Shown piece after piece: positions 1-64,000 of a stretch of DNA of 64,000 nt. The notes below the pieces were generated by a model, which saw nothing but the letters and a program-made list of their open reading frames with translations, did not search any database and was not told the DNA's origin. The translations under genes were made by a program, and so were the position numbers. Source of the stretch: Oscillospiraceae bacterium (lineage in GTDB: Bacteria > Bacillota > Clostridia > Oscillospirales > Oscillospiraceae); contig WQXY01000001.1 of assembly GCA_009781515.1 (NCBI GenBank), positions 124,001 to 188,000 of the forward strand, in the 5' to 3' direction. Within the stretch, counting starts at the first letter, position 1, and the number at the start of each line of letters is the position of its first letter.

Positions 1-70
1 TTGTATTTAGTTTTCATATATAATAAAATGTGTTACAATGATAACACACAAAATATGCGGAGGCAATACA

Positions 71-1300
71 ATGACACTTTACGATGAATTAAAGGCGCGC
101 GGGCTTATCAAGCAAGTGACAAACGAAGAAGAAATCAGCCGTATGATTAACTCGGGAAAAGCCGTGTTTTACATCGGTTTTGACCCGACGGCAGACTCCT
201 TGCATGTCGGACACTTTATGGCACTGAGCTTTATGAAACGCCTGCAAATGGCGGGCAACAAACCAATTGCACTTGTCGGCGGCGGCACTGGAATGATAGG
301 CGACCCGTCGGGCAGAACCGACCTGCGCGACATGATGACGGTTGAAACAATACAGCATCACTGTGAGTGCTTCAAAAAGCAAATGTCAAAGTTCATAGAC
401 TTTTCGGAAGGCAAAGCACTTATGGTAAACAATGCCGACTGGCTGCTTGGGCTTAATTATATAGAATTTCTGCGTGAATACGGAGGGGCATTTTCGGTAA
501 ACAAAATGCTCTCTGCCGAATGTTACAAAAGCCGCATGGAAAAAGGACTGTCATTTCTTGAGTTTAACTACATGATACTGCAAAGCTACGACTTTTTCGA
601 GCTGTACAAACGCTACGACTGCAATATGCAGTTTGGAGGCGACGACCAATGGTCAAACATGCTCTCGGGCACAGAGCTTATCCGCAAAAAACTCGGCAAG
701 GACGCCCACGCTCTGACAATCACACTGCTTCTCAACTCCGAGGGTGACAAAATGGGTAAAACCGCAAAAGGAGCGGTTTGGCTTGATGAAAACAAAACAT
801 CACCGTTTGATTTTTATCAATACTGGCGAAATGTTGCCGATGCAGATGTCATAAACTGCTTGAAAATGCTGACATTTTTGCCCATGGAGCTGATATGGGA
901 AATGGACACATGGAGCGGTGAAAAGCTAAACGGTGCAAAAGAAACGCTCGCATTTGAACTGACCGCGCTCATTCATGGAACAGATGTTGCCGAGAAAGTG
1001 CATGATACGTCCAAGGAGCTATTCAAATCCGGCGGATCGGTAGATATGCCCGCTGTGGAGCTGACTGACGAAGACTTTGACGAGGGCGGCAAAATCGACA
1101 TATTGGCACTGCTTGTAAAGAGCGGACTTTGCCCGTCGAGAGGGGAAGCAAGACGTAACGTTGACCAAGGTGGAGTCGAGGTGGACGGCAAGCCTGTTTC
1201 TGTCATTTCTGAAAGCTTTTCAAAGAAGAACTGCGAAGGTGCGGGAATTGTTGTAAAACGGGGGAAAAAGAACTTCTGCAGGGTATACTATAATAATTAA
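71..1300 (+). CDS. tyrS: Tyrosyl-tRNA synthetase
   Basis: Charges tRNA-Tyr with tyrosine in the cytoplasm. The class I signature appears as HVGH near residue 47 and the KMSKS loop as KMGKT near residue 227; an S4 RNA-binding domain closes the protein (SRGEARRNVDQGGVEVDGK). Length of about 409 residues is normal for the bacterial enzyme. The start is taken at the ATG at 71 because CGGAGG at 58-63 sits at the right distance; an upstream ATG at 38 has no binding site and would add a poor extension. Many Clostridia control tyrS by a T-box, but only 70 bases of upstream sequence are visible and no T-box terminator is seen in them. Confidence 0.97.
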   Translation: MTLYDELKARGLIKQVTNEEEISRMINSGKAVFYIGFDPTADSLHVGHFMALSFMKRLQMAGNKPIALVGGGTGMIGDPSGRTDLRDMMTVETIQHHCECFKKQMSKFIDFSEGKALMVNNADWLLGLNYIEFLREYGGAFSVNKMLSAECYKSRMEKGLSFLEFNYMILQSYDFFELYKRYDCNMQFGGDDQWSNMLSGTELIRKKLGKDAHALTITLLLNSEGDKMGKTAKGAVWLDENKTSPFDFYQYWRNVADADVINCLKMLTFLPMELIWEMDTWSGEKLNGAKETLAFELTALIHGTDVAEKVHDTSKELFKSGGSVDMPAVELTDEDFDEGGKIDILALLVKSGLCPSRGEARRNVDQGGVEVDGKPVSVISESFSKKNCEGAGIVVKRGKKNFCRVYYNN

Positions 1301-1318
1301 AGAAATGGTGATAAATTG

Positions 1319-1347
1319 TTGACTTTTACAACTTTATATGCTACTAT
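1319..1347 (+). promoter_or_regulatory. Promoter of the pilus-tip operon
   Basis: TTGACT (1319-1324), 17-base spacer, TACTAT (1342-1347). It predicts a start near 1354 and a leader of about 78 bases before the GTG of the giant prepilin gene. No terminator is visible after tyrS, so read-through is also possible. Confidence 0.6.
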
Positions 1348-1431
1348 AAGATGTTGAAAAATAAGAAATTACACATTATTTAGAGAACAAATGTGATGAG
1401 TTGATTAAGCAGAAGGGATGAACATCTTAAA

Positions 1432-4400
1432 GTGAGTAATTTACGAAGAAAGTTCAAGCCCGGCTCAAAAGCCGGATTTACACTGACGGAAGTAATAGTT
1501 GTAATGATTATATTGGCTGTTATAGCAGCCACTGCAATACCGTCTGTTATAGGATTTATCAGGCACGGTCAGCAGATTAACCGCGCCAATATAGCCCGCA
1601 CCATGTATACAGCCATGCAAAACCAACTCTCACGTGCGTCAGTTGAGGGTAATTTGCGTGCAGTTTTGACGGACGCGTTTTATGTCGAGGGAACTAATGA
1701 ACTGATTGCACCTACCGCACTAAGAGGCAACACATTTTCACTTCTCGAGGATAACGGGTTTATACTTTTAGACTCATTCTCGCCGGAAGAACTCGCAGCA
1801 AACCGCGACAATGTCTTTACAATACATAAACCATTGGGTTATGAGCGTAGTGCCATAGGTGCGGAAACAGTAGTTGACCTGTTTTATGACATGCTCGATG
1901 AAATAATCGTAGACAGGGAAATATTAAACGGCGCTATTACCATGGAGTTTAACGTCTTGACAGGCGTTATTATGTCTATATTCTATTCCGACAATATCAG
2001 CCAAATGCAAGATGGCAATGCTCACGCCTACACCGGAAACGGCGACAGAAACGATATAGTCGGCGGCAGAGGCATGGGAGCAGGCGGTTATGCCGATGAC
2101 TACACACGCCGCCAAGGCTTTTACGGAGTTAATACCACAGGTGAAGTTCAGCTTCCGCACATGGACATCGTCAATATCTATGACGGAATGCATTATGTCG
2201 AAGCCGACGGCTATGAAACAGATGATAAAATCGGAGACACTTACGGTGTCGGACTCAAAACAAACGCAGGCACGAAAATAAACATTCTCTTTGCAGAGTT
2301 TTTGCTTGCCCCCGACTTTGACCAAGAGGGCAGAGAGCGTTCATTCTCAATTTTCCGCGATGAGAGCAGTCCCGCGGACACAGGCAATTGGGGTCAAATT
2401 AATATAGCAAACCCTGTTGCAACACCTTATGTGAGCTTTGCACAGGCAATATCAAGCACTTTAAACCCGGAAATACCGGGTGAGCATGCCATTTACCGTG
2501 ACGGCACTCGTGACGTAGAAGTCCATGGTATCTTAATACAATATGCAAGATTTATCTGGGTTATTGATTATATCGAAGGTGATTTGATAGCATCTTCACC
2601 TCACAGCATTTTCTCAAGAGTTGATTATCAGCTTATTGCAAACGCAGGACCGACAAATGCACGTGCAAGTGTATCGAGAGGAACATCTACCATAAACTCG
2701 CCCATGACAGCAAACACTCACTTTGCAAATATGCTCAATAACAATGCCTTCGCAATTTCATCTGCAAGGCATCTCAATAACATCCGTGAAAATCTCACAG
2801 ACTCAATATACAGCACAAACAACCGCAAGTTTGTACAAATCACGGATATTGACATGGCAACAACACAAAGTGCAAGCGGAGCACAAAACTTTAAGCCGAT
2901 AAGCCTTACAACAGGCGGCTCATACAGTGCAATAAAAGATGCCGATAAGCAATGGACAATCAGCAATCTCATTATAGACACAAACCCGGGCGACACTATT
3001 CCCGCACCTCCCGCACCGCATGCAGCTTATAACGGCGGTAATGTCGGTTTGTTCACTCATATAAACGGCAATAAAGAGGTTAATGTTACGGGTATCAGCC
3101 TGATTAACGCAACCATTCATGCTCCTAATGCACTTAATGTCGGAGCAATTGCAGGCTTACTTGATAACGGTGCAATTATCAGCCGTTCAAACAGCTACGC
3201 CAATGTCACAGGCGGAAATACCGCGCTGAGCAGAACAGGCGGGCTTGTTGGCCGTATCGACAGTCAGGCAGCAGGTGAGTTGTCTACACTTTCACATTCA
3301 TTTAACGCAGGTTTTTACAATACCATAGTCGGCACGGCAACAGCTACCGACGGCAACTTCGGCTCTGTTACGGCACGTGCAGGAGGTATCGGCGGTCTTG
3401 TCGGGGACAACAACGGCGTTGTTCAAATGACATATAATAACGCCCGTATAAATGTCGATACTGTTGAAATCGGAGCAAGTCCGTGGTACTTATCCGCAAA
3501 GCCAACCTTTACACTTATTGAAGACTCAATTCTTACCTACTTAGGCGGCTTGGTCGGTTATAACAATACTAACGGTGTAATCAGAAATTCCTACGCCACA
3601 AACTATGTGGCTGCTTATGAAGAAAACGACTACGCCCATTCGGGTGGTATAGCAGGTTGGAATGTTCCAATCGCTTTGACCGAAACCGTTATTACAAATG
3701 TACATTACATCGCAAACGGCTGTAAGGACTTTGGCAACTCTGTATCGCCTAACGACAGAAGATTTGCAACAACAAAGGATGAACTCAGTGAAGTTGGAAA
3801 TATCGGAGCAAGCGGTGTCAGGTTTGAGCCTGATACAAGCGCAGGCACAATGTACTTTGATGAATATTCAACCGAACAAAAAAACATATACTACAGATAT
3901 CCTTATCCAATCCTTGTAAATAATAAACCGTATATGACAGCCGACGATACCCATGTCGGTTGGGAAGATATTGACGTTGTAGTAGTCAGCCCGGTTATGC
4001 TTGTATATTTTGAAAAATATGCAGGCGGCGAAATCAGATTTGGCTCGGGAGCCTTTACACCCAATCTTATAAGCGCTCCAAATCATCCCGCAGTCATAGA
4101 AGCAGGATATATGCTGCTTGTAAATCCTAAGGAAGAAACAACTATTGACGCTGTTTATGCAAGCCTTGGTCTCTTTGTAAGACCGAGTGAGCCTGACGAA
4201 CCGGGCGGCAGCAGCTATGACTGGACACGTATTACATATGCTCCATTTACTGAGATGAACTCAAATCCAAACATGCCGTCGGGTTATGGTGGATACTATT
4301 ACACCATTCTCGAACTCGGAACGCTTGAGAGTGCACTTTCGCCCGAAAGAAACTTACTGCTCAACTACTGCGCAGCATATGGTACCGGCGCCGGAGACCC

Positions 4401-7400
4401 TGCTTCAACATACATAGAAGAAAAAAGTGGTTATTTCCACCCGCTTTTTGCAAACTCGGTAACAAACGAAGTGCACACTTATAACTATGAAGTACGTACA
4501 CCATGGCAAATGCAAAATATAGACATGTTGACGCTTCTTCGAAATGACCCTGAAATTAAAGATGAATGGGACGAGGGTAGTGAGTGGGCAAAATTCTTCC
4601 TTGGAGATCCTCCGGGTCCGCAAAGTTCTAATAATCACAATGGTGATGCTGTTACCGGTACGACAAGTGCTGATGCAGTAACCGGCAGAGCCAGACTGCG
4701 GGCACTGTTAGATACAGCGCCAAATGTAGACTCCGCTGTAAACACCGTCGTTCCGGAGTTTAGCGAGGGAACAGAATATTCATTTGCAGGCTCGACTCCG
4801 GCAAATACTATTAATGCAGCATCACTCGCAGCTTTCCGGGCAGCACATCCCGATGCCAATTATCTGATTGTTCCGGCGGGAGTGACCATTGCCGGTCCTC
4901 TTACAATGAATAATATAGAGTATCTTTACATCCGTGGTGCTCTTCACATTAGCGGTAATGTCAACATGCCGGACTTAATGGGAATGGTTGTGACAGGTAA
5001 TCTTACAGTTGCCGCAAACTCCAACATACGCGGTAATCCGGCCGATAATATCGGCTCAAGTATAGTTGTCGGCGGAACAATGACGGTACAGGCAGGCACA
5101 ACGACTGATACTACTCCTTTTGCAGGTTCACAAATACATGATTGCCGTTTTTATGTTACCGGCAACATAACTCTCGCAAACACAACAAGTAGCAGAAGCA
5201 TTATTCAAGGTAACAGCGTATATATGTCACAAGGTTCTATCACTCTTGGAACCGGTGGAAATAACACAAATATTGGAACAATGGAAAGATTTCCGCAGTT
5301 TTATTCAAGAAGCGGCATAGGCTATGCAGCTCATTCGAATGCGCAGTATTATGGAATATTTGCTACATTAGGTAATATTACCCGAACAAGTGGAAACGGT
5401 GCCGTAGAATATTATGGACTGTTTATGGGCGCAAACATTCAAGAACCGCCCTCAGGACCTCTAGGAGATAGGTTAGAGCCTATTACATGGCCCAATCCAA
5501 ATAACGCATTAAATTTAGGACTTACACATACAGTTGTAGTTACCGAACCTGACTGGGAGCCAAATCCCGAGGCACATGAGTTCAACTTCTTCCAAACGCG
5601 TAATATGGACTTTACCGCTGATGTCGGCTACAGCAGTCTTGCGGGCGGTGCTCGGGGCGACGGCACCACACCAAACCTAACAGGCAAATACGCGGTTGTT
5701 GAAAAAGTATTTGTCGGTGGGTATTACGGCGGCAGATTAGATACAAATGAGAGCTTTACTATCAGCAATGTGACCATATCCGGCGGCTTGAATGAGGCTT
5801 ACGGCTTATTCTCGGACAATGCCGGGCATATCGAAAGAGTCATACTTAGAACTTCGTCAATAACGGCTACAAACGCAACAGGAAACAAGGCGTTCGCCGG
5901 AGGATTGGCAGGTATTAACCATGGCACCATAATACAGTGTCAGCTTCAAAGTGTTACGGTAGCGGGCAGATTAAGCACAGGCGGCGTTGCAGGTGTCAAC
6001 AAAAATATCGGGTGGATTGGTCTTACAAGTGTGCAAAACTCAACAGTGAACGGCAACGGAGCTGTTGAAACGGGTGGTGTTACCGGCACAAACCACGGAA
6101 GGATTATTGACGTATCTTTCCTTTCACGTAACCTCGTAAATGATCCACCGGTTTCAAATGGCGGCGGCGGAATAGTCGGGTATAACAGTCTTAAAGAACA
6201 ACCCACGGATGAAGAAGATACATACTATGGTGTCGGGGAAGTTACGCAGGCACTTTACATTGCCCCGGCTCCGTTTACTACAGACACTGCAGGCAACAAA
6301 CTCATCCATCCGATTGTCGGAACCGGTAACTCTGCATATGAAAGACCGACAGGTCCGTCGTCATCGCATCCTACAACGTTCTACCTATCAGGGTACAGAT
6401 ATACACTTAATGAAGGTATCACGTGGGAAGGTCCTGCACCTGAGGTCTTTGATGAGTATAACCTGTTAGTTCCTCCTGTCGGCAGCAATCCGGGAGTATT
6501 GCTTAGAGGCGGCGGTCAAGGACTTATGACAATGTTCTTTGACAGGGAATGGATAAGCTTTATATATGGTGTTGACTTGACCAACTGGTTCCAACCCACA
6601 AGAGGGTATCCGTATCCTGTTATCAGAGGTATGCTACAGCCCGCACTTTGGGTTGAAACAGAAGGACCGGAAAGACCGGAGCAGGTTGAACGTACTGACT
6701 GGCTCACACCGGACAATACCACAGAAAGACCACGTGCTCCTCTGTTTGTAAACGGTGACTTTACAATGCCGTTTAGAAATCCGCTTATAATGAACTATAA
6801 TGTTCCGGCATCAAGTTGGCTGACACGCAACTGGTTCTTAGTAGATTTTCAAGAGGTTGAGGGTTGGTATACACGTCCGAGTCCCGGCTTCTACTATCTG
6901 TTTAATCCAAACGGAGTAGGTAGTCTAACCCCACCCGTTGATGCGTATATGTTCCCTCAACGCCCGTCTTCAAATCAATGGGAGGATTTTAGGAATGGAA
7001 CGGGAGATGCCGCAAGACAGCTTAATGCCGCAGGTACTACTGCCGCCAATCAGGCTGTTAATAATGACATCTTTAACACAGCGCCACCGGGAGGTCGAGC
7101 AACTGGAGCCTTACAAACAGCCAATCCGCTGCCTCCGGGCGGACTACCACAAGGTTTAACAGAGTTTCCGACATATCCGGGAACCTTAGGAACTGTTGCC
7201 AATAGGGCGTTCGTACAAACACCGAGGTGGCGTCTGATTGAAATTCAAGAACCTAATGCAAGACGCTCATGGATGCCCACAAACTACTTAGGGCGAAGTA
7301 AAGCGACAACAGCAGCAAATCCATTTAACTCGGCGGTTAATAATGTTCAGCGGTATGTTGAGCTTAATGCTCAGTCACCGGGCACACTCTATCAAGTTTT

Positions 7401-10400
7401 GCCGTCAACCCCCGACGCTACATTTATGTATTCTTTCTACCATGCCTCAAGAATTACATTCAGCAGTCCCAATGCCGCAACCTACAATCCTGCAAGTGAC
7501 AGAATGAACTTCTATCTCTCACCGTTTAATGAGGGAACAACAATGGAAGTCAGCACTGAGCCTATGGCAGTGGCTCGTGATACAGCACTTGTTATGATAC
7601 GTCCCTGCTTATCACCACGTATAGAGTCAACAGGATTAACAGGGATAACAGAGGGATCCGGAGCTAATGAAGAAGTTGCCACAAGCGGACGTACCGCAAA
7701 TGCAGGTCAGGTTCAAAACTCGGTGATGAACCCACGTGCATGGTGGAGCATTAACTACGGAGCGTCAAATGTATCAGGTCTGAACGGATATAACCTTAAC
7801 TATCACCGTAACAGAGAGTATCTGCAGCCAACAGGATTTCCGAGAGTACAAGACGATATTCCCGCAAATCATGTTTATAATCCGAGTATAACAACTACAC
7901 CTATCTATCTATATGATGTATGGGTTGGAGACATATCAACCTCAAATCCGGCAGGTACTTATGGTGGATATCGCGGTGGATATGGTATCACTTTCTGGTC
8001 AACAGCAAACTTAACAATCGGTACAGCCGGACAAGCAGGGCTTGACGGAATAATACCATTAGAGGGTATAACACAAGCTCAATTATTAGATGGCGGTGCC
8101 ACATGGGCATGGCTTGCACAGGCGAGAACCAATGTTATAGGCTATTGGGGTGTCAGCTACGGCTGGAAGCACTACTACGGCGAATATACCGTTCCTGAGC
8201 TGCAATCAACAACAGAATTTGCATTTCAGTCAGCATCTACCACACCAAACGATGGTAACTTCCTTGACGGTATTTCGTTCAGGTCGCCCGCATTTGTCAC
8301 AATAAATAAAGCAATTAAAAATACCGCAGGTACTGACGTTGTCACATCGGTAGGACCGGGTGAGGTGCTGACTGTTGAGCTTAACATCAAAAACTTAGGT
8401 GAAGTGCCTGCAAACGAAATTTCTATCAAAGACCAGCTCAGACCGTTTACGGAATACATTGAGTTTGTTCCGGGCACTGTTAGGATTGGCGGAGCTGCGG
8501 CTCCCGCAGGAGCAGTTGAATTAGACATAGACGGTGTAACTGTTAATGCTGTAAACATCAGTCTCGGAACAGAAGTTCTTGAATATAATCAGGAACTGCG
8601 AGTTACTTTTCAAATAAAAGTGCGTGACTATGTCAAGGGTTTTGAAGGTTATCTGAAAACACTTCTCTACCGCTTTGATAATCAAGCTGTTGTCAGCTAT
8701 CATCAGGGCTTGGTAGCCAACACAACAACTCACCCTGCACCGTATGCAACACGAACACATTCAAATGCGTCCAATATCACAGAAGTGTATATCAACCCGA
8801 TTGAGCTTTCAAAAACTGTAACGCCCTCTACTAACACCGGGCCGTTCAGAGTAACCCTAACTATTAAAAACACATTCGGTAGTGATGCAAAATTCACCAC
8901 ATCAGGAATGATAACCGAGATAATTCCCGCAAACTTTAGACTCACACAAATTGGTACATACACAATAACCGATTTTAGCGTTGGTACTACCGCTTATGGT
9001 GATGATATCAGAGTTACCCGTAACGAGGACGGCACAACAACCTTAATCATTACCAATGTAAATATTGACGCATCGGTAGATACCTTAGTCTACACATATA
9101 CACTCAGATACACAGGCAGTAATTTTGGCGTCACTCACCTTGTTGCAAGTGATATTGCAAGGTCGTCTGTTTACAGATACGTCTATACAGATGAAGATGA
9201 TGATATTGTTGCTCTGATGTCTTTGATGAGCTTCCCGCAGCCTGTGGTAGGTATATATATTGGAGCAAGAGATTACAGCTTTGCAGCAAGCGGAACAGAG
9301 CCTATTGTCCGTAACCTGACACAAGGCATCGACTTAAACGGTGGCATGGAAGCAGACGGCTACACCGTAGAACCTGCGGTTGTCTTTACAACCTCAACCG
9401 GAACACCGCTGACAGCAGCAGGCAACCCGCATAACATAGCAGATCAGGTGCTCACATTTACTGATTTAGGAAATCTTCAACGTCTTGCGAACGCCAACTT
9501 CGAGGTTGAAGTGACTAAGGGAACGGGCAATATAGAGTTTTGGCCCATTGAGCCGGGTGTGTATACGCTTTATTACCGCATTTCACTGACAGCAGAAAAA
9601 GCGGGTGCTCCGAGCTTTAATCTTCACTCAGGTGTGAGAACAATAACGATTTTTGTTCTCAGTGAGGATGAAGTTGTATACTTTGAGCAGTACAATGACA
9701 GTGACCATTATGGCTACTACACAGCAAATGGCGACCTCAACACACTCGAAAACGACAACTCATTTGTCATCACAGACTCGGGTTATGGTGTGCTCAGCAG
9801 CAGCGGAACAAGTGTTGTGATTTCGCACACAGTTAGGGATAAGATTGACCTTGACTCTGTATGGTTGTACATTCTTGATATAAATCCTGCTGTAAATCTC
9901 AACTTGCAGGATATATGGTTTGGACCTGACGGAGATCCGGACATAATAGGCTACATCCACCCGAATTTTGCCAAGCAGGTTTATGATGCAGCGGGAGATG
10001 CTACAAGTCCGTTTGAAATACGCACACCTCAGCAAATGATGAATATCGGTGAGCTTTCAGACACAGACGGTAAAACCTTTATCCAAACGCGAAACCTCGA
10101 CTTTGATGTCGCCAAACTTAGTGCCGCTCAGATTACTGCTCTAAACAATACCGGCGCCGTGGTCAAAGGGGAGTTTGAGGGTACATTTGTCGGCGGATAT
10201 CCGGATAGTACAATATCCAACCTGACAATTAATTCACCAACCCATGATAACGTGGGACTGTTCAGTCACAACAGCGGTACCATTAGAGATGTAATGCTCC
10301 GACCCGACACATCCATAACAGGTAGAAATAATGTCGGTGGTATTGCAGGACACAATGATGTAAACGGTGAAATCCGTGATTGTGATGTCAGCGGTGATCC

Positions 10401-11190
10401 GCTAACGGGTGAGGGAATGCATATCAAAGGAACAGAAACGGTTCCGGGAACAGGTATTAATGTTGGTGGTATTGCAGGACTTAATGACGGCTTGATAGAA
10501 GACTGTATTGTTTCAAACGCCACATCGACAATCGAAGGTGCTGACTTTATTGGAGGTATTGCAGGACGTAACGGAGCCGACGGTGAGATATTAAACTGTG
10601 AAGTTAAAAATGTCACAATACGTTCAGACGGATACAATGTAGGTGCTATCGTTGGCGGCAATGACAATACAGACCCCGACAGCTTAGACGGCAGCACAGC
10701 GACTGATGTAGTTGGCAAGAGTGGAGACGGCGACCCGAGAGATATAGAAGATGTAGGCGGTGGTGAACCGGACGAGCCCGATTTGTGTGACTGCGGTGAG
10801 CCGGAAGAAGACTGCACATGCGATACTACAACCGAACCATGCGCCTGTGCGGAGGACCCGTGTATTTGTTGCGATGAGTGCGAAAAGCCGGAAGAAGATT
10901 GCACATGCGATACTACAACCGAACCTGAGCCATGCGATTGTGGTCTTCCGGAATGTGAAGAATGTAACCCTATTAACGGCACGCAGGGCTACAGCGAGAT
11001 AATTGACTTTGACGCTCTTGTCGAGGATGGTGTAGATGGCTTTACGGCTTCAAGAAGTATCTTGATGCTGCCGATATTCGGTGGTTACGGCTTCACAAGA
11101 ACAAAAATATTCAGAAACTTTATCCGCCGCAGGGATGCCCGTGCAATCCGCAAAATTAACGAACATAATGATAGGAAAAGAGCAAGTTGA
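1432..11190 (+). CDS. Giant prepilin-like adhesin (3,252 aa)
   Basis: The N-terminus is a class III prepilin leader: basic residues, then G15|FTLTE with Glu at mature position 5, followed by a hydrophobic helix ending near residue 37. Everything after is a huge predicted extracellular region. Glycine-rich GLUG-type repeats (GGLVG-N, GGIAG-N) cluster around residues 540-760, 1450-1585 and 2935-3080. Two DUF11/isopeptide-like beta domains lie near 2285-2400 and 2455-2560. A Cys-rich, partly duplicated stretch covers about 3117-3180, and the last 30 residues are strongly basic. No LPXTG motif. The start is the GTG at 1432, since an in-frame stop lies just upstream; AGAAGGG at 1411-1417 is the nearest binding site but is 14 bases away. 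Inferred role: pilus-borne adhesin assembled by the machinery encoded at 15-23 kb. Ligand unknown. Confidence 0.85.
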   Translation: MSNLRRKFKPGSKAGFTLTEVIVVMIILAVIAATAIPSVIGFIRHGQQINRANIARTMYTAMQNQLSRASVEGNLRAVLTDAFYVEGTNELIAPTALRGNTFSLLEDNGFILLDSFSPEELAANRDNVFTIHKPLGYERSAIGAETVVDLFYDMLDEIIVDREILNGAITMEFNVLTGVIMSIFYSDNISQMQDGNAHAYTGNGDRNDIVGGRGMGAGGYADDYTRRQGFYGVNTTGEVQLPHMDIVNIYDGMHYVEADGYETDDKIGDTYGVGLKTNAGTKINILFAEFLLAPDFDQEGRERSFSIFRDESSPADTGNWGQINIANPVATPYVSFAQAISSTLNPEIPGEHAIYRDGTRDVEVHGILIQYARFIWVIDYIEGDLIASSPHSIFSRVDYQLIANAGPTNARASVSRGTSTINSPMTANTHFANMLNNNAFAISSARHLNNIRENLTDSIYSTNNRKFVQITDIDMATTQSASGAQNFKPISLTTGGSYSAIKDADKQWTISNLIIDTNPGDTIPAPPAPHAAYNGGNVGLFTHINGNKEVNVTGISLINATIHAPNALNVGAIAGLLDNGAIISRSNSYANVTGGNTALSRTGGLVGRIDSQAAGELSTLSHSFNAGFYNTIVGTATATDGNFGSVTARAGGIGGLVGDNNGVVQMTYNNARINVDTVEIGASPWYLSAKPTFTLIEDSILTYLGGLVGYNNTNGVIRNSYATNYVAAYEENDYAHSGGIAGWNVPIALTETVITNVHYIANGCKDFGNSVSPNDRRFATTKDELSEVGNIGASGVRFEPDTSAGTMYFDEYSTEQKNIYYRYPYPILVNNKPYMTADDTHVGWEDIDVVVVSPVMLVYFEKYAGGEIRFGSGAFTPNLISAPNHPAVIEAGYMLLVNPKEETTIDAVYASLGLFVRPSEPDEPGGSSYDWTRITYAPFTEMNSNPNMPSGYGGYYYTILELGTLESALSPERNLLLNYCAAYGTGAGDPASTYIEEKSGYFHPLFANSVTNEVHTYNYEVRTPWQMQNIDMLTLLRNDPEIKDEWDEGSEWAKFFLGDPPGPQSSNNHNGDAVTGTTSADAVTGRARLRALLDTAPNVDSAVNTVVPEFSEGTEYSFAGSTPANTINAASLAAFRAAHPDANYLIVPAGVTIAGPLTMNNIEYLYIRGALHISGNVNMPDLMGMVVTGNLTVAANSNIRGNPADNIGSSIVVGGTMTVQAGTTTDTTPFAGSQIHDCRFYVTGNITLANTTSSRSIIQGNSVYMSQGSITLGTGGNNTNIGTMERFPQFYSRSGIGYAAHSNAQYYGIFATLGNITRTSGNGAVEYYGLFMGANIQEPPSGPLGDRLEPITWPNPNNALNLGLTHTVVVTEPDWEPNPEAHEFNFFQTRNMDFTADVGYSSLAGGARGDGTTPNLTGKYAVVEKVFVGGYYGGRLDTNESFTISNVTISGGLNEAYGLFSDNAGHIERVILRTSSITATNATGNKAFAGGLAGINHGTIIQCQLQSVTVAGRLSTGGVAGVNKNIGWIGLTSVQNSTVNGNGAVETGGVTGTNHGRIIDVSFLSRNLVNDPPVSNGGGGIVGYNSLKEQPTDEEDTYYGVGEVTQALYIAPAPFTTDTAGNKLIHPIVGTGNSAYERPTGPSSSHPTTFYLSGYRYTLNEGITWEGPAPEVFDEYNLLVPPVGSNPGVLLRGGGQGLMTMFFDREWISFIYGVDLTNWFQPTRGYPYPVIRGMLQPALWVETEGPERPEQVERTDWLTPDNTTERPRAPLFVNGDFTMPFRNPLIMNYNVPASSWLTRNWFLVDFQEVEGWYTRPSPGFYYLFNPNGVGSLTPPVDAYMFPQRPSSNQWEDFRNGTGDAARQLNAAGTTAANQAVNNDIFNTAPPGGRATGALQTANPLPPGGLPQGLTEFPTYPGTLGTVANRAFVQTPRWRLIEIQEPNARRSWMPTNYLGRSKATTAANPFNSAVNNVQRYVELNAQSPGTLYQVLPSTPDATFMYSFYHASRITFSSPNAATYNPASDRMNFYLSPFNEGTTMEVSTEPMAVARDTALVMIRPCLSPRIESTGLTGITEGSGANEEVATSGRTANAGQVQNSVMNPRAWWSINYGASNVSGLNGYNLNYHRNREYLQPTGFPRVQDDIPANHVYNPSITTTPIYLYDVWVGDISTSNPAGTYGGYRGGYGITFWSTANLTIGTAGQAGLDGIIPLEGITQAQLLDGGATWAWLAQARTNVIGYWGVSYGWKHYYGEYTVPELQSTTEFAFQSASTTPNDGNFLDGISFRSPAFVTINKAIKNTAGTDVVTSVGPGEVLTVELNIKNLGEVPANEISIKDQLRPFTEYIEFVPGTVRIGGAAAPAGAVELDIDGVTVNAVNISLGTEVLEYNQELRVTFQIKVRDYVKGFEGYLKTLLYRFDNQAVVSYHQGLVANTTTHPAPYATRTHSNASNITEVYINPIELSKTVTPSTNTGPFRVTLTIKNTFGSDAKFTTSGMITEIIPANFRLTQIGTYTITDFSVGTTAYGDDIRVTRNEDGTTTLIITNVNIDASVDTLVYTYTLRYTGSNFGVTHLVASDIARSSVYRYVYTDEDDDIVALMSLMSFPQPVVGIYIGARDYSFAASGTEPIVRNLTQGIDLNGGMEADGYTVEPAVVFTTSTGTPLTAAGNPHNIADQVLTFTDLGNLQRLANANFEVEVTKGTGNIEFWPIEPGVYTLYYRISLTAEKAGAPSFNLHSGVRTITIFVLSEDEVVYFEQYNDSDHYGYYTANGDLNTLENDNSFVITDSGYGVLSSSGTSVVISHTVRDKIDLDSVWLYILDINPAVNLNLQDIWFGPDGDPDIIGYIHPNFAKQVYDAAGDATSPFEIRTPQQMMNIGELSDTDGKTFIQTRNLDFDVAKLSAAQITALNNTGAVVKGEFEGTFVGGYPDSTISNLTINSPTHDNVGLFSHNSGTIRDVMLRPDTSITGRNNVGGIAGHNDVNGEIRDCDVSGDPLTGEGMHIKGTETVPGTGINVGGIAGLNDGLIEDCIVSNATSTIEGADFIGGIAGRNGADGEILNCEVKNVTIRSDGYNVGAIVGGNDNTDPDSLDGSTATDVVGKSGDGDPRDIEDVGGGEPDEPDLCDCGEPEEDCTCDTTTEPCACAEDPCICCDECEKPEEDCTCDTTTEPEPCDCGLPECEECNPINGTQGYSEIIDFDALVEDGVDGFTASRSILMLPIFGGYGFTRTKIFRNFIRRRDARAIRKINEHNDRKRAS

Positions 11191-11933
11191 AAGTAATACG
11201 AAACATTCTAAAATCTAAAGCCGGAGTGTCGCTGATGATGGTCATCGGGGCAATGTCACTGCTCTTTGCAGTTTGTGCGTCCGTTGCTGTGGCTGCATAT
11301 GCCAACCTCGGGTATAATGCAAGGCAGGCGGAGTCAAACCGTATCAGGGTGCTCAGTGAGTCGATACACAGAAACATCAAGTTTGCATTGCAGCAAGACC
11401 AAGGTGCTCCTACATCAATGACCTCTCAGCTTGTTATGTCGCTCTTTAGAGCTGTTGAAGCAGGGGACGAGCCCGAAGATGTGCTTCTTAGTATTGATAT
11501 TAACAACATTGAGTTTGTTCCGCCGCAAAATTTGCATATAAAAAGCATCACACTCTCATGGGGCGTTGATGATGTCAGAATTACGCCTGCAGCCCCGTAT
11601 ATACCGGGGATTGACTTTGGTGGAACACCGGGATTTGTCAATATTCCTGCAGTTGCAAGAAGACCGCAGACAGCTGACGTCAATGCAACACTGTCAGTCA
11701 CCGTTGAGATTGAAGCTGTGAGATTTCTTGGAGTTCGCAGCAGACCGATTACAACAGTATCGACATATGAATACCGTGACGGGTTCTTAACACAAGAAAC
11801 ATCTGTGGCGCCGCCATATGACCCTCTTGATGAAAATGCAAATACCGTTTATGAAATGAGATTTGGAAGCGGACTTGGAAATTTCGGAACATGGAGCTTG
11901 ATATCATATGAAACAATTGACCCGATTGATTAA
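11187..11933 (+). CDS. Minor pilin-like protein lacking Glu5 (GspK-like position)
   Basis: A 248-residue protein with a prepilin-style start: basic leader, then KAG|VSLMMVIGAMSLLF and a hydrophobic helix. The residue at mature position 5 is Met instead of the usual Glu, as in tip-initiating GspK-type pseudopilins. The remainder is soluble and not recognised. The TTG start at 11187 overlaps the stop of the giant gene by four bases and has AGGAAAAG just upstream, which indicates translational coupling. Family assignment rests on the N-terminus and gene order only. Confidence 0.7.
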   Translation: MKVIRNILKSKAGVSLMMVIGAMSLLFAVCASVAVAAYANLGYNARQAESNRIRVLSESIHRNIKFALQQDQGAPTSMTSQLVMSLFRAVEAGDEPEDVLLSIDINNIEFVPPQNLHIKSITLSWGVDDVRITPAAPYIPGIDFGGTPGFVNIPAVARRPQTADVNATLSVTVEIEAVRFLGVRSRPITTVSTYEYRDGFLTQETSVAPPYDPLDENANTVYEMRFGSGLGNFGTWSLISYETIDPID

Positions 11934-12291
11934 GTGCATAAAAAGCATAAAAGGTGAGTCCATTATGGAAGTGCTTGTCGCCATGCTCGTTTTTACGATT
12001 TCGCTGACGGCAATAACGCTCATAATCAAGATTTCAACGAACCTCACTGCCACGCAGCTAATTCAGGCACGTGAAGCACAAGGGCTTGTCAACAACATCA
12101 TGGCTGATGTATATGAGGATGCCGCAGGTAATGAAATCGGTGTAGTATTTCCATTGATGTTCAGGCAAATTGAGATTGATGATGATGGCAATGTTGAGTA
12201 TGTGACAGATAACCCGATTGTAGCAGGGCATGATGTCAGATTTCTTAACGAAAACGGTATTGCGGCGTTTATGCCAAACACCACTCCATAG
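11908..12291 (+). CDS. Minor prepilin (GspI/PilV-like)
   Basis: A 127-residue protein with the class III signal KG|ESIMEVLVAMLVF, Glu at mature position 5 and a hydrophobic helix, followed by a short domain of about 85 residues. Its start overlaps the preceding gene by 26 bases, so it is expected to be translated from the same message. The small size and the E-x3-E-V-L pattern resemble GspI/PilV-type minor pilins. An alternative TTG start at 11926 would shorten the leader. Confidence 0.72.
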   Translation: MKQLTRLIKCIKSIKGESIMEVLVAMLVFTISLTAITLIIKISTNLTATQLIQAREAQGLVNNIMADVYEDAAGNEIGVVFPLMFRQIEIDDDGNVEYVTDNPIVAGHDVRFLNENGIAAFMPNTTP

Positions 12292-12306
12292 AAAAGGATA
12301 GTTGCT

Positions 12307-12879
12307 GTGTTGAAGAAAATTTTCAAAAGTAAAAAGGGAATGACCCTCATGGAAATACTCGTTGGCAGTATTATGCTCGCGGTATTTGCGGTTGCGATTT
12401 CTATGATTATACCTCCAATGCTGCTTGCATTTATGAGAGCTAATGACTTCGCAGAGTATAACGCTCTTCTCGACTCCGTCGGCAACCAAATCGTCAGCGA
12501 CGTAGTTCGTGCATCCGACCCGCTGACAACAGCGCCCGCAGGTGGCGGAGCACAGGTGGAAATTGCAGGAGCCGTTACGGGTGTTGACAATGTAACAATA
12601 CCGATAACAGGTGCAGGGAACGTAGAATATTCAATCTCAGCTCAAGGTACATTAGAACGGGGCGGCGCAGAGGTATTTCCGCAGGGGTTCTACAAAGGCA
12701 AGGAAATAGGCTTTACCATACGGGCACACGAGGATATGGACGGCGCCTATGAAATAGTAGTAATAATCCGTCCGCTTGCGGGCGGCAACAGGTTCGGGCT
12801 ATCAGGTGTTGACCTCGAGCGTGTGTTTGTAGCAAGACCACTGCAGCTGATTGACGACACGCCCCCACCGGGACCGTAA
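12307..12879 (+). CDS. Minor prepilin (GspJ/PilW-like)
   Basis: A 190-residue protein with KKG|MTLMEILVGSIML, Glu at mature position 5, and a hydrophobic helix, then a soluble domain. GTG at 12307 is used, with TTG at 12310 as an alternative; GAAAAGGATA lies upstream. It is the last gene of the plus-strand pilin operon. With the three genes before it, the order giant/K-like/I-like/J-like suggests a minor-pilin tip complex; this is inferred from the N-terminal motifs and order, not from fold recognition. Confidence 0.72.
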   Translation: MLKKIFKSKKGMTLMEILVGSIMLAVFAVAISMIIPPMLLAFMRANDFAEYNALLDSVGNQIVSDVVRASDPLTTAPAGGGAQVEIAGAVTGVDNVTIPITGAGNVEYSISAQGTLERGGAEVFPQGFYKGKEIGFTIRAHEDMDGAYEIVVIIRPLAGGNRFGLSGVDLERVFVARPLQLIDDTPPPGP

Positions 12880-12888
12880 CATTTGTTG

Positions 12889-12917
12889 TTGACAGATAAA
12901 AATGTTTGTGTTATTAT
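12889..12917 (+). promoter_or_regulatory. Strong promoter of orphan antitoxin-like RNA
   Basis: TTGACA (12889-12894), 17 bases, TATTAT (12912-12917). The promoter and following RNA match the copy at 14617-14645 almost base for base. Confidence 0.75.
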
Positions 12918-12923
12918 TGCGAT

Positions 12924-13077
12924 AATCGGGTGGTCGCCGTGGGCGGCGGCTGCTCCCAAATCAACTAGTATTTGAGGAAGAGCCGTTTCGCATGAGGCGG
13001 TTATTTCCTGCGCTAAAGTGTGTATAATGTAGAAATAGGAAATGCAAAAAAAAAGAAGCTGTGAGGCTTCTTTTTTT
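12924..13077 (+). ncRNA. Orphan antitoxin-like small RNA (toxin deleted)
   Basis: Predicted from the strong promoter to the terminator at 13046-13077, about 150 nt. Its first 95 bases match the RNA opposing the small toxin ORF at 14.7 kb, including the hairpin at 12982-13001. The changes within that stem convert C-G pairs to U-G pairs, so pairing is kept. Beyond the shared GCGCT the sequence jumps directly to the shared terminator segment, so the toxin reading frame is missing here. No protein is encoded. Confidence 0.6.
13046..13077. terminator. Bidirectional-type terminator
   Basis: A-tract, GAAGC, 6-base loop, GCTTC, T-tract (13071-13077). The preceding 20 bases (TGTAGAAATAGGAAATGC) are repeated before the terminator at 15011. 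Confidence 0.75.
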
Positions 13078-13089
13078 GCTGTTTTGTTG

Positions 13090-13118
13090 TTGACAGGGGA
13101 TATATTTCGCTATATATT
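13090..13118 (+). promoter_or_regulatory. Promoter of first Uma2 gene
   Basis: TTGACA (13090-13095), 17 bases, TATATT (13113-13118). An approximately 80-base block covering this promoter and its leader is repeated at 13782-13862. Confidence 0.75.
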
Positions 13119-13172
13119 TTACCAACGAAGCATTGTATGTATGAGTGGATATATGATAGGGAGGTGTTATAT

Positions 13173-13772
13173 ATGAATAAAGATGATGAATTAAAAGTGG
13201 AAGAAGGGGCAGTTGACTACAGTTACATGTATTATTCTGTTGAGGAGTATGAGGAAATTTGTAAAAAGGGTACACAGGCAGAGCTGCATGACGGTTTACT
13301 TGTTGTATTGGAAACACCAACAATAAAACATCAGATACTTTCAAATAATCTGTTTTCTAAACTTAGCGTATTTCTTGAGGGGAAAAAGTGTAAAGCATTT
13401 CATTCATCGCTTGGGGTGCGGCTTGATAAAAATGGAAAGTCATTTTACATACCGGATATTGCTGTTGTGTGTGATAAATCTAAATTCACAGAAACAAGAT
13501 ATGTTGGTGCTCCGGAGTTTATTATTGAGGTGCTCTCACCGTCGACTGCAAAAACTGATAAAGTACGTAAATTTAATGAATATCAAAAAGCAGGTGTTCG
13601 TGAATACTGGATTGTTGAACCTGAAACCAATTTATTGCAAGTAAATATTCTTACTAAGGACGGTTATCTTACAAAGGTTTATGATGAGGTTGATACTGCT
13701 GTGCCTGTAACTGTGCTGCAAGGTTGCGTAATAAACCTCGCTGATGTGTTTGATGACGACTGGCTGAGGTGA
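13173..13772 (+). CDS. Uma2-family (DUF820) putative endonuclease, copy 1
   Basis: A 199-residue member of the Uma2/DUF820 family, which has a PD-(D/E)xK nuclease-like fold. Visible family signatures are PDIAVVCD, EFIIEVLSPST and KAGVREYWIVEPE. The ATG at 13173 is chosen because GGGAGGTG lies at 13158-13165; an in-frame ATG at 13137 would add 12 residues but has no binding site. No partner gene suggests a specific role. The next gene is a diverged tandem copy. Natural function of these proteins is not established; nuclease activity is inferred from the fold. Confidence 0.85.
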   Translation: MNKDDELKVEEGAVDYSYMYYSVEEYEEICKKGTQAELHDGLLVVLETPTIKHQILSNNLFSKLSVFLEGKKCKAFHSSLGVRLDKNGKSFYIPDIAVVCDKSKFTETRYVGAPEFIIEVLSPSTAKTDKVRKFNEYQKAGVREYWIVEPETNLLQVNILTKDGYLTKVYDEVDTAVPVTVLQGCVINLADVFDDDWLR

Positions 13773-13788
13773 AAATACCGTTTTGTTG

Positions 13789-13817
13789 TTGACAGGGGGT
13801 ATATTTCGCTATATATT
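13789..13817 (+). promoter_or_regulatory. Promoter of second Uma2 gene
   Basis: TTGACA (13789-13794), 17 bases, TATATT (13812-13817); a near-exact duplicate of the promoter at 13090. Downstream the two copies agree as far as GATAGGGAGG (ending about 13863), after which copy 2 carries about 140 extra bases. Confidence 0.75.
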
Positions 13818-13859
13818 TTACCAACGAAGCATTGTATGTATGAGTGGATATATGATAGG

Positions 13860-14005
13860 GAGGCAATTAGTTTGAATGAATTCAAACTAACGAGAGTAAT
13901 GTGCCAATTGCTCCCCTAACGGGAACCGCAATTCATGCACATAATGACCATCCTTTTTTAATGGTTGTTTTGTGTTTGATAACAAAAATAAAAGGAGTGG
14001 TCATT
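13860..14005 (+). promoter_or_regulatory. Structured leader that covers the ribosome binding site of Uma2 copy 2
   Basis: Contains a 10-bp palindromic hairpin (TTAGTTTGAA / TTCAAACTAA, 13867-13890). A second hairpin has its 5' arm at 13943-13957 and its 3' arm at 13990-14005: AATGACCA pairs with TGGTCATT, then after one bulged base TCCTTTT pairs with AAAAGGA. The AAAGGAG binding site at 13991-13997 is buried in this stem. A 27-codon frame (13836-13919) also crosses the region but has no binding site. Regulation of translation is inferred. Confidence 0.55.
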
Positions 14006-14008
14006 CTA

Positions 14009-14590
14009 ATGAATAAAGATGATGAATTAAGAGTGGAAGAAGCGGCAGTTGAATACAATCGCAAGTATACAGTTGAGGAGTATCAAAAATTCCGCGAGCA
14101 TACGCGTGCAGAGCTGCACGAGGGAACTATTGTTGTTATGGAGTCGCCTACAAGAAAGCACCAAGGAGTGTTAGCAAATATCAATTACAAACTGCGACAA
14201 TTTCTTGAGGGGAAAACATGCAAAGTATATACATCATCGTTTTCTGTAAGATTGAATGAAAAAGAAAATTCGTTCTTTGAACCGGATATTGTAGTTGTAT
14301 GTGATGAAAAAAAGCTGACAGTAAAAGGTTGTCTCGGAGCTCCGGACATGATAGTAGAGATACTCTCGCCGTCGACGTCATTATATGACAGGAAATATAA
14401 GTTTAATAAATATCAAGAAGCAGGGGTGCGTGAGTATTGGATTGTTGACCCGGAAATAGATATGGTGACCGCAAATACACTTGAAAATGGCGGGTACATT
14501 GGCAGATTTTACACTGCCGAGGATACAGTGCCTGTGACAGTTCTGCAAGGCTGCGAAATAAACCTCGCCGATGTGTTTAATGATTGGTAG
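14009..14590 (+). CDS. Uma2-family (DUF820) putative endonuclease, copy 2
   Basis: A 193-residue paralogue of the preceding gene, starting with the same MNKDDEL residues. Family signatures are EPDIVVVCD, DMIVEILSPST and EAGVREYWIVDPE. The start at 14009 is fixed by AAAGGAG at 13991-13997. The two copies have diverged clearly in the protein while their promoters have stayed nearly identical. Role unknown. Confidence 0.85.
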   Translation: MNKDDELRVEEAAVEYNRKYTVEEYQKFREHTRAELHEGTIVVMESPTRKHQGVLANINYKLRQFLEGKTCKVYTSSFSVRLNEKENSFFEPDIVVVCDEKKLTVKGCLGAPDMIVEILSPSTSLYDRKYKFNKYQEAGVREYWIVDPEIDMVTANTLENGGYIGRFYTAEDTVPVTVLQGCEINLADVFNDW

Positions 14591-14616
14591 GCTGAGGTGA
14601 AAATACCGTTTTGTTG

Positions 14617-14645
14617 TTGACAGATAAAAATGTTTGTGTTATTAT
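14617..14645 (+). promoter_or_regulatory. Strong promoter of antitoxin-like antisense RNA
   Basis: TTGACA (14617-14622), 17 bases, TATTAT (14640-14645). It points into the 3' end of the small hydrophobic frame on the opposite strand. Confidence 0.75.
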
Positions 14646-14651
14646 TGCGAT

Positions 14652-14760
14652 AATCGGGTGGTCACCGTTCCAGCGGCGGCTGCTCCCAAAGTGTCTAGAA
14701 TTTGAGGAAGAGCCGTCTCGCACGAGGCGGTTATTTCCTGCGCTTACGCAGGTCAATAAC
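14652..14760 (+). ncRNA. Antisense antitoxin-like RNA
   Basis: Predicted start near 14652; the 3' end is uncertain and could reach the terminator at 15041. It carries the hairpin GCCGTCTCG / CGAGGCGGT (14712-14730) immediately beside the stop codon of the opposing frame and is complementary to the 3' part of the toxin message. A convergent, 3'-overlapping arrangement is typical of type I modules such as txpA/ratA and bsrG/SR4. Confidence 0.55.
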
Positions 14761-14814
14761 GGAAACAATTAACTGTACAAGGGAAATTGCGATTTGTATA
14801 ATTACTGCTACCAT
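14731..14814 (-). CDS. 27-residue hydrophobic peptide, putative type I toxin
   Basis: The frame begins MVAVIIQIAISLVQLIVS, a single predicted membrane helix, and ends in a basic tail, DLRKRRK. GGAAAGGAG lies just upstream (14819-14827). Small hydrophobic peptides with a cationic C-terminus are the hallmark of Gram-positive type I toxins (TxpA, BsrG, Fst, holin-like toxin families). The opposite strand has a strong promoter aimed at the 3' end of this frame. Sequence homology to a named family was not tested; the call rests on size, composition, the strong ribosome binding site and architecture. Confidence 0.6.
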   Translation of the reverse strand: MVAVIIQIAISLVQLIVSVIDLRKRRK

Positions 14815-14836
14815 ACCACTCCTTTCCGGGAGCAGT
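14815..14836 (-). promoter_or_regulatory. Hairpin over toxin ribosome binding site
   Basis: On the minus strand ACTGCTCC and GGAGTGGT form an 8-bp stem (two G-U pairs) around CGGAAA. The GGAG of the binding site is paired. This would keep the toxin message silent until refolded, as known for other type I toxins. Confidence 0.55.
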
Positions 14837-15010
14837 CCACCCGATTATCTGCTAATACTGTAGCACTAAAAAATGCGGTTGTCTATACACGTTTACATAC
14901 ACAAAACAGTTACAGAATGTAGAAAATCATGTGTAAAAGGTATCTTTTTGGCAGGAAAATATGTAGAAAATTACAACTTTTCACAGTTTTAATGTAGAAA
15001 TAGGAAATGC
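14837..15010. other. Toxin upstream region without recognisable gene
   Basis: Together with the hairpin before it and the sites after it, this fills the 343-base gap from the toxin start to pilO. It opens with CCACCCGATTATC (14837-14849), the inverted copy of GATAATCGGGTGG at 14649-14661. The toxin promoter must lie here but no convincing -35/-10 pair was found. The rest is AT-rich and shows no open frame with a binding site. Confidence 0.5.
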
Positions 15011-15041
15011 AAAAAAAAAGAAGCTTTTTTGCTTCTTTTTT
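15011..15041. terminator. Bidirectional terminator at the end of the pilus machinery operon
   Basis: Nine A residues, GAAGC, T6 loop, GCTTC, T6. It can serve plus-strand transcripts of the island and the minus-strand pil operon that ends at pilO. Confidence 0.75.
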
Positions 15042-15050
15042 GTTAACAAA

Positions 15051-15094
15051 TCACCCGTCGCCTGCGGGCGACACCCTCTTTACTAAAGAGGGCT
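15051..15094. repeat. Two-hairpin palindromic repeat, copy 1
   Basis: TCACCC, then a GTCGCC/GGGCGAC hairpin, then CCCTCTTTACTAAAGAGGG. Copies 2 and 3 are at 21067-21110 and 26329-26375. Confidence 0.8.
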
Positions 15095-15100
15095 GAAAAG

Positions 15101-15137
15101 AAATAGCCGTCTCGTGTGAGACGGCTCTTCTTCAAAT
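15101..15137. repeat. Inverted fragment of the antitoxin-RNA hairpin
   Basis: AGCCGTCTC-GTGT-GAGACGGCT (15105-15126) with flanks AAAT and CTTCTTCAAAT. Read on the minus strand it matches the hairpin segment of the RNAs at 12.97 and 14.70 kb, so it is a third, inverted remnant. Confidence 0.6.
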
Positions 15138-15157
15138 ACACAATCGTCCCCTTGTCA

Positions 15158-15763
15158 CTATTGGGTGAGGTATTTGACTTCGAAGGTTAGGGTGATTGAG
15201 GCTGAGTTTGCTGTTTCGCCTTGCCAGCCTTGTGCGAAATTGACACTTGAAAGACGCATATATTCGGTATTGGAAACTTCTTCAAGTAAATTGAGCATAT
15301 TCTCATAACTGCCATTTCCCGTGACAAAAGTGGTTACTGTAGTAAAGACATCCACCCTACGCTCAGCATATATAGGAGTTCCGTCATCGTTGTAGCCAAT
15401 AATCGGACGGGGCGGCTCCGGTGGGCGGGTAGCAAAACCAAGAGAGCGAAGAATTAAGTTTTTATTCAAGCAAAGCGTTGTCAGCATATGGTCAGTTTCT
15501 TCATTTGGAACAAGCTTAGAATAACCTGCTGTCAGTTTATCAAAATTTTGCTGAGCTTCTGTGTTCTGTGCACGAAGACTTGGAAGATTTGCCACAGCCA
15601 TTTCATGTGTGAATTTTTCATTGCTCAGCCTGTCACGTTCTCTTTGTGCTGTACTATACCTCTGTGAGAGAGGAACAAGTGCAAACTGGATTGAAACATA
15701 TAATATTGCCAAAACCAAAACTGCAAAGAGCAGAATTTTTTCCCGTTTTGTTATTTTTGTCAT
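15158..15763 (-). CDS. pilO: Type IV pilus inner-membrane protein PilO
   Basis: A 201-residue protein with one N-terminal membrane helix (ILLFAVLVLAILYVSIQF), a coiled-coil stretch at about 35-80 and a C-terminal ferredoxin-like domain, the PilO architecture. It partners PilN and PilM in the alignment complex that links the motor to the pilus. Last gene of the minus-strand operon; it begins one base after the stop of pilMN. Confidence 0.85.
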   Translation of the reverse strand: MTKITKREKILLFAVLVLAILYVSIQFALVPLSQRYSTAQRERDRLSNEKFTHEMAVANLPSLRAQNTEAQQNFDKLTAGYSKLVPNEETDHMLTTLCLNKNLILRSLGFATRPPEPPRPIIGYNDDGTPIYAERRVDVFTTVTTFVTGNGSYENMLNLLEEVSNTEYMRLSSVNFAQGWQGETANSASITLTFEVKYLTQ

Positions 15764-15764
15764 G

Positions 15765-17204
15765 TTAGTTTCCCTCCTGATTTTCTCTTACTTCAAAGGA
15801 AAAAGTGAATGTTCCGGCAGAACCTGACCAACCTAAGTAGCCGACATATGAAACCATTGGATTTGCTCTGAGCTGCTCAATATAGCTGCTTGCGGCAAAT
15901 TCATCATATGCTGTTGCGCTTGCCCGTACAGAGCCGTCGTTTTCGTTAAAAGTAAAGCCTGTAATTCTTACATCGTCGCCGCCTGTGGTGACTATCATGT
16001 TGATAAAGCCTCTTGTAATGGAAGGCAGGTCATTTGTTGCTGCAATTTTTTCAAGCGCTTCATTATAAAGTCTGTTGGCAGTTGCAATACTTGAGTTTAA
16101 GCTTGCAAGCTCCGCTTTTTCATCAAGTACTTTTTGAGAGTTTAAGTAAGCCTCTAAGTCGCGAACTTCACGCTCGGCGCTTAGTACAAGCACAAGAAGA
16201 ATTGCTATGGCGGCTATTAAGACTGCCGCGACACCTATGATAATCGGCATCCATGTTTTCTTGGGGCGGTTTCGTCTTTTTGCTTTTTCTGCCATTCGGA
16301 TTGAATGGAGCAGGTCTGTTTCGGTCTCGGGCATGAGAGAGTTCATAAAAGAAATATGAGCGTTCGGGGGCAGTCTCTCAGCTCCTTTTACCCCTCTGAA
16401 AAGGTCGAGAATACCAAACTGGATTTCGGGATATGTATTATTTTCTCTGATTACCTGCAGGTCGTTATCATCAATTCCGACATAAAGACAATGCTTAATA
16501 TCTTCAAATTTTTGAGATTTATTAAACTGAACAATACCTGACAGACCAAGCAGGGAGTTTTGGATAAGAGAAGCACGGTCTTCGCCAAAGAGCCTTGCTC
16601 TTGACTGGAAGACGCACTCGCCGTTTTGGAAAATCATAGACAGCAGCATTTCGCCGTCAACAAGGCACAGGATAAACGGAGTTTCCTTAAGCTTCGGGAA
16701 GGTGCTGATATATTTAAGTATTGCCTGAATTCCGATGCGTACTATGCTCGGTGTTATCCCCGCAGCGCGAAGTATGCCAAGATATGTCTCGGCATGAGCG
16801 CGCTCCACAGCGCAAGCGAGTATTTGCTTTGAGCCGTCGGGATTAATACCAATCGGAATAAAGTCGCAGACAAGATTTTCCACGTCTGATGCAATTTCTG
16901 CAAATTCGTCGCGGATAACCTGGTCATATGCCCATTTGCCGAGCTTGGCGGGTACGGTTATTCTCTTTGTGTATACAAAGCTGCCGTCAATAACGAGCGA
17001 GACATCTTTAAAAAGACCGGGGTCTTGCTTGGCGAGGGACTTAAGAGCCTCAACAACAGGCCCGCCGTCTAAGATAACACCGTTAATGACACATTCTTCT
17101 GGCAGCGGGGCAGTTTTGTAGCCGTGGATATTTACCGACTTTCCCGACTTGGTGTATGAGAGAACCTCGACCATATATGTTGAAATATGTATTGATGCTT
17201 TCAT
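15765..17204 (-). CDS. pilM: PilM-PilN fusion protein
   Basis: Residues 1 to about 300 are an actin-like PilM domain (start MKASIHISTYMVEVLSYT; LCLVDGEMLLSMIF in the nucleotide-fold region). A short basic stretch then leads to a membrane helix near 318-340 (MPIIIGVAAVLIAAIAILLV), a coiled coil and a PilN-type periplasmic-like domain to residue 479. The fusion covalently joins the cytoplasmic ring protein to its membrane partner, which are normally separate genes. Flanked by pilC and pilO. Confidence 0.88.
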   Translation of the reverse strand: MKASIHISTYMVEVLSYTKSGKSVNIHGYKTAPLPEECVINGVILDGGPVVEALKSLAKQDPGLFKDVSLVIDGSFVYTKRITVPAKLGKWAYDQVIRDEFAEIASDVENLVCDFIPIGINPDGSKQILACAVERAHAETYLGILRAAGITPSIVRIGIQAILKYISTFPKLKETPFILCLVDGEMLLSMIFQNGECVFQSRARLFGEDRASLIQNSLLGLSGIVQFNKSQKFEDIKHCLYVGIDDNDLQVIRENNTYPEIQFGILDLFRGVKGAERLPPNAHISFMNSLMPETETDLLHSIRMAEKAKRRNRPKKTWMPIIIGVAAVLIAAIAILLVLVLSAEREVRDLEAYLNSQKVLDEKAELASLNSSIATANRLYNEALEKIAATNDLPSITRGFINMIVTTGGDDVRITGFTFNENDGSVRASATAYDEFAASSYIEQLRANPMVSYVGYLGWSGSAGTFTFSFEVRENQEGN

Positions 17205-17231
17205 TTAATCATCCTTCCTATATTAACTTTC

Positions 17232-18422
17232 TTATATTCCCATATTATTGTACATATCAAACATCGGCATCATAACAGACATCATGACAGTGCCGATAAT
17301 ACCTGCCATTATTACAATCATAACAGGCTGAATGAGCTGAACGAGCTTATCGAGAGCAACCTCAGCTTCATAGTCAAAGCTCTCTGCGGTGGACTCAAGC
17401 ATTGTGTCGAGCCTGCCTGTTTCTTCACCAATCATGATTGTTGTTGTGAGTTTTTTGTCAAAGCCGTCAACAGTGCCGATAGAGGCTGCTAAGCTTTGAC
17501 CGTTGCGAACATCTGTTATTACGGAGTCAAACTGCTTGGCTATATAGCTGTTGTTAATTATAGTTGCCGATATTTCAAGTGCTCTGAGCATTGGTATTCC
17601 GCTTGAATATAGTGATGAGAGGGTTCTTGCAAAACGCGCTGTGTATATGGTTTTTACGAGCTTTCCGACTATCGGGGCTTTTAATTTGAAGAGGTCAAAA
17701 TAATATTTAACCTTACCGATACTGAACAAAAACTGAATTGCTAAAATTACTACAAGAGCAACTATTATAACAATATACCAGTAGCTTTGTAAAAATTCGC
17801 TGAGCCACATCATAAATAAAGTGATACCGGGGAGTTCCATATCATCTTCAAATACTTCAAAAAGTGTAGGCAGAACCATAGTAAAGAGGAAAAAGACTGC
17901 GCCGACTGTAGCAATGAGCAGAACCATCGGGTAAGTCATTGCGGCTTTTGCTTTGGAGTTTAGTTTATGTTCTTTCTCATAATGAACTGCCATTTTTTCA
18001 GAAACTCTTTCAAGCTGACCGCTGGCTTCGCCCGAAGCGAACATATTTACAAGCAGCTCGGGGAAGGTTTTTCCCTGCATTCTCATAGCCTCCGACAGGG
18101 TGTAGCCGAGCAGAACATCACGGTGGAGCAGTTCATATACCCGCACGAGCTTAGGGGCAAAGTCGCGGGCTTTGAGTATTTCAATGGCACGCACGACTGT
18201 AATGCCGCTTGCGAGCATACTTGCAAGCTGACGTGAAAACTCTGCTGTTTCAGCCGGTTTCATACGGTAGTTTGCGTGTTTGTCTGTTTTGATGCTGTAG
18301 CTAACGGGAACAAGGTCCTGAGCACGTAAAAGCCGACGCAGGTCATCTTCATCTCTTGCGTCAAGCACTCCGTTTACTTTTTTGTTGGACAGGTTAAGTG
18401 CGCTGTAATTATATTTTGGCAT
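17232..18422 (-). CDS. pilC: Type IV pilus platform protein PilC
   Basis: A 396-residue polytopic membrane protein with two GspF/T2SSF domains (about 65-190 and 268-390). Three hydrophobic segments are visible (VLLIATVGAVFFLFTMVLP, YWYIVIIVALVVILAIQFLF, IVIMAGIIGTVMMSVMMP). Repeated GE-SG/GE-TGRLD motifs occur in the domains. It is the platform on which PilB and PilT act. Normal length. Confidence 0.94.
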   Translation of the reverse strand: MPKYNYSALNLSNKKVNGVLDARDEDDLRRLLRAQDLVPVSYSIKTDKHANYRMKPAETAEFSRQLASMLASGITVVRAIEILKARDFAPKLVRVYELLHRDVLLGYTLSEAMRMQGKTFPELLVNMFASGEASGQLERVSEKMAVHYEKEHKLNSKAKAAMTYPMVLLIATVGAVFFLFTMVLPTLFEVFEDDMELPGITLFMMWLSEFLQSYWYIVIIVALVVILAIQFLFSIGKVKYYFDLFKLKAPIVGKLVKTIYTARFARTLSSLYSSGIPMLRALEISATIINNSYIAKQFDSVITDVRNGQSLAASIGTVDGFDKKLTTTIMIGEETGRLDTMLESTAESFDYEAEVALDKLVQLIQPVMIVIMAGIIGTVMMSVMMPMFDMYNNMGI

Positions 18423-18457
18423 ATGTTAGTCTCCAATGTTTGTCAGAGATTTGATTT

Positions 18458-19240
18458 CTAAATCCAAAAGTTACTTAAATAGTAGTCGATTATGTCTTTG
18501 CCGAAGTAGATAGAGATTGTTATACCGATACAAAGTGCGGGACCAAAAACCATATGGCTTCCGCGCTCGCGTCTGCCGCTGAGAAGTAAATATGCTGCGA
18601 CACCGCCGCCGAGAATAAGCGCGATAAAAAATGAGAGAAGTGTGAGTTGCCAGCCTAAGAAAAGTCCGCAAACCGCCATGAGTTTGATGTCGCCCCCGCC
18701 GAATGCTCCGCTGATTAAAAGTGCGATAAGCAGCATAGGCAAAGAGATTGTAAAAGCGCCGATAATATGAGAAAGTAACGTGACATCATCAAAGAGCCAG
18801 ATTGCGGCTATAGAAAAGGGGATAAGGGCTATTATAAGGCTGTCGGGTATCTCTGTTGTATCAAAGTCAATGAGTGACACGGCGAGGAGTATCATCAAAA
18901 CGGGGTAGATAATCAGTGCAAGCGGGGTAAAGCCGAACATGTATATGGCTGATACCGCAAGAGCTGCTCCGAGAAGTTCAACAATAGGATATCGAAATGA
19001 TATTTGTGCCTTGCAGCTTCGGCACTTGCCGAGGAGTATAAACCAAGAGATAACAGGAAAGAGGTCATACCACTTGATAGTCTCGCTGCAGGCGGGGCAA
19101 AAGGAACGTTTGTTTGAAAAGAACATGCCCTTTTCGGGAAGTCTTGCCATTACAACATTTAAGAAGCTGCCGAGCATAGCTCCGATTATGGCTGTATAGA
19201 TATAAACTAAGGTTGGTGAATACTCAAAGATTTCGTTCAA
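18458..19240 (-). CDS. pilD: Prepilin peptidase PilD
   Basis: A 260-residue polytopic A24 aspartic protease. The N-terminal domain has two CxxC pairs (CPAC and CRSC), needed for the methylase part of the bifunctional enzyme. Catalytic aspartates lie in DFDTTEIPD and GGGDIKLMA. It should cleave and methylate all prepilins encoded nearby, including the giant one. Confidence 0.94.
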   Translation of the reverse strand: MNEIFEYSPTLVYIYTAIIGAMLGSFLNVVMARLPEKGMFFSNKRSFCPACSETIKWYDLFPVISWFILLGKCRSCKAQISFRYPIVELLGAALAVSAIYMFGFTPLALIIYPVLMILLAVSLIDFDTTEIPDSLIIALIPFSIAAIWLFDDVTLLSHIIGAFTISLPMLLIALLISGAFGGGDIKLMAVCGLFLGWQLTLLSFFIALILGGGVAAYLLLSGRRERGSHMVFGPALCIGITISIYFGKDIIDYYLSNFWI

Positions 19241-19266
19241 GCTTGATTACCGTCCGCTCTCGCTTC

Positions 19267-19297
19267 ACCCGTTACCTGACGATAACAGGTAACGGGT
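19267..19297. terminator. Perfect 12-bp hairpin between pilin and pilD
   Basis: ACCCGTTACCTG, 7-base loop, CAGGTAACGGGT. No T-tract follows on the minus strand, so a partial terminator or an mRNA-stabilising end of the pilin message is more likely than a full stop. Confidence 0.6.
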
Positions 19298-19336
19298 AAA
19301 GCTGTGTAAGTAAAATATGCTTACAACGTGGCTGAT

Positions 19337-19885
19337 TTAGCCACCGCCACCACCACCACCGGCGGTGAGAGGAACAGGAGTTCCGTCTCCCGAATTACCA
19401 ACAAGCAGAAGTCCATTGCCAATGCCGTCTATATTACGACCGGTTCTAACGTTATTGCCAATAGCAACTCCGACAACACTTCCGTTGGCATCAAGATAAA
19501 CCGAGACTAAGCCGCGGTTGTCCGCAGCTGAATAAACAGCACCGGCAACCCAAGCTGTATTATTATCTTGACTATATATTCCAGCGTCTTGTATTAGATT
19601 TTGAAATGTTAGGTCAGCGTCAAGCAAAATGGAACTAAAACCTACGTAATCAGTTCTGGCGCCGTCGCTCCATTCGCCCGTACCTCTTGCATGTGTCGTT
19701 GTGGACTGTATTGCCATCAGTGCTGTGCGTCCTTCTACACGAAGGGTGTTTTCGCGGGACTCGTTAATCCAGCCGATGAGTGTGGGGAGCAGGGCTGCCA
19801 TCAAAATGGCGATAATGATGAGAACAACGATGAGTTCCATCAATGTGAAGCCTTTTCTGCTCTTGAGAATTTGCATAAGTTTCAT
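19337..19885 (-). CDS. Major type IV pilin
   Basis: A 182-residue prepilin: short basic leader, KG12|FTLMELIVVLIIIAILMA, with Glu at mature position 5. The hydrophobic helix is followed by a globular domain with a short C-terminal region. The protein ends in seven consecutive glycines. AAAGGAG is well placed before the ATG. Position between pilT and pilD and a following hairpin fit an abundantly expressed major pilin. There is no Cys pair for a disulfide loop. Confidence 0.9.
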   Translation of the reverse strand: MKLMQILKSRKGFTLMELIVVLIIIAILMAALLPTLIGWINESRENTLRVEGRTALMAIQSTTTHARGTGEWSDGARTDYVGFSSILLDADLTFQNLIQDAGIYSQDNNTAWVAGAVYSAADNRGLVSVYLDANGSVVGVAIGNNVRTGRNIDGIGNGLLLVGNSGDGTPVPLTAGGGGGGG

Positions 19886-19975
19886 TTTGTTTCTCCTTTT
19901 AATAAAGTTTGTTTTTTATATTTCTTATGTTTAAGTTATGGTTTTTTATTTCATAACAAAAACATTTGAAACCTC

Positions 19976-21037
19976 TTAGTACATTCCTCTGCCGAGTGAT
20001 TTTTCAAATTCTTCCTTGTTTGAGACCTTTTCGAGCGCTGCCTCTCTTGTGACAACTCCCTTACGGACGAGGTTCATCAGATAATCATCAAGCAGTACCA
20101 TGCCCTTGCTTTGTCCTGTTTGAATGTTGGAGTTGAGCTGATGTCCTTTGCCCTCGCGGATAAGGGTGCTGATTGCGTCTGTTGCGACCATTATTTCAAA
20201 TGCCGCTACGCGACCCGTGCCGCTTGCTTTCGGGAGCAGGGTTTGTGTAACAACGCCCTTGAGAACTGCCGAGAGCTGAATACGGATTTGCTGCTGTGAG
20301 TGGGGAGGGAATACGTCGATAATACGGTCAACAGTCATTGCAGCGCCTGTGGTATGAAGCGTTGACAGGACTAAGTGACCTGTTTCCGCCGCGGTGATAG
20401 CCGCTGATATTGTCTCGAAGTCGCGCATTTCGCCGACGAGTATAACGTCGGGGTCCTCACGCATTGCGCTGCGAAGTGCATCAGAGAAGCTTGGCACGTC
20501 CTCGCCGACGGCGCGCTGGTGAATGAGTGCTTTTTTTTGCTTGTATACATACTCGACGGGGTCTTCGATTGTGAGTATGTGGCAGGGTTTTCTCGTGTTG
20601 ACGTAGTCAATCATGGCTGCGAGTGATGTGGACTTACCGCTTCCGGTGGGCCCTGTGACGAGTATCAGTCCGCGAGGCTCGTCTGCAAGACCACGGAGGG
20701 CTTCGGGAAGTCCGAGCTCTTCAAAGCTCGGGATTTCGTCGTTTAGAAGTCTGATTGCCGAGGCGATGCGTTTTTGCTGGAAGTATACGTTGACACGATG
20801 CCGCATGCCGCCTTCGGTTTCGTAGCTTGTGTCAACATCTAAGCCGTCTTCGACTCTTTTGCGGAGTTTGTCGGAGAGCAGCGAGAGTATCATGTCTCGT
20901 TTGTCTTCATAGCTGAGCAGATACTGGGTTTCGCGAAGTGAACCGTCGATACGGAAAAGAGGGTTGCGGTCGGCTGTGATGTGGACATCACTTGCACGTT
21001 CGCTGCGGGCTATTTTGAGTAGTTCGTTTATGTGCAT
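19976..21037 (-). CDS. pilT: Pilus retraction ATPase PilT
   Basis: A 353-residue hexameric secretion ATPase. Walker A is GPTGSGKST; Asp-box and Walker B follow (TIEDPVEY, DPDVILVGEMRD), then the His box HLVLSTLHT. The retraction-specific AIRNLIRE-like motif is present as ISTLIREGK. It depolymerises pili, predicting twitching or DNA uptake. Confidence 0.95.
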   Translation of the reverse strand: MHINELLKIARSERASDVHITADRNPLFRIDGSLRETQYLLSYEDKRDMILSLLSDKLRKRVEDGLDVDTSYETEGGMRHRVNVYFQQKRIASAIRLLNDEIPSFEELGLPEALRGLADEPRGLILVTGPTGSGKSTSLAAMIDYVNTRKPCHILTIEDPVEYVYKQKKALIHQRAVGEDVPSFSDALRSAMREDPDVILVGEMRDFETISAAITAAETGHLVLSTLHTTGAAMTVDRIIDVFPPHSQQQIRIQLSAVLKGVVTQTLLPKASGTGRVAAFEIMVATDAISTLIREGKGHQLNSNIQTGQSKGMVLLDDYLMNLVRKGVVTREAALEKVSNKEEFEKSLGRGMY

Positions 21038-21066
21038 TTAATTTTTTACCTCTTATATGTTACAAA

Positions 21067-21110
21067 TCACCCGGCGTCTGCGGACGCCACCCTCTTTACT
21101 AAAGAGGGCT
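21067..21110. repeat. Two-hairpin palindromic repeat, copy 2
   Basis: Lies in the pilB-pilT gap. TCACCC, hairpin GGCGTC/GGACGCC, hairpin CCCTCTTTACTAAAGAGGG. Confidence 0.8.
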
Positions 21111-21118
21111 AAAAGGAA

Positions 21119-22816
21119 CTATTGTACAAAGTATGTCAGTTTTAATAGTTCTTCGAGAGAGGTTTTGCGCTCCTGTACAAGCTTGATGAGGCTTGTTTGC
21201 AGGCTCTTCATCAGATTATTGTTTTTGACGTATGAGTAGATTTCCTCAACACCTGTTCTTGCTGTGATGAGATTTCTGATTTTTGAGTCGATTGTGAGCA
21301 CTTCGTGGATTGCGACACGACCTTTGTAGCCTGTGTTGTTGCAGTTGTGACAGCCTCTGCCGCGGGCAAGGATTTCAATGTTTGCTCCTGCCATAGCACG
21401 CTTATCACTGTCTGTCGACTCATATTCTTCACGGCAGAACGGGCAGATTTTCTTAACAAGTCTTTGAGCGACTACGCCAACCAAGGAGTTTGAAAGCAGG
21501 TAGTCTTCAACGCCCATGTCGAGAAGTCTGACTATTGCCGAGACGGAGTCGTTGGTGTGAAGTGATGATACAACAAGGTGTCCTGTGAGTGCCGAGCGGA
21601 CGGATATGCTTGCCGTTTCGGAGTCACGGGTTTCACCAATCATTATGATGTCAGGGTCTTGTCGCAGTATGCTTCTAAGTCCTGTGTCGAATGTGAGACC
21701 TGCAAGCGGGTTGATTTGGGTTTGGTTGACCTTGGCGAGTGTTTTTTCGACAGGGTCTTCGACTGTTGCGATGTTGACGTTTCGTTGCGAGAGGTATTCA
21801 ATCATCATGTATAAGGTGGTGGTTTTACCGCTTCCTGTAGGTCCTGTGATGTAAATAAGTCCGTGAGGGGACTGGAGCAGTGCGAGCATTTTGTCGTAGT
21901 CGTCGCGTTCCATGCCGAATGTTGCGGCGTTGTCGAGCGCCGTGGACTGGCTGAGAAAACGCAAAACGAGCTTTTCACCGTAAATCGTCGGAAGTGATGA
22001 CACACGGACGTTTAGTTCGATGTCTTCGAGCTTTGCGCGGAAGTGACCGTCCTGCGGGGCGCGTTTTTCTGCGATGTCCATTCCGCTGAGGATTTTGATA
22101 CGTGCGGTCATGGAGCTGTGCAGAGATTGCGAAAGGGTTGTATATTCGACGATTTGACCGTCAACACGAATTCTGATTTGTGTGCGGCTTTCAAACGGTT
22201 CGATATGAATGTCACTGGCTCCTGCGCTGTGTGCTTTATAGAGCATTGAGTTGATGAGCGTAACAACGGGGGTGTCGTCGGCTGTTTCGCTGATGTCAAC
22301 ATATGTGAACGCACTTGTGTCGCCTGCGGCTTCGTTAGCGCCTTGGGCGGCTTTTTGTGTGTCGATTTCGGAGTAGCTCTCGTGGATTGCCTGTACGATT
22401 TCGTCTTTTTTGCAGATTGCGATTTCAACCTGCTGCATGTGGGAGATGAGCTTGACGTCTTCGATGGCGTAGTAATTGAGCGGGTCGCTGATGAGTATGT
22501 GCAAGATGTTTTTTTCCGTGGATATTGCTATCAGGTTGTGCTTTTGTGCTATAGCGCGGGGCACAAGCTTGACGGCTTCGAGGTCAATCGGGCATTGGCT
22601 GATTGGCAGGTACTGAACTCCAAGGCGTGTTGCCAGAGCGGTGTTGAGGCGGTCTTCCGTGATTATTCCGCTGTCTATGAATACTTCACCCAAACGTTTT
22701 TTGTCGGTTGAGGTTTTTTGGATTTCAAGGGCTTTTTCAAGTTGTTCCTGTGTTATTGTACCGGACTCAATGAGGACTTCGCCGAGCCTGAGTTGTTGTG
22801 TTTGCCCAATCGCCAT
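21119..22816 (-). CDS. pilB: Pilus extension ATPase PilB
   Basis: A 565-residue GspE/PilB family motor. Two short N-terminal LGEVLIESG/LGEVFIDSG repeats of the MshEN type, which in relatives bind c-di-GMP, precede the ATPase core. Core motifs are Walker [18 protein letters not shown], Walker B-region DPDIIMIGETRD, and the zinc C4 (CPFC ... CHNC). First gene of the operon with TAGGAGG upstream. A diguanylate cyclase at 50 kb and MshEN repeats make c-di-GMP control plausible. Confidence 0.95.
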   Translation of the reverse strand: MAIGQTQQLRLGEVLIESGTITQEQLEKALEIQKTSTDKKRLGEVFIDSGIITEDRLNTALATRLGVQYLPISQCPIDLEAVKLVPRAIAQKHNLIAISTEKNILHILISDPLNYYAIEDVKLISHMQQVEIAICKKDEIVQAIHESYSEIDTQKAAQGANEAAGDTSAFTYVDISETADDTPVVTLINSMLYKAHSAGASDIHIEPFESRTQIRIRVDGQIVEYTTLSQSLHSSMTARIKILSGMDIAEKRAPQDGHFRAKLEDIELNVRVSSLPTIYGEKLVLRFLSQSTALDNAATFGMERDDYDKMLALLQSPHGLIYITGPTGSGKTTTLYMMIEYLSQRNVNIATVEDPVEKTLAKVNQTQINPLAGLTFDTGLRSILRQDPDIIMIGETRDSETASISVRSALTGHLVVSSLHTNDSVSAIVRLLDMGVEDYLLSNSLVGVVAQRLVKKICPFCREEYESTDSDKRAMAGANIEILARGRGCHNCNNTGYKGRVAIHEVLTIDSKIRNLITARTGVEEIYSYVKNNNLMKSLQTSLIKLVQERKTSLEELLKLTYFVQ

Positions 22817-22873
22817 GTTGTTTCCTCCTAAGTGTGTAAAGTATATCCATTTCTACACGTTTAACATTCAATT

Positions 22874-22901
22874 ATTATCCCATATTACTTGAAATTGTCA
22901 A
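22874..22901 (-). promoter_or_regulatory. Promoter of the pil machinery operon
   Basis: On the minus strand TTGACA (22901-22896), 16 bases, GATAAT (22879-22874). Confidence 0.65.
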
Positions 22902-22935
22902 GCATTATTTGTAACAGTTTATTAATATTTCTGCA

Positions 22936-22964
22936 TTGACAGTTTTGCGATTTTTGCTTATTAT
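22936..22964 (+). promoter_or_regulatory. Promoter of the MoeA-fusion gene
   Basis: TTGACA (22936-22941), 17 bases, TATTAT (22959-22964). Divergent from the pilB promoter 35 bases away. Confidence 0.7.
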
Positions 22965-23041
22965 TTGAAAGGTAAATCTCTTGTAAAATTAGACTTATTG
23001 TGAAGAGCACTTACATCGGTGAAACGAAAAGGGAAAACACA

Positions 23042-24892
23042 ATGAATATATACACACCTCTTGATGAGGCGTTAAGTGAATATCAAAAAGTCCTTGCCCG
23101 ACTTGGAATGAAGCCGCAATTTGAGTGCGTTCCCGTGTCTTGCAGCGCAGGGAGGGTGACGGCGGCGGCGGTTTATGCTAAAATTTGCGCTCCGCATTAT
23201 AATGCGAGTGCCATGGACGGGATTGTTACCTGCTCGTCTTATACGACGGGAGCGAGTGAAGATGTGCCGGTTTTGCTCAGTGCGGAGCAGTTTGAGCGTG
23301 TCGATACGGGCGACCCGATACCCGAGCGCTTTGACTGCGTGGTGATGATAGAAAACGTGACATGGGGACGGGGGTTTGTCAACATCAATGCGGTGTCGAC
23401 GCCGTGGAAGCATGTAAGGGTGATTGGTGAGGATATTTGTGCGGGTGATATGATTTTGCCGTCGCTGACGAAAATCACGCCGTCTGCTCTCGGCGCGATG
23501 ATAGCAGGGGGTGTTCTTGAGGTTTCGGTTATCAAAAAGCCCGTGGTCGGGTTTATTCCCACGGGCGATGAGATAATCGCACCTGTTTCAAACCCAAAGG
23601 CGGGTGAAATACTTGAGTTCAACTCTGCCATTGTGTCGGCGATGCTCTCCGAGTGGGGCGCTGAGCCTTTAGTTTTTCCGATTGTCCGTGATGATAAGGA
23701 GCTTATTAAAAAGGCTTTGACTTTTGCTTTGGGCGAGTGTGACATCGTACTCATCGGTGCGGGTGCGTCAATGGGCAGGGAGGATTATACTGCGGTGGTG
23801 ATTTCCGAGGTCGGTGATATCGTAATTCGGGGTATCGCAATGCGTCCCGGCAAGCCGACCATTTTGGGGCATAGCGGCGGCAAGCCGATAATCGGTATGC
23901 CCGGTTATCCCGTGTCGGGAATTATTGTTATGGAGCAGATTGTTCAGCCTTTGGTAAACCTTTTGTCCCACAGAGAAAAACCCGACGATAAATATGTCGA
24001 GGCTGTGCTAAGCCGCGTCGTCAGCTCAGCCGAAAAGTTTCATGAGTTTACCCGTGTCAAGCTCGGTTTTGTACAAAACAAGGCGATTGCTTCGCCGATT
24101 TCGGGCGGCAGCGGGGTAGTGACATCATTTATGAAAGCTGACGGCATTTTGGAAGTGCCGCAGGGCGTTGCAGGGTATAAGAGCGGCGAGCCGGTGCGTG
24201 TGCGGCTGCTCGGCAGTGAGGACGAGCTGCGGCGCAGCATTGTTGCAATCGGCAGCCATGACCCTCTGCTCGATGAGCTGAGTGATATGCTTGCGGGCAT
24301 GAGACTAAGCTCGACGCATGCGGGGAGTATGTCGGGGCTTTATGCCGTGCGAAAGGGCGAGGCGCATCTTGCGGGTATCCATCTTTTGGACGAAAAGACA
24401 GGGGAGTACAATAAGTCCTTTGTCGAAAAGCACTTTCCCGAGGGTGGGGTGTCGCTTCATAAATGCGTAAAAAGAAAGCAAGGTTTAATCCTTGCAAAGG
24501 GCAATCCCAAGGGAATAAAAGGTGTGGCTGATTTGACCCGTGAGACGGTGCGGTATATCAACAGGCAAAAGGGTTCAGGAACGCGGGTGCTTTTTGATTA
24601 TTTATGCCGATGCGATAATGTCGATGCCGATAAGATTTATGGATATGAGCGTGAGGTTTACACTCATGCGGGAGTTGCGGCGCTTATTGCTGCGGGGTCT
24701 GCCGATGCGGGGCTTGGTATCTACGCTGCGGCGAAGATGTATGATTTGGAGTTTGTGCATATTTGCGACGAGGACTATGACCTTTTGATTGCAGAGCATG
24801 CATTGGAGCTGCCGCCCGTGCAAAAACTGCTCGAAGTGCTTGCATCCGAGGCGTTCCTCGCGAGGCTTGAGAAATTAGGTGGGTACAGGTAA
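23042..24892 (+). CDS. MoeA domain fused to a substrate-binding-protein-like domain
   Basis: Residues 1 to about 400 are MoeA (molybdenum insertion into molybdopterin): HYNASAMDGI, DTGDPIP, GDEI, GASMGREDY, GMPGYPVSG. The last 200 residues are a PBP-like domain of the type attached to MoeA or LysR-like proteins (STHAGSMSGL, GSGTRVLFDYL, HAGVAALIAAGSADAGLGIYAAA), which in ModE-like partners senses molybdate or a similar ligand. The ATG at 23042 is preceded by AAAGGG; a GTG 42 bases upstream is less likely. No other cofactor genes are nearby. Confidence 0.88.
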   Translation: MNIYTPLDEALSEYQKVLARLGMKPQFECVPVSCSAGRVTAAAVYAKICAPHYNASAMDGIVTCSSYTTGASEDVPVLLSAEQFERVDTGDPIPERFDCVVMIENVTWGRGFVNINAVSTPWKHVRVIGEDICAGDMILPSLTKITPSALGAMIAGGVLEVSVIKKPVVGFIPTGDEIIAPVSNPKAGEILEFNSAIVSAMLSEWGAEPLVFPIVRDDKELIKKALTFALGECDIVLIGAGASMGREDYTAVVISEVGDIVIRGIAMRPGKPTILGHSGGKPIIGMPGYPVSGIIVMEQIVQPLVNLLSHREKPDDKYVEAVLSRVVSSAEKFHEFTRVKLGFVQNKAIASPISGGSGVVTSFMKADGILEVPQGVAGYKSGEPVRVRLLGSEDELRRSIVAIGSHDPLLDELSDMLAGMRLSSTHAGSMSGLYAVRKGEAHLAGIHLLDEKTGEYNKSFVEKHFPEGGVSLHKCVKRKQGLILAKGNPKGIKGVADLTRETVRYINRQKGSGTRVLFDYLCRCDNVDADKIYGYEREVYTHAGVAALIAAGSADAGLGIYAAAKMYDLEFVHICDEDYDLLIAEHALELPPVQKLLEVLASEAFLARLEKLGGYR

Positions 24893-24896
24893 GGTG

Positions 24897-24925
24897 TTTA
24901 CTTTTTCGTTTATTTGATGTATAAT
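24897..24925 (+). promoter_or_regulatory. Promoter of the BrnT gene pair
   Basis: TTTACT (24897-24902), 17 bases, TATAAT (24920-24925). Confidence 0.6.
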
Positions 24926-24964
24926 AAACTGTGTAAAAAACTAACAATATAAGCTGAGGTCAGA

Positions 24965-25264
24965 ATGTTATTGCATGATTTGCAGTATTTTAGCTGGGAC
25001 GAAAATAAGGAAATAAGCAACGAAAAAAAGCATGGGGTTTCGTTTACAGAAGCATCAACTGTTTTTAAGGATTTGAACGCATTAGTAAAGCGTGATATAG
25101 ATCATTCGGACAACGAGGATCGCTTCATAATAATTGGTTTAAGTGCACAATCAAACTTACTTGTTGTGTGTCATTGTTACAGAGAAAGTGATACAATAAT
25201 AAGAATAATATCGGCTCGAAAAGCAACAAAGAACGAGAGTGCAGACTATAGAGGTGAAAAATGA
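24965..25264 (+). CDS. brnT: BrnT-family toxin
   Basis: A 99-residue type II toxin of the BrnT family (ribonuclease). Family signatures are FSWDENKE near the start, KKHGVSFTEA, DHSDNEDR and IRIISARKATKNE near the C-terminus. The stop overlaps the start of the next gene by ATGA. It has its own promoter and CTGAGGT as binding site. Confidence 0.88.
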   Translation: MLLHDLQYFSWDENKEISNEKKHGVSFTEASTVFKDLNALVKRDIDHSDNEDRFIIIGLSAQSNLLVVCHCYRESDTIIRIISARKATKNESADYRGEK

Positions 25265-25437
25265 GAGACGAATATGATTTTTCCGATGCAAAAAGAGAGA
25301 ACCCATATGCAGAAAAAATTCTGCAAAATGGGTATGCAATAATTATTAATTGCGGAGCTGCGCAAAACAACTCAGATGATGTAGATATTTCATCTGTAGA
25401 CGCTGTTGCCGAGCATAAAACACCATATAAAAGATAA
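25261..25437 (+). CDS. Short putative antitoxin partner of BrnT
   Basis: A 58-residue protein starting MRDEYDFSDAKRENPYAEKI, an N-terminal pattern common to antitoxins found with BrnT-like and RelE-like toxins. The ribbon-helix-helix segment expected afterwards is not visible; the rest is short and polar. It overlaps brnT by four bases, and its stop lies two bases from the converging ABC gene. Antitoxin role is inferred from position and the N-terminus. Confidence 0.6.
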   Translation: MRDEYDFSDAKRENPYAEKILQNGYAIIINCGAAQNNSDDVDISSVDAVAEHKTPYKR

Positions 25438-25439
25438 TA

Positions 25440-26225
25440 CTACTCAGCTGTGTAGCGTTCTAAGAAGCGTTTGGTGCGGTCGCTCGAGGGGTTGTCCATG
25501 ACCTGCTCGGGTGTGCCGTATTCTATTACCATACCCTCGTCCATATACAAAATAGTGTCTGCAACTTCACGTGCAAACTGCATTTCATGCGTAACAATCA
25601 GCATGGTTGTGTTTTTGTCAGCAAGACTGCGGATAACTTTCAGCACTTCGCCCGTCAATTCAGGGTCGAGCGCCGAGGTCGGCTCGTCAAAGCAAAGTAT
25701 GTCAGGCCGCATTGCAAGTGCTCTTGCTATTGCAATGCGTTGCTGCTGTCCGCCCGATAATTGGTAGGGGTAGAAGTCACGTTTGTTTGACAGCCCTATC
25801 TGGTCTAAGATTTCCATTCCCTCACGGTGTATTTCTTCGATTGTTTTCTTTTTATCGGCGGCATATTCGGGTGTCGTTTTTGCCGCAAGCTCACGTGCGA
25901 GCACTACGTTTTGAAATGCGGTGTATTGAGGGAACAGGTTAAACGATTGAAAGACAAATCCGAAATGAAGCCGTTTTTCACGGATAGCTTTGTCGTCGTA
26001 TTTATCGTGCAGGGCTGCGTCATAGAGCAGGTCGCCGCGCAGTATTATCCGCCCTTCGTCGGGGCGTTCCAAAAAGTTGAGGCATCGAAGCAGTGTTGTT
26101 TTGCCGCTGCCGGACGCTCCTAAGATTGCCAAGGTTTCGCCGCCGGTGAGCGAAAAGCTTACATCGCTGAGCACTTCGGCAGTGCCAAACCTTTTTGAAA
26201 TTTTTTGGGCTTCAAGAATGTTCAT
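25440..26225 (-). CDS. Polar amino-acid ABC transporter ATPase
   Basis: A 261-residue GlnQ/HisP-type subunit. Walker A GASGSGKTT, signature LSGGQQQR, Walker B ILCFDEPTSALD and His switch IVTHEM are all present. It energises uptake with the permease and binding protein encoded just upstream. The ATG at 26225 follows AGAGGT; a longer frame runs back into repeat DNA and is not credible. The 160-base gap to the permease gene is filled with repeats. Confidence 0.94.
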   Translation of the reverse strand: MNILEAQKISKRFGTAEVLSDVSFSLTGGETLAILGASGSGKTTLLRCLNFLERPDEGRIILRGDLLYDAALHDKYDDKAIREKRLHFGFVFQSFNLFPQYTAFQNVVLARELAAKTTPEYAADKKKTIEEIHREGMEILDQIGLSNKRDFYPYQLSGGQQQRIAIARALAMRPDILCFDEPTSALDPELTGEVLKVIRSLADKNTTMLIVTHEMQFAREVADTILYMDEGMVIEYGTPEQVMDNPSSDRTKRFLERYTAE

Positions 26226-26245
26226 TGTTACCTCTAAATCCTTGG

Positions 26246-26283
26246 CGTCATCGCGAGCCACGAAGTGGCGTGGCGATCCAGAA
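26246..26283. repeat. Partial copy of a CGTCATTGCGAG-type inverted-repeat element
   Basis: CGTCATCGCGAG ... GTGGCGATCCAG; matches the end and inner part of the fuller element at 45007-45105. Confidence 0.65.
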
Positions 26284-26328
26284 AGAGCACTTAATGACGG
26301 GCTGCAGATTGCAACCACTTCGGGGTCA

Positions 26329-26375
26329 TCACCCGCCGCCTGCGGGCGGCACCCTCTTCGTGCGCGAAGAGGGCT
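26329..26375. repeat. Two-hairpin palindromic repeat, copy 3
   Basis: TCACCCGCCGCCTGCGGGCGGC followed by CCCTCTTCGTGCGCGAAGAGGG. The loop bases differ from copies 1 and 2 but both stems are kept. Confidence 0.8.
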
Positions 26376-26384
26376 TTTTAGGAT

Positions 26385-27029
26385 TTAAGCTCTAAAGTAT
26401 TGCAAGCGTTTTTCGGCGTAGTTGAACATTAAAGTTAAAATGCCGACAAATGCCAAATAGTACACGCCTGTGAAGAAAAGCGGCCATATCATACCACGGG
26501 TTGCGAGTATTTCCGCTTCTTTGAGCAGCTCCACGACAACGATAATGCGGGCGAGTGCGGTGTCTTTGACGAGTGTGATTATTTCATTTGACATCGGCGG
26601 GATAATTCTTTTGATGACCTGCAGCAAGATTACACGAAAGAATATCTGTGCTTTGGTCATGCCGAGTACCTGACCTGCTTCGTACTGGCTTTTGGATATG
26701 CTTTGTATTCCGCCTCTGTATATTTCGCTGAAATAACATGCGTAGTTGAGTGCAAATGCAATAATGACCGCATTAAACCGTGAGGCTATCGGTGCATTAA
26801 AGATAAGTCCGGGCACGTAGAATATGACCATTATCTGCAGCATCAAAGGCGTCCCCCGCACTATCCATATCAAAATGTTGATTGGATAACGCAAGAGACG
26901 ATACTTTGACATTGAGCCAAATGATATAAGTAAACCAAGCGGAAGCGAGAATATTAATGTGAGCGCAAATATCAGCAGGGTATTTTGAAACCCGTTCCAC
27001 AAATTCAGGTTGACTTGAATGAAGCTCAT
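26385..27029 (-). CDS. Polar amino-acid ABC transporter permease
   Basis: A 214-residue membrane subunit of the HisM/GlnP family with five hydrophobic segments. The EAA loop is visible as SQYEAGQVLGMTKAQ, and WIVRGTPLMLQ is the family signature. It follows the binding-protein gene after 22 bases. Confidence 0.93.
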   Translation of the reverse strand: MSFIQVNLNLWNGFQNTLLIFALTLIFSLPLGLLISFGSMSKYRLLRYPINILIWIVRGTPLMLQIMVIFYVPGLIFNAPIASRFNAVIIAFALNYACYFSEIYRGGIQSISKSQYEAGQVLGMTKAQIFFRVILLQVIKRIIPPMSNEIITLVKDTALARIIVVVELLKEAEILATRGMIWPLFFTGVYYLAFVGILTLMFNYAEKRLQYFRA

Positions 27030-27051
27030 AAGTTGCCCTTATCAGTTGTTT

Positions 27052-27846
27052 TTATTGACCAAAGGTTTTGTCGAGAACGAGTCTGCTTTCAATGCCGTAT
27101 TTAATGGCAAGCTCCATAAGAAAGCCCTCTTCGTAGAGCTCAACTATCATAAGGTTGACTTTGTCACGCAGAGAGTCGCCCTGACGAAAGCCGATTGCAA
27201 AAACTTCGGGTCCGAGGTCAAAGGAAATTGCGATATCAGCAAAATCGCCTGTGCCTGCAAGCTGCTCTGCCATTATGTAGTCGATAACTGCAGCATCAAC
27301 AGCACCTGTCATGACTTCGAGGAATGTGTTGATTTGCTGAGAAACGCCGATGTATGTGCCGTCATCACCTGCGAGGTTCTTGGCTTTTCCTTCACCCGCA
27401 CTGCCTGCTTCCGCTGCAATGGTCAAACCGCTGAGAGCTTCGGCTGTGGAGAGCTCGGAAAGTCTGTCTTTGTGAACAATTACGCACTGTGTGTTGAGCA
27501 TGTAGCTGTAGCTCATGTCTGCAAGTGTAATTCTCGGAACGCCGTTTTCTTCGGCTGTTGCGGTAAAGCCGTTCCAGATTGCGTCAATGGAGCCTGCGTT
27601 TAGTTCGGTGAATTTTTGAGCCCAGTCAATGAGCTGAAACTCAACTTCCATACCGAGCCTTTTGCCGACTTCGAGTGCAAACTCGGTGTCAAAGCCTGTC
27701 CATACTCCGCCCTCGCGCCAGTTCATCGGCTCATATTCGGTGACGCCGCAAACGAGCTTTTCCTTTTTGCCGCCACATGCCGTCGTTAAGACGCTCATGC
27801 CGGCAAGCAGAGCAACTGCTAATATTATACATACTATCTTTTTCAT
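27052..27846 (-). CDS. Amino-acid-binding lipoprotein of the ABC transporter
   Basis: A 264-residue SBP family 3 protein. The signal peptide ends in the lipobox LTTAC (Cys near 24), so it is a membrane-anchored lipoprotein. GFDTEFALEVGKRLG is the family signature near residue 54, followed by the usual two-lobed pattern. First gene of the three-gene uptake operon. The exact amino acid cannot be read from sequence. Confidence 0.92.
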   Translation of the reverse strand: MKKIVCIILAVALLAGMSVLTTACGGKKEKLVCGVTEYEPMNWREGGVWTGFDTEFALEVGKRLGMEVEFQLIDWAQKFTELNAGSIDAIWNGFTATAEENGVPRITLADMSYSYMLNTQCVIVHKDRLSELSTAEALSGLTIAAEAGSAGEGKAKNLAGDDGTYIGVSQQINTFLEVMTGAVDAAVIDYIMAEQLAGTGDFADIAISFDLGPEVFAIGFRQGDSLRDKVNLMIVELYEEGFLMELAIKYGIESRLVLDKTFGQ

Positions 27847-27950
27847 TATAATCTCCTTATTGCGTTATAAATTTTGCTTGACTATTTTAACACATTAGCG
27901 AGATAAAGCAATAAAGATTTTGGTAAAATAGTAGAAAAGTTCAAAAAACC

Positions 27951-27979
27951 TTGACATCAAGCAATAAATAAAATATATT
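27951..27979 (+). promoter_or_regulatory. Promoter of the OFA transporter gene
   Basis: TTGACA (27951-27956), 17 bases, TATATT (27974-27979). Confidence 0.75.
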
Positions 27980-27982
27980 TAC

Positions 27983-28038
27983 GCCCATTCTTGAGGTGCC
28001 CCAGGGGCAATCGATGAAAGATTGTACCGGGCTTTTTT
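27983..28038 (+). promoter_or_regulatory. Structured leader with terminator-like end
   Basis: Outer pairing GCCC (27983-27986) with GGGC (28029-28032) and GGT (27995-27997) with ACC (28026-28028) encloses two hairpins (TGCCC/GGGCA and CAATC/GATTG). Six T residues follow at 28033-28038. It begins at the predicted transcription start and ends 26 bases before the ATG. Attenuator or unknown riboswitch; no known class was recognised. Confidence 0.45.
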
Positions 28039-28064
28039 GTGGAAAGGTATAAAAAGGTAAAAAA

Positions 28065-29306
28065 ATGAAAAACCAAAAACTTTATCCCGTGGTTTCGGCA
28101 GTAGCAATCCAACTGACACTCGGCATAGCATATGTCTGGAGTGTGTTTCAAACAGGGATTGCCGACAGTATTTTTGCAGGTGATAACGCAGCGGCAGGGC
28201 TTACCTTTTCGCTTCTTCTTGCAGCGCTGACAATCGGGAGTGTTATCGGAGGAAAGCTTGCAGTCAGATACAACACACGAGTTGTTGTATTCTCGGGCGG
28301 TGTGATACTTTTTGCCGGATTTATGCTCGCCTCATTTGTCACGCCCGGTAACGGCTGGATGCTTTGGGTCGGTTACGGCTTTTTGGGCGGTGTCGGCATG
28401 GGCTTTACATATGCTACAACAATTGCCTGTGTCCAAAAATGGTTTCCGCATAAAAAGGGTCTCGCTACGGGAATTATCGTATCCGCACTCGGCTTTGGCG
28501 GCGTGGTGTTTACACCGATTATTGAATATTTAGTAACAGTGTTTGGTGGTGCGGGAGTTGGAGAGCCGAGGACATTTATGGTACTGAGCACTGTTTTCCT
28601 TGCTGTTTGTACGCTCGGCAGCCTTTTTATGAAAAACCCCTCGGAGGAGTATGTTGCAGCTACCGTCGCTTCAAATACGGCAACAGTCAAGGTCGTGCGC
28701 GATTACACGCCCACGCAGATGCTCAAGACACCGCAGTTTTATCTGATTATTGTTTCTTATCTGCTCGCTTGCATGGGCGGTCTTATGATGATTGGTTTTG
28801 CAAAGCCGATAGCTGTGTCAAAAGGACTTGCAGAAACGGCGACAATCGGAGTGCTTGCGATTTCAATGTTCAACTCGCTCGGCCGTCTTATTTGGGGTAT
28901 GATTTCCGATAAGCTCGGCAGAAAAAACACAATAATTATTCTGCTCACGGGAAGTGCGGTGCTTTCACTTTTTGTGACTGCCGTAAACGGTCTTTGGATA
29001 TATGCACTCATTGCCATGATAGGTTTCTTCTACGGCGGACTTATAAGCACCTTTCCGTCGCTGACCGCTGACGTATTCGGTGCCAAGCATATGTCTACAA
29101 ACTACGGTATTGTGTTGCTCGGTTTCGGCGGAGGAGCGATTATTTCCTCGCAGATTGCAGGGTATTATAAAAATGTCGCCGCTGATGACATTAATCTTAT
29201 GTTTCCCGCGTTTGTGATTGCTTCATGCTGTGCGGTGCTCGGAATTATAATGATGTTTATTTTGAAAGCCCTACGCAAGTCACAACAGAAGAGCGGTACG
29301 TTATAG
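28065..29306 (+). CDS. OFA-family major facilitator transporter (oxalate/formate antiporter-like)
   Basis: A 413-residue protein with about 12 membrane segments. The start (YPVVSAVAIQLTLGIAYVWS) and GFLGGVGMGFTYATTIACVQKW are typical of the OxlT/OFA branch of the MFS. Substrate could be oxalate, formate, lactate or another small acid. AAAGG lies upstream of the ATG. Confidence 0.88.
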   Translation: MKNQKLYPVVSAVAIQLTLGIAYVWSVFQTGIADSIFAGDNAAAGLTFSLLLAALTIGSVIGGKLAVRYNTRVVVFSGGVILFAGFMLASFVTPGNGWMLWVGYGFLGGVGMGFTYATTIACVQKWFPHKKGLATGIIVSALGFGGVVFTPIIEYLVTVFGGAGVGEPRTFMVLSTVFLAVCTLGSLFMKNPSEEYVAATVASNTATVKVVRDYTPTQMLKTPQFYLIIVSYLLACMGGLMMIGFAKPIAVSKGLAETATIGVLAISMFNSLGRLIWGMISDKLGRKNTIIILLTGSAVLSLFVTAVNGLWIYALIAMIGFFYGGLISTFPSLTADVFGAKHMSTNYGIVLLGFGGGAIISSQIAGYYKNVAADDINLMFPAFVIASCCAVLGIIMMFILKALRKSQQKSGTL

Positions 29307-29353
29307 TAGGGACGCACTGTGTGCGTCCGCGGACGACCACAGGTCGTCCCTAC
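29306..29353. repeat. GTAGGGACG inverted-repeat element filling a convergent gap
   Basis: Ends GTAGGGACG / CGTCCCTAC and contains two hairpins, GGACGCAC-TGT-GTGCGTCC and GGACGACC-ACA-GGTCGTCC. It spans the whole gap between the transporter and the facing kinase gene and supplies part of each stop codon; it may act as a two-way terminator. Confidence 0.75.
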
Positions 29354-32271
29354 AACAAATAATCCTGTAGTTTTCCGAGTAAAATTTCAATGTCGAGTGG
29401 CTTGCTGATGTGGTCGTCCATTCCTGCTGCCAAGCAGTTATTGATATCCTCTTGGAATACATTTGCAGTCATTGCGATAATAACCAGCTTATCACGGTTA
29501 TGACCGGGCAAGGTGCGTATGCGGCGTGTTGCTTCCAAGCCGTCCATTACAGGCATTTGCAAATCCATAAATACGATATCGTACTTATCGGGCTGTGCTG
29601 TAATTGCATCGAGTGCTTCCTGTCCGTTTTCAACACAATCGATTTCAAGTCCCGTGTCCTCAAGCAAAGCAATAAGAATATCAGTATTTATTTGAATATC
29701 CTCTGCTATAAGCAGGCGCTTACCGCTAAACGACCCGGTGGTGCCTGTTTTTATTTCGTCACGTTCGATGTCGTCATCTATATCACTGCGGGCTGCCAGT
29801 GCAACAAACACAAACTTTGCGCCTTTTCCAAACTCAGACTCTACCCAAATCCTGCCGCCCATCATTTCAACAATCCGCTTTGCAATCGAAAGTCCGAGAC
29901 CTGTGCCGCCAAACTCACGGTTAACTCCGCTGTTTGCCTGTTCGAATGCTTCAAAGAGTTTGTCCTGCTGGTCGGGGGATATGCCTATTCCTGTGTCACT
30001 CACTTCAATACGAAGCTTTAAGGTATCGTCATAATTATCAATCAGTGACGCATTTATGCTGATGTGCCCCCCGGGCGGAGTGAATTTTACGGCGTTAGTG
30101 AGCAGATTAATGATAATTTGTGCAAGCCGCTGCTCGTCCGCAACGATGTATCGCGGTATTGATTTATCAACATTGACCGTAAGTGTATGATTTTTTTCGT
30201 TGGCACGGTAATGAATAGTGTTTATTGCTTTTTGAAGCATTTTTTCAAAGATAAAAGAGGTTGGTGCAAGTTCAAGCTTATCTGCTTCAATTTTTGCCAT
30301 GTCAAGCACATCGTTTATGACGCCGAGCAGGTGAGAGGAAGCGTCTTCAATTTTGCCCAAGGCGTTGTTTTTGTTTTCCAAATCCGCTGCTTTTTTTCCG
30401 ATGACAGTCATGCCGACAATTGCATTGAGCGGTGTGCGGATTTCATGGCTCATATTTGACAGAAAATCACTTTTTGCACGGCTGGCAGCTTTTGTCTGCT
30501 GCACAGCAACTTCAAGGTCGCTTGAGGTTTTGTGGAGCTTGTTGATTGTGACTTTGTTTTTTCTGATAAGAAATGCAAGCATTAGAAACAGCACAAAAAG
30601 CACGCTCATTGTTATCAGAAACGTGACGGCACGCTGATTTGCATCGTCTGCCCGCTCTTCGGCAAGCTTTCGCTCATAATCAAAGCTGCGGCTTGTCCAA
30701 CGGAGCACAATTCTGTCAATATCGGCATAACGCTGTGATTTGCTGATAACCTGTGAGAGGTTTTTATAGCTTTTGTTAAAACCGAAAAACGACTCGCCCG
30801 TCAGGTGACTGAGCAGCACATTTATTTTATAGTCGGGGCGCTCTCTGTAGTTTGTCTGGTATAAAAGCAGAAAATCCGAAGTGAGCAGCAGGTCAATTTC
30901 GTCGGCTTCAAGAGCCGTGAGTGCGTCACTGTGCAAATCATATAAAAACAGATTTTCGCTCTCGGGGAAAAATGTATGGTAAACAGTTTCAAAAACAGTT
31001 CCTCTGACAGCGCCTGTGCGTAAAAGCGGAAGCAGAAAGTCGGTGTAGGGGGTGTCAATCTTTGACAGAAAAGCGAAATTTGATATTTTGTAGGGTTCGT
31101 CTGCCCAGAGGAAATCATCTTTGATGTCGTCCGAGTGCCATAGGTCGGATATCATTGCAGCCTGACCTGTAAAAAGAAGCTCCCGCAGCTCAAGACCGGT
31201 TGTGTTTTTGTCATTTACGACTTCAAACTGCAAACCTGTTAATAAGGTGATTTCGGTTAAAATATCCTTTGCAATGCCTTGAAACTCATCGTCGGCTTCA
31301 TTAAAGAAAGTGATAGGATACCAAGAGGATCTTTTGAGAATTGGTATTTTAATATCCCGCTCCCTCATATCGTTTATAAATGCTATTTCATCGTCGGTAA
31401 AGGACAGATAAAGATTGTACTTGGCAAAATCACGCCTGCCTTCAATATGCAGGTCGTGTATCTGATAGAAGCCGTCGCTCAAAAGAAAGCTCTCCACAGC
31501 TGAGATAATCGGCTCAAGCTCGGGGTTTGCGGTTGCAAGAGCAGCTATGGCGTAACAAAACGGGAATACCTCTCTGCCGATTATAAACGGGTAATCCTTT
31601 AGTGTGTAAGCATCGACCGAGGGTGCCATAAATACGTCTATTTCGCCCGAGAGCAGCTTTTCCGCAGCTTCGGAGGCTGTGTCAACTTCAAGTGAAGTAT
31701 AAACGATATCGGGATATGCCGTCAGAAATATAAGCTCTGTAATACTGTTGCTCCAATATGCGACGTTTAATCCGTTTAGGCTTTCCGCGTTGTTTACTTC
31801 AATCATGCCGTCGTTTAATATAAAAGCAGACAGTGTGTGCTCTGCTATTGCCGATGTCATATGGTATTTTTCTCGGCGCGCCGGGGTGGGGGTAAGCTCG
31901 CCCGTAAAGTCGAGTGAAAAATCGTTTAGGTTTTCATTAATAGCGTCCCAATCGTCAAACTCAATTATAAACGGTATTCCGAAAAGGTCTGATAAAAGCT
32001 CGCAAAGTAAGGGGAAAAAGCCCGCGCCTGTGCCGTCGGGAAGCTCAAATGCGTATGTTGAAAACAAAGCACCAAACGAAAAGCTGTCTCTTTCGTTGAT
32101 GAGCTTTTCGATTGCTGCTATTTCATCTGTTGTTATATCGGGGATATCGCGAAATGTTTGTATTGTGTTTTTCGGTTGCCCTTGCTCATTTGGGGCATTA
32201 GAGCAGCCGACAAGTAAACTTGCAACTGTGATTAATATTAAAGTTACAGCAATTAATCGTTTAACTGACAT
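29350..32271 (-). CDS. Hybrid histidine kinase with two substrate-binding sensor domains
   Basis: A 973-residue protein. Signal peptide with lipobox LLVGC (Cys near 23), then two SBP family 3 domains (about 45-275 and 300-535) outside the cell, and a membrane helix near 570-592. Inside are a HisKA domain (SNMSHEIRTPLNAI), an HATPase (NLLTNAVKF, DTGIGI, GTGLGLSI) and a C-terminal receiver with Asp in FMDLQMPVMDG. The first binding domain probably senses an amino acid or related solute. The ATG at 32271 has GAGGAG about 14 bases upstream. No transcription-factor partner is adjacent. Confidence 0.92.
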   Translation of the reverse strand: MSVKRLIAVTLILITVASLLVGCSNAPNEQGQPKNTIQTFRDIPDITTDEIAAIEKLINERDSFSFGALFSTYAFELPDGTGAGFFPLLCELLSDLFGIPFIIEFDDWDAINENLNDFSLDFTGELTPTPARREKYHMTSAIAEHTLSAFILNDGMIEVNNAESLNGLNVAYWSNSITELIFLTAYPDIVYTSLEVDTASEAAEKLLSGEIDVFMAPSVDAYTLKDYPFIIGREVFPFCYAIAALATANPELEPIISAVESFLLSDGFYQIHDLHIEGRRDFAKYNLYLSFTDDEIAFINDMRERDIKIPILKRSSWYPITFFNEADDEFQGIAKDILTEITLLTGLQFEVVNDKNTTGLELRELLFTGQAAMISDLWHSDDIKDDFLWADEPYKISNFAFLSKIDTPYTDFLLPLLRTGAVRGTVFETVYHTFFPESENLFLYDLHSDALTALEADEIDLLLTSDFLLLYQTNYRERPDYKINVLLSHLTGESFFGFNKSYKNLSQVISKSQRYADIDRIVLRWTSRSFDYERKLAEERADDANQRAVTFLITMSVLFVLFLMLAFLIRKNKVTINKLHKTSSDLEVAVQQTKAASRAKSDFLSNMSHEIRTPLNAIVGMTVIGKKAADLENKNNALGKIEDASSHLLGVINDVLDMAKIEADKLELAPTSFIFEKMLQKAINTIHYRANEKNHTLTVNVDKSIPRYIVADEQRLAQIIINLLTNAVKFTPPGGHISINASLIDNYDDTLKLRIEVSDTGIGISPDQQDKLFEAFEQANSGVNREFGGTGLGLSIAKRIVEMMGGRIWVESEFGKGAKFVFVALAARSDIDDDIERDEIKTGTTGSFSGKRLLIAEDIQINTDILIALLEDTGLEIDCVENGQEALDAITAQPDKYDIVFMDLQMPVMDGLEATRRIRTLPGHNRDKLVIIAMTANVFQEDINNCLAAGMDDHISKPLDIEILLGKLQDYLL

Positions 32272-32338
32272 ATATCGGCATAAATCTCCTCAATATAAGT
32301 TATAAAACATGATTAAATTTAACCATATCATAAAACTT

Positions 32339-32367
32339 AAATTAATTCAATATAAACAAACTGTCAA
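32339..32367 (-). promoter_or_regulatory. Promoter of the SBP-hybrid kinase
   Basis: On the minus strand TTGACA (32367-32362), 17 bases, TAATTT (32344-32339). The -35 lies within an inverted repeat. Confidence 0.65.
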
Positions 32368-32383
32368 TATTGTCAGTTTGTTT
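32354..32383. repeat. 30-base inverted repeat over degV stop and kinase -35
   Basis: AAACAAACTG-T-CAATATTG-T-CAGTTTGTTT, one mismatched pair. It could be the degV terminator, an operator for the kinase promoter, or both. Confidence 0.55.
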
Positions 32384-33263
32384 CCGAAGCCAGATCATGT
32401 ATGGGCTTTTGCGTGCAATAGGCTATGCCTATAGTTCCGGGGCCGACATGTGTGCCTATAACCGGACCGATACTGCAAATATGGACGGGAACATCGGGGT
32501 ATTTTTCGGCAATTATTTCTTTGGTTTTTTCGGCTTCTTCTTTTGCGGAAATATGATGTATGTAGACCGTCTTCAGACCGTTTTTAGTATAATCCTTGTC
32601 TAATGCTTCATACAGCTTCGTCAGAGCTTTAGTGAAACCGCGGGCTTTTGTAAGCAGGTGAGTCATTCCTTTTTCCATGTCTACGGTTAGAACAGGGCTG
32701 ATGTCAAGAAGTTTTCCTATTAAAGCAGAAGCAGTACCGATGCGTCCGCCTTTTATCAGGAAATCTAAAGTTTTCGGGGTAAAGCAGAAGCTCACGCAGT
32801 TTCTTGCATGAACAGCTGCTGCGACAACCTCGTCAAATGAAGCGTTAGTTTTAGCTGCCCGTGCTGCTTCCAAAACGATTAAACCGAGTGCCATGCAGTT
32901 TGTGCGCGAGTCAATAATTTCAATTTTTGCATCGGGAAATTCTTCGAGGAGCTCCATTTTGGCACTGTAGGCATTGATAAATGTCCCGCTCATTTCCGAA
33001 GATATAAAAATTGCGACAATATCATCGCCTGCTTCGATTATCTCTTTGAACATGGTTTGAAACTCCCACGCGGAAGGCTGCGAAGAAGTGGGGATTGCTC
33101 CACCTTTGTTTATCTTGTCGTAAAAGTAATCATAATCCACTTGATCTTCCTGAAACGACTCATCGGGGAAGTGTACGCTCAGCGGAATAAGTTTAATGTC
33201 TAATTCCTTTTGTAATTCCAAATCGATATATGATGTTGTATCGCTGATAATGCAAATTGACAT
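32373..33263 (-). CDS. DegV-family fatty-acid-binding protein
   Basis: A 296-residue DegV protein. Visible hallmarks are ISDTTSYID at the start, an SSEMSGTF loop (SGT acyl-binding region), KGGRIG, and a C-terminal GPVIGTHVGPGTIG. Members bind fatty acids for the FakAB phosphorylation pathway. The start at 33263 is set by GGAGGTCAAC; the ATG twelve bases earlier overlaps that binding site. Confidence 0.93.
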   Translation of the reverse strand: MSICIISDTTSYIDLELQKELDIKLIPLSVHFPDESFQEDQVDYDYFYDKINKGGAIPTSSQPSAWEFQTMFKEIIEAGDDIVAIFISSEMSGTFINAYSAKMELLEEFPDAKIEIIDSRTNCMALGLIVLEAARAAKTNASFDEVVAAAVHARNCVSFCFTPKTLDFLIKGGRIGTASALIGKLLDISPVLTVDMEKGMTHLLTKARGFTKALTKLYEALDKDYTKNGLKTVYIHHISAKEEAEKTKEIIAEKYPDVPVHICSIGPVIGTHVGPGTIGIAYCTQKPIHDLASETN

Positions 33264-33330
33264 GTTGACCTCCATTTCGACTGTTGAAAGAATGACATAC
33301 TTAGTCCATTATGTCAAGACAACAATTTAT

Positions 33331-33369
33331 AACAAATGACAACCCTTATATTGAGAGTTGTCATTTGTT
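33331..33369. terminator. 13-bp inverted repeat downstream of tRNA-Arg
   Basis: AACAAATGACAAC and GTTGTCATTTGTT separated by 13 bases. Seven bases beyond the tRNA 3' end on its strand; likely transcription end of the tRNA. Confidence 0.55.
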
Positions 33370-33375
33370 CAACTT

Positions 33376-33452
<77 letters not shown>

Positions 33453-33478
33453 ATGTTCATTTTTCAAATATAAAACAT

Positions 33479-33508
33479 ATAATATACCTAAAATATTCAT
33501 ATTGTCAA
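33479..33508 (-). promoter_or_regulatory. Promoter of tRNA-Arg
   Basis: On the minus strand TTGACA (33508-33503), 18 bases, TATTAT (33484-33479). Its -35 overlaps that of the divergent kinase promoter. Confidence 0.65.
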
Positions 33509-33530
33509 TATTTGATATTAGTGTTAAAAT
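33502..33530 (+). promoter_or_regulatory. Promoter of the PAS-hybrid kinase, giving a leaderless start
   Basis: TTGTCA (33502-33507), 17 bases, TAAAAT (33525-33530). The ATG at 33538 lies where transcription should start. Confidence 0.6.
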
Positions 33531-33537
33531 CATATTT

Positions 33538-36498
33538 ATGAATAGACATATATTGAGAAACTTAGAAGTTGGTCTTGTATTAGTACTTGTCTTTACAGTT
33601 ACAATACTTTCAGCAACAATGATTTTAGTTACGGGCAGCACAGCTCCGTGGGTTGTCGCTGTTTGCGTGTCTATTACCATACTTGCTACGGTTGTTGCAA
33701 TAATACTGATGAGGATTGTTGTAAAAAAATCGGAAGCTGAATTTAACCAATCTGACGACAAAAATTCCGATGCACATGAGCGTACACTTCTTATGCTTGA
33801 TACATGCCCGATGTGTATGCAGATATGGAGCAGGGATTTGAGCACCATCGACTGCAATGAAGAGGGTGTAAGGCTCTACGGCTTTAAGGATAAGCAGGAA
33901 TACATCGACAGATTTCTCGCGGACTGTTCGCCGGAGTTTCAACCCGACGGGCAAAAAAGTGACGAAAAAGCACAGGCTCTTGTTTTTAAGGCTTTTGACG
34001 AGGGCTTATGTATATTTGACTGGATGCATAAAATGCCCGATGAGGATATATTAATTCCGTGTGAAATTACTCTCGTCAGAGCAACCTACAAAAATGAAGA
34101 TGTTGTTATCGGCTATACCCGTGACATACGCAAGGAAAAAGAAATTATTGAAGAACTCAAGGAACGTGACAGGCTTCTCGTAAACGTTAATGCCGAAGCA
34201 GTGCGAATGGCACTGTTCACAACACTTTTTGATACGATACCCGACCATGTATACGCAAAAGATGTAAATTCGCGATATACGGAATGTAACAAATCAATGC
34301 TTGAGTATTTTAACCTCAAAAAAGAGGACGTTCTCGGAAAAGACGATGCCGAAGCCTTAGGTCTTTCATTAAAAGACACAAAGAGTTTTATGGAGTGGGA
34401 CAGAAAGGTTATGAAAAGCGGTATTCCCGCAAGAATAGAGCACCGCATGTCACGTCTGAGCGGCACGTCAATTCAAGTTGAAACCATTAAAGCGCCTCTT
34501 ATTATAGGCGGCGAAACTGTCGGTATCTTGGGCGTATCGCGGGATATCACACGCTTTAAGGAAATGGAACGCCGCATCTCTGCGGACTTTGAAAATGCAA
34601 AGAGACTTCAAGCCAAAGCAGATATTGCAAGTCAGCACAAAACAGTGTTCCTCGCTACAATGAGCCATGAAATCAGAACCCCGATGAATGCAATCTTAGG
34701 TGCCACCGAAGTTATCATGCAGTCCGACTCGCTGCCCCCGGGTGTGTATGACTGGGTCACAAGGATTTACAATTCCGGAAATCTGCTGCTTGGTATTATC
34801 AATGATATACTCGACTTTTCAAAGATTGAAGCGGGTAAGCTCGAGATAAACATATCGGCATATACCCTTGCAAATATTATCTCAGACTCAATTCAGCTTA
34901 ATCTTATCCGCGCCGAGAGTAAATTTATCGAGTTTGTGCTCGAAGTTGACGAGAACATTCCTGCAGAGCTGATAGGTGATGAGCTGCGTATTAAGCAAAT
35001 TCTCAATAACCTGCTTTCAAATGCCTTTAAGTTTACGGAGTCCGGTAAAATAACACTTTCATTCGGCTTTGAGCCTGCTGCTGAGGATGAATGTATTGTT
35101 ATTGTCATGGGTGTGCGTGATACGGGCTGCGGTCTGTCGCCGGAGCAGCAGGAGAAACTGTTTGACGAATACACACGCTTTACCGATACAAATCAAGCAG
35201 CTGTTCAAGGTACAGGTCTCGGACTGTCTATCACACGCCGCTTGCTTGACCTTATGGAGGGAAGTATTTCGGTCGAGAGTGAACCCGGTGTCGGCACATA
35301 TTTTGAAGTAAAGCTGCCGCAAAAGAAAGCAAGTGATGATATACTCGGTGCTGATGTAACAAAAGCACTCAAAGAGTTTACATTTACATATGACGATGCT
35401 TCAAAACGCGGACGGGGCACTGTTGATATGATGCCGTACGGTAGTGTTTTGGTTGTTGATGACGTTGAAACAAACCGTTTTGTTGCTGTCGGTCTGCTTA
35501 TGATTTTCAGATTGAATGTAGAAACTGCAAGCAGTGGTTATGAGGCTATCTCTCTGATTGAAAACGGTAATACCTATGACCTCATATTTATGGACCACAT
35601 GATGCCGGGCATTAACGGTATTGAAGCTACAAAGCGTATCCGTGCATTAGGCTATGAGGCGCCGATTGTGGCACTTACGGCAAATGTTGCCTCGGGTAAT
35701 GCGGAAATGTTTATAAGCCACGGGTTTGACGGATATCTTCCAAAGCCTGTTGATATCAGACAGCTGACGTCATTTCTGAACAGGTTTATACGAGATAAGC
35801 AACCGCGGGAGGTTGTAGATGCTCTGCGCCTGCAATATGCAGAAATGGATGCGCAAAAAAGTACCAAAGCAACAAGTGAAGAGGAAACACAGCAAGAGGG
35901 GATACTCACATCACATTTATCAAATCTTGATATCCCCGGTATTGATATTATTAAAGGAATAGCGCAGTACGGCGGAGATGTCGTGTCATACTACAAAATT
36001 CTATGCTCATTTGCCGCAAATGTGTATGAAATGCTGCTTGCCATGGAAACGGTGAGTATGGAAAATCTTCCCGAGTACATTATCAATGTGCACAGTGTTA
36101 AGGGTGCAAGTTACAGTGTCTTTGCAAATAAAATTGCAGATAAGGCAAAGGTTCTTGAAGATGAAGCAAGAGAAGATAATCTTGATTTTGTTTTGGAAAA
36201 CAATCCGCCGTTCTTAGAAGAAGCAACCTTGCTGATAACAAAATTAAAAGAAGCCATGGTTAAAATAGATGCTGCAATGCCACGCAACATAAAAGATAAG
36301 CCCGACCCCGATGCTTTGGGACGGTTGCGTGTGGCATGTGAAATGTACGATATGGACGGTGTTGACGCGGCAATGGAAGAGATTGACGCATTCACGTATG
36401 AAAACGACGGAGGGCTTGTTGTTTGGGTAAAATCAAAGGTTGACCTTATGGCGTTTTCGGAAATTGTAGCAAAAATCAAAGAATACTTAAACAACTAA
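33538..36498 (+). CDS. PAS-containing hybrid histidine kinase with receiver and Hpt domains
   Basis: About 986 residues. Two membrane helices (about 10-31 and 38-60), two PAS domains (about 75-195 and 208-335), HisKA (ATMSHEIRTPMNAIL), HATPase (NNLLSNAFKF, DTGCGL, GTGLGLSI), a receiver (VVDDVETN, LIFMDHMMPG, PKPV) and an Hpt domain with phospho-His in NVHSVKGAS. The complete His-Asp-His relay is in one chain. ATG at 33538 has no ribosome binding site. The double receiver protein that follows by 31 bases is a likely phosphoacceptor. Confidence 0.9.
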   Translation: MNRHILRNLEVGLVLVLVFTVTILSATMILVTGSTAPWVVAVCVSITILATVVAIILMRIVVKKSEAEFNQSDDKNSDAHERTLLMLDTCPMCMQIWSRDLSTIDCNEEGVRLYGFKDKQEYIDRFLADCSPEFQPDGQKSDEKAQALVFKAFDEGLCIFDWMHKMPDEDILIPCEITLVRATYKNEDVVIGYTRDIRKEKEIIEELKERDRLLVNVNAEAVRMALFTTLFDTIPDHVYAKDVNSRYTECNKSMLEYFNLKKEDVLGKDDAEALGLSLKDTKSFMEWDRKVMKSGIPARIEHRMSRLSGTSIQVETIKAPLIIGGETVGILGVSRDITRFKEMERRISADFENAKRLQAKADIASQHKTVFLATMSHEIRTPMNAILGATEVIMQSDSLPPGVYDWVTRIYNSGNLLLGIINDILDFSKIEAGKLEINISAYTLANIISDSIQLNLIRAESKFIEFVLEVDENIPAELIGDELRIKQILNNLLSNAFKFTESGKITLSFGFEPAAEDECIVIVMGVRDTGCGLSPEQQEKLFDEYTRFTDTNQAAVQGTGLGLSITRRLLDLMEGSISVESEPGVGTYFEVKLPQKKASDDILGADVTKALKEFTFTYDDASKRGRGTVDMMPYGSVLVVDDVETNRFVAVGLLMIFRLNVETASSGYEAISLIENGNTYDLIFMDHMMPGINGIEATKRIRALGYEAPIVALTANVASGNAEMFISHGFDGYLPKPVDIRQLTSFLNRFIRDKQPREVVDALRLQYAEMDAQKSTKATSEEETQQEGILTSHLSNLDIPGIDIIKGIAQYGGDVVSYYKILCSFAANVYEMLLAMETVSMENLPEYIINVHSVKGASYSVFANKIADKAKVLEDEAREDNLDFVLENNPPFLEEATLLITKLKEAMVKIDAAMPRNIKDKPDPDALGRLRVACEMYDMDGVDAAMEEIDAFTYENDGGLVVWVKSKVDLMAFSEIVAKIKEYLNN

Positions 36499-36529
36499 GG
36501 GGCGCAAGAGTTGACGGAGGTACTATTGC

Positions 36530-37321
36530 ATGACAGGTAAGCGGAACAAAATAATAATTGTTGATGACATAATGTTTCAACTGCTTTCAACAAAAGAGCG
36601 CTTAAAGGGTAATTATGAGGTTTACCCTGCACAAAGCACGGAAATTCTCTTCGAGCTTTTGGAAAATATATCGCCCGAGCTTATTATCTTGGATGTAAAT
36701 ATGCCAAATACCGACGGTTATGAAACGCTGAGGCTTCTAAAGGACGATTTGCGTTATTCGTATATTCCTGTGATTTTCCTGTCATCGCATAATACAAGAG
36801 CAAACCTGCTCAAAGCCATTGCAATGGGTGCGGAAGATTTTATTCCAAAGCCTTATACGGACGCGGAGCTTATAGACAGTATTGAAATACAGCTCAACCC
36901 TGTCAAGAGAAAAACTTCAAAGCCTATAATACTTGCAATTGACGACAATCCGAGCATATTAAAATCAATAAATACGATTTTACATCATGATTATGCGGTA
37001 TATACCTTATCCGAGCCTGAAAAGATCAGAGAGCTTCTTATGATAATTTCGCCGGATTTATTCCTGCTTGACTGCAACATGCCGATTTTATCGGGGTTTG
37101 ACTTAATCCCGATAATCCGAAGTATGCAAATACATGAAGACACTCCGATTGTCTTTTTGACCGCAGAGTCGACATTTGACAATATGTCAGCGGCAATAAG
37201 TCTCGGAGCGAGTGATTTTTTGGTTAAACCCTTGGATGAAATTTTGCTGCGTGAAAAAATCAACAAATACACAAAAAGCTATATTATTCGCCGCCGCCTT
37301 GCAGATTTGGCTAAGGCGTAA
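36530..37321 (+). CDS. Double receiver-domain response regulator without output domain
   Basis: A 263-residue protein made of two CheY-like receivers (about 5-125 and 130-250). Each has the acidic pair and phospho-Asp (IVDD ... LDVNMPNTDG; AIDD ... LDCNMPILSG) and the conserved Lys (IPKPYTD; LVKPLDE). No DNA-binding or enzymatic part follows, so it probably acts by protein contact or as a phosphate shuttle. ACGGAGGT precedes it; it is probably co-transcribed with the kinase. Its end overlaps the converging kinase by 11 bases. Confidence 0.9.
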   Translation: MTGKRNKIIIVDDIMFQLLSTKERLKGNYEVYPAQSTEILFELLENISPELIILDVNMPNTDGYETLRLLKDDLRYSYIPVIFLSSHNTRANLLKAIAMGAEDFIPKPYTDAELIDSIEIQLNPVKRKTSKPIILAIDDNPSILKSINTILHHDYAVYTLSEPEKIRELLMIISPDLFLLDCNMPILSGFDLIPIIRSMQIHEDTPIVFLTAESTFDNMSAAISLGASDFLVKPLDEILLREKINKYTKSYIIRRRLADLAKA

Positions 37322-38432
37322 GCAAAGGCACTGTGACGGTGAACTTTGAACCCTTTTCAGGCTCGGAGTCAACGCTGATAGAGCCGTTCATCATTTCCAA
37401 TATACGTTTTGACAAAGCAAGGCCGATGCCAATTCCGCCTTGTTTTCTTGTGCTGCCGCCGTCTGCCTGATTAAATATGTTAAAGAGTTGCTCCTGCTGC
37501 TCGGCTGATATGCCGATGCCCTCGTCGGAAACTGTTATTTCTATCGTGACACTTTTATCATCTTGTGCTTTTATTTTTGCAGTAAAGTTGATTTCGCCAA
37601 GTTCGGGTGAAAACTTAATTGCATTTGCAAGCAAGTTTTGTATTACTTTATAAAGCAGCTTTTCGTCACCGATTAGGGTGTCGGGAATGTCGGGGTCAAA
37701 TTTGCAGCTGATGAATTGATTTCTCATAACGGCATATCGCTCGGCTTCAAGGTGTGCGGTGTTTAGCATGTTGTTAAATGCAAAAGGAGCGTTATTTGGC
37801 TTTAGAGCGCCGTATTCAATCTCTGAGGCGTTAAGCAGGTCCTTGACCAATGTGAGCAGCTGTTCGGAGGAGGCTTCGATAGAGTCAAAGCAATCCTTGT
37901 ATTTTTCGGGCTTCATCTTGGCAATTTGGAGCATACCCATAATTACATTCATTGGCGTGAGCATTTCGTGACTCATGCGTGATAAAAATTCACCTTTTGC
38001 GCGGCTGCTGCGCTCTGCATGTTCTTTTGCTATACGCAGTTCTTCTTTTAAGTTGAGCTCGATTTGTATTTGAACTCTCATTTTAACGATTGCCGAGTGG
38101 AAAGGTTTGGTAATATAGTCGGCAGCACCAAGTTGAAGACCTTTTTCCTCAGCTTCGGCACTGTCAAGACCCGTAATAAAGATAACGGGGATATCCTGCG
38201 TTTTGGGATTGCGTTTGAGCAGCTTGATTACCTCATAACCGTCGAGTTCCGGCATGAGGATATCGAGAAGTATTACATCGGGGATTTCTTTTTCGGCAAG
38301 CGCTTCTGTTTCGCTACTGTCACGCAGTGCGAGTATTCTGTACTGTGAGCTTAAAATGCTCGTCAGTGCTATAATATTTGATTTTTCATCGTCAATAATG
38401 AGAATACTGTATTTTTTATCTAACTTATCCAT
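37311..38432 (-). CDS. Receiver-histidine kinase hybrid
   Basis: About 373 residues: N-terminal receiver (LIIDDEKSN, ILLDILMPELDG, TKPFHSA), a short coiled linker, HisKA (SRMSHEMLTPMNVIMG) and HATPase (NLLANAIKF, DEGIGI, GIGLALSK). No membrane helix, so cytoplasmic. The likely ATG at 38432 has AAGGAG 13 bases upstream; an ATG at 38468 has no binding site. It faces the double receiver gene, suggesting one signalling network. Confidence 0.88.
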   Translation of the reverse strand: MDKLDKKYSILIIDDEKSNIIALTSILSSQYRILALRDSSETEALAEKEIPDVILLDILMPELDGYEVIKLLKRNPKTQDIPVIFITGLDSAEAEEKGLQLGAADYITKPFHSAIVKMRVQIQIELNLKEELRIAKEHAERSSRAKGEFLSRMSHEMLTPMNVIMGMLQIAKMKPEKYKDCFDSIEASSEQLLTLVKDLLNASEIEYGALKPNNAPFAFNNMLNTAHLEAERYAVMRNQFISCKFDPDIPDTLIGDEKLLYKVIQNLLANAIKFSPELGEINFTAKIKAQDDKSVTIEITVSDEGIGISAEQQEQLFNIFNQADGGSTRKQGGIGIGLALSKRILEMMNGSISVDSEPEKGSKFTVTVPLLTP

Positions 38433-38555
38433 ATGGTCATTTATGCTCCTTTTTGTGTATTCTACCATATCAATTCAACATAATCAATCCAAATCAATAT
38501 CAAATCAATCCAATCTTGATTTAATGAGGTAATTATGGTAAGGTAAGATTTAATT

Positions 38556-40394
38556 ATGGGTATATTAGATGAGCTAAAATCAGCAAATGAAATAAAGGAT
38601 ATGAGCATCGAAAATCTTTACAAATTATGTGAGGATTTGCGGTGTTTTATGGTATCGAACATTTCCAAGACAGGCGGGCATCTTGCGTCCAATCTTGGTG
38701 TTGTGGAAATTACCGTTGCCATACACAATGTTTTTGATACAAGCAAGGACAGACTCATTTTTGATGTCGGTCATCAGTGCTATACCCACAAAATACTCAC
38801 AGGCAGGCGGGACGGATTTTCCAATCTGCGCGGTCTTGGCGGTATATCCGGCTTTCCAAATCCCGATGAAAGTGAGCATGATGCATTTGTTTCGGGACAT
38901 GCCTCAACATCCGTATCTGTTGCGCTCGGTATGGCAAGGGCGAGCGTTGCACTTGGCGAGGATTATTCGGTTATAGCACTCATCGGTGACGGAGCGCTCA
39001 CGGGCGGGCTTGCATATGAGGGGCTGATTGACGCGGGGCATAGCGGTGTGCCGCTTATAGTAATTCTAAACGATAATGAAATGTCGATTACGGAAAATGT
39101 CGGAGGACTGTCAAATCATCTTGCACGTCTTCGTGTACGTCCGTACTATCTCACATTTAAGAAAATTTACAGGAAAACAATTGCAAAAATCCCCTTAGTC
39201 GGCAAAGGGGTGACGAAGTTCTTCCGCAGGATTAAGGGTCTTTTCAGGTCATCTATTTTACCGTCAAGTATGTTTGAAAATATGGGCTTTACATATTTCG
39301 GGCCCGCAGACGGGCATAATATTAAAGAGGTTTGCAGGCTGCTCAAGGTTGCACGAGACATGAAAAAACCGATTATTATCCACCTCAAAACAACCAAAGG
39401 AAAAGGATATAAATTTGCAGAGGAAAAGCCCGAGATTTATCACGGTGTGCCATGCTTTAACATAGGCAACGGCGAGCCGACGCAAGCGCCGTCAAAAACC
39501 TTTGCTTCGGCATTTGGCGACACGGTGCTCGAGCTTGCCAAAAAGGATAAAAAAATATTAACAGTTACTGCTGCTATGCAGTCGGGGACAGGTCTTGACG
39601 AGTTTGCAGGAGCACTTCCGAAGCAGTTTTTTGATGTCGGCATTGCGGAGGGTCATGCTGTTGCAATGGCGGGCGCTCTCGCTAAGCAGGGAATGCTGCC
39701 TGTGTGTGCAATTTATGCAACTTTTATACAACGTGCGTATGATATGGTGTTTCACGATGTTTGCCTTTCAAATTTGCATGTTGTGTTTGCTGTTGACCGT
39801 GCAGGGCTTGTTGCCGACGACGGGCCTACACATCAAGGTATATTTGATGTCGGAATTTTCCTGCAAATGCCGAATATGACGGTTTTGTGCCCGTCGGGTA
39901 TTTCAGAAATGAAGCATATGTTAAAATATGCAATCTATGATGTTAAAGGTCCTGTTGCTATACGATACCCGCGCGGGGGATGTGAGTGCTACGTGACGCA
40001 GGGTGCTCCTTACGAGCCTATGCTGCTTAAGGAGGGCAAGGAAATTGCAATTCTTACTTACGGCAGGCTCACGGAAAATGTTATGGAAGCAGCGGAGCTT
40101 CTCAGTGAGCAGGGGACAATGGTTTCGGTAATTAAACTGACACAAATCAGCGGTGATTTGATGAGCGACCTATCGGATAAACTTAAAGACATCAGCAGGC
40201 TTTATGTTGTTGAAGAATGTGTCGAAGCGGGTTCGGTGGCACAAAAGCTTGCTCTTGAAATTTCTGCTTCCGATTTAAGCATACAGGTGATGCCGATAAA
40301 TCTCGGCAATCAAATAGCTCCTCCGGCAACTGCAGAGGAGCTGATGAGCATGTATGGCTTGGACGCAAAGGGGATTGCCGAGCGGGTGTTATAA
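38556..40394 (+). CDS. dxs: 1-deoxy-D-xylulose-5-phosphate synthase
   Basis: A 612-residue thiamine-diphosphate enzyme that makes DXP from pyruvate and glyceraldehyde-3-phosphate, first step of the MEP isoprenoid pathway. Motifs are GHQCYTHK, the ThDP-binding GDGALTGG...NDNEMSI, and DRAGLVADDGPTHQG. Full length. No good ribosome binding site precedes the ATG; a TAAGAT or TAAGGT -10-like box lies within 15 bases, so the leader is very short. It converges on cheV with a 6-base overlap. Confidence 0.96.
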   Translation: MGILDELKSANEIKDMSIENLYKLCEDLRCFMVSNISKTGGHLASNLGVVEITVAIHNVFDTSKDRLIFDVGHQCYTHKILTGRRDGFSNLRGLGGISGFPNPDESEHDAFVSGHASTSVSVALGMARASVALGEDYSVIALIGDGALTGGLAYEGLIDAGHSGVPLIVILNDNEMSITENVGGLSNHLARLRVRPYYLTFKKIYRKTIAKIPLVGKGVTKFFRRIKGLFRSSILPSSMFENMGFTYFGPADGHNIKEVCRLLKVARDMKKPIIIHLKTTKGKGYKFAEEKPEIYHGVPCFNIGNGEPTQAPSKTFASAFGDTVLELAKKDKKILTVTAAMQSGTGLDEFAGALPKQFFDVGIAEGHAVAMAGALAKQGMLPVCAIYATFIQRAYDMVFHDVCLSNLHVVFAVDRAGLVADDGPTHQGIFDVGIFLQMPNMTVLCPSGISEMKHMLKYAIYDVKGPVAIRYPRGGCECYVTQGAPYEPMLLKEGKEIAILTYGRLTENVMEAAELLSEQGTMVSVIKLTQISGDLMSDLSDKLKDISRLYVVEECVEAGSVAQKLALEISASDLSIQVMPINLGNQIAPPATAEELMSMYGLDAKGIAERVL

Positions 40395-41306
40395 TATCCA
40401 TTCGTCGATTGTGCCGACGAGTTTGCCGATTTGCGGCTTTGACAGATGAGCGTTGACGCCGATTTTTTCGCCGTTTTGTTTTTGAGCGTCGTCTATAAGA
40501 CTTGAAAATACTATGACGGGTACTTTGAGGAGTACATCGTCATTTTTTATCAGCTTGGTCAGGTGGTGCCCGTCCATTCTGGGCATTTCGATGTCAGTTA
40601 TAACAATTGTAACTTTCTTTTCTATCGGTGTGATGTTTTCAAGACATTGTTCCTTGCATTTTTGCAAATAATCCCAAGCATCCTGTCCGTTGTCAAACTC
40701 GGTGATGTTTGTGTAGCCTGCTGCTTGCAGTGATTGCAATAACATTCTTCTTAAAAATACAGAGTCTTCGACAATCACAATGGGTTTTGAGCACTCTTCG
40801 CGCTCTCCCATTCTGTGAACTTCTGAAATTTGAAGCCCTGTTTCGGGATTGATGTCGTAGAGCACTTTTTCAAAGTCTATAATTGTAATAATTCTGCCGT
40901 CGATTTTTGTGGTGCCTGTGATAACACTGTCGTTATTGCCGTATATTATTGAAGACGGCCTTTCAACGTCGCTCCATTTAATGCTGCGCATACCCTCAAC
41001 CGTGTGCACAAGAAATGCAGCGTTTGTGTTTTCGAAGTTTGTGAGCATAAACATGTTGTTTTCCGGATTTTCGCTTTCGGCAAGTGCCATATAACGCGGC
41101 AGGTTAATAATTGTAATGAGCTTGCCGCGTGGCTTAAATACTCCGTCAATACAAGGGTGAGAGAGTGTCATTGGTGTGATTTTTGAGGCGCGCATGATTT
41201 CCGTGACCTTTGCCACGTTAATTCCAAAAGAGTCGCCTGCCATAGTGAACTCCATGAGTTCAAGAACACTTGTCTCTTCAACTTGCCTCGATACTGAGTT
41301 TCTCAT
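40389..41306 (-). CDS. cheV: Chemotaxis protein CheV
   Basis: A 305-residue fusion of a CheW-like coupling domain (about 18-160; NVAKVTEIMR, PCIDGVFKPRGKLITIINL) with a receiver (about 180-305; IVEDSVFLRRML, VITDIEMPRMDG, LSKP). It couples chemoreceptors to CheA and adapts by phosphorylation. The ATG at 41306 follows GGAGGT. Relevant for taxis or pilus control; no other che genes are in the window. Confidence 0.94.
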   Translation of the reverse strand: MRNSVSRQVEETSVLELMEFTMAGDSFGINVAKVTEIMRASKITPMTLSHPCIDGVFKPRGKLITIINLPRYMALAESENPENNMFMLTNFENTNAAFLVHTVEGMRSIKWSDVERPSSIIYGNNDSVITGTTKIDGRIITIIDFEKVLYDINPETGLQISEVHRMGEREECSKPIVIVEDSVFLRRMLLQSLQAAGYTNITEFDNGQDAWDYLQKCKEQCLENITPIEKKVTIVITDIEMPRMDGHHLTKLIKNDDVLLKVPVIVFSSLIDDAQKQNGEKIGVNAHLSKPQIGKLVGTIDEWIL

Positions 41307-41340
41307 AACATTAACCTCCATATAATGGTAGTCCGATAAA

Positions 41341-41369
41341 AATCTATCACATTTTGATTAAACTTGCAA
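41341..41369 (-). promoter_or_regulatory. Promoter of cheV
   Basis: On the minus strand TTGCAA (41369-41364), 17 bases, TAGATT (41346-41341). Confidence 0.5.
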
Positions 41370-41388
41370 GTCGCTAAATGAGCGAAAT

Positions 41389-41417
41389 TTGACCAAACTC
41401 AAAAAATATGCTAAAAT
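41389..41417 (+). promoter_or_regulatory. Promoter of the glycoside-hydrolase-like gene
   Basis: TTGACC (41389-41394), 17 bases, TAAAAT (41412-41417). Confidence 0.6.
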
Positions 41418-41459
41418 AAGCCCCACTTCCGCTTAGTGGTCTAAATAGGAGTAACATTT

Positions 41460-42809
41460 ATGTTTGGTTATGAGCGAAGAAGCAGCAGAAAAAAAAGAAA
41501 CAGTTTTTTCAGAAGACTACCTAAGTTTTCTGTTATTCTTGTTTCCTGTTATGTAATTATAGCGGCAATTTTCTTTGCTTACGGCATGTCTGAGGGTCCG
41601 GGGCGGATTTATCCGTCAGGTACTCCGACGCCGCCTGTGGAAGCCCCTTCTCCCTCGCCGACAGTCCGTCCTCCGCCGACCGTTGACCCGAACGCAAGCG
41701 CTCCGCATGTGTCGCTGCCTCCCGCTGTCGAGGTTAGGGGATTGTGGTATAACATTTGGTTTCCTCAAGATAATTCTCTGAGAAAATGTATCGAGTATGT
41801 TGAAGCGACAGAGCTTAATACAATAGTTATAGATATTAAAGAAGACGGCGGCCGTGTTACGTTTAGAACAGATAATGAACTGGTACCCGTGTCGTCTCAA
41901 CTGTCCGACAGTCAGATGAGCAATATTTACGGCCCTACAGACTACGCCTCGCTTGATGAAATTGTTGCAGACTTAAAAGCACGCGGTATATATACAATCG
42001 CACGTCTCGTATGCTTTAAGGATGATATATACACAAGAGATTTTCCGCAAAATGCAATTGTTAATAACAGGGGCGAGGTTTGGCGTGACAACCGGAATGT
42101 CAGATGGCTCAATCCGCGTATCGAAGCCAACTGGACATATTTAATTGAGATTGCAAAAGAAGCGGCAAAACTCGGTTTTGATGAAATTCAGCTTGACTAT
42201 GTACGTTTTCCGCTTGAGGGCAAGCTCGGTGAAATAAACTACGGCGCTGCTGCCGACGAAGCCACCAGATACCAAGTAATCAGCGAGTTTGTCGAACTTA
42301 TGCGCGGGGAGCTGGCAAAGCTCGGAGTTCGTACGTCTGCCGATATCTTCGGAATTTCCGGAATTAGCGACAGAGACGCGGGGCATATCGGTCAAAATGT
42401 GCAAATGCTGCTTCCAAGGCTTGATTTTATCAGCCCGATGATTTACCCCTCGCATTTTGCAAACAGCTCAACCGGCGGAGCAATGGGTAACGGTGTAGGG
42501 CAGACTGTTGACGGCATTTTGTTCACTCACCCCGATACGAAGCCATATGAAGTCATTTATCATTCCTTGCAGCATTTTAACCGTCATATTGACCGCTTCA
42601 AAGAAGAAAACCCCGGTGTCGAGGTTGCTGTTATCAGACCGTTCTTACAGTATTTTACAGCGTCATACCTGCCATCCGGATATTACCTCATATATGGTCC
42701 CGATGAAATACGTGCCCAAATACAAGGTGTTTATGACGCAGGTTTTAGCGAATGGCTTTTATGGAGTAATACCAACAACTATCATTACAGCCCCGATATT
42801 TTCCCTTAA
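41460..42809 (+). CDS. Membrane-anchored putative glycoside hydrolase (DUF4015)
   Basis: A 449-residue protein: basic N-terminus, one membrane helix (VILVSCYVIIAAIFFAYGM), a Pro-rich linker with PSPTVRPPPTV, then a TIM-barrel-like DUF4015 domain related to GH13-type enzymes (EVRGLWYNIWF, IVIDIKEDGG, DEIQLDYVRFP, SADIFGI). It is expected on the outer cell surface, acting on a cell-wall or external polysaccharide; the substrate is not known. TAGGAG precedes the ATG. It converges on ilvN with a 4-base overlap. Confidence 0.86.
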   Translation: MFGYERRSSRKKRNSFFRRLPKFSVILVSCYVIIAAIFFAYGMSEGPGRIYPSGTPTPPVEAPSPSPTVRPPPTVDPNASAPHVSLPPAVEVRGLWYNIWFPQDNSLRKCIEYVEATELNTIVIDIKEDGGRVTFRTDNELVPVSSQLSDSQMSNIYGPTDYASLDEIVADLKARGIYTIARLVCFKDDIYTRDFPQNAIVNNRGEVWRDNRNVRWLNPRIEANWTYLIEIAKEAAKLGFDEIQLDYVRFPLEGKLGEINYGAAADEATRYQVISEFVELMRGELAKLGVRTSADIFGISGISDRDAGHIGQNVQMLLPRLDFISPMIYPSHFANSSTGGAMGNGVGQTVDGILFTHPDTKPYEVIYHSLQHFNRHIDRFKEENPGVEVAVIRPFLQYFTASYLPSGYYLIYGPDEIRAQIQGVYDAGFSEWLLWSNTNNYHYSPDIFP

Positions 42810-43288
42810 ATTCCTTGCTTAACTGATATAAGACCGGATCGGCATACTTCGAGTATGCCGATTTCTCTTGCCTGCTCAATAAAGCGCTCGAGTTTTTCGG
42901 ATGCTCCGGATATTTCGGCAGTAATGAAGTCTTCGCCAAAGTCCATGACATTGCCGGCGTAGCTATTTATCAGTTCACTTATTGTTGTCTTGCTTTCCTT
43001 ACCAAGTTTTAATTTAACAAGCATATGCTCTATTGAAACTGCCGTTTCGCTATCGAGCAGCACTACCATTTTAACGTCATGGAGTTTGTTCAACTGCTCG
43101 AGAACTTGACTTCTCATGTACTCATCACCTGTGGATACAATAGTCATTCGTGAATAAGCAGGGTCTTCTGTTTCCCCGACTGCAAGGCTGTCAATATTAT
43201 ATCCGCGTTTTGCATATAGTCCGGCAACTCTGTTGAGTACGCCAAAATGATTTGAAACAATAATTCCGACTATAAACTTCTCTGTCAT
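42806..43288 (-). CDS. ilvN: Acetolactate synthase small subunit
   Basis: A 160-residue regulatory subunit with an N-terminal ACT domain (GIIVSNHFGVLNRVAGLY, RGYNIDSLAVG) that binds valine for feedback control of IlvB. GAGGAGG lies upstream of the ATG. Placed 59 bases after ilvB in the same transcript. Confidence 0.95.
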   Translation of the reverse strand: MTEKFIVGIIVSNHFGVLNRVAGLYAKRGYNIDSLAVGETEDPAYSRMTIVSTGDEYMRSQVLEQLNKLHDVKMVVLLDSETAVSIEHMLVKLKLGKESKTTISELINSYAGNVMDFGEDFITAEISGASEKLERFIEQAREIGILEVCRSGLISVKQGI

Positions 43289-43347
43289 AATGCCTCCTCA
43301 TGTGGTATTAGGTTGTATCGTTAGTATCTTTGTTGTATTGTTCGTCC

Positions 43348-44952
43348 CTACGATGTTTCAACAATCTCGTCAATGTCAATCTTGCACTCTATCAGATAGG
43401 GTCTGTCAAGTGGTGCTTTTTCGAGTGCGTCCTTTAGCTCGGTTATGTTATTTACCGTGCAGCCTGCGGCTCCGAATGCTTTGGCAAGTGCAGGGTAGTC
43501 TGTGTTGTTTTCAAGTGTTGTGCTTGAGTAGTGTTTATCAAAGCTTAGAGTTTGCATTTGCCGCACCATTCCCAAAGTACCGTTATTAAAGAGAATAATT
43601 GTAATCGGCAGTTTGTGTGTTACGGCTGTTTTAAGCTCTGACAGGTTCATCAAAAAGCTGCCGTCACCTGTAAAGAGGACTGTTCTTTTGCCGCCATGTG
43701 CAAGTGATGCTCCTACCCCTGCACCAAGTCCGTAGCCCATGGCTCCAAGCCCACCCGATGACAAGAGTGTTTTTGGTTTTTCAAACCTGTAGTTTTGAGC
43801 GACCCACATTTGGTGCTGTCCTACATCTGTTGTAACTACGGTATTTTCGTCATAATGCCCGTTTACCGCAGAAATAATATTTTGCGGTGTGAGGTTGTCG
43901 CTTCGCGGGCTTTCGCTTATTCTTGTCTGTTTCTTTTCGTCTATACTAAGCTGCATGTCGGAGAGTTTTTCGAGCAGGGCAGGGAGTATGTCGCGCAGGT
44001 CGCCGCACAGGCAAACATCGGGTTGTATGTTTTTTCCGATTTCCGCGGGGTCGATATCTATGTGTATTACCGAGGTGTTTTCTGCAAATTTCCCCGCACT
44101 GCCGGTTGCTCTGTCGGAAAATCTGACCCCGAGCGCAATTATCAAATCAGCCTCGCGCATTGCGGTGACTGCCGCCTCGGTGCCGAACATTCCGCTCATG
44201 CCGAGATTGTTATAATAGGATGCAGGCACCGAGCCGATACCCATAAGGCTCATGCCGATTGGTGCTCCCGTCATCTCAGAGAGCTTAATTATCAAATCGC
44301 CTGTGTTTGTAGCTGTGACGCCTCCGCCCGAGTAGATGTACGGGCGTTTGCTTTTTTCAATGAGCGAGACTGCTTTGTCGAGCGCACTGAGGTCGCTGTG
44401 TCTTTTTGCGGGTTCGCTCAGCTTAAGGTTTGGGTCATAGTCATATGTACCCTGCTGTACATTTTTTGGAATATCAATATGCACAGGCCCTTTTCGCCCT
44501 GTGTTTGCAATTTGAAATGCCTCAGCTATAATCCATTGCAGGTGGCATATATCTTTTACTATATAGCTATGCTTAACAATCGGCAGTGTGCAGCCGACTA
44601 TGTCGATATCTTGAAAGGAGTCTTGTCCGAGCATTGGGACGGAAACGTTTCCCGTTATAAAAATAACTGCTACAGAGTCGAGATATGCCGCAGCAATGCC
44701 TGTTACAAGGTTTGTTGCCCCCGGTCCGCCTGTTGCAAGCACCACAGAGGGTTTGTCCGTTATACGTGCATAAGCGTTTGCAGCAAATGCGGCTCCTTGC
44801 TCACTTGCAGGCAATATATGCCTGATGTTATCGGCATTTTTATACAGCTCGTCATATATGTCAATGACATAACCGCCGGGGTATCCAAACACTGTGTCGA
44901 CACCCTGCCTCATCAATTCTTTAATTAATATATCTGCACCTGTTATTTTCAT
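43348..44952 (-). CDS. ilvB: Acetolactate synthase large subunit
   Basis: A 534-residue ThDP enzyme making acetolactate for valine, leucine and isoleucine. It shows the catalytic Glu region (PASEQGAAFAANAYAR), the ThDP motif GDGSFLMNLSEL...NNGTLGMV and FAD-binding central domain. The ATG at 44952 is used: it lies immediately after a good promoter, and an upstream frame extension to 44994 would precede that promoter. There is no ribosome binding site. No leader attenuator or T-box is possible in such a short leader. Confidence 0.95.
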   Translation of the reverse strand: MKITGADILIKELMRQGVDTVFGYPGGYVIDIYDELYKNADNIRHILPASEQGAAFAANAYARITDKPSVVLATGGPGATNLVTGIAAAYLDSVAVIFITGNVSVPMLGQDSFQDIDIVGCTLPIVKHSYIVKDICHLQWIIAEAFQIANTGRKGPVHIDIPKNVQQGTYDYDPNLKLSEPAKRHSDLSALDKAVSLIEKSKRPYIYSGGGVTATNTGDLIIKLSEMTGAPIGMSLMGIGSVPASYYNNLGMSGMFGTEAAVTAMREADLIIALGVRFSDRATGSAGKFAENTSVIHIDIDPAEIGKNIQPDVCLCGDLRDILPALLEKLSDMQLSIDEKKQTRISESPRSDNLTPQNIISAVNGHYDENTVVTTDVGQHQMWVAQNYRFEKPKTLLSSGGLGAMGYGLGAGVGASLAHGGKRTVLFTGDGSFLMNLSELKTAVTHKLPITIILFNNGTLGMVRQMQTLSFDKHYSSTTLENNTDYPALAKAFGAAGCTVNNITELKDALEKAPLDRPYLIECKIDIDEIVETS

Positions 44953-44959
44953 GTTAATA

Positions 44960-44988
44960 AAATTAACACATGTAGTAATAGCTGTCAA
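44960..44988 (-). promoter_or_regulatory. Promoter of ilvB-ilvN, giving a leaderless start
   Basis: On the minus strand TTGACA (44988-44983), 17 bases, TAATTT (44965-44960), then seven bases to the ATG. Confidence 0.65.
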
Positions 44989-45006
44989 ATACATTAGGTG
45001 CTATGA

Positions 45007-45105
45007 CGTCATTGCGAGGAGCCATTTATGGCGACGTGGCAATCCAGACTACTGCGTTACAATTAAATGCATTTTCTGGATCGCCACGCTTCGCTCGCGA
45101 TGACG
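45007..45105. mobile_element. MITE-like element, about 99 bp
   Basis: Terminal inverted repeats CGTCATTGCGAG (45007-45018) and CTCGCGATGACG (45094-45105), one mismatch, with internal inverted segments GGCAATCCAG / CTGGATCGCC. No coding capacity. A partial copy is at 26246-26283. It lies between two divergent promoters. Confidence 0.75.
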
Positions 45106-45114
45106 AGGATTTTA

Positions 45115-45123
45115 TGCTATACT
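45115..45123 (+). promoter_or_regulatory. Extended -10 promoter of the PPTase gene, giving a leaderless start
   Basis: TGC-TATACT (45115-45123), six bases, then ATG at 45130. No matching -35; the MITE end lies where it would be. Confidence 0.5.
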
Positions 45124-45129
45124 ACTCTT

Positions 45130-45729
45130 ATGTTATATGTTTTTGATGAGTTTGATAGCTTGGATAGTAATTTTTTGATGTGCTGTGATACGCTTTTGTC
45201 ACAAGAACGCAAAGATAAGGTTCAAAGGCTTAAATCAAAGCAAGGCAAAATACAATCTGCTGCTGCTTATCTGCTTTTACGTTATGCTTTGTGTGAAGAA
45301 TTTGGTATAGATGAAGCTGTGAATTTTGAGTATAATGAGTATGGTAAGCCGTTGCTTCAAGGTTATGCACATATTCATTTTAACTTAAGTCACTGCAAAT
45401 CCGCTGTCGCTTGTGTTTTGTCGGATAGCGAGGTTGGTGTTGATGTGCAGGAAATAAGACCTGTTTCCGATAAACTCAAAAAACGGGTGCTCACAAATGA
45501 GGAATGGGAGATGTATTGCAATATAGCACTGCAGCCTGAATACTTTACTAAAATATGGACAATAAAAGAAGCATATGCAAAAAAATCGGGACAGGGGATT
45601 AGCAGCGATTTTTCAAAGATAAATTCAAATGACATTACCGATATAACGGTTTTTCAAAATAAGGATTACTACTGCAGTGTTACAAAAAAAGACTGTAGTA
45701 TAAAGAAAGGGTTTTTATATGAACGATAG
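45130..45729 (+). CDS. Sfp-type 4'-phosphopantetheinyl transferase
   Basis: A 199-residue enzyme that attaches the phosphopantetheine arm of CoA to carrier proteins. Metal and CoA motifs are GVDVQEI near residue 100 and WTIKEAYAKKSG near 140, with NLSHC before them. The ATG at 45130 has no ribosome binding site but follows an extended -10 box. Interestingly CoaD, the penultimate CoA-synthesis enzyme, is encoded four genes downstream. No NRPS or PKS is present in the window, so the carrier is unknown. It overlaps the ligase gene by 11 bases. Confidence 0.9.
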   Translation: MLYVFDEFDSLDSNFLMCCDTLLSQERKDKVQRLKSKQGKIQSAAAYLLLRYALCEEFGIDEAVNFEYNEYGKPLLQGYAHIHFNLSHCKSAVACVLSDSEVGVDVQEIRPVSDKLKKRVLTNEEWEMYCNIALQPEYFTKIWTIKEAYAKKSGQGISSDFSKINSNDITDITVFQNKDYYCSVTKKDCSIKKGFLYER

Positions 45730-47008
45730 GGATGTAAAGGATATTTTTGAGCAGATTATGCAGACTGCTTCGAGTCTTGCCAAGCGGGATATTCTTGTGG
45801 AAAACAGCGGGGATGAGCATTTTACCCGGATGATTAACTATTTGCTCAATCCATACTTAATAACAGGTATTTCGGAAAAGAAAGTGTCAAAGGTTACAGA
45901 CAAACAAGCAACCGAAAGCTTCGGTACATTTTTTGACCTCATGGAGTATATCCTAAAAAACAATACAGGCAGTGATGAGGTTATTTCTAATATTACAGCC
46001 TTTCTTGATGAGCAGGAAAACGATATGAGGGAGTTTTATGCTTCTATAATCACAAAGAGCCTGCGGCTTGGTTGCGATATAAAGTCGATTAATAAGGCAT
46101 TCGGTAAGGAATTCATTCCGCAGTGGGAAGTTCAGCAGTCGTATAGTATCGAAAAGTCTCCTCTTAAGGAAAATGAGTGGTTCTCATTGTCTGAGAAACT
46201 AAACGGAGTGCGGGGGACTTACATCAGCGGCAAGCTCATGAGCCGTCAGGGAAAAGAGTTCACAGGCCTCGAGCATATAATATCCGACATTAATCGTCTT
46301 TTTACGGATGCAACAGGTGTTGTGCTTGACGGGGAGCTTGTGCGGGTAAACAGCGAGGGGTTGTCGGATAATGAGAATTTTAGGATTGGAACGGGGCTGC
46401 TCAGCAGTGATGACGGCGATAAAAGCTGCTTGCAGCTTGTGATTTTTGACGCGCTGCCGATAGAGGAGTTTAAGAATGGGGAAAGCACCAAGACCTATAA
46501 GGAGCGTCTTGAAGACATTAACGGGCTGCGCGAGAAAATCAGGGAGCTTGCGCTGGGGGCGGTTAAAACTGTTGATGTGTTATATACGGGAACAGACGCT
46601 TCAAAAATTGACTTTTATCTCGATAAAATGGTAAGCCTTGACAAAGAGGGCTTAATGCTCAATCGTGACAGTAAGTATTATGTCAAAAGGCATAACGGAA
46701 TTCTCAAGGTCAAGCGGTTTTATACAGTTGATTTAATAGTAACGGCACTTGAGGAAGGCTCGGGCAGGCTCTCGGGCAGGCTTGGTGCGTTTGTTGTCGA
46801 CTATAAGGGGAACGCTCTTAATGTCGGCTCGGGAATGACAGATGAGCAAAGAGCGGAGTTTTGGCAAAAGCAAAATGAGCTTGTGGGCAGAGTCATTGAG
46901 GTTAAATATAAAGAAGAAAGCTCAGATAAAAAAACAGGACTGAGCAGCTTGCAGTTTCCGATATTTGTATCTTTGCGTGAAGAGGGTAAGGAAGAAAGTT
47001 ATCACTAA
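45719..47008 (+). CDS. ATP-dependent DNA ligase
   Basis: A 429-residue ligase of the ATP-dependent superfamily, resembling phage and accessory bacterial enzymes more than the NAD ligase LigA. Residues 1-145 form an N-terminal helical domain. The adenylation motif I is K160LNG with Asn in place of Asp, motif III VVLDGELV, motif IV EGLMLN, motif V LKVKRF, then an OB domain. GAAAGGG lies upstream of the ATG. It is followed 18 bases later by uvrC, which points to a repair role. Confidence 0.88.
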   Translation: MNDRDVKDIFEQIMQTASSLAKRDILVENSGDEHFTRMINYLLNPYLITGISEKKVSKVTDKQATESFGTFFDLMEYILKNNTGSDEVISNITAFLDEQENDMREFYASIITKSLRLGCDIKSINKAFGKEFIPQWEVQQSYSIEKSPLKENEWFSLSEKLNGVRGTYISGKLMSRQGKEFTGLEHIISDINRLFTDATGVVLDGELVRVNSEGLSDNENFRIGTGLLSSDDGDKSCLQLVIFDALPIEEFKNGESTKTYKERLEDINGLREKIRELALGAVKTVDVLYTGTDASKIDFYLDKMVSLDKEGLMLNRDSKYYVKRHNGILKVKRFYTVDLIVTALEEGSGRLSGRLGAFVVDYKGNALNVGSGMTDEQRAEFWQKQNELVGRVIEVKYKEESSDKKTGLSSLQFPIFVSLREEGKEESYH

Positions 47009-47026
47009 CAAAGGAATTACTAATTT

Positions 47027-48355
47027 ATGTCAGAGCTAAGGGAAAAGGTTAATAATCTGCCGCAGCTGCCGGGTGTTTACCTGATGAAAGACATTGACGG
47101 TCAGGTCATTTATATCGGCAAGGCTGTCAGGCTGAAAAGCCGCGTAAGCAGTTATTTTAATTTTGATGATGAGAACCCTCTCTCCGATACGAAGACAGGG
47201 CAGATGATATCAAAAATAGCGGATTTTGACTTTATTGCAGCCCAATCCGAGTTTGAGGCTTTGCTGCTTGAAAATTCCCTTATAAAAGAGTTGCTGCCTA
47301 AATATAATATAAAACTTCGTGATGACAAGGGCTTTCCCGTTATCAGGGTTGATATTGAAAGTGATTACCCGACATTTAAGATTGTGTCCAATCCGACAGA
47401 TGATGCGGCTATTTATCTCGGGCCGTACGGCGGCAGACAGGATACACGAAAGGCACTTTTTGAAGTCAGTCGTGTTATGAAGCTTCCGACCTGCAGCAAA
47501 AAAATAAAAAATGTCATAGGTAAGGAACGTGCGTGCTTAAACTTTGATATGGGTAACTGTCCGGGTTATTGTCAGGATATAAAGCTCCAAAAAGCCCACA
47601 GAGAGGCTGTGATATCTGCAATTGACGTGTTTCAAGGAAAAACGGGAAATCTCATAAAAAGACTTACAAAAGAAATGGAAGAAGCATCAAAAAATCTTAA
47701 ATTCGAGCTTGCCGCAGTTTTGCGTGACAGGGTCAAGGCTGTAGAGGTTCTTTCGCAAAAGCAATTTTTCAAAGAAGATGAAATCCATGAACTTGACGCA
47801 CTTCATAAAGAAAAGGTGCTCAAGACGCATTTATGGCTATCCAAGGCGCTTGGTCTTGAAGCAGTTCCCGAGAGGATTGAAGCCTTTGATATTTCAAATA
47901 CCGGCTCAAGCGATATTGTCGGGTCTATGGTGGTGTTTGTAAGAGGCAAGCCGTATAAAAAGGATTACAGGCACTTTAAGATAAAAACAAGGAAAAATCA
48001 GGACGATTACGGGAGCATGGCAGAGGTTGTGTCCCGACGTATTAAGCGGTATTTGGCAGAAGATGCGAAATTTTCCACCCTGCCTGATATAATGCTCATT
48101 GACGGTGGTGCAAACCATGCGGCAGTTGTCAAAAAAACTCTTGACAAACTTGGTGTAGAGCTTCCTGTTTTTGGCATGGTAAAGGATGAAAAGCACAGGA
48201 CGCGCGCTCTTGTTTCGGCAAACGGCGATGAAATCGGGCTTGCAGCGAGTCCTGCAGTGTTTGCGCTCATCGGAACAATTCAAGAGGAAGCACACAGATT
48301 TGCCGTCGAATATCACCGAAAATTAAGGTCAAAAACAATGTTGGAGGGAAAATGA
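47027..48355 (+). CDS. uvrC: Short UvrC-type excinuclease subunit
   Basis: At 442 residues it is about 150-170 shorter than typical UvrC. Present: GIY-YIG nuclease (about 10-95, GVYLM and VIYIGKA), four Cys (156, 170, 178, 182), the UVR domain that binds UvrB (about 207-242), and the RNase H-like nuclease with D288, D359 and H423. Missing: roughly 100 residues between the UVR and nuclease domains, and the whole C-terminal helix-hairpin-helix pair, since the protein stops after RKLRSKTMLEGK. The stop overlaps rsmD by four bases, so truncation is not a recent frameshift. Confidence 0.88.
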   Translation: MSELREKVNNLPQLPGVYLMKDIDGQVIYIGKAVRLKSRVSSYFNFDDENPLSDTKTGQMISKIADFDFIAAQSEFEALLLENSLIKELLPKYNIKLRDDKGFPVIRVDIESDYPTFKIVSNPTDDAAIYLGPYGGRQDTRKALFEVSRVMKLPTCSKKIKNVIGKERACLNFDMGNCPGYCQDIKLQKAHREAVISAIDVFQGKTGNLIKRLTKEMEEASKNLKFELAAVLRDRVKAVEVLSQKQFFKEDEIHELDALHKEKVLKTHLWLSKALGLEAVPERIEAFDISNTGSSDIVGSMVVFVRGKPYKKDYRHFKIKTRKNQDDYGSMAEVVSRRIKRYLAEDAKFSTLPDIMLIDGGANHAAVVKKTLDKLGVELPVFGMVKDEKHRTRALVSANGDEIGLAASPAVFALIGTIQEEAHRFAVEYHRKLRSKTMLEGK

Positions 48356-48894
48356 GAGTTATCAGCGGGAGTGCGAGAGGTCGCAAGCTTATAGAGCCGA
48401 AAGGTGAGGCAATACGCCCGACAAGCGATAAGGTCAAAGAGGCGATATTTACTATTATTCAGTTTGATATAGAGGGCAGGCGTGTGCTTGATTTGTTTGC
48501 GGGAACAGGGCAGCTTGGTATCGAAGCGCTATCGCGCGGAGCAGCAAGTGTGGTCTTTGTTGATGAGAAACCCGACGCTGCAAAAATTATCCGTGATAAC
48601 CTTAGAGTTTGCAAGTTTTCGGACCAAGCCGTGGTCTACACAACAGATGCTATGCGTTATTTGGAATATGACGAGAAGTTTGATATAATTTTTGTCGACG
48701 CCCCATACGATACACAGCTTGCAAGTAAAGCTCTTTCTAAAATTACAGTGTTTGACAAACTTAATATAAATGGTATAATAATCGTTGAGGCAAAAACAGG
48801 CACCGAATTACCGGAGATAAACCTGCCGTATGAATTAATAAAAGAGTACAAATACGGAGGCGTTACACTGTTTAAGCTGTCTCGCAGGGAATAA
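48352..48894 (+). CDS. rsmD: 16S rRNA (guanine-966-N2) methyltransferase
   Basis: A 180-residue SAM-dependent methyltransferase. MRVISGSARGRKL and RPTSDKVKEAIF are the RsmD start; the SAM motif is LDLFAGTGQLGIEALSRGA. The catalytic NPPY/DPPY position reads VDAPY. Adjacent to coaD as in most Firmicutes. Confidence 0.93.
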   Translation: MRVISGSARGRKLIEPKGEAIRPTSDKVKEAIFTIIQFDIEGRRVLDLFAGTGQLGIEALSRGAASVVFVDEKPDAAKIIRDNLRVCKFSDQAVVYTTDAMRYLEYDEKFDIIFVDAPYDTQLASKALSKITVFDKLNINGIIIVEAKTGTELPEINLPYELIKEYKYGGVTLFKLSRRE

Positions 48895-48899
48895 CATTT

Positions 48900-49397
48900 A
48901 TGAGTATAGCAGTCTATCCCGGCTCTTTCGACCCCATAACACTCGGACACTTAAATATCATTAGGCGCAGTGCGGCTTTATTTGACGAGCTTTATGTATG
49001 TGTTATGATAAATTCTGATAAAAAACCGCTCTTTAATCGTAATGAACGTGTAGATTTTATTGAGAGAGCTGTGGTAAGATATAAAAACGTAAAGGTCGAG
49101 TCATCGGAAGAATTACTCGTGCGATACATGCAAGAAAAAGACGCCAAGGTCGTAATCAAAGGACTGCGGGCTGTTTCTGATTTTGATAAGGAGTTTCAGA
49201 TTGCCCTGATAAACAGAAAGCTCGACACAAAAATTGAAACCTTATTTATGCCCTCAAGTGAGAAGTACACATATATCAGCTCATCAGCTGCCCTTGAAAT
49301 GGCGAGATACGGAGATGATTTGAAAACTTTCTTACCGCACGAAATCATTGATGATGTAATCGCTAAAATAAAAAGTGAGGGGATGATGTTCAAATGA
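48900..49397 (+). CDS. coaD: Phosphopantetheine adenylyltransferase
   Basis: A 165-residue nucleotidyltransferase forming dephospho-CoA. YPGSFDPITLGHLNII holds the TxGH motif, KGLRAVSDFDKEFQIA the substrate site, and YTYISSSAALEMA the C-terminal ISS signature. It overlaps the next gene by four bases. Confidence 0.96.
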   Translation: MSIAVYPGSFDPITLGHLNIIRRSAALFDELYVCVMINSDKKPLFNRNERVDFIERAVVRYKNVKVESSEELLVRYMQEKDAKVVIKGLRAVSDFDKEFQIALINRKLDTKIETLFMPSSEKYTYISSSAALEMARYGDDLKTFLPHEIIDDVIAKIKSEGMMFK

Positions 49398-49930
49398 GCA
49401 GCAGAATTCCGGAAATGTTAAATCAGCTTCACGCAATGATATCCGAAGCATGGGGTGTCCCGCTCGGTGCTGAGAAATGCGTCATTGAAAGAGACAAGGC
49501 ACTTGATATACTCGATGAGATAAGAGGTCAGTTCCCGACGGAAATAGCAGAGGCAAAAAGACTTCTTGACGCAAGAGCCGACTTTATCAACAATGCAAAA
49601 CGCGAGGCTGAGGTAATTAAAAGAACAGCCGAGGAGCAAGCAAGGCAGCTTATCGACGATCAACAAATCATAAAAATTTCAAGAGCAAAAAGTAACGAAA
49701 TGCTCTCACATGCCGAGGCTTCTTCAAATGAACTTCGCCGTGCGGCAAATGAATATGTTGACGATAGTATGCAACGTACGGAAGAAGCACTTAACACGGC
49801 GCTTGAGGAAATCAAAAGGTCAAGGCAACGTTTTCGTCAGGCTTCGCGCTCTGCAGCCGACATGCCGCTCAGCACCCCGCCGGCCGAACCGATCCCGTCA
49901 CCAAAGATAGACATTGAAATAGATGAATAA
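49394..49930 (+). CDS. Coiled-coil protein of unknown function
   Basis: A 178-residue protein, mostly predicted alpha-helix rich in Ala, Glu, Arg and Lys, similar in style to ATP-synthase b-type or DivIVA-like coiled coils (KREAEVIKRTAEEQARQL). A Pro-rich acidic tail follows (PPAEPIPSPK). No signal peptide or membrane helix. Such genes commonly follow coaD in Clostridia; function not established. Translationally coupled to coaD. Confidence 0.75.
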   Translation: MSSRIPEMLNQLHAMISEAWGVPLGAEKCVIERDKALDILDEIRGQFPTEIAEAKRLLDARADFINNAKREAEVIKRTAEEQARQLIDDQQIIKISRAKSNEMLSHAEASSNELRRAANEYVDDSMQRTEEALNTALEEIKRSRQRFRQASRSAADMPLSTPPAEPIPSPKIDIEIDE

Positions 49931-49961
49931 CATTATGGTTTTTGCGTAGGAGAGGAGCAAG

Positions 49962-51968
49962 ATGAACAAAAAGGTTGTGAAGCTGAAAATCCTAATTCCA
50001 ATGCTGGCGATAACATTATTATGCGGCGTATCTGTGCTTGTTACGTCAATTTTTGCATATAGCGACAAGGTAAACAGTGTTATCTATGAGCGTATTGAGA
50101 ACTCAAAAGAAGCTATAATGTTCCGCTTTTCAACCGTCATGGAAAATACACGTCTTGCAGCAATTGAATTTGCAGAAAGACCCGACTTCATCGAAGCTTT
50201 TCAGGAGGGTGATTTTGACGCAGTAGCTGCTATGGCAGGCACTCTAAAGTCACGAGAACAGCTCGATTTCGGACTTTTTACAGACAATCAAGGAAATGTC
50301 CTGCTTAGGACACATGATAGAAACAATATCAATGGAAATGTCGCGCAAGCTCCTCAGATGCAGTTATTACTCGAGGGTGAAACTGATGCATCCATTACCC
50401 GCGGCGAGCAGGAAGCCTTGCGGCTCAGTGCAGGCACTGCAATATATAACGAAGATGATGAAATAATCGGAACGGTTACATTCGGACGGAATTTGGATAA
50501 CCGTAACTTCGCATATTCACTTAGGGAAATGACAGGCAATGATGTTACGATATTTGACGGACAAACAAACATTGCATCTTCTCTAAACTGGCCGTCGCTT
50601 TCATTTTTGGCACAGAATTTCAGAGATGATATAATTTCTACGGTTATTGACAAGGGCACTGTATATGAGGGTGAACTTAACTTTTTAGAGATGAAAGTTC
50701 TCGCTAAAATTTTTCCGCTATATGGCACTGACGGCAATATCGTCGGTATGATACTTGTTGGTGTTCACACAAGTGTTGCGACCGGTGAAATATTCAGCTT
50801 TATACTCAGTGGCTCGATTATCACTCTTATCGTCTTTATAATAGCGATTTTTGTATCGTTTTATGTTTCGGGCAATATCGAAAAACAATTTGGAAAAATG
50901 ATTACAGACATGACACACCGCGACAAGCTGCTTGAAGCTGTTAATCAGGCATCTGCAATTTTGCTTGAAATAGATGAAACAGATGATATCAGAGCTCCAC
51001 TCATTTCCGGTATGGAGCTTATTGGTAATGCTATGTCTGTCGACCATGTTCATCTTTGGCAGGGCAGAACAGACGAAGAGGGCATTACACAGTTTGTTCG
51101 TGAATACAGTTGGGTCAGCAACTACGCCAAGTCAAGGTCAAAAGCACCCAAATATATCTATTCCTCGACCGACAGCAGTAAGCTTGACTGGATGGAAAAA
51201 TTCCTGCAGGGTGAATATATCGGCGGTGTTATATCCAATATGCCCGAGAGCTATCAGGAGCTTCTAAAGCCGCTCAACACCAAGTCAATCACAATGGTGC
51301 CGCTGTTTTTGGAAAACCAGTTTTGGGGTATGTTCTCAATTGACAACATCAATAAAGAGCTTGTTTTTGCAGATGAGGAAGTCACGATTTTGCGCTCCAT
51401 AAGCCTTATGATGGCTAACATCGTCCGCCGTCACGCACTGCAAAACGAGAACTTGAAAGTTTACTTCGACGCACTGACGGGTATTCATAACAGGCGCTTC
51501 TTTGATAAAACAATGCGCCGCGTGATAAGCTCACTGTCTCGTGCGGGCGGTACGCTTTCTGTTATGATGATTGACGTTGACTACTTCAAAAAATACAACG
51601 ACACATACGGACATGGTGCGGGTGACGAGTGCCTTATCAAAGTTGCCGAGGTGCTCTCAAGCAGTGTGATGCGTGTTGATGATTTTGTTGCACGCTACGG
51701 CGGTGAGGAATTTGTCGCAGTCATGCCAAACACTGACGAGGCGGGTGCTGTTGCCGTTGCCGAAAAAATGCTTGAAAATATCCGTGGTGCCAATATTGAA
51801 CATAAGGCAAGCGAAGTTGAAAAGTTTGTTACGTTCTCAATCGGTCTTACATCGGGCGTGGTTACTCAGTTCCACACACCGGACTCATTTGTTGCAAAGG
51901 CTGACGAAATGCTCTACAAATCAAAGGGTGAGGGGCGTAACAGATACACATTCGGCGAGATAACGTAA
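49962..51968 (+). CDS. Membrane diguanylate cyclase with sensor and GAF domains
   Basis: A 668-residue protein: membrane helix near 11-32, an extracellular Cache-like sensor to about 275, a second helix near 281-303, a GAF-like domain (about 345-495) and GGDEF (about 505-665). The active site reads RYGGEEF, and an RxxD inhibitory site (RVDD) precedes it by five residues, so it should make c-di-GMP with product inhibition. GGAGAGGAG is upstream. PilB with MshEN-type repeats is a possible effector within this window. Confidence 0.92.
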   Translation: MNKKVVKLKILIPMLAITLLCGVSVLVTSIFAYSDKVNSVIYERIENSKEAIMFRFSTVMENTRLAAIEFAERPDFIEAFQEGDFDAVAAMAGTLKSREQLDFGLFTDNQGNVLLRTHDRNNINGNVAQAPQMQLLLEGETDASITRGEQEALRLSAGTAIYNEDDEIIGTVTFGRNLDNRNFAYSLREMTGNDVTIFDGQTNIASSLNWPSLSFLAQNFRDDIISTVIDKGTVYEGELNFLEMKVLAKIFPLYGTDGNIVGMILVGVHTSVATGEIFSFILSGSIITLIVFIIAIFVSFYVSGNIEKQFGKMITDMTHRDKLLEAVNQASAILLEIDETDDIRAPLISGMELIGNAMSVDHVHLWQGRTDEEGITQFVREYSWVSNYAKSRSKAPKYIYSSTDSSKLDWMEKFLQGEYIGGVISNMPESYQELLKPLNTKSITMVPLFLENQFWGMFSIDNINKELVFADEEVTILRSISLMMANIVRRHALQNENLKVYFDALTGIHNRRFFDKTMRRVISSLSRAGGTLSVMMIDVDYFKKYNDTYGHGAGDECLIKVAEVLSSSVMRVDDFVARYGGEEFVAVMPNTDEAGAVAVAEKMLENIRGANIEHKASEVEKFVTFSIGLTSGVVTQFHTPDSFVAKADEMLYKSKGEGRNRYTFGEIT

Positions 51969-51988
51969 ACATTGTTTCGAAGTGCTAA

Positions 51989-52014
51989 GGGGACAGGACT
52001 TAAGTCCTGTCCCC
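51989..52014. terminator. Perfect 26-base palindrome after the diguanylate cyclase
   Basis: GGGGACAGGACTTAAGTCCTGTCCCC. No T-tract. Probably an interspersed palindromic repeat that also separates two transcription units. Confidence 0.55.
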
Positions 52015-52027
52015 ATTGACATTTTTA

Positions 52028-52056
52028 TTGCATTTTGCGCTTTGTTCTGATACAAT
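52028..52056 (+). promoter_or_regulatory. Promoter of tig operon
   Basis: TTGCAT (52028-52033), 17 bases, TACAAT (52051-52056). Confidence 0.6.
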
Positions 52057-52096
52057 GTCTCGGCATGTTTGATTTGAATTATGGAGGAAAATTAGC

Positions 52097-53479
52097 TTGA
52101 ACTTAATCAGCAGTGAAAAGAAAGAAAAAAACGAAATTGAACTTAAAATCAAAGTTACTCCCGAGGAGCTTGAGGCTGCAATAAACAAAGCATATCTCAA
52201 GAACAGAAACCGCATTGGTGTGCCCGGCTTTCGTAAGGGTAAGGCTCCGCGGAAAATAATTGAAAAGATGTACGGCGTGGCGATTTTTATGAATGACGCA
52301 CTCGACAGCCTGCTGCCGGACGTGCTTAAATTTGCAATGAAAGACACCGACCTTGACATTGTAGGCTATCCGAAAATATCCAACATTGACTTGAAAGATA
52401 ACGATACATGGGCGGAAATTACACTTATTGCAGCACTTCGTCCCGAAGTTAAGCTTAAAAAGTACAAGGGTCTGAGTGCCGAAAAACCGTCGATTGAAGT
52501 TCCAAAGAGCGAAATTGACAGTGAGCTTGAAGCAATGAGACAGCGTAATGCCCGTATGGAACCTGCAGAGCGCCCCGCAAAAATGGGTGATATTGCCGTT
52601 ATTAATTTTGAAGGCTTTCTTGACGGTGTTCCTTTTGACGGCGGTAAGGGTGAAAACTATGACCTTGAGCTTGGTTCGGGATCATTTATCCCCGGCTTTG
52701 AGGAAAAGGTCGAGGGCATGGAAATCGGCGAAGAGCGTGATATAGACCTCGTATTTCCGGAAAACTACAAAGAAGACCTCGCAGGGAAAGCAGTTGTCTT
52801 TAAGGTCAAACTCAACGAAGTTAAAGAGAAGCAGCTGCCCGCACTTGATGATGAGTTTGCCAAGGATGTATCGGAGTTTGATACTCTCGATGAATACAAA
52901 GCGAGCATTAAGGCTAAAATCGAAGAAAAAAGAAAAACCGATGTTGATGAAACCTTTGAAAACATTCTTATGGAACAAATAACGGATGAAATGGAAGCAG
53001 ATGTTCCCGATGCAATGATTGAAGAGCAGCTCGAGCGCTCTATGGACAGCTTTTCGCGTCAAATATCCGCCTACGGAATGCAGCCTGAGCAATATATGCA
53101 AATGCTCGGAATTACGCCCGATACATTCAAGGAAAAAATGCGCGGCAATGCTGAAAAGCAGGTGAAAACATCACTTGCATTAGCTAAAATAGCAGAGCTT
53201 GAGGACATTGAGATTTCTGACAAAGAAATCGAAGAAGAATATGAAGCAGCTGCAAAGCAGTACAAGATTGATTTGGAAAAGATACAAAAGGAAGTACCGC
53301 GCGCTGATATTATCCATGACTTAAAGCTGCGTAAAGCTGTTAAGATTGTTATTGACAGTGCAAAAGCTGAAAAACCAAAAGCTGCTCCCGCAAAAGCAGC
53401 AAAGGATACCGAAAAACCTGCACAAAAACCCGCGGCAGCAAAAAAACCTGAAAAAAAAGCAGAAAAGAAAGGTGAATAA
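52097..53479 (+). CDS. tig: Trigger factor
   Basis: A 460-residue ribosome-associated chaperone. The ribosome-binding loop is GVPGFRKGKAPRKIIE; an FKBP-type PPIase domain spans about 155-245 (GDIAVINFEGFLDG, SGSFIPGFEEKVEG), then the helical arms. The C-terminus carries an extra Lys/Ala/Pro-rich tail of about 35 residues. TTG start at 52097 after GGAGG. First gene of the protease cluster. Confidence 0.96.
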   Translation: MNLISSEKKEKNEIELKIKVTPEELEAAINKAYLKNRNRIGVPGFRKGKAPRKIIEKMYGVAIFMNDALDSLLPDVLKFAMKDTDLDIVGYPKISNIDLKDNDTWAEITLIAALRPEVKLKKYKGLSAEKPSIEVPKSEIDSELEAMRQRNARMEPAERPAKMGDIAVINFEGFLDGVPFDGGKGENYDLELGSGSFIPGFEEKVEGMEIGEERDIDLVFPENYKEDLAGKAVVFKVKLNEVKEKQLPALDDEFAKDVSEFDTLDEYKASIKAKIEEKRKTDVDETFENILMEQITDEMEADVPDAMIEEQLERSMDSFSRQISAYGMQPEQYMQMLGITPDTFKEKMRGNAEKQVKTSLALAKIAELEDIEISDKEIEEEYEAAAKQYKIDLEKIQKEVPRADIIHDLKLRKAVKIVIDSAKAEKPKAAPAKAAKDTEKPAQKPAAAKKPEKKAEKKGE

Positions 53480-53482
53480 CAA

Positions 53483-54064
53483 ATGAGTTTAGTACCGTAT
53501 GTAGTAGAGCAGACCTCACGCGGTGAGCGCTCGTATGACATTTTTTCAAGACTCTTAAATGACCGCATAGTCTTTTTGAGTGAGGAAGTCAACGACACAA
53601 CGGCAAGCCTTGTTGTGGCACAGCTGCTTTATCTTGAAGCGCAAGATCCCGATAAGGATATCCAGTTTTATATCAACAGCCCCGGCGGCAGTGTGTCGTC
53701 AGGCTTTGCTATCTATGACACAATGCAATACATCAAGTGTGATGTATCCACCATTTGTATCGGACTTGCCGCCAGTATGGGTGCATTTTTGCTCTCATCG
53801 GGTGCAAAGGGTAAGCGTATTGCTTTGCCGAATGCCGAGATAATGATACATCAGCCGACGGGCGGATTTAGAGGTCAGGCAACCGACATTCAAATTCATG
53901 CGGAAAAAATACTTCGCACGAAAGAAACGCTTAATAAAATCCTTGCGGAAAACACAGGGAAAACTGCCGAAGTGATACGAGAAGCTTCCGAGCGCGATAA
54001 TTACATGACAGCCGACGAAGCTAAGGAATTTGGACTGATTGACAGCGTAATATTTAAGAGATAA
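53483..54064 (+). CDS. clpP: ATP-dependent Clp protease proteolytic subunit
   Basis: A 193-residue serine protease. Catalytic Ser lies in [11 protein letters not shown], His in IMIHQPTGG, and Asp in the C-terminal half ([11 protein letters not shown]). YINSPGGSV is the oxyanion region. Works with ClpX, the next gene. Confidence 0.97.
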
Positions 54065-54083
54065 TTGAAAGAAGTGAGTATTA

Positions 54084-55376
54084 ATGGCGTTTTTTAATGA
54101 TATAAAGGGAGTACATTGTACCTTTTGCGGAAAACGGCAGGACCAAGTCGAGCGGCTTATAGCCGGACAAGGTGCGTCATACATTTGTAATGAATGTGTT
54201 TTACTTTGTATGAACATCATGGAATATGAGTTTGTCTCAAAAAAAGCCGAAGAGGAAGACCTGTCCGGCTCTTTGATAAACTTTGAAGATCTGCCTATAC
54301 CCTCTGATATAAAAGACACACTTGACGATTATGCTATCGGTCAGGAAGACGCAAAAATTGCACTTTCCGTTGCCGTATACAATCATTACAAGCGCCTTTT
54401 GTACGGCACAAATGACGATACGGAGCTTCAAAAAAGCAATATTCTTATTATAGGCCCTACGGGCAGCGGCAAGACACTTTTTGCTCAAACCCTTGCAAGA
54501 GTGCTAAAAGTTCCGTTTGCAATCGCAGACGCCACAACCATTACCGAGGCAGGTTATGTCGGTGATGATGTTGAAAATATACTGCTTCGTTTGCTGCAGG
54601 CTGCAGATTTTGACATCGAAGCAGCAGAGCGCGGCATTATCTACATCGACGAAATTGATAAAATTACACGTAAGAGTGAAAACACCTCAATAACACGCGA
54701 TGTTTCCGGTGAGGGTGTGCAGCAGGCACTGCTCAAAATCCTTGAGGGGACAATTGCCAGTGTTCCGCCGCAGGGTGGACGCAAGCACCCGCATCAGGAG
54801 GTTATTCCGATTGACACTACAAATATCCTCTTTATATGCGGCGGTGCATTTGAGGGCATTGACAAGATTATTGAGCACAGGCTCGATAAAAAAAGCATCG
54901 GGTTTGGTGCAGAGATTAAAACAAAAAAAGAAAAAGATATCGGCGAAATACTAAAAGAGGTGCAGTCGCACGATTTGCTTAAATACGGGCTTATTCCGGA
55001 GCTTGTGGGCCGGTTGCCCGTTATTGCTCCGCTCAATCCGCTCAACCGTGAGGATATGATAAGAATTCTCAAAGAGCCGAAAAATTCATTGGTACGTCAA
55101 TACACAGCCTTGCTTGGTTTTGACGATGTAACCCTTGAGTATACCGATGATGCTCTCGGTGAAATTGCCGACAAGGCGATTGATATGGAAATAGGGGCGC
55201 GCGGGCTTAGGAGCATTATGGAAAAAACAATGCTTCAAATCATGTATGACATTCCGTCCGACAGTGATATTGAAAAAGTTACAATTACAAAGGAATGTAT
55301 AAACGGTCAAAAACCGCCGCTTATAACAAAAGGAACAACCAAAAGAAATAAGCAAAAAGAAGCTAACGCAAGCTGA
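54084..55376 (+). CDS. clpX: ClpX ATPase
   Basis: A 430-residue AAA+ unfoldase. N-terminal zinc-binding C4 (CTFCGK ... CNECVLLC), Walker [13 protein letters not shown], Walker [11 protein letters not shown], and sensor and RKH pore loops (RGLRSIMEK at the C-domain). Delivers substrates to ClpP. Confidence 0.97.
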
Positions 55377-55386
55377 GGAGTTTTCA

Positions 55387-57813
55387 ATGGATACTAAGAA
55401 TATTATTAAAGCAGAGTTTCTGCCGCTGCTTGCACTGCGGGGACTGACTGTATTTCCGAATATGCTGCTCAATTTTGATGTTGAAAGAGCAATGTCAACG
55501 GGTGCTCTTGATGCGGCATCAAATGCTGACAGGAGGATTTTCCTTTTGGCACAAAAGGATATTTCAAAGGAAACACCAAGTCAGCGGGATTTACACAAGA
55601 TTGGAACAATCTGCTATATTAAACAGGTGCTGAAGGTTCCCGGCGGGGGAATGAAAGTGCTTGTTGAGGGGAGCTGCCGCGCAAGGCTTCTTTCTATCCA
55701 TGAAGAGAAAAAGTTTTATACGGCAGAGGTAGAGCCGATACCCGAAAAGCTGATGCTTCGTAAAACTGCAAAAATCGAAGCGCTTATCCGCAAATGCCTC
55801 GGACTGTTTGACAACTACTCGGCAGTATCGCCGGGGATTTCAAAGGAAACGGTGCTCAACCTGTTTAACATAACAGACCCCGGCAGGCTTTCCGACTATA
55901 TTATTCAAAATATTTATACGAAGCCTGAAAATAAACAGCTAATTCTTGATACCGTAGACCCTGTTAAACGCCTTGAGGTCACAAATGATGTACTCGCGCG
56001 TGAGATAGAAATTCTATCTATTGAGCGTCAGATTGACTCAAAGCTTCGTGCAAAGCTTGAGGGTAATCACAGAGACCATGTGCTCCGTGAGCAGCTGAGA
56101 GTTATTCAATCGGAGCTTGGCGACGGTTTTTCGGATGAAGCAAGTGAGCTTCATATATACCGCAGGCAGATTGCCGACTTAGGACTTGAAGACGATATCG
56201 AAATGAAGATATTTCGAGAGGTCGACAAGCTTGAAAAGCAGGCATTCGGTTCTGCCGAGTCGTCTGTTATCCGAAATTACCTTGACACTATTATTGAGCT
56301 TCCGTGGAAGAAAAAAACAAAAGAACGCATTGATATAACTAAAGCACGTAAGATACTTGACCATGACCATTTTGGTCTTGATAAAGTAAAAGAGCGTATC
56401 TTGGAATTTCTTGCGGTAAGGCAGCTTTCACCGGAAATTAAAGGCGCTATAATTTGTCTTGTAGGACCTCCGGGGGTGGGTAAAACCTCTGTTGCCATTA
56501 GCGTAGCAAGAGCGCTCAACAGAAAGCTTGCAAGGCTTTCTCTCGGTGGTGTGCATGATGAAGCTGAAATAAGAGGGCACAGGAAAACATATATCGGAGC
56601 TATGCCAGGCAGGATTATCTCTGCCTTAAAACAAGCGGGCAGCAGCAATCCGCTTATGTTGCTCGACGAGATTGACAAGCTCGGGCGTGACCACAGGGGA
56701 GACCCTGCATCCGCACTGCTTGAAGCTCTCGACCCCGAACAAAATAAAACATTTCGTGATAATTATCTTGAAATTCCATATGATTTATCCGAGGTTATGT
56801 TTGTAACGACAGCAAACTCTACAGATACAATACCGCGTCCGCTGCTTGACAGAATGGAAGTTATTGAGCTTACAAGCTATACCGACATCGAAAAGCTTGA
56901 AATCGCAAAACGTCACATCATTTCCAAGCAAAGAAAAAAACACGGTCTTTCCGGACGGCAGCTAAAACTTCCCGATGATGTTATCCTTGAGATTATTTCC
57001 TCATATACAAGAGAGTCGGGCGTTCGTATGATGGAGCGTGAGATTGCGGCTGTGTGCAGAAAAACGGCAGCCAAGATTGCCTCAAAAGAGCTTACATCTG
57101 TCACGCTCACTGTGGATAAACTCGATGAATACCTCGGTGTGCGTAAGTTTAAGCCGGAAATTGTTCCGCAGGGCTTTGAAACAGGAATTGCAAACGGTCT
57201 TGCATGGACAACCACGGGCGGCAGTGTGCTTGAGGTTGAGGTAAATGTGCTGCTCGGAACGGGCAAGCTTGAGCTTACGGGTAATCTCGGCGACGTGATG
57301 AAAGAGTCCGCACATGCGGCTGTTTCATACATCAGAAGCAGAGCCGAAAGATTAAACATCGAGCCGGATTTTTACACAACACATGACATTCATATACATT
57401 TTCCCGAGGGTGCAATACCAAAGGACGGCCCGTCGGCAGGCATTACAATGTGCATAGCGGCAATATCAGCACTAAGCGGCGCTCCGAGCCGCAGAGATAT
57501 TGCAATGACAGGCGAAATTACGCTCAGAGGGCGAATATTGCGAATTGGTGGGCTTAAGGAAAAAACCATGGCGGCACTTCGTGCAGGGGTAAAAACAGTC
57601 ATAATACCTGCAGATAACGAGCCGGACCTCGATGAAATCGACCAAACAGTCAGAAGTCAGCTAAATTTCATTACAACTGACAATATTGATGATATTTTGG
57701 ATGTTGCACTTGATTTTTCAGCTGCCCGAGAAAAAGCGGCAGTAAAATCCATACCGCCGCATATTGACACCAAAAAGCAGCGTTCTATTACAGATGTGAC
57801 AATTAAGCATTAG
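55387..57813 (+). CDS. lon: ATP-dependent protease Lon
   Basis: An 808-residue LonA: N-terminal substrate domain starting LPLLALRGLTVFPNM, AAA+ module (GPPGVGKTSVA, LLDEIDKL), and C-terminal Ser-Lys protease (Ser in KDGPSAGIT, Lys in GLKEKTMAALRAG). Soluble, cytoplasmic. Follows clpX by ten bases. Confidence 0.97.
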   Translation: MDTKNIIKAEFLPLLALRGLTVFPNMLLNFDVERAMSTGALDAASNADRRIFLLAQKDISKETPSQRDLHKIGTICYIKQVLKVPGGGMKVLVEGSCRARLLSIHEEKKFYTAEVEPIPEKLMLRKTAKIEALIRKCLGLFDNYSAVSPGISKETVLNLFNITDPGRLSDYIIQNIYTKPENKQLILDTVDPVKRLEVTNDVLAREIEILSIERQIDSKLRAKLEGNHRDHVLREQLRVIQSELGDGFSDEASELHIYRRQIADLGLEDDIEMKIFREVDKLEKQAFGSAESSVIRNYLDTIIELPWKKKTKERIDITKARKILDHDHFGLDKVKERILEFLAVRQLSPEIKGAIICLVGPPGVGKTSVAISVARALNRKLARLSLGGVHDEAEIRGHRKTYIGAMPGRIISALKQAGSSNPLMLLDEIDKLGRDHRGDPASALLEALDPEQNKTFRDNYLEIPYDLSEVMFVTTANSTDTIPRPLLDRMEVIELTSYTDIEKLEIAKRHIISKQRKKHGLSGRQLKLPDDVILEIISSYTRESGVRMMEREIAAVCRKTAAKIASKELTSVTLTVDKLDEYLGVRKFKPEIVPQGFETGIANGLAWTTTGGSVLEVEVNVLLGTGKLELTGNLGDVMKESAHAAVSYIRSRAERLNIEPDFYTTHDIHIHFPEGAIPKDGPSAGITMCIAAISALSGAPSRRDIAMTGEITLRGRILRIGGLKEKTMAALRAGVKTVIIPADNEPDLDEIDQTVRSQLNFITTDNIDDILDVALDFSAAREKAAVKSIPPHIDTKKQRSITDVTIKH

Positions 57814-57826
57814 ACGGTGAGATAAA

Positions 57827-58408
57827 ATGAACCTCCATAATGTAGAGTTTATCAAGTCCGCAGCAAAGTCGGCGGATATTTTATCCGACGGCAAGCCGCA
57901 AATAGTTTTTTCGGGTAAGTCAAATGTCGGCAAGTCTTCGGTTATTAATAAGCTGCTTAACCGCAAGCAGCTTGCCAGAGTGAGCGGAACTCCCGGAAAA
58001 ACCATTCATATAAACTATTTTTTGATTGATAAAAAAGCTTATTTTGTCGACCTGCCGGGTTACGGGTACGCAAGGGTGGCAAAAACCGAGTATCAAAGAT
58101 GGTCAAAGCTTATGGAGGAGTTTTTTCAAAAGCCGCAGCTCATTACGCTTGGTATTATGATAGTGGACTCACGCCACAAGCCGACAGCTGATGATGTGCT
58201 CATGGCGCAGTGGTTTAAGGCATCAAAATGTCCTTTGGTATGTGTGGCAAACAAGGTTGACAAGCTTAAAAAAAGCGAAATAGAGGGCAATATTGCACTT
58301 ATAAAAAATACACTCGATTTTGATGAGGATACTGATATACTGCAATTTTCTGCGGTAAAAGGTACCGGTAGGGATGAATTAATTGGACGGATTTTCAACT
58401 TTTTTTAA
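57827..58408 (+). CDS. engB: Ribosome-biogenesis GTPase EngB/YsxC
   Basis: A 193-residue GTPase needed for 50S assembly. G1 GKSNVGKSS, G3 DLPGYG, G4 NKVDK, G5 FSAVKGTG. Its 3' end overlaps the next gene by 26 bases. Confidence 0.96.
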   Translation: MNLHNVEFIKSAAKSADILSDGKPQIVFSGKSNVGKSSVINKLLNRKQLARVSGTPGKTIHINYFLIDKKAYFVDLPGYGYARVAKTEYQRWSKLMEEFFQKPQLITLGIMIVDSRHKPTADDVLMAQWFKASKCPLVCVANKVDKLKKSEIEGNIALIKNTLDFDEDTDILQFSAVKGTGRDELIGRIFNFF

Positions 58409-59096
58409 TTTGGACGCACTGCGAGACGCTCTTATTATCGCAATTCCCGCACTTATTTGTATTACCGTCCATGAGCTTGCTCACGGTTTCACGGCATTTA
58501 AGCTTGGTGATAATACCGCAAAAGAAATGGGAAGACTTACCTTAAACCCGATTAAGCACATTGACATTGTGGGGCTTGCGATGATTTTGCTTGTCGGCTT
58601 CGGTTGGGCAAAGCCCGTTCCGGTAAACATGCAAAACTTTAAGCACCCCAAAACATATATGGCAATCACCGCCTTTGCCGGGCCTTTGTCAAATATACTG
58701 CTCGCGGTTGTTGTAATGTTTATTTTCTTTCTGCTTCCCGCACCATATGGCGGCGCGCAGGCGTTTGTGGGTATTTTATTTGCAGAAAATGTACCGCTTA
58801 TCTCAGAGATGATATTTCGCATGGCTATGATTAATGTTATGCTTGCTATATTTAATCTGCTGCCCGTGCCTCCGCTTGACGGCTCCAAGGTGCTCTTTTC
58901 ACTGCTGCCGACAAATATGTACAACACTTTGATGAAATATGAGCGCTTTGGTATGCTTTTTATTTTATTGCTTGTGTTTTCGGGACGTTTTCTCAACTTC
59001 GATTTGTTTTCAATATTAATCAGACAACCGACCATGGTTATTTTCTTTAGTATTGCAGAGTTTTCCCAAAATGTAATCGGCTTTTTCGGAGGATAG
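58383..59096 (+). CDS. Site-2-protease family (M50) membrane metalloprotease
   Basis: A 237-residue polytopic membrane protein. The zinc motif is HELAH with the third ligand in PVPPLDGSKV. TTG at 58383 inside engB is the likely start, with GGGATGA upstream. Members cleave membrane-bound regulators; in spore formers some act in sigma-factor activation. Specific target unknown. Followed closely by scpA, a usual neighbourhood. Confidence 0.9.
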   Translation: MDGFSTFFNLDALRDALIIAIPALICITVHELAHGFTAFKLGDNTAKEMGRLTLNPIKHIDIVGLAMILLVGFGWAKPVPVNMQNFKHPKTYMAITAFAGPLSNILLAVVVMFIFFLLPAPYGGAQAFVGILFAENVPLISEMIFRMAMINVMLAIFNLLPVPPLDGSKVLFSLLPTNMYNTLMKYERFGMLFILLLVFSGRFLNFDLFSILIRQPTMVIFFSIAEFSQNVIGFFGG

Positions 59097-59098
59097 AT

Positions 59099-59902
59099 AT
59101 GGAAATTCCTGTTTTTAAGCTGCCGGGTATAGTAAAAGAAAAAGAAGATATGTCTGACTTTGAGGGTCCGCTTACGCTTATTTTGCAGCTTCTCAGTAAA
59201 GACAAGGTGGAAATTAGGGATATCAGCATATCAAACATACTTGACCAGTATTTGGCATATCTTGATGAGATGGAAGAACTAAACTTGGATATTGCAAGTG
59301 AGTTTGTTGCAATGGCGTCACATCTTACATATATCAAGACAAAAATGCTTCTCTCAGACGGTCAGGAGGTCACGGAGCTTGAGCAGCTTATTACATCGCT
59401 TGAGGAGCTGCAACGTGGTGATACATACCTGCAGATAAAAGAAGTGGCACAGACCCTGTCGGGAATGTACACAAGAGAAGCCTTGATGATGGCAGGGCCT
59501 CCCGAATATCACGCACCCGACAGTGAGTATAAATATGTTCATATAAGCGACGAGCTGCTTGAAGCTATTTACAGGGTTGTCGGCAAGGAAAACTTAAAGT
59601 TCAGCAGCATAAACACAAGAGAGCCTACATATCCCGAGCGCGTGGTTTATCCGATTTCCGAAAAAATCGATCAGGTGGTCGAGAAGTTAAAACGTAAGGG
59701 CAAAATTACTGTTGCAGGGCTATTTTCCGATTGTCAGAGCCGTACCGAGCTTATCGCTACACTTGTAGCAGTGCTTGAGCTTTGCAGGGTCGGCAGTGTT
59801 TTAATAAGCGGCGAGGCGGATAACTTGAACATTTCATACACAGGCAGCGGCAGGGAAACCGAGATAACTGATTTTACATCGTCTGTTGATGCTGACGAGT
59901 GA
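59099..59902 (+). CDS. scpA: Segregation and condensation protein A
   Basis: A 267-residue kleisin. The N-terminus carries the FEGPLTLILQLLSKDKVEI pattern and ISNILDQYLAYL; the C-terminal winged helix follows a variable acidic middle. Links the Smc heads with ScpB. Two bases after the M50 protease gene. Confidence 0.94.
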   Translation: MEIPVFKLPGIVKEKEDMSDFEGPLTLILQLLSKDKVEIRDISISNILDQYLAYLDEMEELNLDIASEFVAMASHLTYIKTKMLLSDGQEVTELEQLITSLEELQRGDTYLQIKEVAQTLSGMYTREALMMAGPPEYHAPDSEYKYVHISDELLEAIYRVVGKENLKFSSINTREPTYPERVVYPISEKIDQVVEKLKRKGKITVAGLFSDCQSRTELIATLVAVLELCRVGSVLISGEADNLNISYTGSGRETEITDFTSSVDADE

Positions 59903-59914
59903 GGGGAATAATAA

Positions 59915-60595
59915 ATGGAAAACCGTGATATAGAAAGTGCGATAGAGGCAATACTGTTTGTTTCGGGCGAGCCTGTTAAGGTGTCCCGTATTGCAGGGGT
60001 GCTTGATGTTGAAGAAATTTTGGTTGAAGAAGCCGCAGACAGGCTCAGCAACACCTATAGCTTTGAGCGGCGCGGTATAAGGCTTATACGGCTTGAAGAC
60101 AAGCTGCAGCTTTGCTCCTCGCCCGAGTATGCGGATTTTATCAGACGCACCTTGGAAACAAGAAAGCCTCCGCAGCTGACAGGCCCTGCCCTTGAGGTGC
60201 TTGCGATTATTGCATATTTTGGTCCTATCACAAAAGCATATGTTGAGCAAATCAGAGGTGTTGACAGTTCGTATACAGTGGGGCTTTTGCAGGAGCGTGA
60301 GTTGATTGAGGGTTGCGGCAGGCTCTCTGCGCCCGGCCGCCCGATGCTATACAGGACAACTCATAACTTCCTGCGTACATTCGGGCTTGAGTCACTAAAG
60401 CAGCTTCCGGAGCTGCCGCATGTTGAGGGTGCATCGGACGAAAAAGAGGGCATACAATCTGCCATACTTGAGCTCAAAGCACGCGAGGCTGAAATGGAAG
60501 CTCTCGCCGAAGCCGAAGTCAAAACTGACCCACAGCAAATTCAAATCGATGAAGAAACAAACGAAGAAACAGAATTAAACTCACAATCGGAGTAA
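59915..60595 (+). CDS. scpB: Segregation and condensation protein B
   Basis: A 226-residue protein with two winged-helix domains (IEAILFVSGEPV, PALEVLAIIAYFGPITKAYVE, RPMLYRTTHNFLRTFGL). The C-terminal 45 residues are an acidic tail. Partner of ScpA in the Smc complex. Confidence 0.94.
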   Translation: MENRDIESAIEAILFVSGEPVKVSRIAGVLDVEEILVEEAADRLSNTYSFERRGIRLIRLEDKLQLCSSPEYADFIRRTLETRKPPQLTGPALEVLAIIAYFGPITKAYVEQIRGVDSSYTVGLLQERELIEGCGRLSAPGRPMLYRTTHNFLRTFGLESLKQLPELPHVEGASDEKEGIQSAILELKAREAEMEALAEAEVKTDPQQIQIDEETNEETELNSQSE

Positions 60596-60598
60596 ATT

Positions 60599-61231
60599 AT
60601 GTTAGTTGTTGCGATAATTTTATTGGTTTTACTTCTTTTGGCTTTACTTCGCGTCGGGATTATTATAGAGTATGATAGCGACGGGCTTGGTCTTTGGGTT
60701 AAGGTTGGTTTTATTAAGCTTCGTGTCAAAACGGACGGTGTGAAAAAACCAAAGAAAAAAAAGGAAAAGAAAGATAAAAAAAGCTTCAAACCCGGCAGTC
60801 TGCGTGATTTTCTCGAGATACTAAAATCAATAAAGGAAGTGCTCTCAAGGCTTCGCAGACGTCTTCTTATAAAGACTCTTGTTATCCACTATACATCGGC
60901 AGATGAAGACCCTGCAAAAACAGCAATAGGTTTTGGCACGGCAAATGCGGTTTTCGGGGCGGTTATCCCGATTTTGGAGCAGCATTTCAGGATAAAAAAG
61001 CGTGACCTTAGAGCTGCAGCAGATTTTGACTCGCAAGAGCCGGGTATTTATGCAAAAATTTCAATTTCAATAGCAGTTTGGGAGATAGTATATGTATTAT
61101 TTGCGTTATTACCGCTCTTTAAGGTAATTTCTGCAGATACAACTCAAAGAAAGGGTGTGGAAAAAAATGGAAAAGCAACCAATAAGCAACCTAATGGAAA
61201 CCACAATGCAGAAAATAAGAGAGATGATTGA
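60599..61231 (+). CDS. DUF2953 membrane protein
   Basis: A 210-residue protein with an N-terminal membrane helix (VVAIILLVLLLLALLRVGI), a basic linker rich in Lys, then a conserved domain with VIHYTSADEDPAKTAIGFG, and a second hydrophobic segment near 160-185. DUF2953 genes usually lie before ytfJ in Clostridia, as here. A sporulation-linked role is inferred from that neighbourhood. Confidence 0.82.
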   Translation: MLVVAIILLVLLLLALLRVGIIIEYDSDGLGLWVKVGFIKLRVKTDGVKKPKKKKEKKDKKSFKPGSLRDFLEILKSIKEVLSRLRRRLLIKTLVIHYTSADEDPAKTAIGFGTANAVFGAVIPILEQHFRIKKRDLRAAADFDSQEPGIYAKISISIAVWEIVYVLFALLPLFKVISADTTQRKGVEKNGKATNKQPNGNHNAENKRDD

Positions 61232-61547
61232 CGCCAACACTATTGTTGGTGAGCCAATCACAACCCCCGACGGCATGATGCTCATTCCTGTTTCAAAGGT
61301 TACATTTGGTTTTGTCGGCGGCGGTTCGGATTTTACGCAAAAGCATGATAAAAGCGGATTTGGCGGCGGAACAGGCGCAGGAGTAAACATCATTCCCGTG
61401 GCGTTTTTGGCTGTCAAGGGTGATAATGTTGAAATGATTTATATCACTCCGCCACCGTCATCAACAGTTGACCGTATAATTGACGCTGTGCCTGATGTGC
61501 TTGACAAATTTACGGACTTTATGAACAAGGACAAAGAAACCGAATAG
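61167..61547 (+). CDS. ytfJ: GerW/YtfJ family sporulation-associated protein
   Basis: About 126 residues. Family signatures are ANTIVGEPITTPDG, IPVSKVTFGFVGGGSDF and a Gly-rich GFGGGTGAGVNIIPVAF. In Bacillus, YtfJ (GerW) is needed for spore germination. The ATG at 61167 is preferred over a GTG at 61155, because AAAGGG directly abuts the GTG. It overlaps the previous gene by 65 bases. Suggests a spore-forming lineage but does not prove sporulation. Confidence 0.88.
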   Translation: MEKQPISNLMETTMQKIREMIDANTIVGEPITTPDGMMLIPVSKVTFGFVGGGSDFTQKHDKSGFGGGTGAGVNIIPVAFLAVKGDNVEMIYITPPPSSTVDRIIDAVPDVLDKFTDFMNKDKETE

Positions 61548-61553
61548 GTTAGT

Positions 61554-62297
61554 TTGAATGGTCATTTTATGCAGCAAAAATGTGAAAGGCTTCAAAAGAT
61601 ACTCTCAGCTTACGGTATAGCCTCACGCAGAGATGCGGAAGTTATAATATCAAGCGGGCGCGTCAGAGTGAACGGGAAAATTGCAACACTCGGAGAGTCT
61701 GCAAATGCCTGCACTGACGTAATCGAAGTTGACGGCAAGCCGCTTGCTCAAAAAAGTGAGCCTGTATACATAATGCTCAGTAAGCCTGTCGGATATCTGA
61801 CAACCGCTTCCGACGACAGAGGCCGCAAGACTGTTATGGAGCTTTTATCCGATGTAGGCACGAGAGTATATCCCGTCGGCAGGCTTGATTTGAATTCCGA
61901 GGGTCTGCTGCTGCTGACAAATGACGGGGACTTTGCAAATACGGTGTCACATCCGTCAAACGGCAAACTTAAGGTTTACGAGGTTGGTGTAAGAGGTGAC
62001 ATAGCCAAAGCCATAGAGCTTTTGCAAAAGCCTGTTATTATACCTGAAAACGACGATACAACAACCGCTGTTGTTAAAGCTGAAAGTGTGAAGCTTATAA
62101 GCAAAACAGCAAGCGGCGGTTATATAGAAATCGCAATAAAAGACGGGCGAAACAGGCAGGTTCGGAAAATGTGCACGGTTTGCGGACTACATGTCATAAA
62201 CCTAAAGCGCAAACGTATCGGCGATGTAGAGCTTGGGGATTTAGAAATAGGGAAGTGGCGGCATTTGACCGCAAGTGAGGTGAAGTCACTTGGATAA
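61554..62297 (+). CDS. rluB: Pseudouridine synthase RluB family
   Basis: A 247-residue enzyme with an N-terminal S4 domain (RLQKILSAYGIASRRDAE) and the synthase core with catalytic Asp in GRLDLNSEGLLLLTNDG. RQVRKMC is the C-terminal family motif. Modifies a uridine in 23S rRNA. Start TTG at 61554 is favoured by ATAGG upstream; ATG at 61569 is possible. Confidence 0.93.
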   Translation: MNGHFMQQKCERLQKILSAYGIASRRDAEVIISSGRVRVNGKIATLGESANACTDVIEVDGKPLAQKSEPVYIMLSKPVGYLTTASDDRGRKTVMELLSDVGTRVYPVGRLDLNSEGLLLLTNDGDFANTVSHPSNGKLKVYEVGVRGDIAKAIELLQKPVIIPENDDTTTAVVKAESVKLISKTASGGYIEIAIKDGRNRQVRKMCTVCGLHVINLKRKRIGDVELGDLEIGKWRHLTASEVKSLG

Positions 62298-63147
62298 GGA
62301 CGTATTATCAGTAATAGAAGCGGCAATGCCCGCTATGTCAAAGTCGCACAAAAAAATCGCAGGGTATATTTTGGATTATTTTGACAAGGCGGCATTTATG
62401 ACGGCTGTGCGCCTTGCAAACTTTACGGGAGTTAGCGAGTCTACTGTTGTTAGATTTGCAATGGAGCTTGGTTATGACGGCTATCCCGAAATGCGGCGCG
62501 CCTTGCAGGATACCATGCGCGGAAAGCTCACATCGGTTCAAAGAATTAGAGTGGCAAAAGACAGGCTCGGCACGGGCGATATACTGCGACATGTACTCTC
62601 ATCCGATATCGAGCAGATACGCCAGACTATGGAGCAGACAGACAGTGCTGATTTTGCCAAAGCGGTCGACGCTATTATAGGAGCACGGAATATATATATT
62701 CTCGGGCTTCGTTCATCGTCATTTTTGGCAAAATTTATGGGATTTTATTTTGACCTGCTCTTTAACAACTCAAGGGTTATCAGCGAAAGCCCCGACAGTG
62801 AGGTTTTTGAGCAAATTGTAAGACTCTCGGAGGGTGATTTACTTATTGCAATAAGTTTTCCGAGATATTCGAGACGCACTATCAAAACAATGCAGTATTC
62901 ACGTACTGTAGGTGCTAAAATAATCGCAATTACGGACGGTATAGCCTCACCGCTCACAGAGCTTGCCGATATTTCTCTGTGTGCAAGGAGCGATATGATT
63001 TCATTTCTTGACACACTCGTTGCACCGCTGAGCCTTGTTAATGCACTCGTTGTTGCCGTCAGTGAAAAAGCACCGGGTGATTTATATGAAAACTTTGAAC
63101 GTTTGGAAAGAATATGGGAAGAATACGGAGTATATGAACAGATTTGA
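62290..63147 (+). CDS. RpiR/MurR-family transcription regulator
   Basis: A 285-residue regulator. An N-terminal helix-turn-helix (AVRLANFTGVSESTVVRFA) is followed by a SIS sugar-phosphate-binding domain (IYILGLRSSSFLA, SFPRYSRRTIKTMQYS). TTG start at 62290 with GAGGTGA; overlaps rluB by eight bases. Its effector and targets are not evident; it is embedded in housekeeping genes. Confidence 0.9.
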   Translation: MDKDVLSVIEAAMPAMSKSHKKIAGYILDYFDKAAFMTAVRLANFTGVSESTVVRFAMELGYDGYPEMRRALQDTMRGKLTSVQRIRVAKDRLGTGDILRHVLSSDIEQIRQTMEQTDSADFAKAVDAIIGARNIYILGLRSSSFLAKFMGFYFDLLFNNSRVISESPDSEVFEQIVRLSEGDLLIAISFPRYSRRTIKTMQYSRTVGAKIIAITDGIASPLTELADISLCARSDMISFLDTLVAPLSLVNALVVAVSEKAPGDLYENFERLERIWEEYGVYEQI

Positions 63148-63820
63148 TAAAATTACAGTTGCACTTGACGGTCCTGCCGGGGCGGGCAAGAGCACACTCG
63201 CAAAAAGAGCTGCCAAGTTTTTTAATCTTATGTATGTGGACACGGGTGCCATGTACAGGTGTATCGGTCTTTATGCAAAGCAAAATGCAGTAGCATCAAA
63301 AGATGAAGACGGCGTAAAAGCTTTACTGCCAAGCATAAAGCTTGATATGAAATATGATGAAAACGGTACGCAGCGGATGATATTAAACGGTGATGATGTC
63401 ACTGAGCAAATCAGGCAGCCGGAAATATCAACATATGCATCCGATGTGTCGGCAATGCCTGATGTCAGAAGCTTTTTGCTCTTTATGCAGCAGGATATGG
63501 CACAGCGCTATGATGTAATAATGGACGGACGCGATATCGGAACTGTGGTGCTACCGAATGCAGGACTCAAGATTTTTATCACGGCAGATGCCATGGCAAG
63601 GGCAAAAAGGCGTTTTATAGAGCTTGAGGAAAAAGGCGTAGCTACAACACTTGATGAAGTGTACAATGAAATGTGCCAAAGGGATAAAAACGACAGTGAG
63701 CGTGCGATTGCGCCGCTGCGGCAGGCAGATGATGCGCTGCTTCTCGATACCACCGAGCTTGATTTAGAGCAGAGCTTTAAGGCTCTTTGCACTCTTATAT
63801 CGGAGAGATTTCAAATATGA
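63134..63820 (+). CDS. cmk: Cytidylate kinase
   Basis: A 228-residue CMP/dCMP kinase. P-loop DGPAGAGKSTLAKRA, YVDTGAMYR, and DGRDIGTVVLPNA are diagnostic. The ATG at 63134 follows GGAG and overlaps the regulator gene by 14 bases. Confidence 0.96.
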   Translation: MNRFDKITVALDGPAGAGKSTLAKRAAKFFNLMYVDTGAMYRCIGLYAKQNAVASKDEDGVKALLPSIKLDMKYDENGTQRMILNGDDVTEQIRQPEISTYASDVSAMPDVRSFLLFMQQDMAQRYDVIMDGRDIGTVVLPNAGLKIFITADAMARAKRRFIELEEKGVATTLDEVYNEMCQRDKNDSERAIAPLRQADDALLLDTTELDLEQSFKALCTLISERFQI

Positions 63821-64000
63821 ACCCAAAGGAAAGCAAAAGATTTTACAGGGTATGCTATCGTGTAGCAGGTCCTGTCATTCGCTTTTTTAACCCGATAAAG
63901 GTTTTTGGCGATGAAAACAAAATACAAGGGGCGGCGCTCGTTTGTGCCAATCATTCAAGAGCGATTGACCCGTTTTTGATAGCTCTTGCATTTGGCATTA
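63817..64000 (+). CDS. plsC: 1-acylglycerol-3-phosphate acyltransferase (partial)
   Basis: Cut by the window end after 61 codons. It begins MNPKESKRFYRVCYRVAGPV and shows the acyltransferase motif NHSRAIDPF (H-x4-D). ATGA overlap with cmk and CGGAGAG upstream. The cmk-plsC order is usual in Clostridia. Confidence 0.9.
   Translation, partial: MNPKESKRFYRVCYRVAGPVIRFFNPIKVFGDENKIQGAALVCANHSRAIDPFLIALAFGI

Follow-up and report, generated by a model that had tools for sequence, protein, structure and literature searches.

A giant prepilin in a minor-pilin operon of an Oscillospiraceae bacterium: a probable modular type IV pilin carrying a 3,015-residue graft

The window (the whole stretch of 64,000 nucleotides that was analysed), from a gut bacterium, contains a gene that raises the question of how a protein of more than three thousand residues, beginning like a type IV prepilin, is displayed and as what. 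It is a single open frame of 3,252 codons at 1432-11190 on the plus strand, and its frame, coordinates and length are exactly those given by an earlier sequence-only reading. Frame lengths in this work were counted from the first possible start codon, and some are too long by a few dozen residues.

1432-11190, plus strand: giant modular prepilin, GTG start, 3,252 aa; homologues found
1432-1476, plus strand: class III leader, residues 1-15; PilD is predicted to cut behind G15

The N-terminus of the giant reads (M/V)SNLRRKFKPGSKAG|FTLTEVIVVMIILAVIAATAIP and shows every element of a class III signal, namely a short basic leader ending in G/A, a hydrophobic stretch and a Glu at +5. The giant scores 22.4 bits against PF07963 (curated cut-off 21.2) and 22.6 bits against TIGR02532 (cut-off 16.3), and E20 (+5 after G15, that is, E5) is invariant across 19 aligned homologous sequences; because of this invariance, the prepilin motif is not a product of chance, and the prepilin start that had been claimed stands. 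At an E value of 0.001, PF07963 matches two proteins of the genome, the giant and a 182-aa putative major pilin encoded approximately 18 kb away. The absence of LPXTG had also been claimed, and a motif search found no LPXTG-type sequence anywhere in the window protein, which thus lacks the mark of an LPXTG sortase substrate; the genome has seven sortase matches.

The position at which the pilin ends is indicated by homologues that carry no graft. In two genomes of one genus belonging to another family, residues 11-235 of the profile correspond to nearly the whole of a 189-191-aa protein, which is 35-36% identical to the giant and ends in FYGARTTGIPERE, five residues beyond residue 237 of the giant. 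Since this homologue ends near residue 237, residues 16-237 are assigned to the pilin and residues 238-3252 to the graft. The 189-191-aa protein occupies the operon slot of the giant: K-like and I-like genes follow it in both genomes, and a J-like gene also follows in the one genome with enough contig. In a tree with a midpoint root and several weak forks, the ungrafted homologue branches outside the group of 25 rows to which the window protein belongs; the graft may have been either gained by the giants or lost in the short homologues.

1477-2142, plus strand: pilin module, residues 16-237; boundary from the stand-alone homologues, with AlphaFold2 DSSP
2143-2748, plus strand: second conserved beta-rich region, residues about 238-439; from the alignment and model DSSP
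2749-3936, plus strand: GLUG block I, residues about 440-835; beta-helix resembling IgA1 (M26) proteases
5572-6351, plus strand: GLUG block II, residues 1381-1640
7204-8328, plus strand: conserved core, residues 1925-2299; jelly-roll-like beta-sandwich
8302-9666, plus strand: DUF11-like and further Ig-like region, residues 2291-2745
9922-10686, plus strand: GLUG block III, residues 2831-3085

According to DSSP, the AlphaFold2 model of the pilin module has a helix at residues 18-72, followed by a head with strands 128-133, 168-174, 180-186 and 229-232. This helix and four longer strands are what a check for the lollipop fold yielded, but the fold list barely covered residues 1-237, and PDB sequence matches of the module are confined to the first-helix region. 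The first helix and the beta-helix are shown in a model. The GLUG-type repeats described by the sequence-only reading are present, as PF07581 (GLUG) scores above its cut-off, with three matching stretches, and a GLUG-like regular expression gives 13 matches in three blocks (starts at residues 571-738, 1490-1579 and 2969-3071). We take IPR011493 to be the GLUG motif. This entry is named in PMC8179133. A DUF11-like segment was likewise recovered: TIGR01451 at 2305-2354 reaches 22.4 bits on the whole protein (below the cut-off of 24) and 24.5 bits on a sub-fragment. The extent of repeats, given as over 3,200 residues, was overstated, as residues 1-237 form the pilin module, residues from approximately 238 to 440 are another beta-rich region, and 1925-2299 is a separate conserved beta-sandwich, for which the window protein's own region gave neither a Pfam match nor a match to a PDB sequence. 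A further GLUG-rich frame of 1,350 aa lies elsewhere in the same genome (G000:C10, around 21072-21752; L097, L099, L100, L102, L103), and it is not one of the genome's two PF07963 matches.

Immediately after the giant gene come three genes for small prepilins.

1319-1347, plus strand: promoter-like site (extended -10) between tyrS and the giant gene; consensus match only
11187-11933, plus strand: K-like minor pilin, AGVSLMMVIG; no Glu5, Met at +5
11908-12291, plus strand: I-like (PilV/GspI/ComGE-like) minor pilin, GESIMEV; weak family matches
12307-12879, plus strand: J-like minor pilin, GMTLMEI; N_methyl below cut-off in the window copy
13048-13077, plus strand: terminator-like hairpin after the operon; consensus match only

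The promoter-like site and the hairpin would fit a single four-gene transcript; the scanned region has 41 promoter-like sites, compared with a mean of 28.6 (sd 5.0) in shuffles, and 15 terminator-like hairpins, compared with 12.0 (sd 3.8). A census, which counted each contig once, took in the 23 loci where a complete giant is followed by 1.2 kb of sequence or more (the window, L043, L044, L048-L052, L055, L056, judged by eye, L058, L059, L061, L062, L064, L066, L068, L069 and L091-L095). Loci left out were L054 (1.1 kb downstream, with no K-like gene there), L065 (locus ends at the giant), L071 (0.3 kb) and L046 (a 731-aa protein). A K-like prepilin without Glu at +5 is the next gene downstream of the giant in 20 of the 23 loci, while at L044 the K-like gene is upstream and at L059 and L092 none was seen at the locus; Glu5 is missing in all 20 of the 20 K-like genes found. 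Family assignments vary: the I-like proteins match the ComGE model in 4/13 and PilV in 3/13, the J-like proteins match N_methyl in 9/12 (plus one stray match), and 15 K-like proteins gave no pilin-family Pfam match (one stray match). According to PMC10191384, the subunit that caps a tip complex is one without Glu5, and a set of four genes in which the K-like member has no Glu5 and two others are I-like and J-like is that of the HIJK tip complex of type IV pili and type II secretion systems (PMC10191384, PMC9934059, in the parts that treat these complexes). The differences are that the H-like place is held by the giant and that the K-like proteins lack a pilin-family Pfam match.

The giant is encoded together with a prepilin peptidase and an assembly machine, both on the opposite strand at 15158-22816.

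15158-15763, minus strand: PilO/GspM-like; weak, below cut-offs
15765-17204, minus strand: PilM-like, 479 aa; hydrophobic stretch in its second half
17232-18422, minus strand: PilC/GspF platform protein; profile matches
18458-19240, minus strand: PilD prepilin peptidase; has the A24 N-terminal domain
19337-19885, minus strand: putative major pilin (putative PilA), 182 aa; PF07963 match
19976-21037, minus strand: PilT-like ATPase; T2SSE match, PilT assigned by length and gene order
21119-22816, minus strand: PilB-like ATPase; MshEN domain

The 479-aa PilM-like protein is possibly a PilM-PilN fusion. Between the pilin operon and the machine stand two tandem Uma2-family (PF05685) genes, at 13137-13772 and 13901-14590.

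Based on these results, we consider it likely, with a probability of roughly 0.75, that the giant belongs to the minor type IV pilins of the modular kind and that the tip complex displays its graft as the pilus's own adhesin. PilD would cut off the 15-residue leader, and the pilin module (16-237) would assemble with the operon's other products, the K-like, I-like and J-like proteins, into a minor-pilin complex. This complex would initiate and cap the pilus, and the 3,015-residue graft of GLUG beta-helices, a jelly-roll-like sandwich and Ig-like units would thereby be extruded through the wall to serve as the adhesin, with a presumed ligand of its own. A retractable fibre probably carries the giant arm at its tip, the PilT-like ATPase may be able to retract it, and the covalent fusion would do the job that the separate protein PilY1 does in diderm pili. 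The sequence-only reading had proposed a giant pilus-tethered adhesin; the prepilin start, the PilD gene in the locus, the lack of LPXTG and a surface-protein fold found in the graft by fold-list comparison support this in part. Rather than as a pilus-tethered megaprotein, the giant is better described as a minor pilin of modular build, encoded in an operon of the tip-complex type, given the neighbours and the ungrafted 190-residue homologues, which would give the protein its position and its origin.

The main rival, with a small but real share of the probability, is that the class III signal acts as a membrane anchor only, the giant's own length crossing the wall with the small partners alongside and no pilus being assembled. 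A graft of 3,015 residues is long, and the pilus itself is known here from genes alone; nevertheless, E5 is retained, the operon partners are kept, including the Glu5-less subunit, and the adjacent machine genes include PilB- and PilT-like ATPases. The C-terminus of the giants also bears on this rival.

10687-11001, plus strand: acidic Cys-rich linker, residues 3086-3190, 16 Cys
11002-11187, plus strand: C-terminal tail, residues 3191-3252; short hydrophobic patch, then basic end

Such a tail, with 6-12 K/R in the last 25 residues and a short hydrophobic patch ahead, often behind a Cys-rich acidic linker, occurs in 10 of 19 complete giants (the window protein and those of L048, L049, L050, L052, L054, L061, L066, L068 and L069) and could give a membrane-anchored protein a second contact with the envelope. 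The hydrophobic patch is less pronounced than is common for a membrane segment, no known signal was recognised in the tail, and a search of the own genome with the tail matched the giant itself alone. The other nine of the 19 lack the tail, and four of these (L055, L056, L058, L064) end near the equivalent of window residues 2740-2745 or so. It is rather improbable, though conceivable, that the giants are held at both ends, the pilin end being extruded at the pilus tip while the C-terminal tail stays in the membrane or wall. If so, extension and retraction would stretch a loop of several thousand residues, and the protein would be a spring-like tether instead of a free tip adhesin.

A role for the giant in transformation as a receptor for DNA, as in the minor pilin ComZ, is improbable. 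ComZ, too, carries a beta-solenoid graft (PMC8179133), and the genome has a ComEC-type match, though this family matches 10 of 14 control genomes as well. On the other hand, the giant is very acidic (pI 4.59, net charge -160), and sandwich and Ig-like units accompany its solenoids. The GLUG beta-helix resembles that of IgA1 (M26) proteases by Pfam, model and fold comparison. A pilus-borne protease derived from them is very unlikely, as the zinc-site motif HExxH, which the relatives L050 and L067 each contain once, is absent from all 3,252 residues of the window protein, and the M26 catalytic family is missing among its Pfam matches. Equally improbable is a secreted or lattice protein with an accidental prepilin start, for although the pilus signs in the sequence itself are limited to the class III start and first helix, E5 is kept across the 19 aligned homologues, pilus genes lie alongside and ungrafted pilin homologues exist.

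The distribution of relatives shows that a giant on a pilin in one operon slot is a conserved arrangement and not a freak. With the first 456 residues as query, 22 of 99 genomes match (own included), many over the first helix only; within the same genus, 8 of 18 genomes have a giant, whole or truncated by a contig end, and this search showed none in the other 10. A peptide-pattern scan of genome contigs gave 25 loci, not every one of which is demonstrably a giant: 18 have a complete frame of 1,759-3,722 residues, and 7 run off the locus end, at lengths from 104 residues in the shortest to 3,736 in the longest. Their records are named Oscillospiraceae, Lachnospiraceae, Defluviitaleaceae and Robinsoniella. 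For 21 of the 25, the accession falls within the span that PMC7024585 gives for its 589 termite-gut genomes (sample codes there include Co191, Nt197, Th196, Emb289 and Lab288), a share biased towards kin because the pattern was built from the own genus; of the other four, three bear the codes Pal332 (twice) and Cx337 and one is Robinsoniella peoriensis. This last record (L071, 3,497 aa) is the single one among the 25 without a MAG label, and it is distantly related, with 24% identity and a PF07963 score of 16.6 bits, under the cut-off. Across the class, 135 of 291 sampled genomes match the N-terminal profile, mostly in small pilins over the first helix. A survey of Clostridia for prepilin signals on proteins above 1,500 residues had been suggested, and at least 6 of the 291 genomes (own included) have a prepilin-profile match whose frame is no shorter than 1,500 aa. 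The relatives are under purifying selection across the aligned length: for four pairs at 45-55% identity, each stretch of 500 codons has a pN lower than its pS, with dS often saturated. Conservation is strongest in the N-terminal stretch for three of the pairs but not for the fourth.

The building plan itself is known. Modular pilins, including multi-domain ones, are described in PMC8179133 with up to 264 architectures, where they are recognised by a pilin module joined to a non-T4P domain and by a graft that serves a filament function directly; the giant shows module and domain, with PF07581 above its cut-off and a boundary near 237, and such a function is predicted for its graft. The closest counterparts are PilB and PilC of the monoderm Streptococcus sanguinis, whose modular kind is established by structure and binding and whose place at the tip has support from modelling (PMC8179133 and PMC9934059, in the parts on these proteins). 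They share with the giant a class III signal with E5, a small pilin module followed by grafted binding modules and a proposed minor-pilin tip complex. PilB, however, has 454 residues after processing, whereas the giant would have 3,237 if cut after G15, and the giant shares one operon with K-, I- and J-like partners, while its slot is filled elsewhere by homologues that carry no graft. PilC/PilY1 (PF05567) is similarly a very large modular tip effector on minor pilins (PMC8179133, PMC10191384, in part), but PilY1 is not a pilin, whereas the giant is an effector fused to one. The Pfam matches of the giant, taken as far as E 0.1, do not include PF05567, and a genome search for it gave 0 matches in the own genome and 0 in the controls too, so absence is not established.

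The sequence-only reading called this anchoring uncommon, which holds for its frequency; the principle had already been published (PMC8179133, in the portion cited). The most extreme multi-domain case in that 2021 survey, as its excerpted text gives it, has 860 residues, being extreme by domain number, so that longer single-domain cases are possible; the giant is nearly four times as long. Excerpted pilin-finding rules in PMC3244431 accept at most 350 residues and would thus miss such giants. No pilins of several thousand residues were found among the matches listed in the open-licence literature, and neither this size nor a short armless relative in the same operon slot was found described. 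The natural pair of a 190-residue pilin and a giant in one slot makes the cargo limit of a monoderm pilus testable, as well as the ligands of such arms in insect-gut communities.

Prepilin-start giants of other Clostridia (L043, L044, L071, L091-L095) have 1,891-3,749 residues, and K-like genes adjoin L043, L091, L093, L094 and L095 and lie upstream of L044. They differ from the window protein in that their grafts are other ones where known, and 7 of 8 of their pilin modules fall outside its 25-row group on long branches. L091 and L092, from another family, carry PF09479 (Listeria-Bacteroides) repeats with no GLUG among the matches listed, which suggests separate grafts onto pilins. Elsewhere in the window, a gene at 45719-47008 encodes ATP-dependent DNA ligase domains (PF01068, PF14743).
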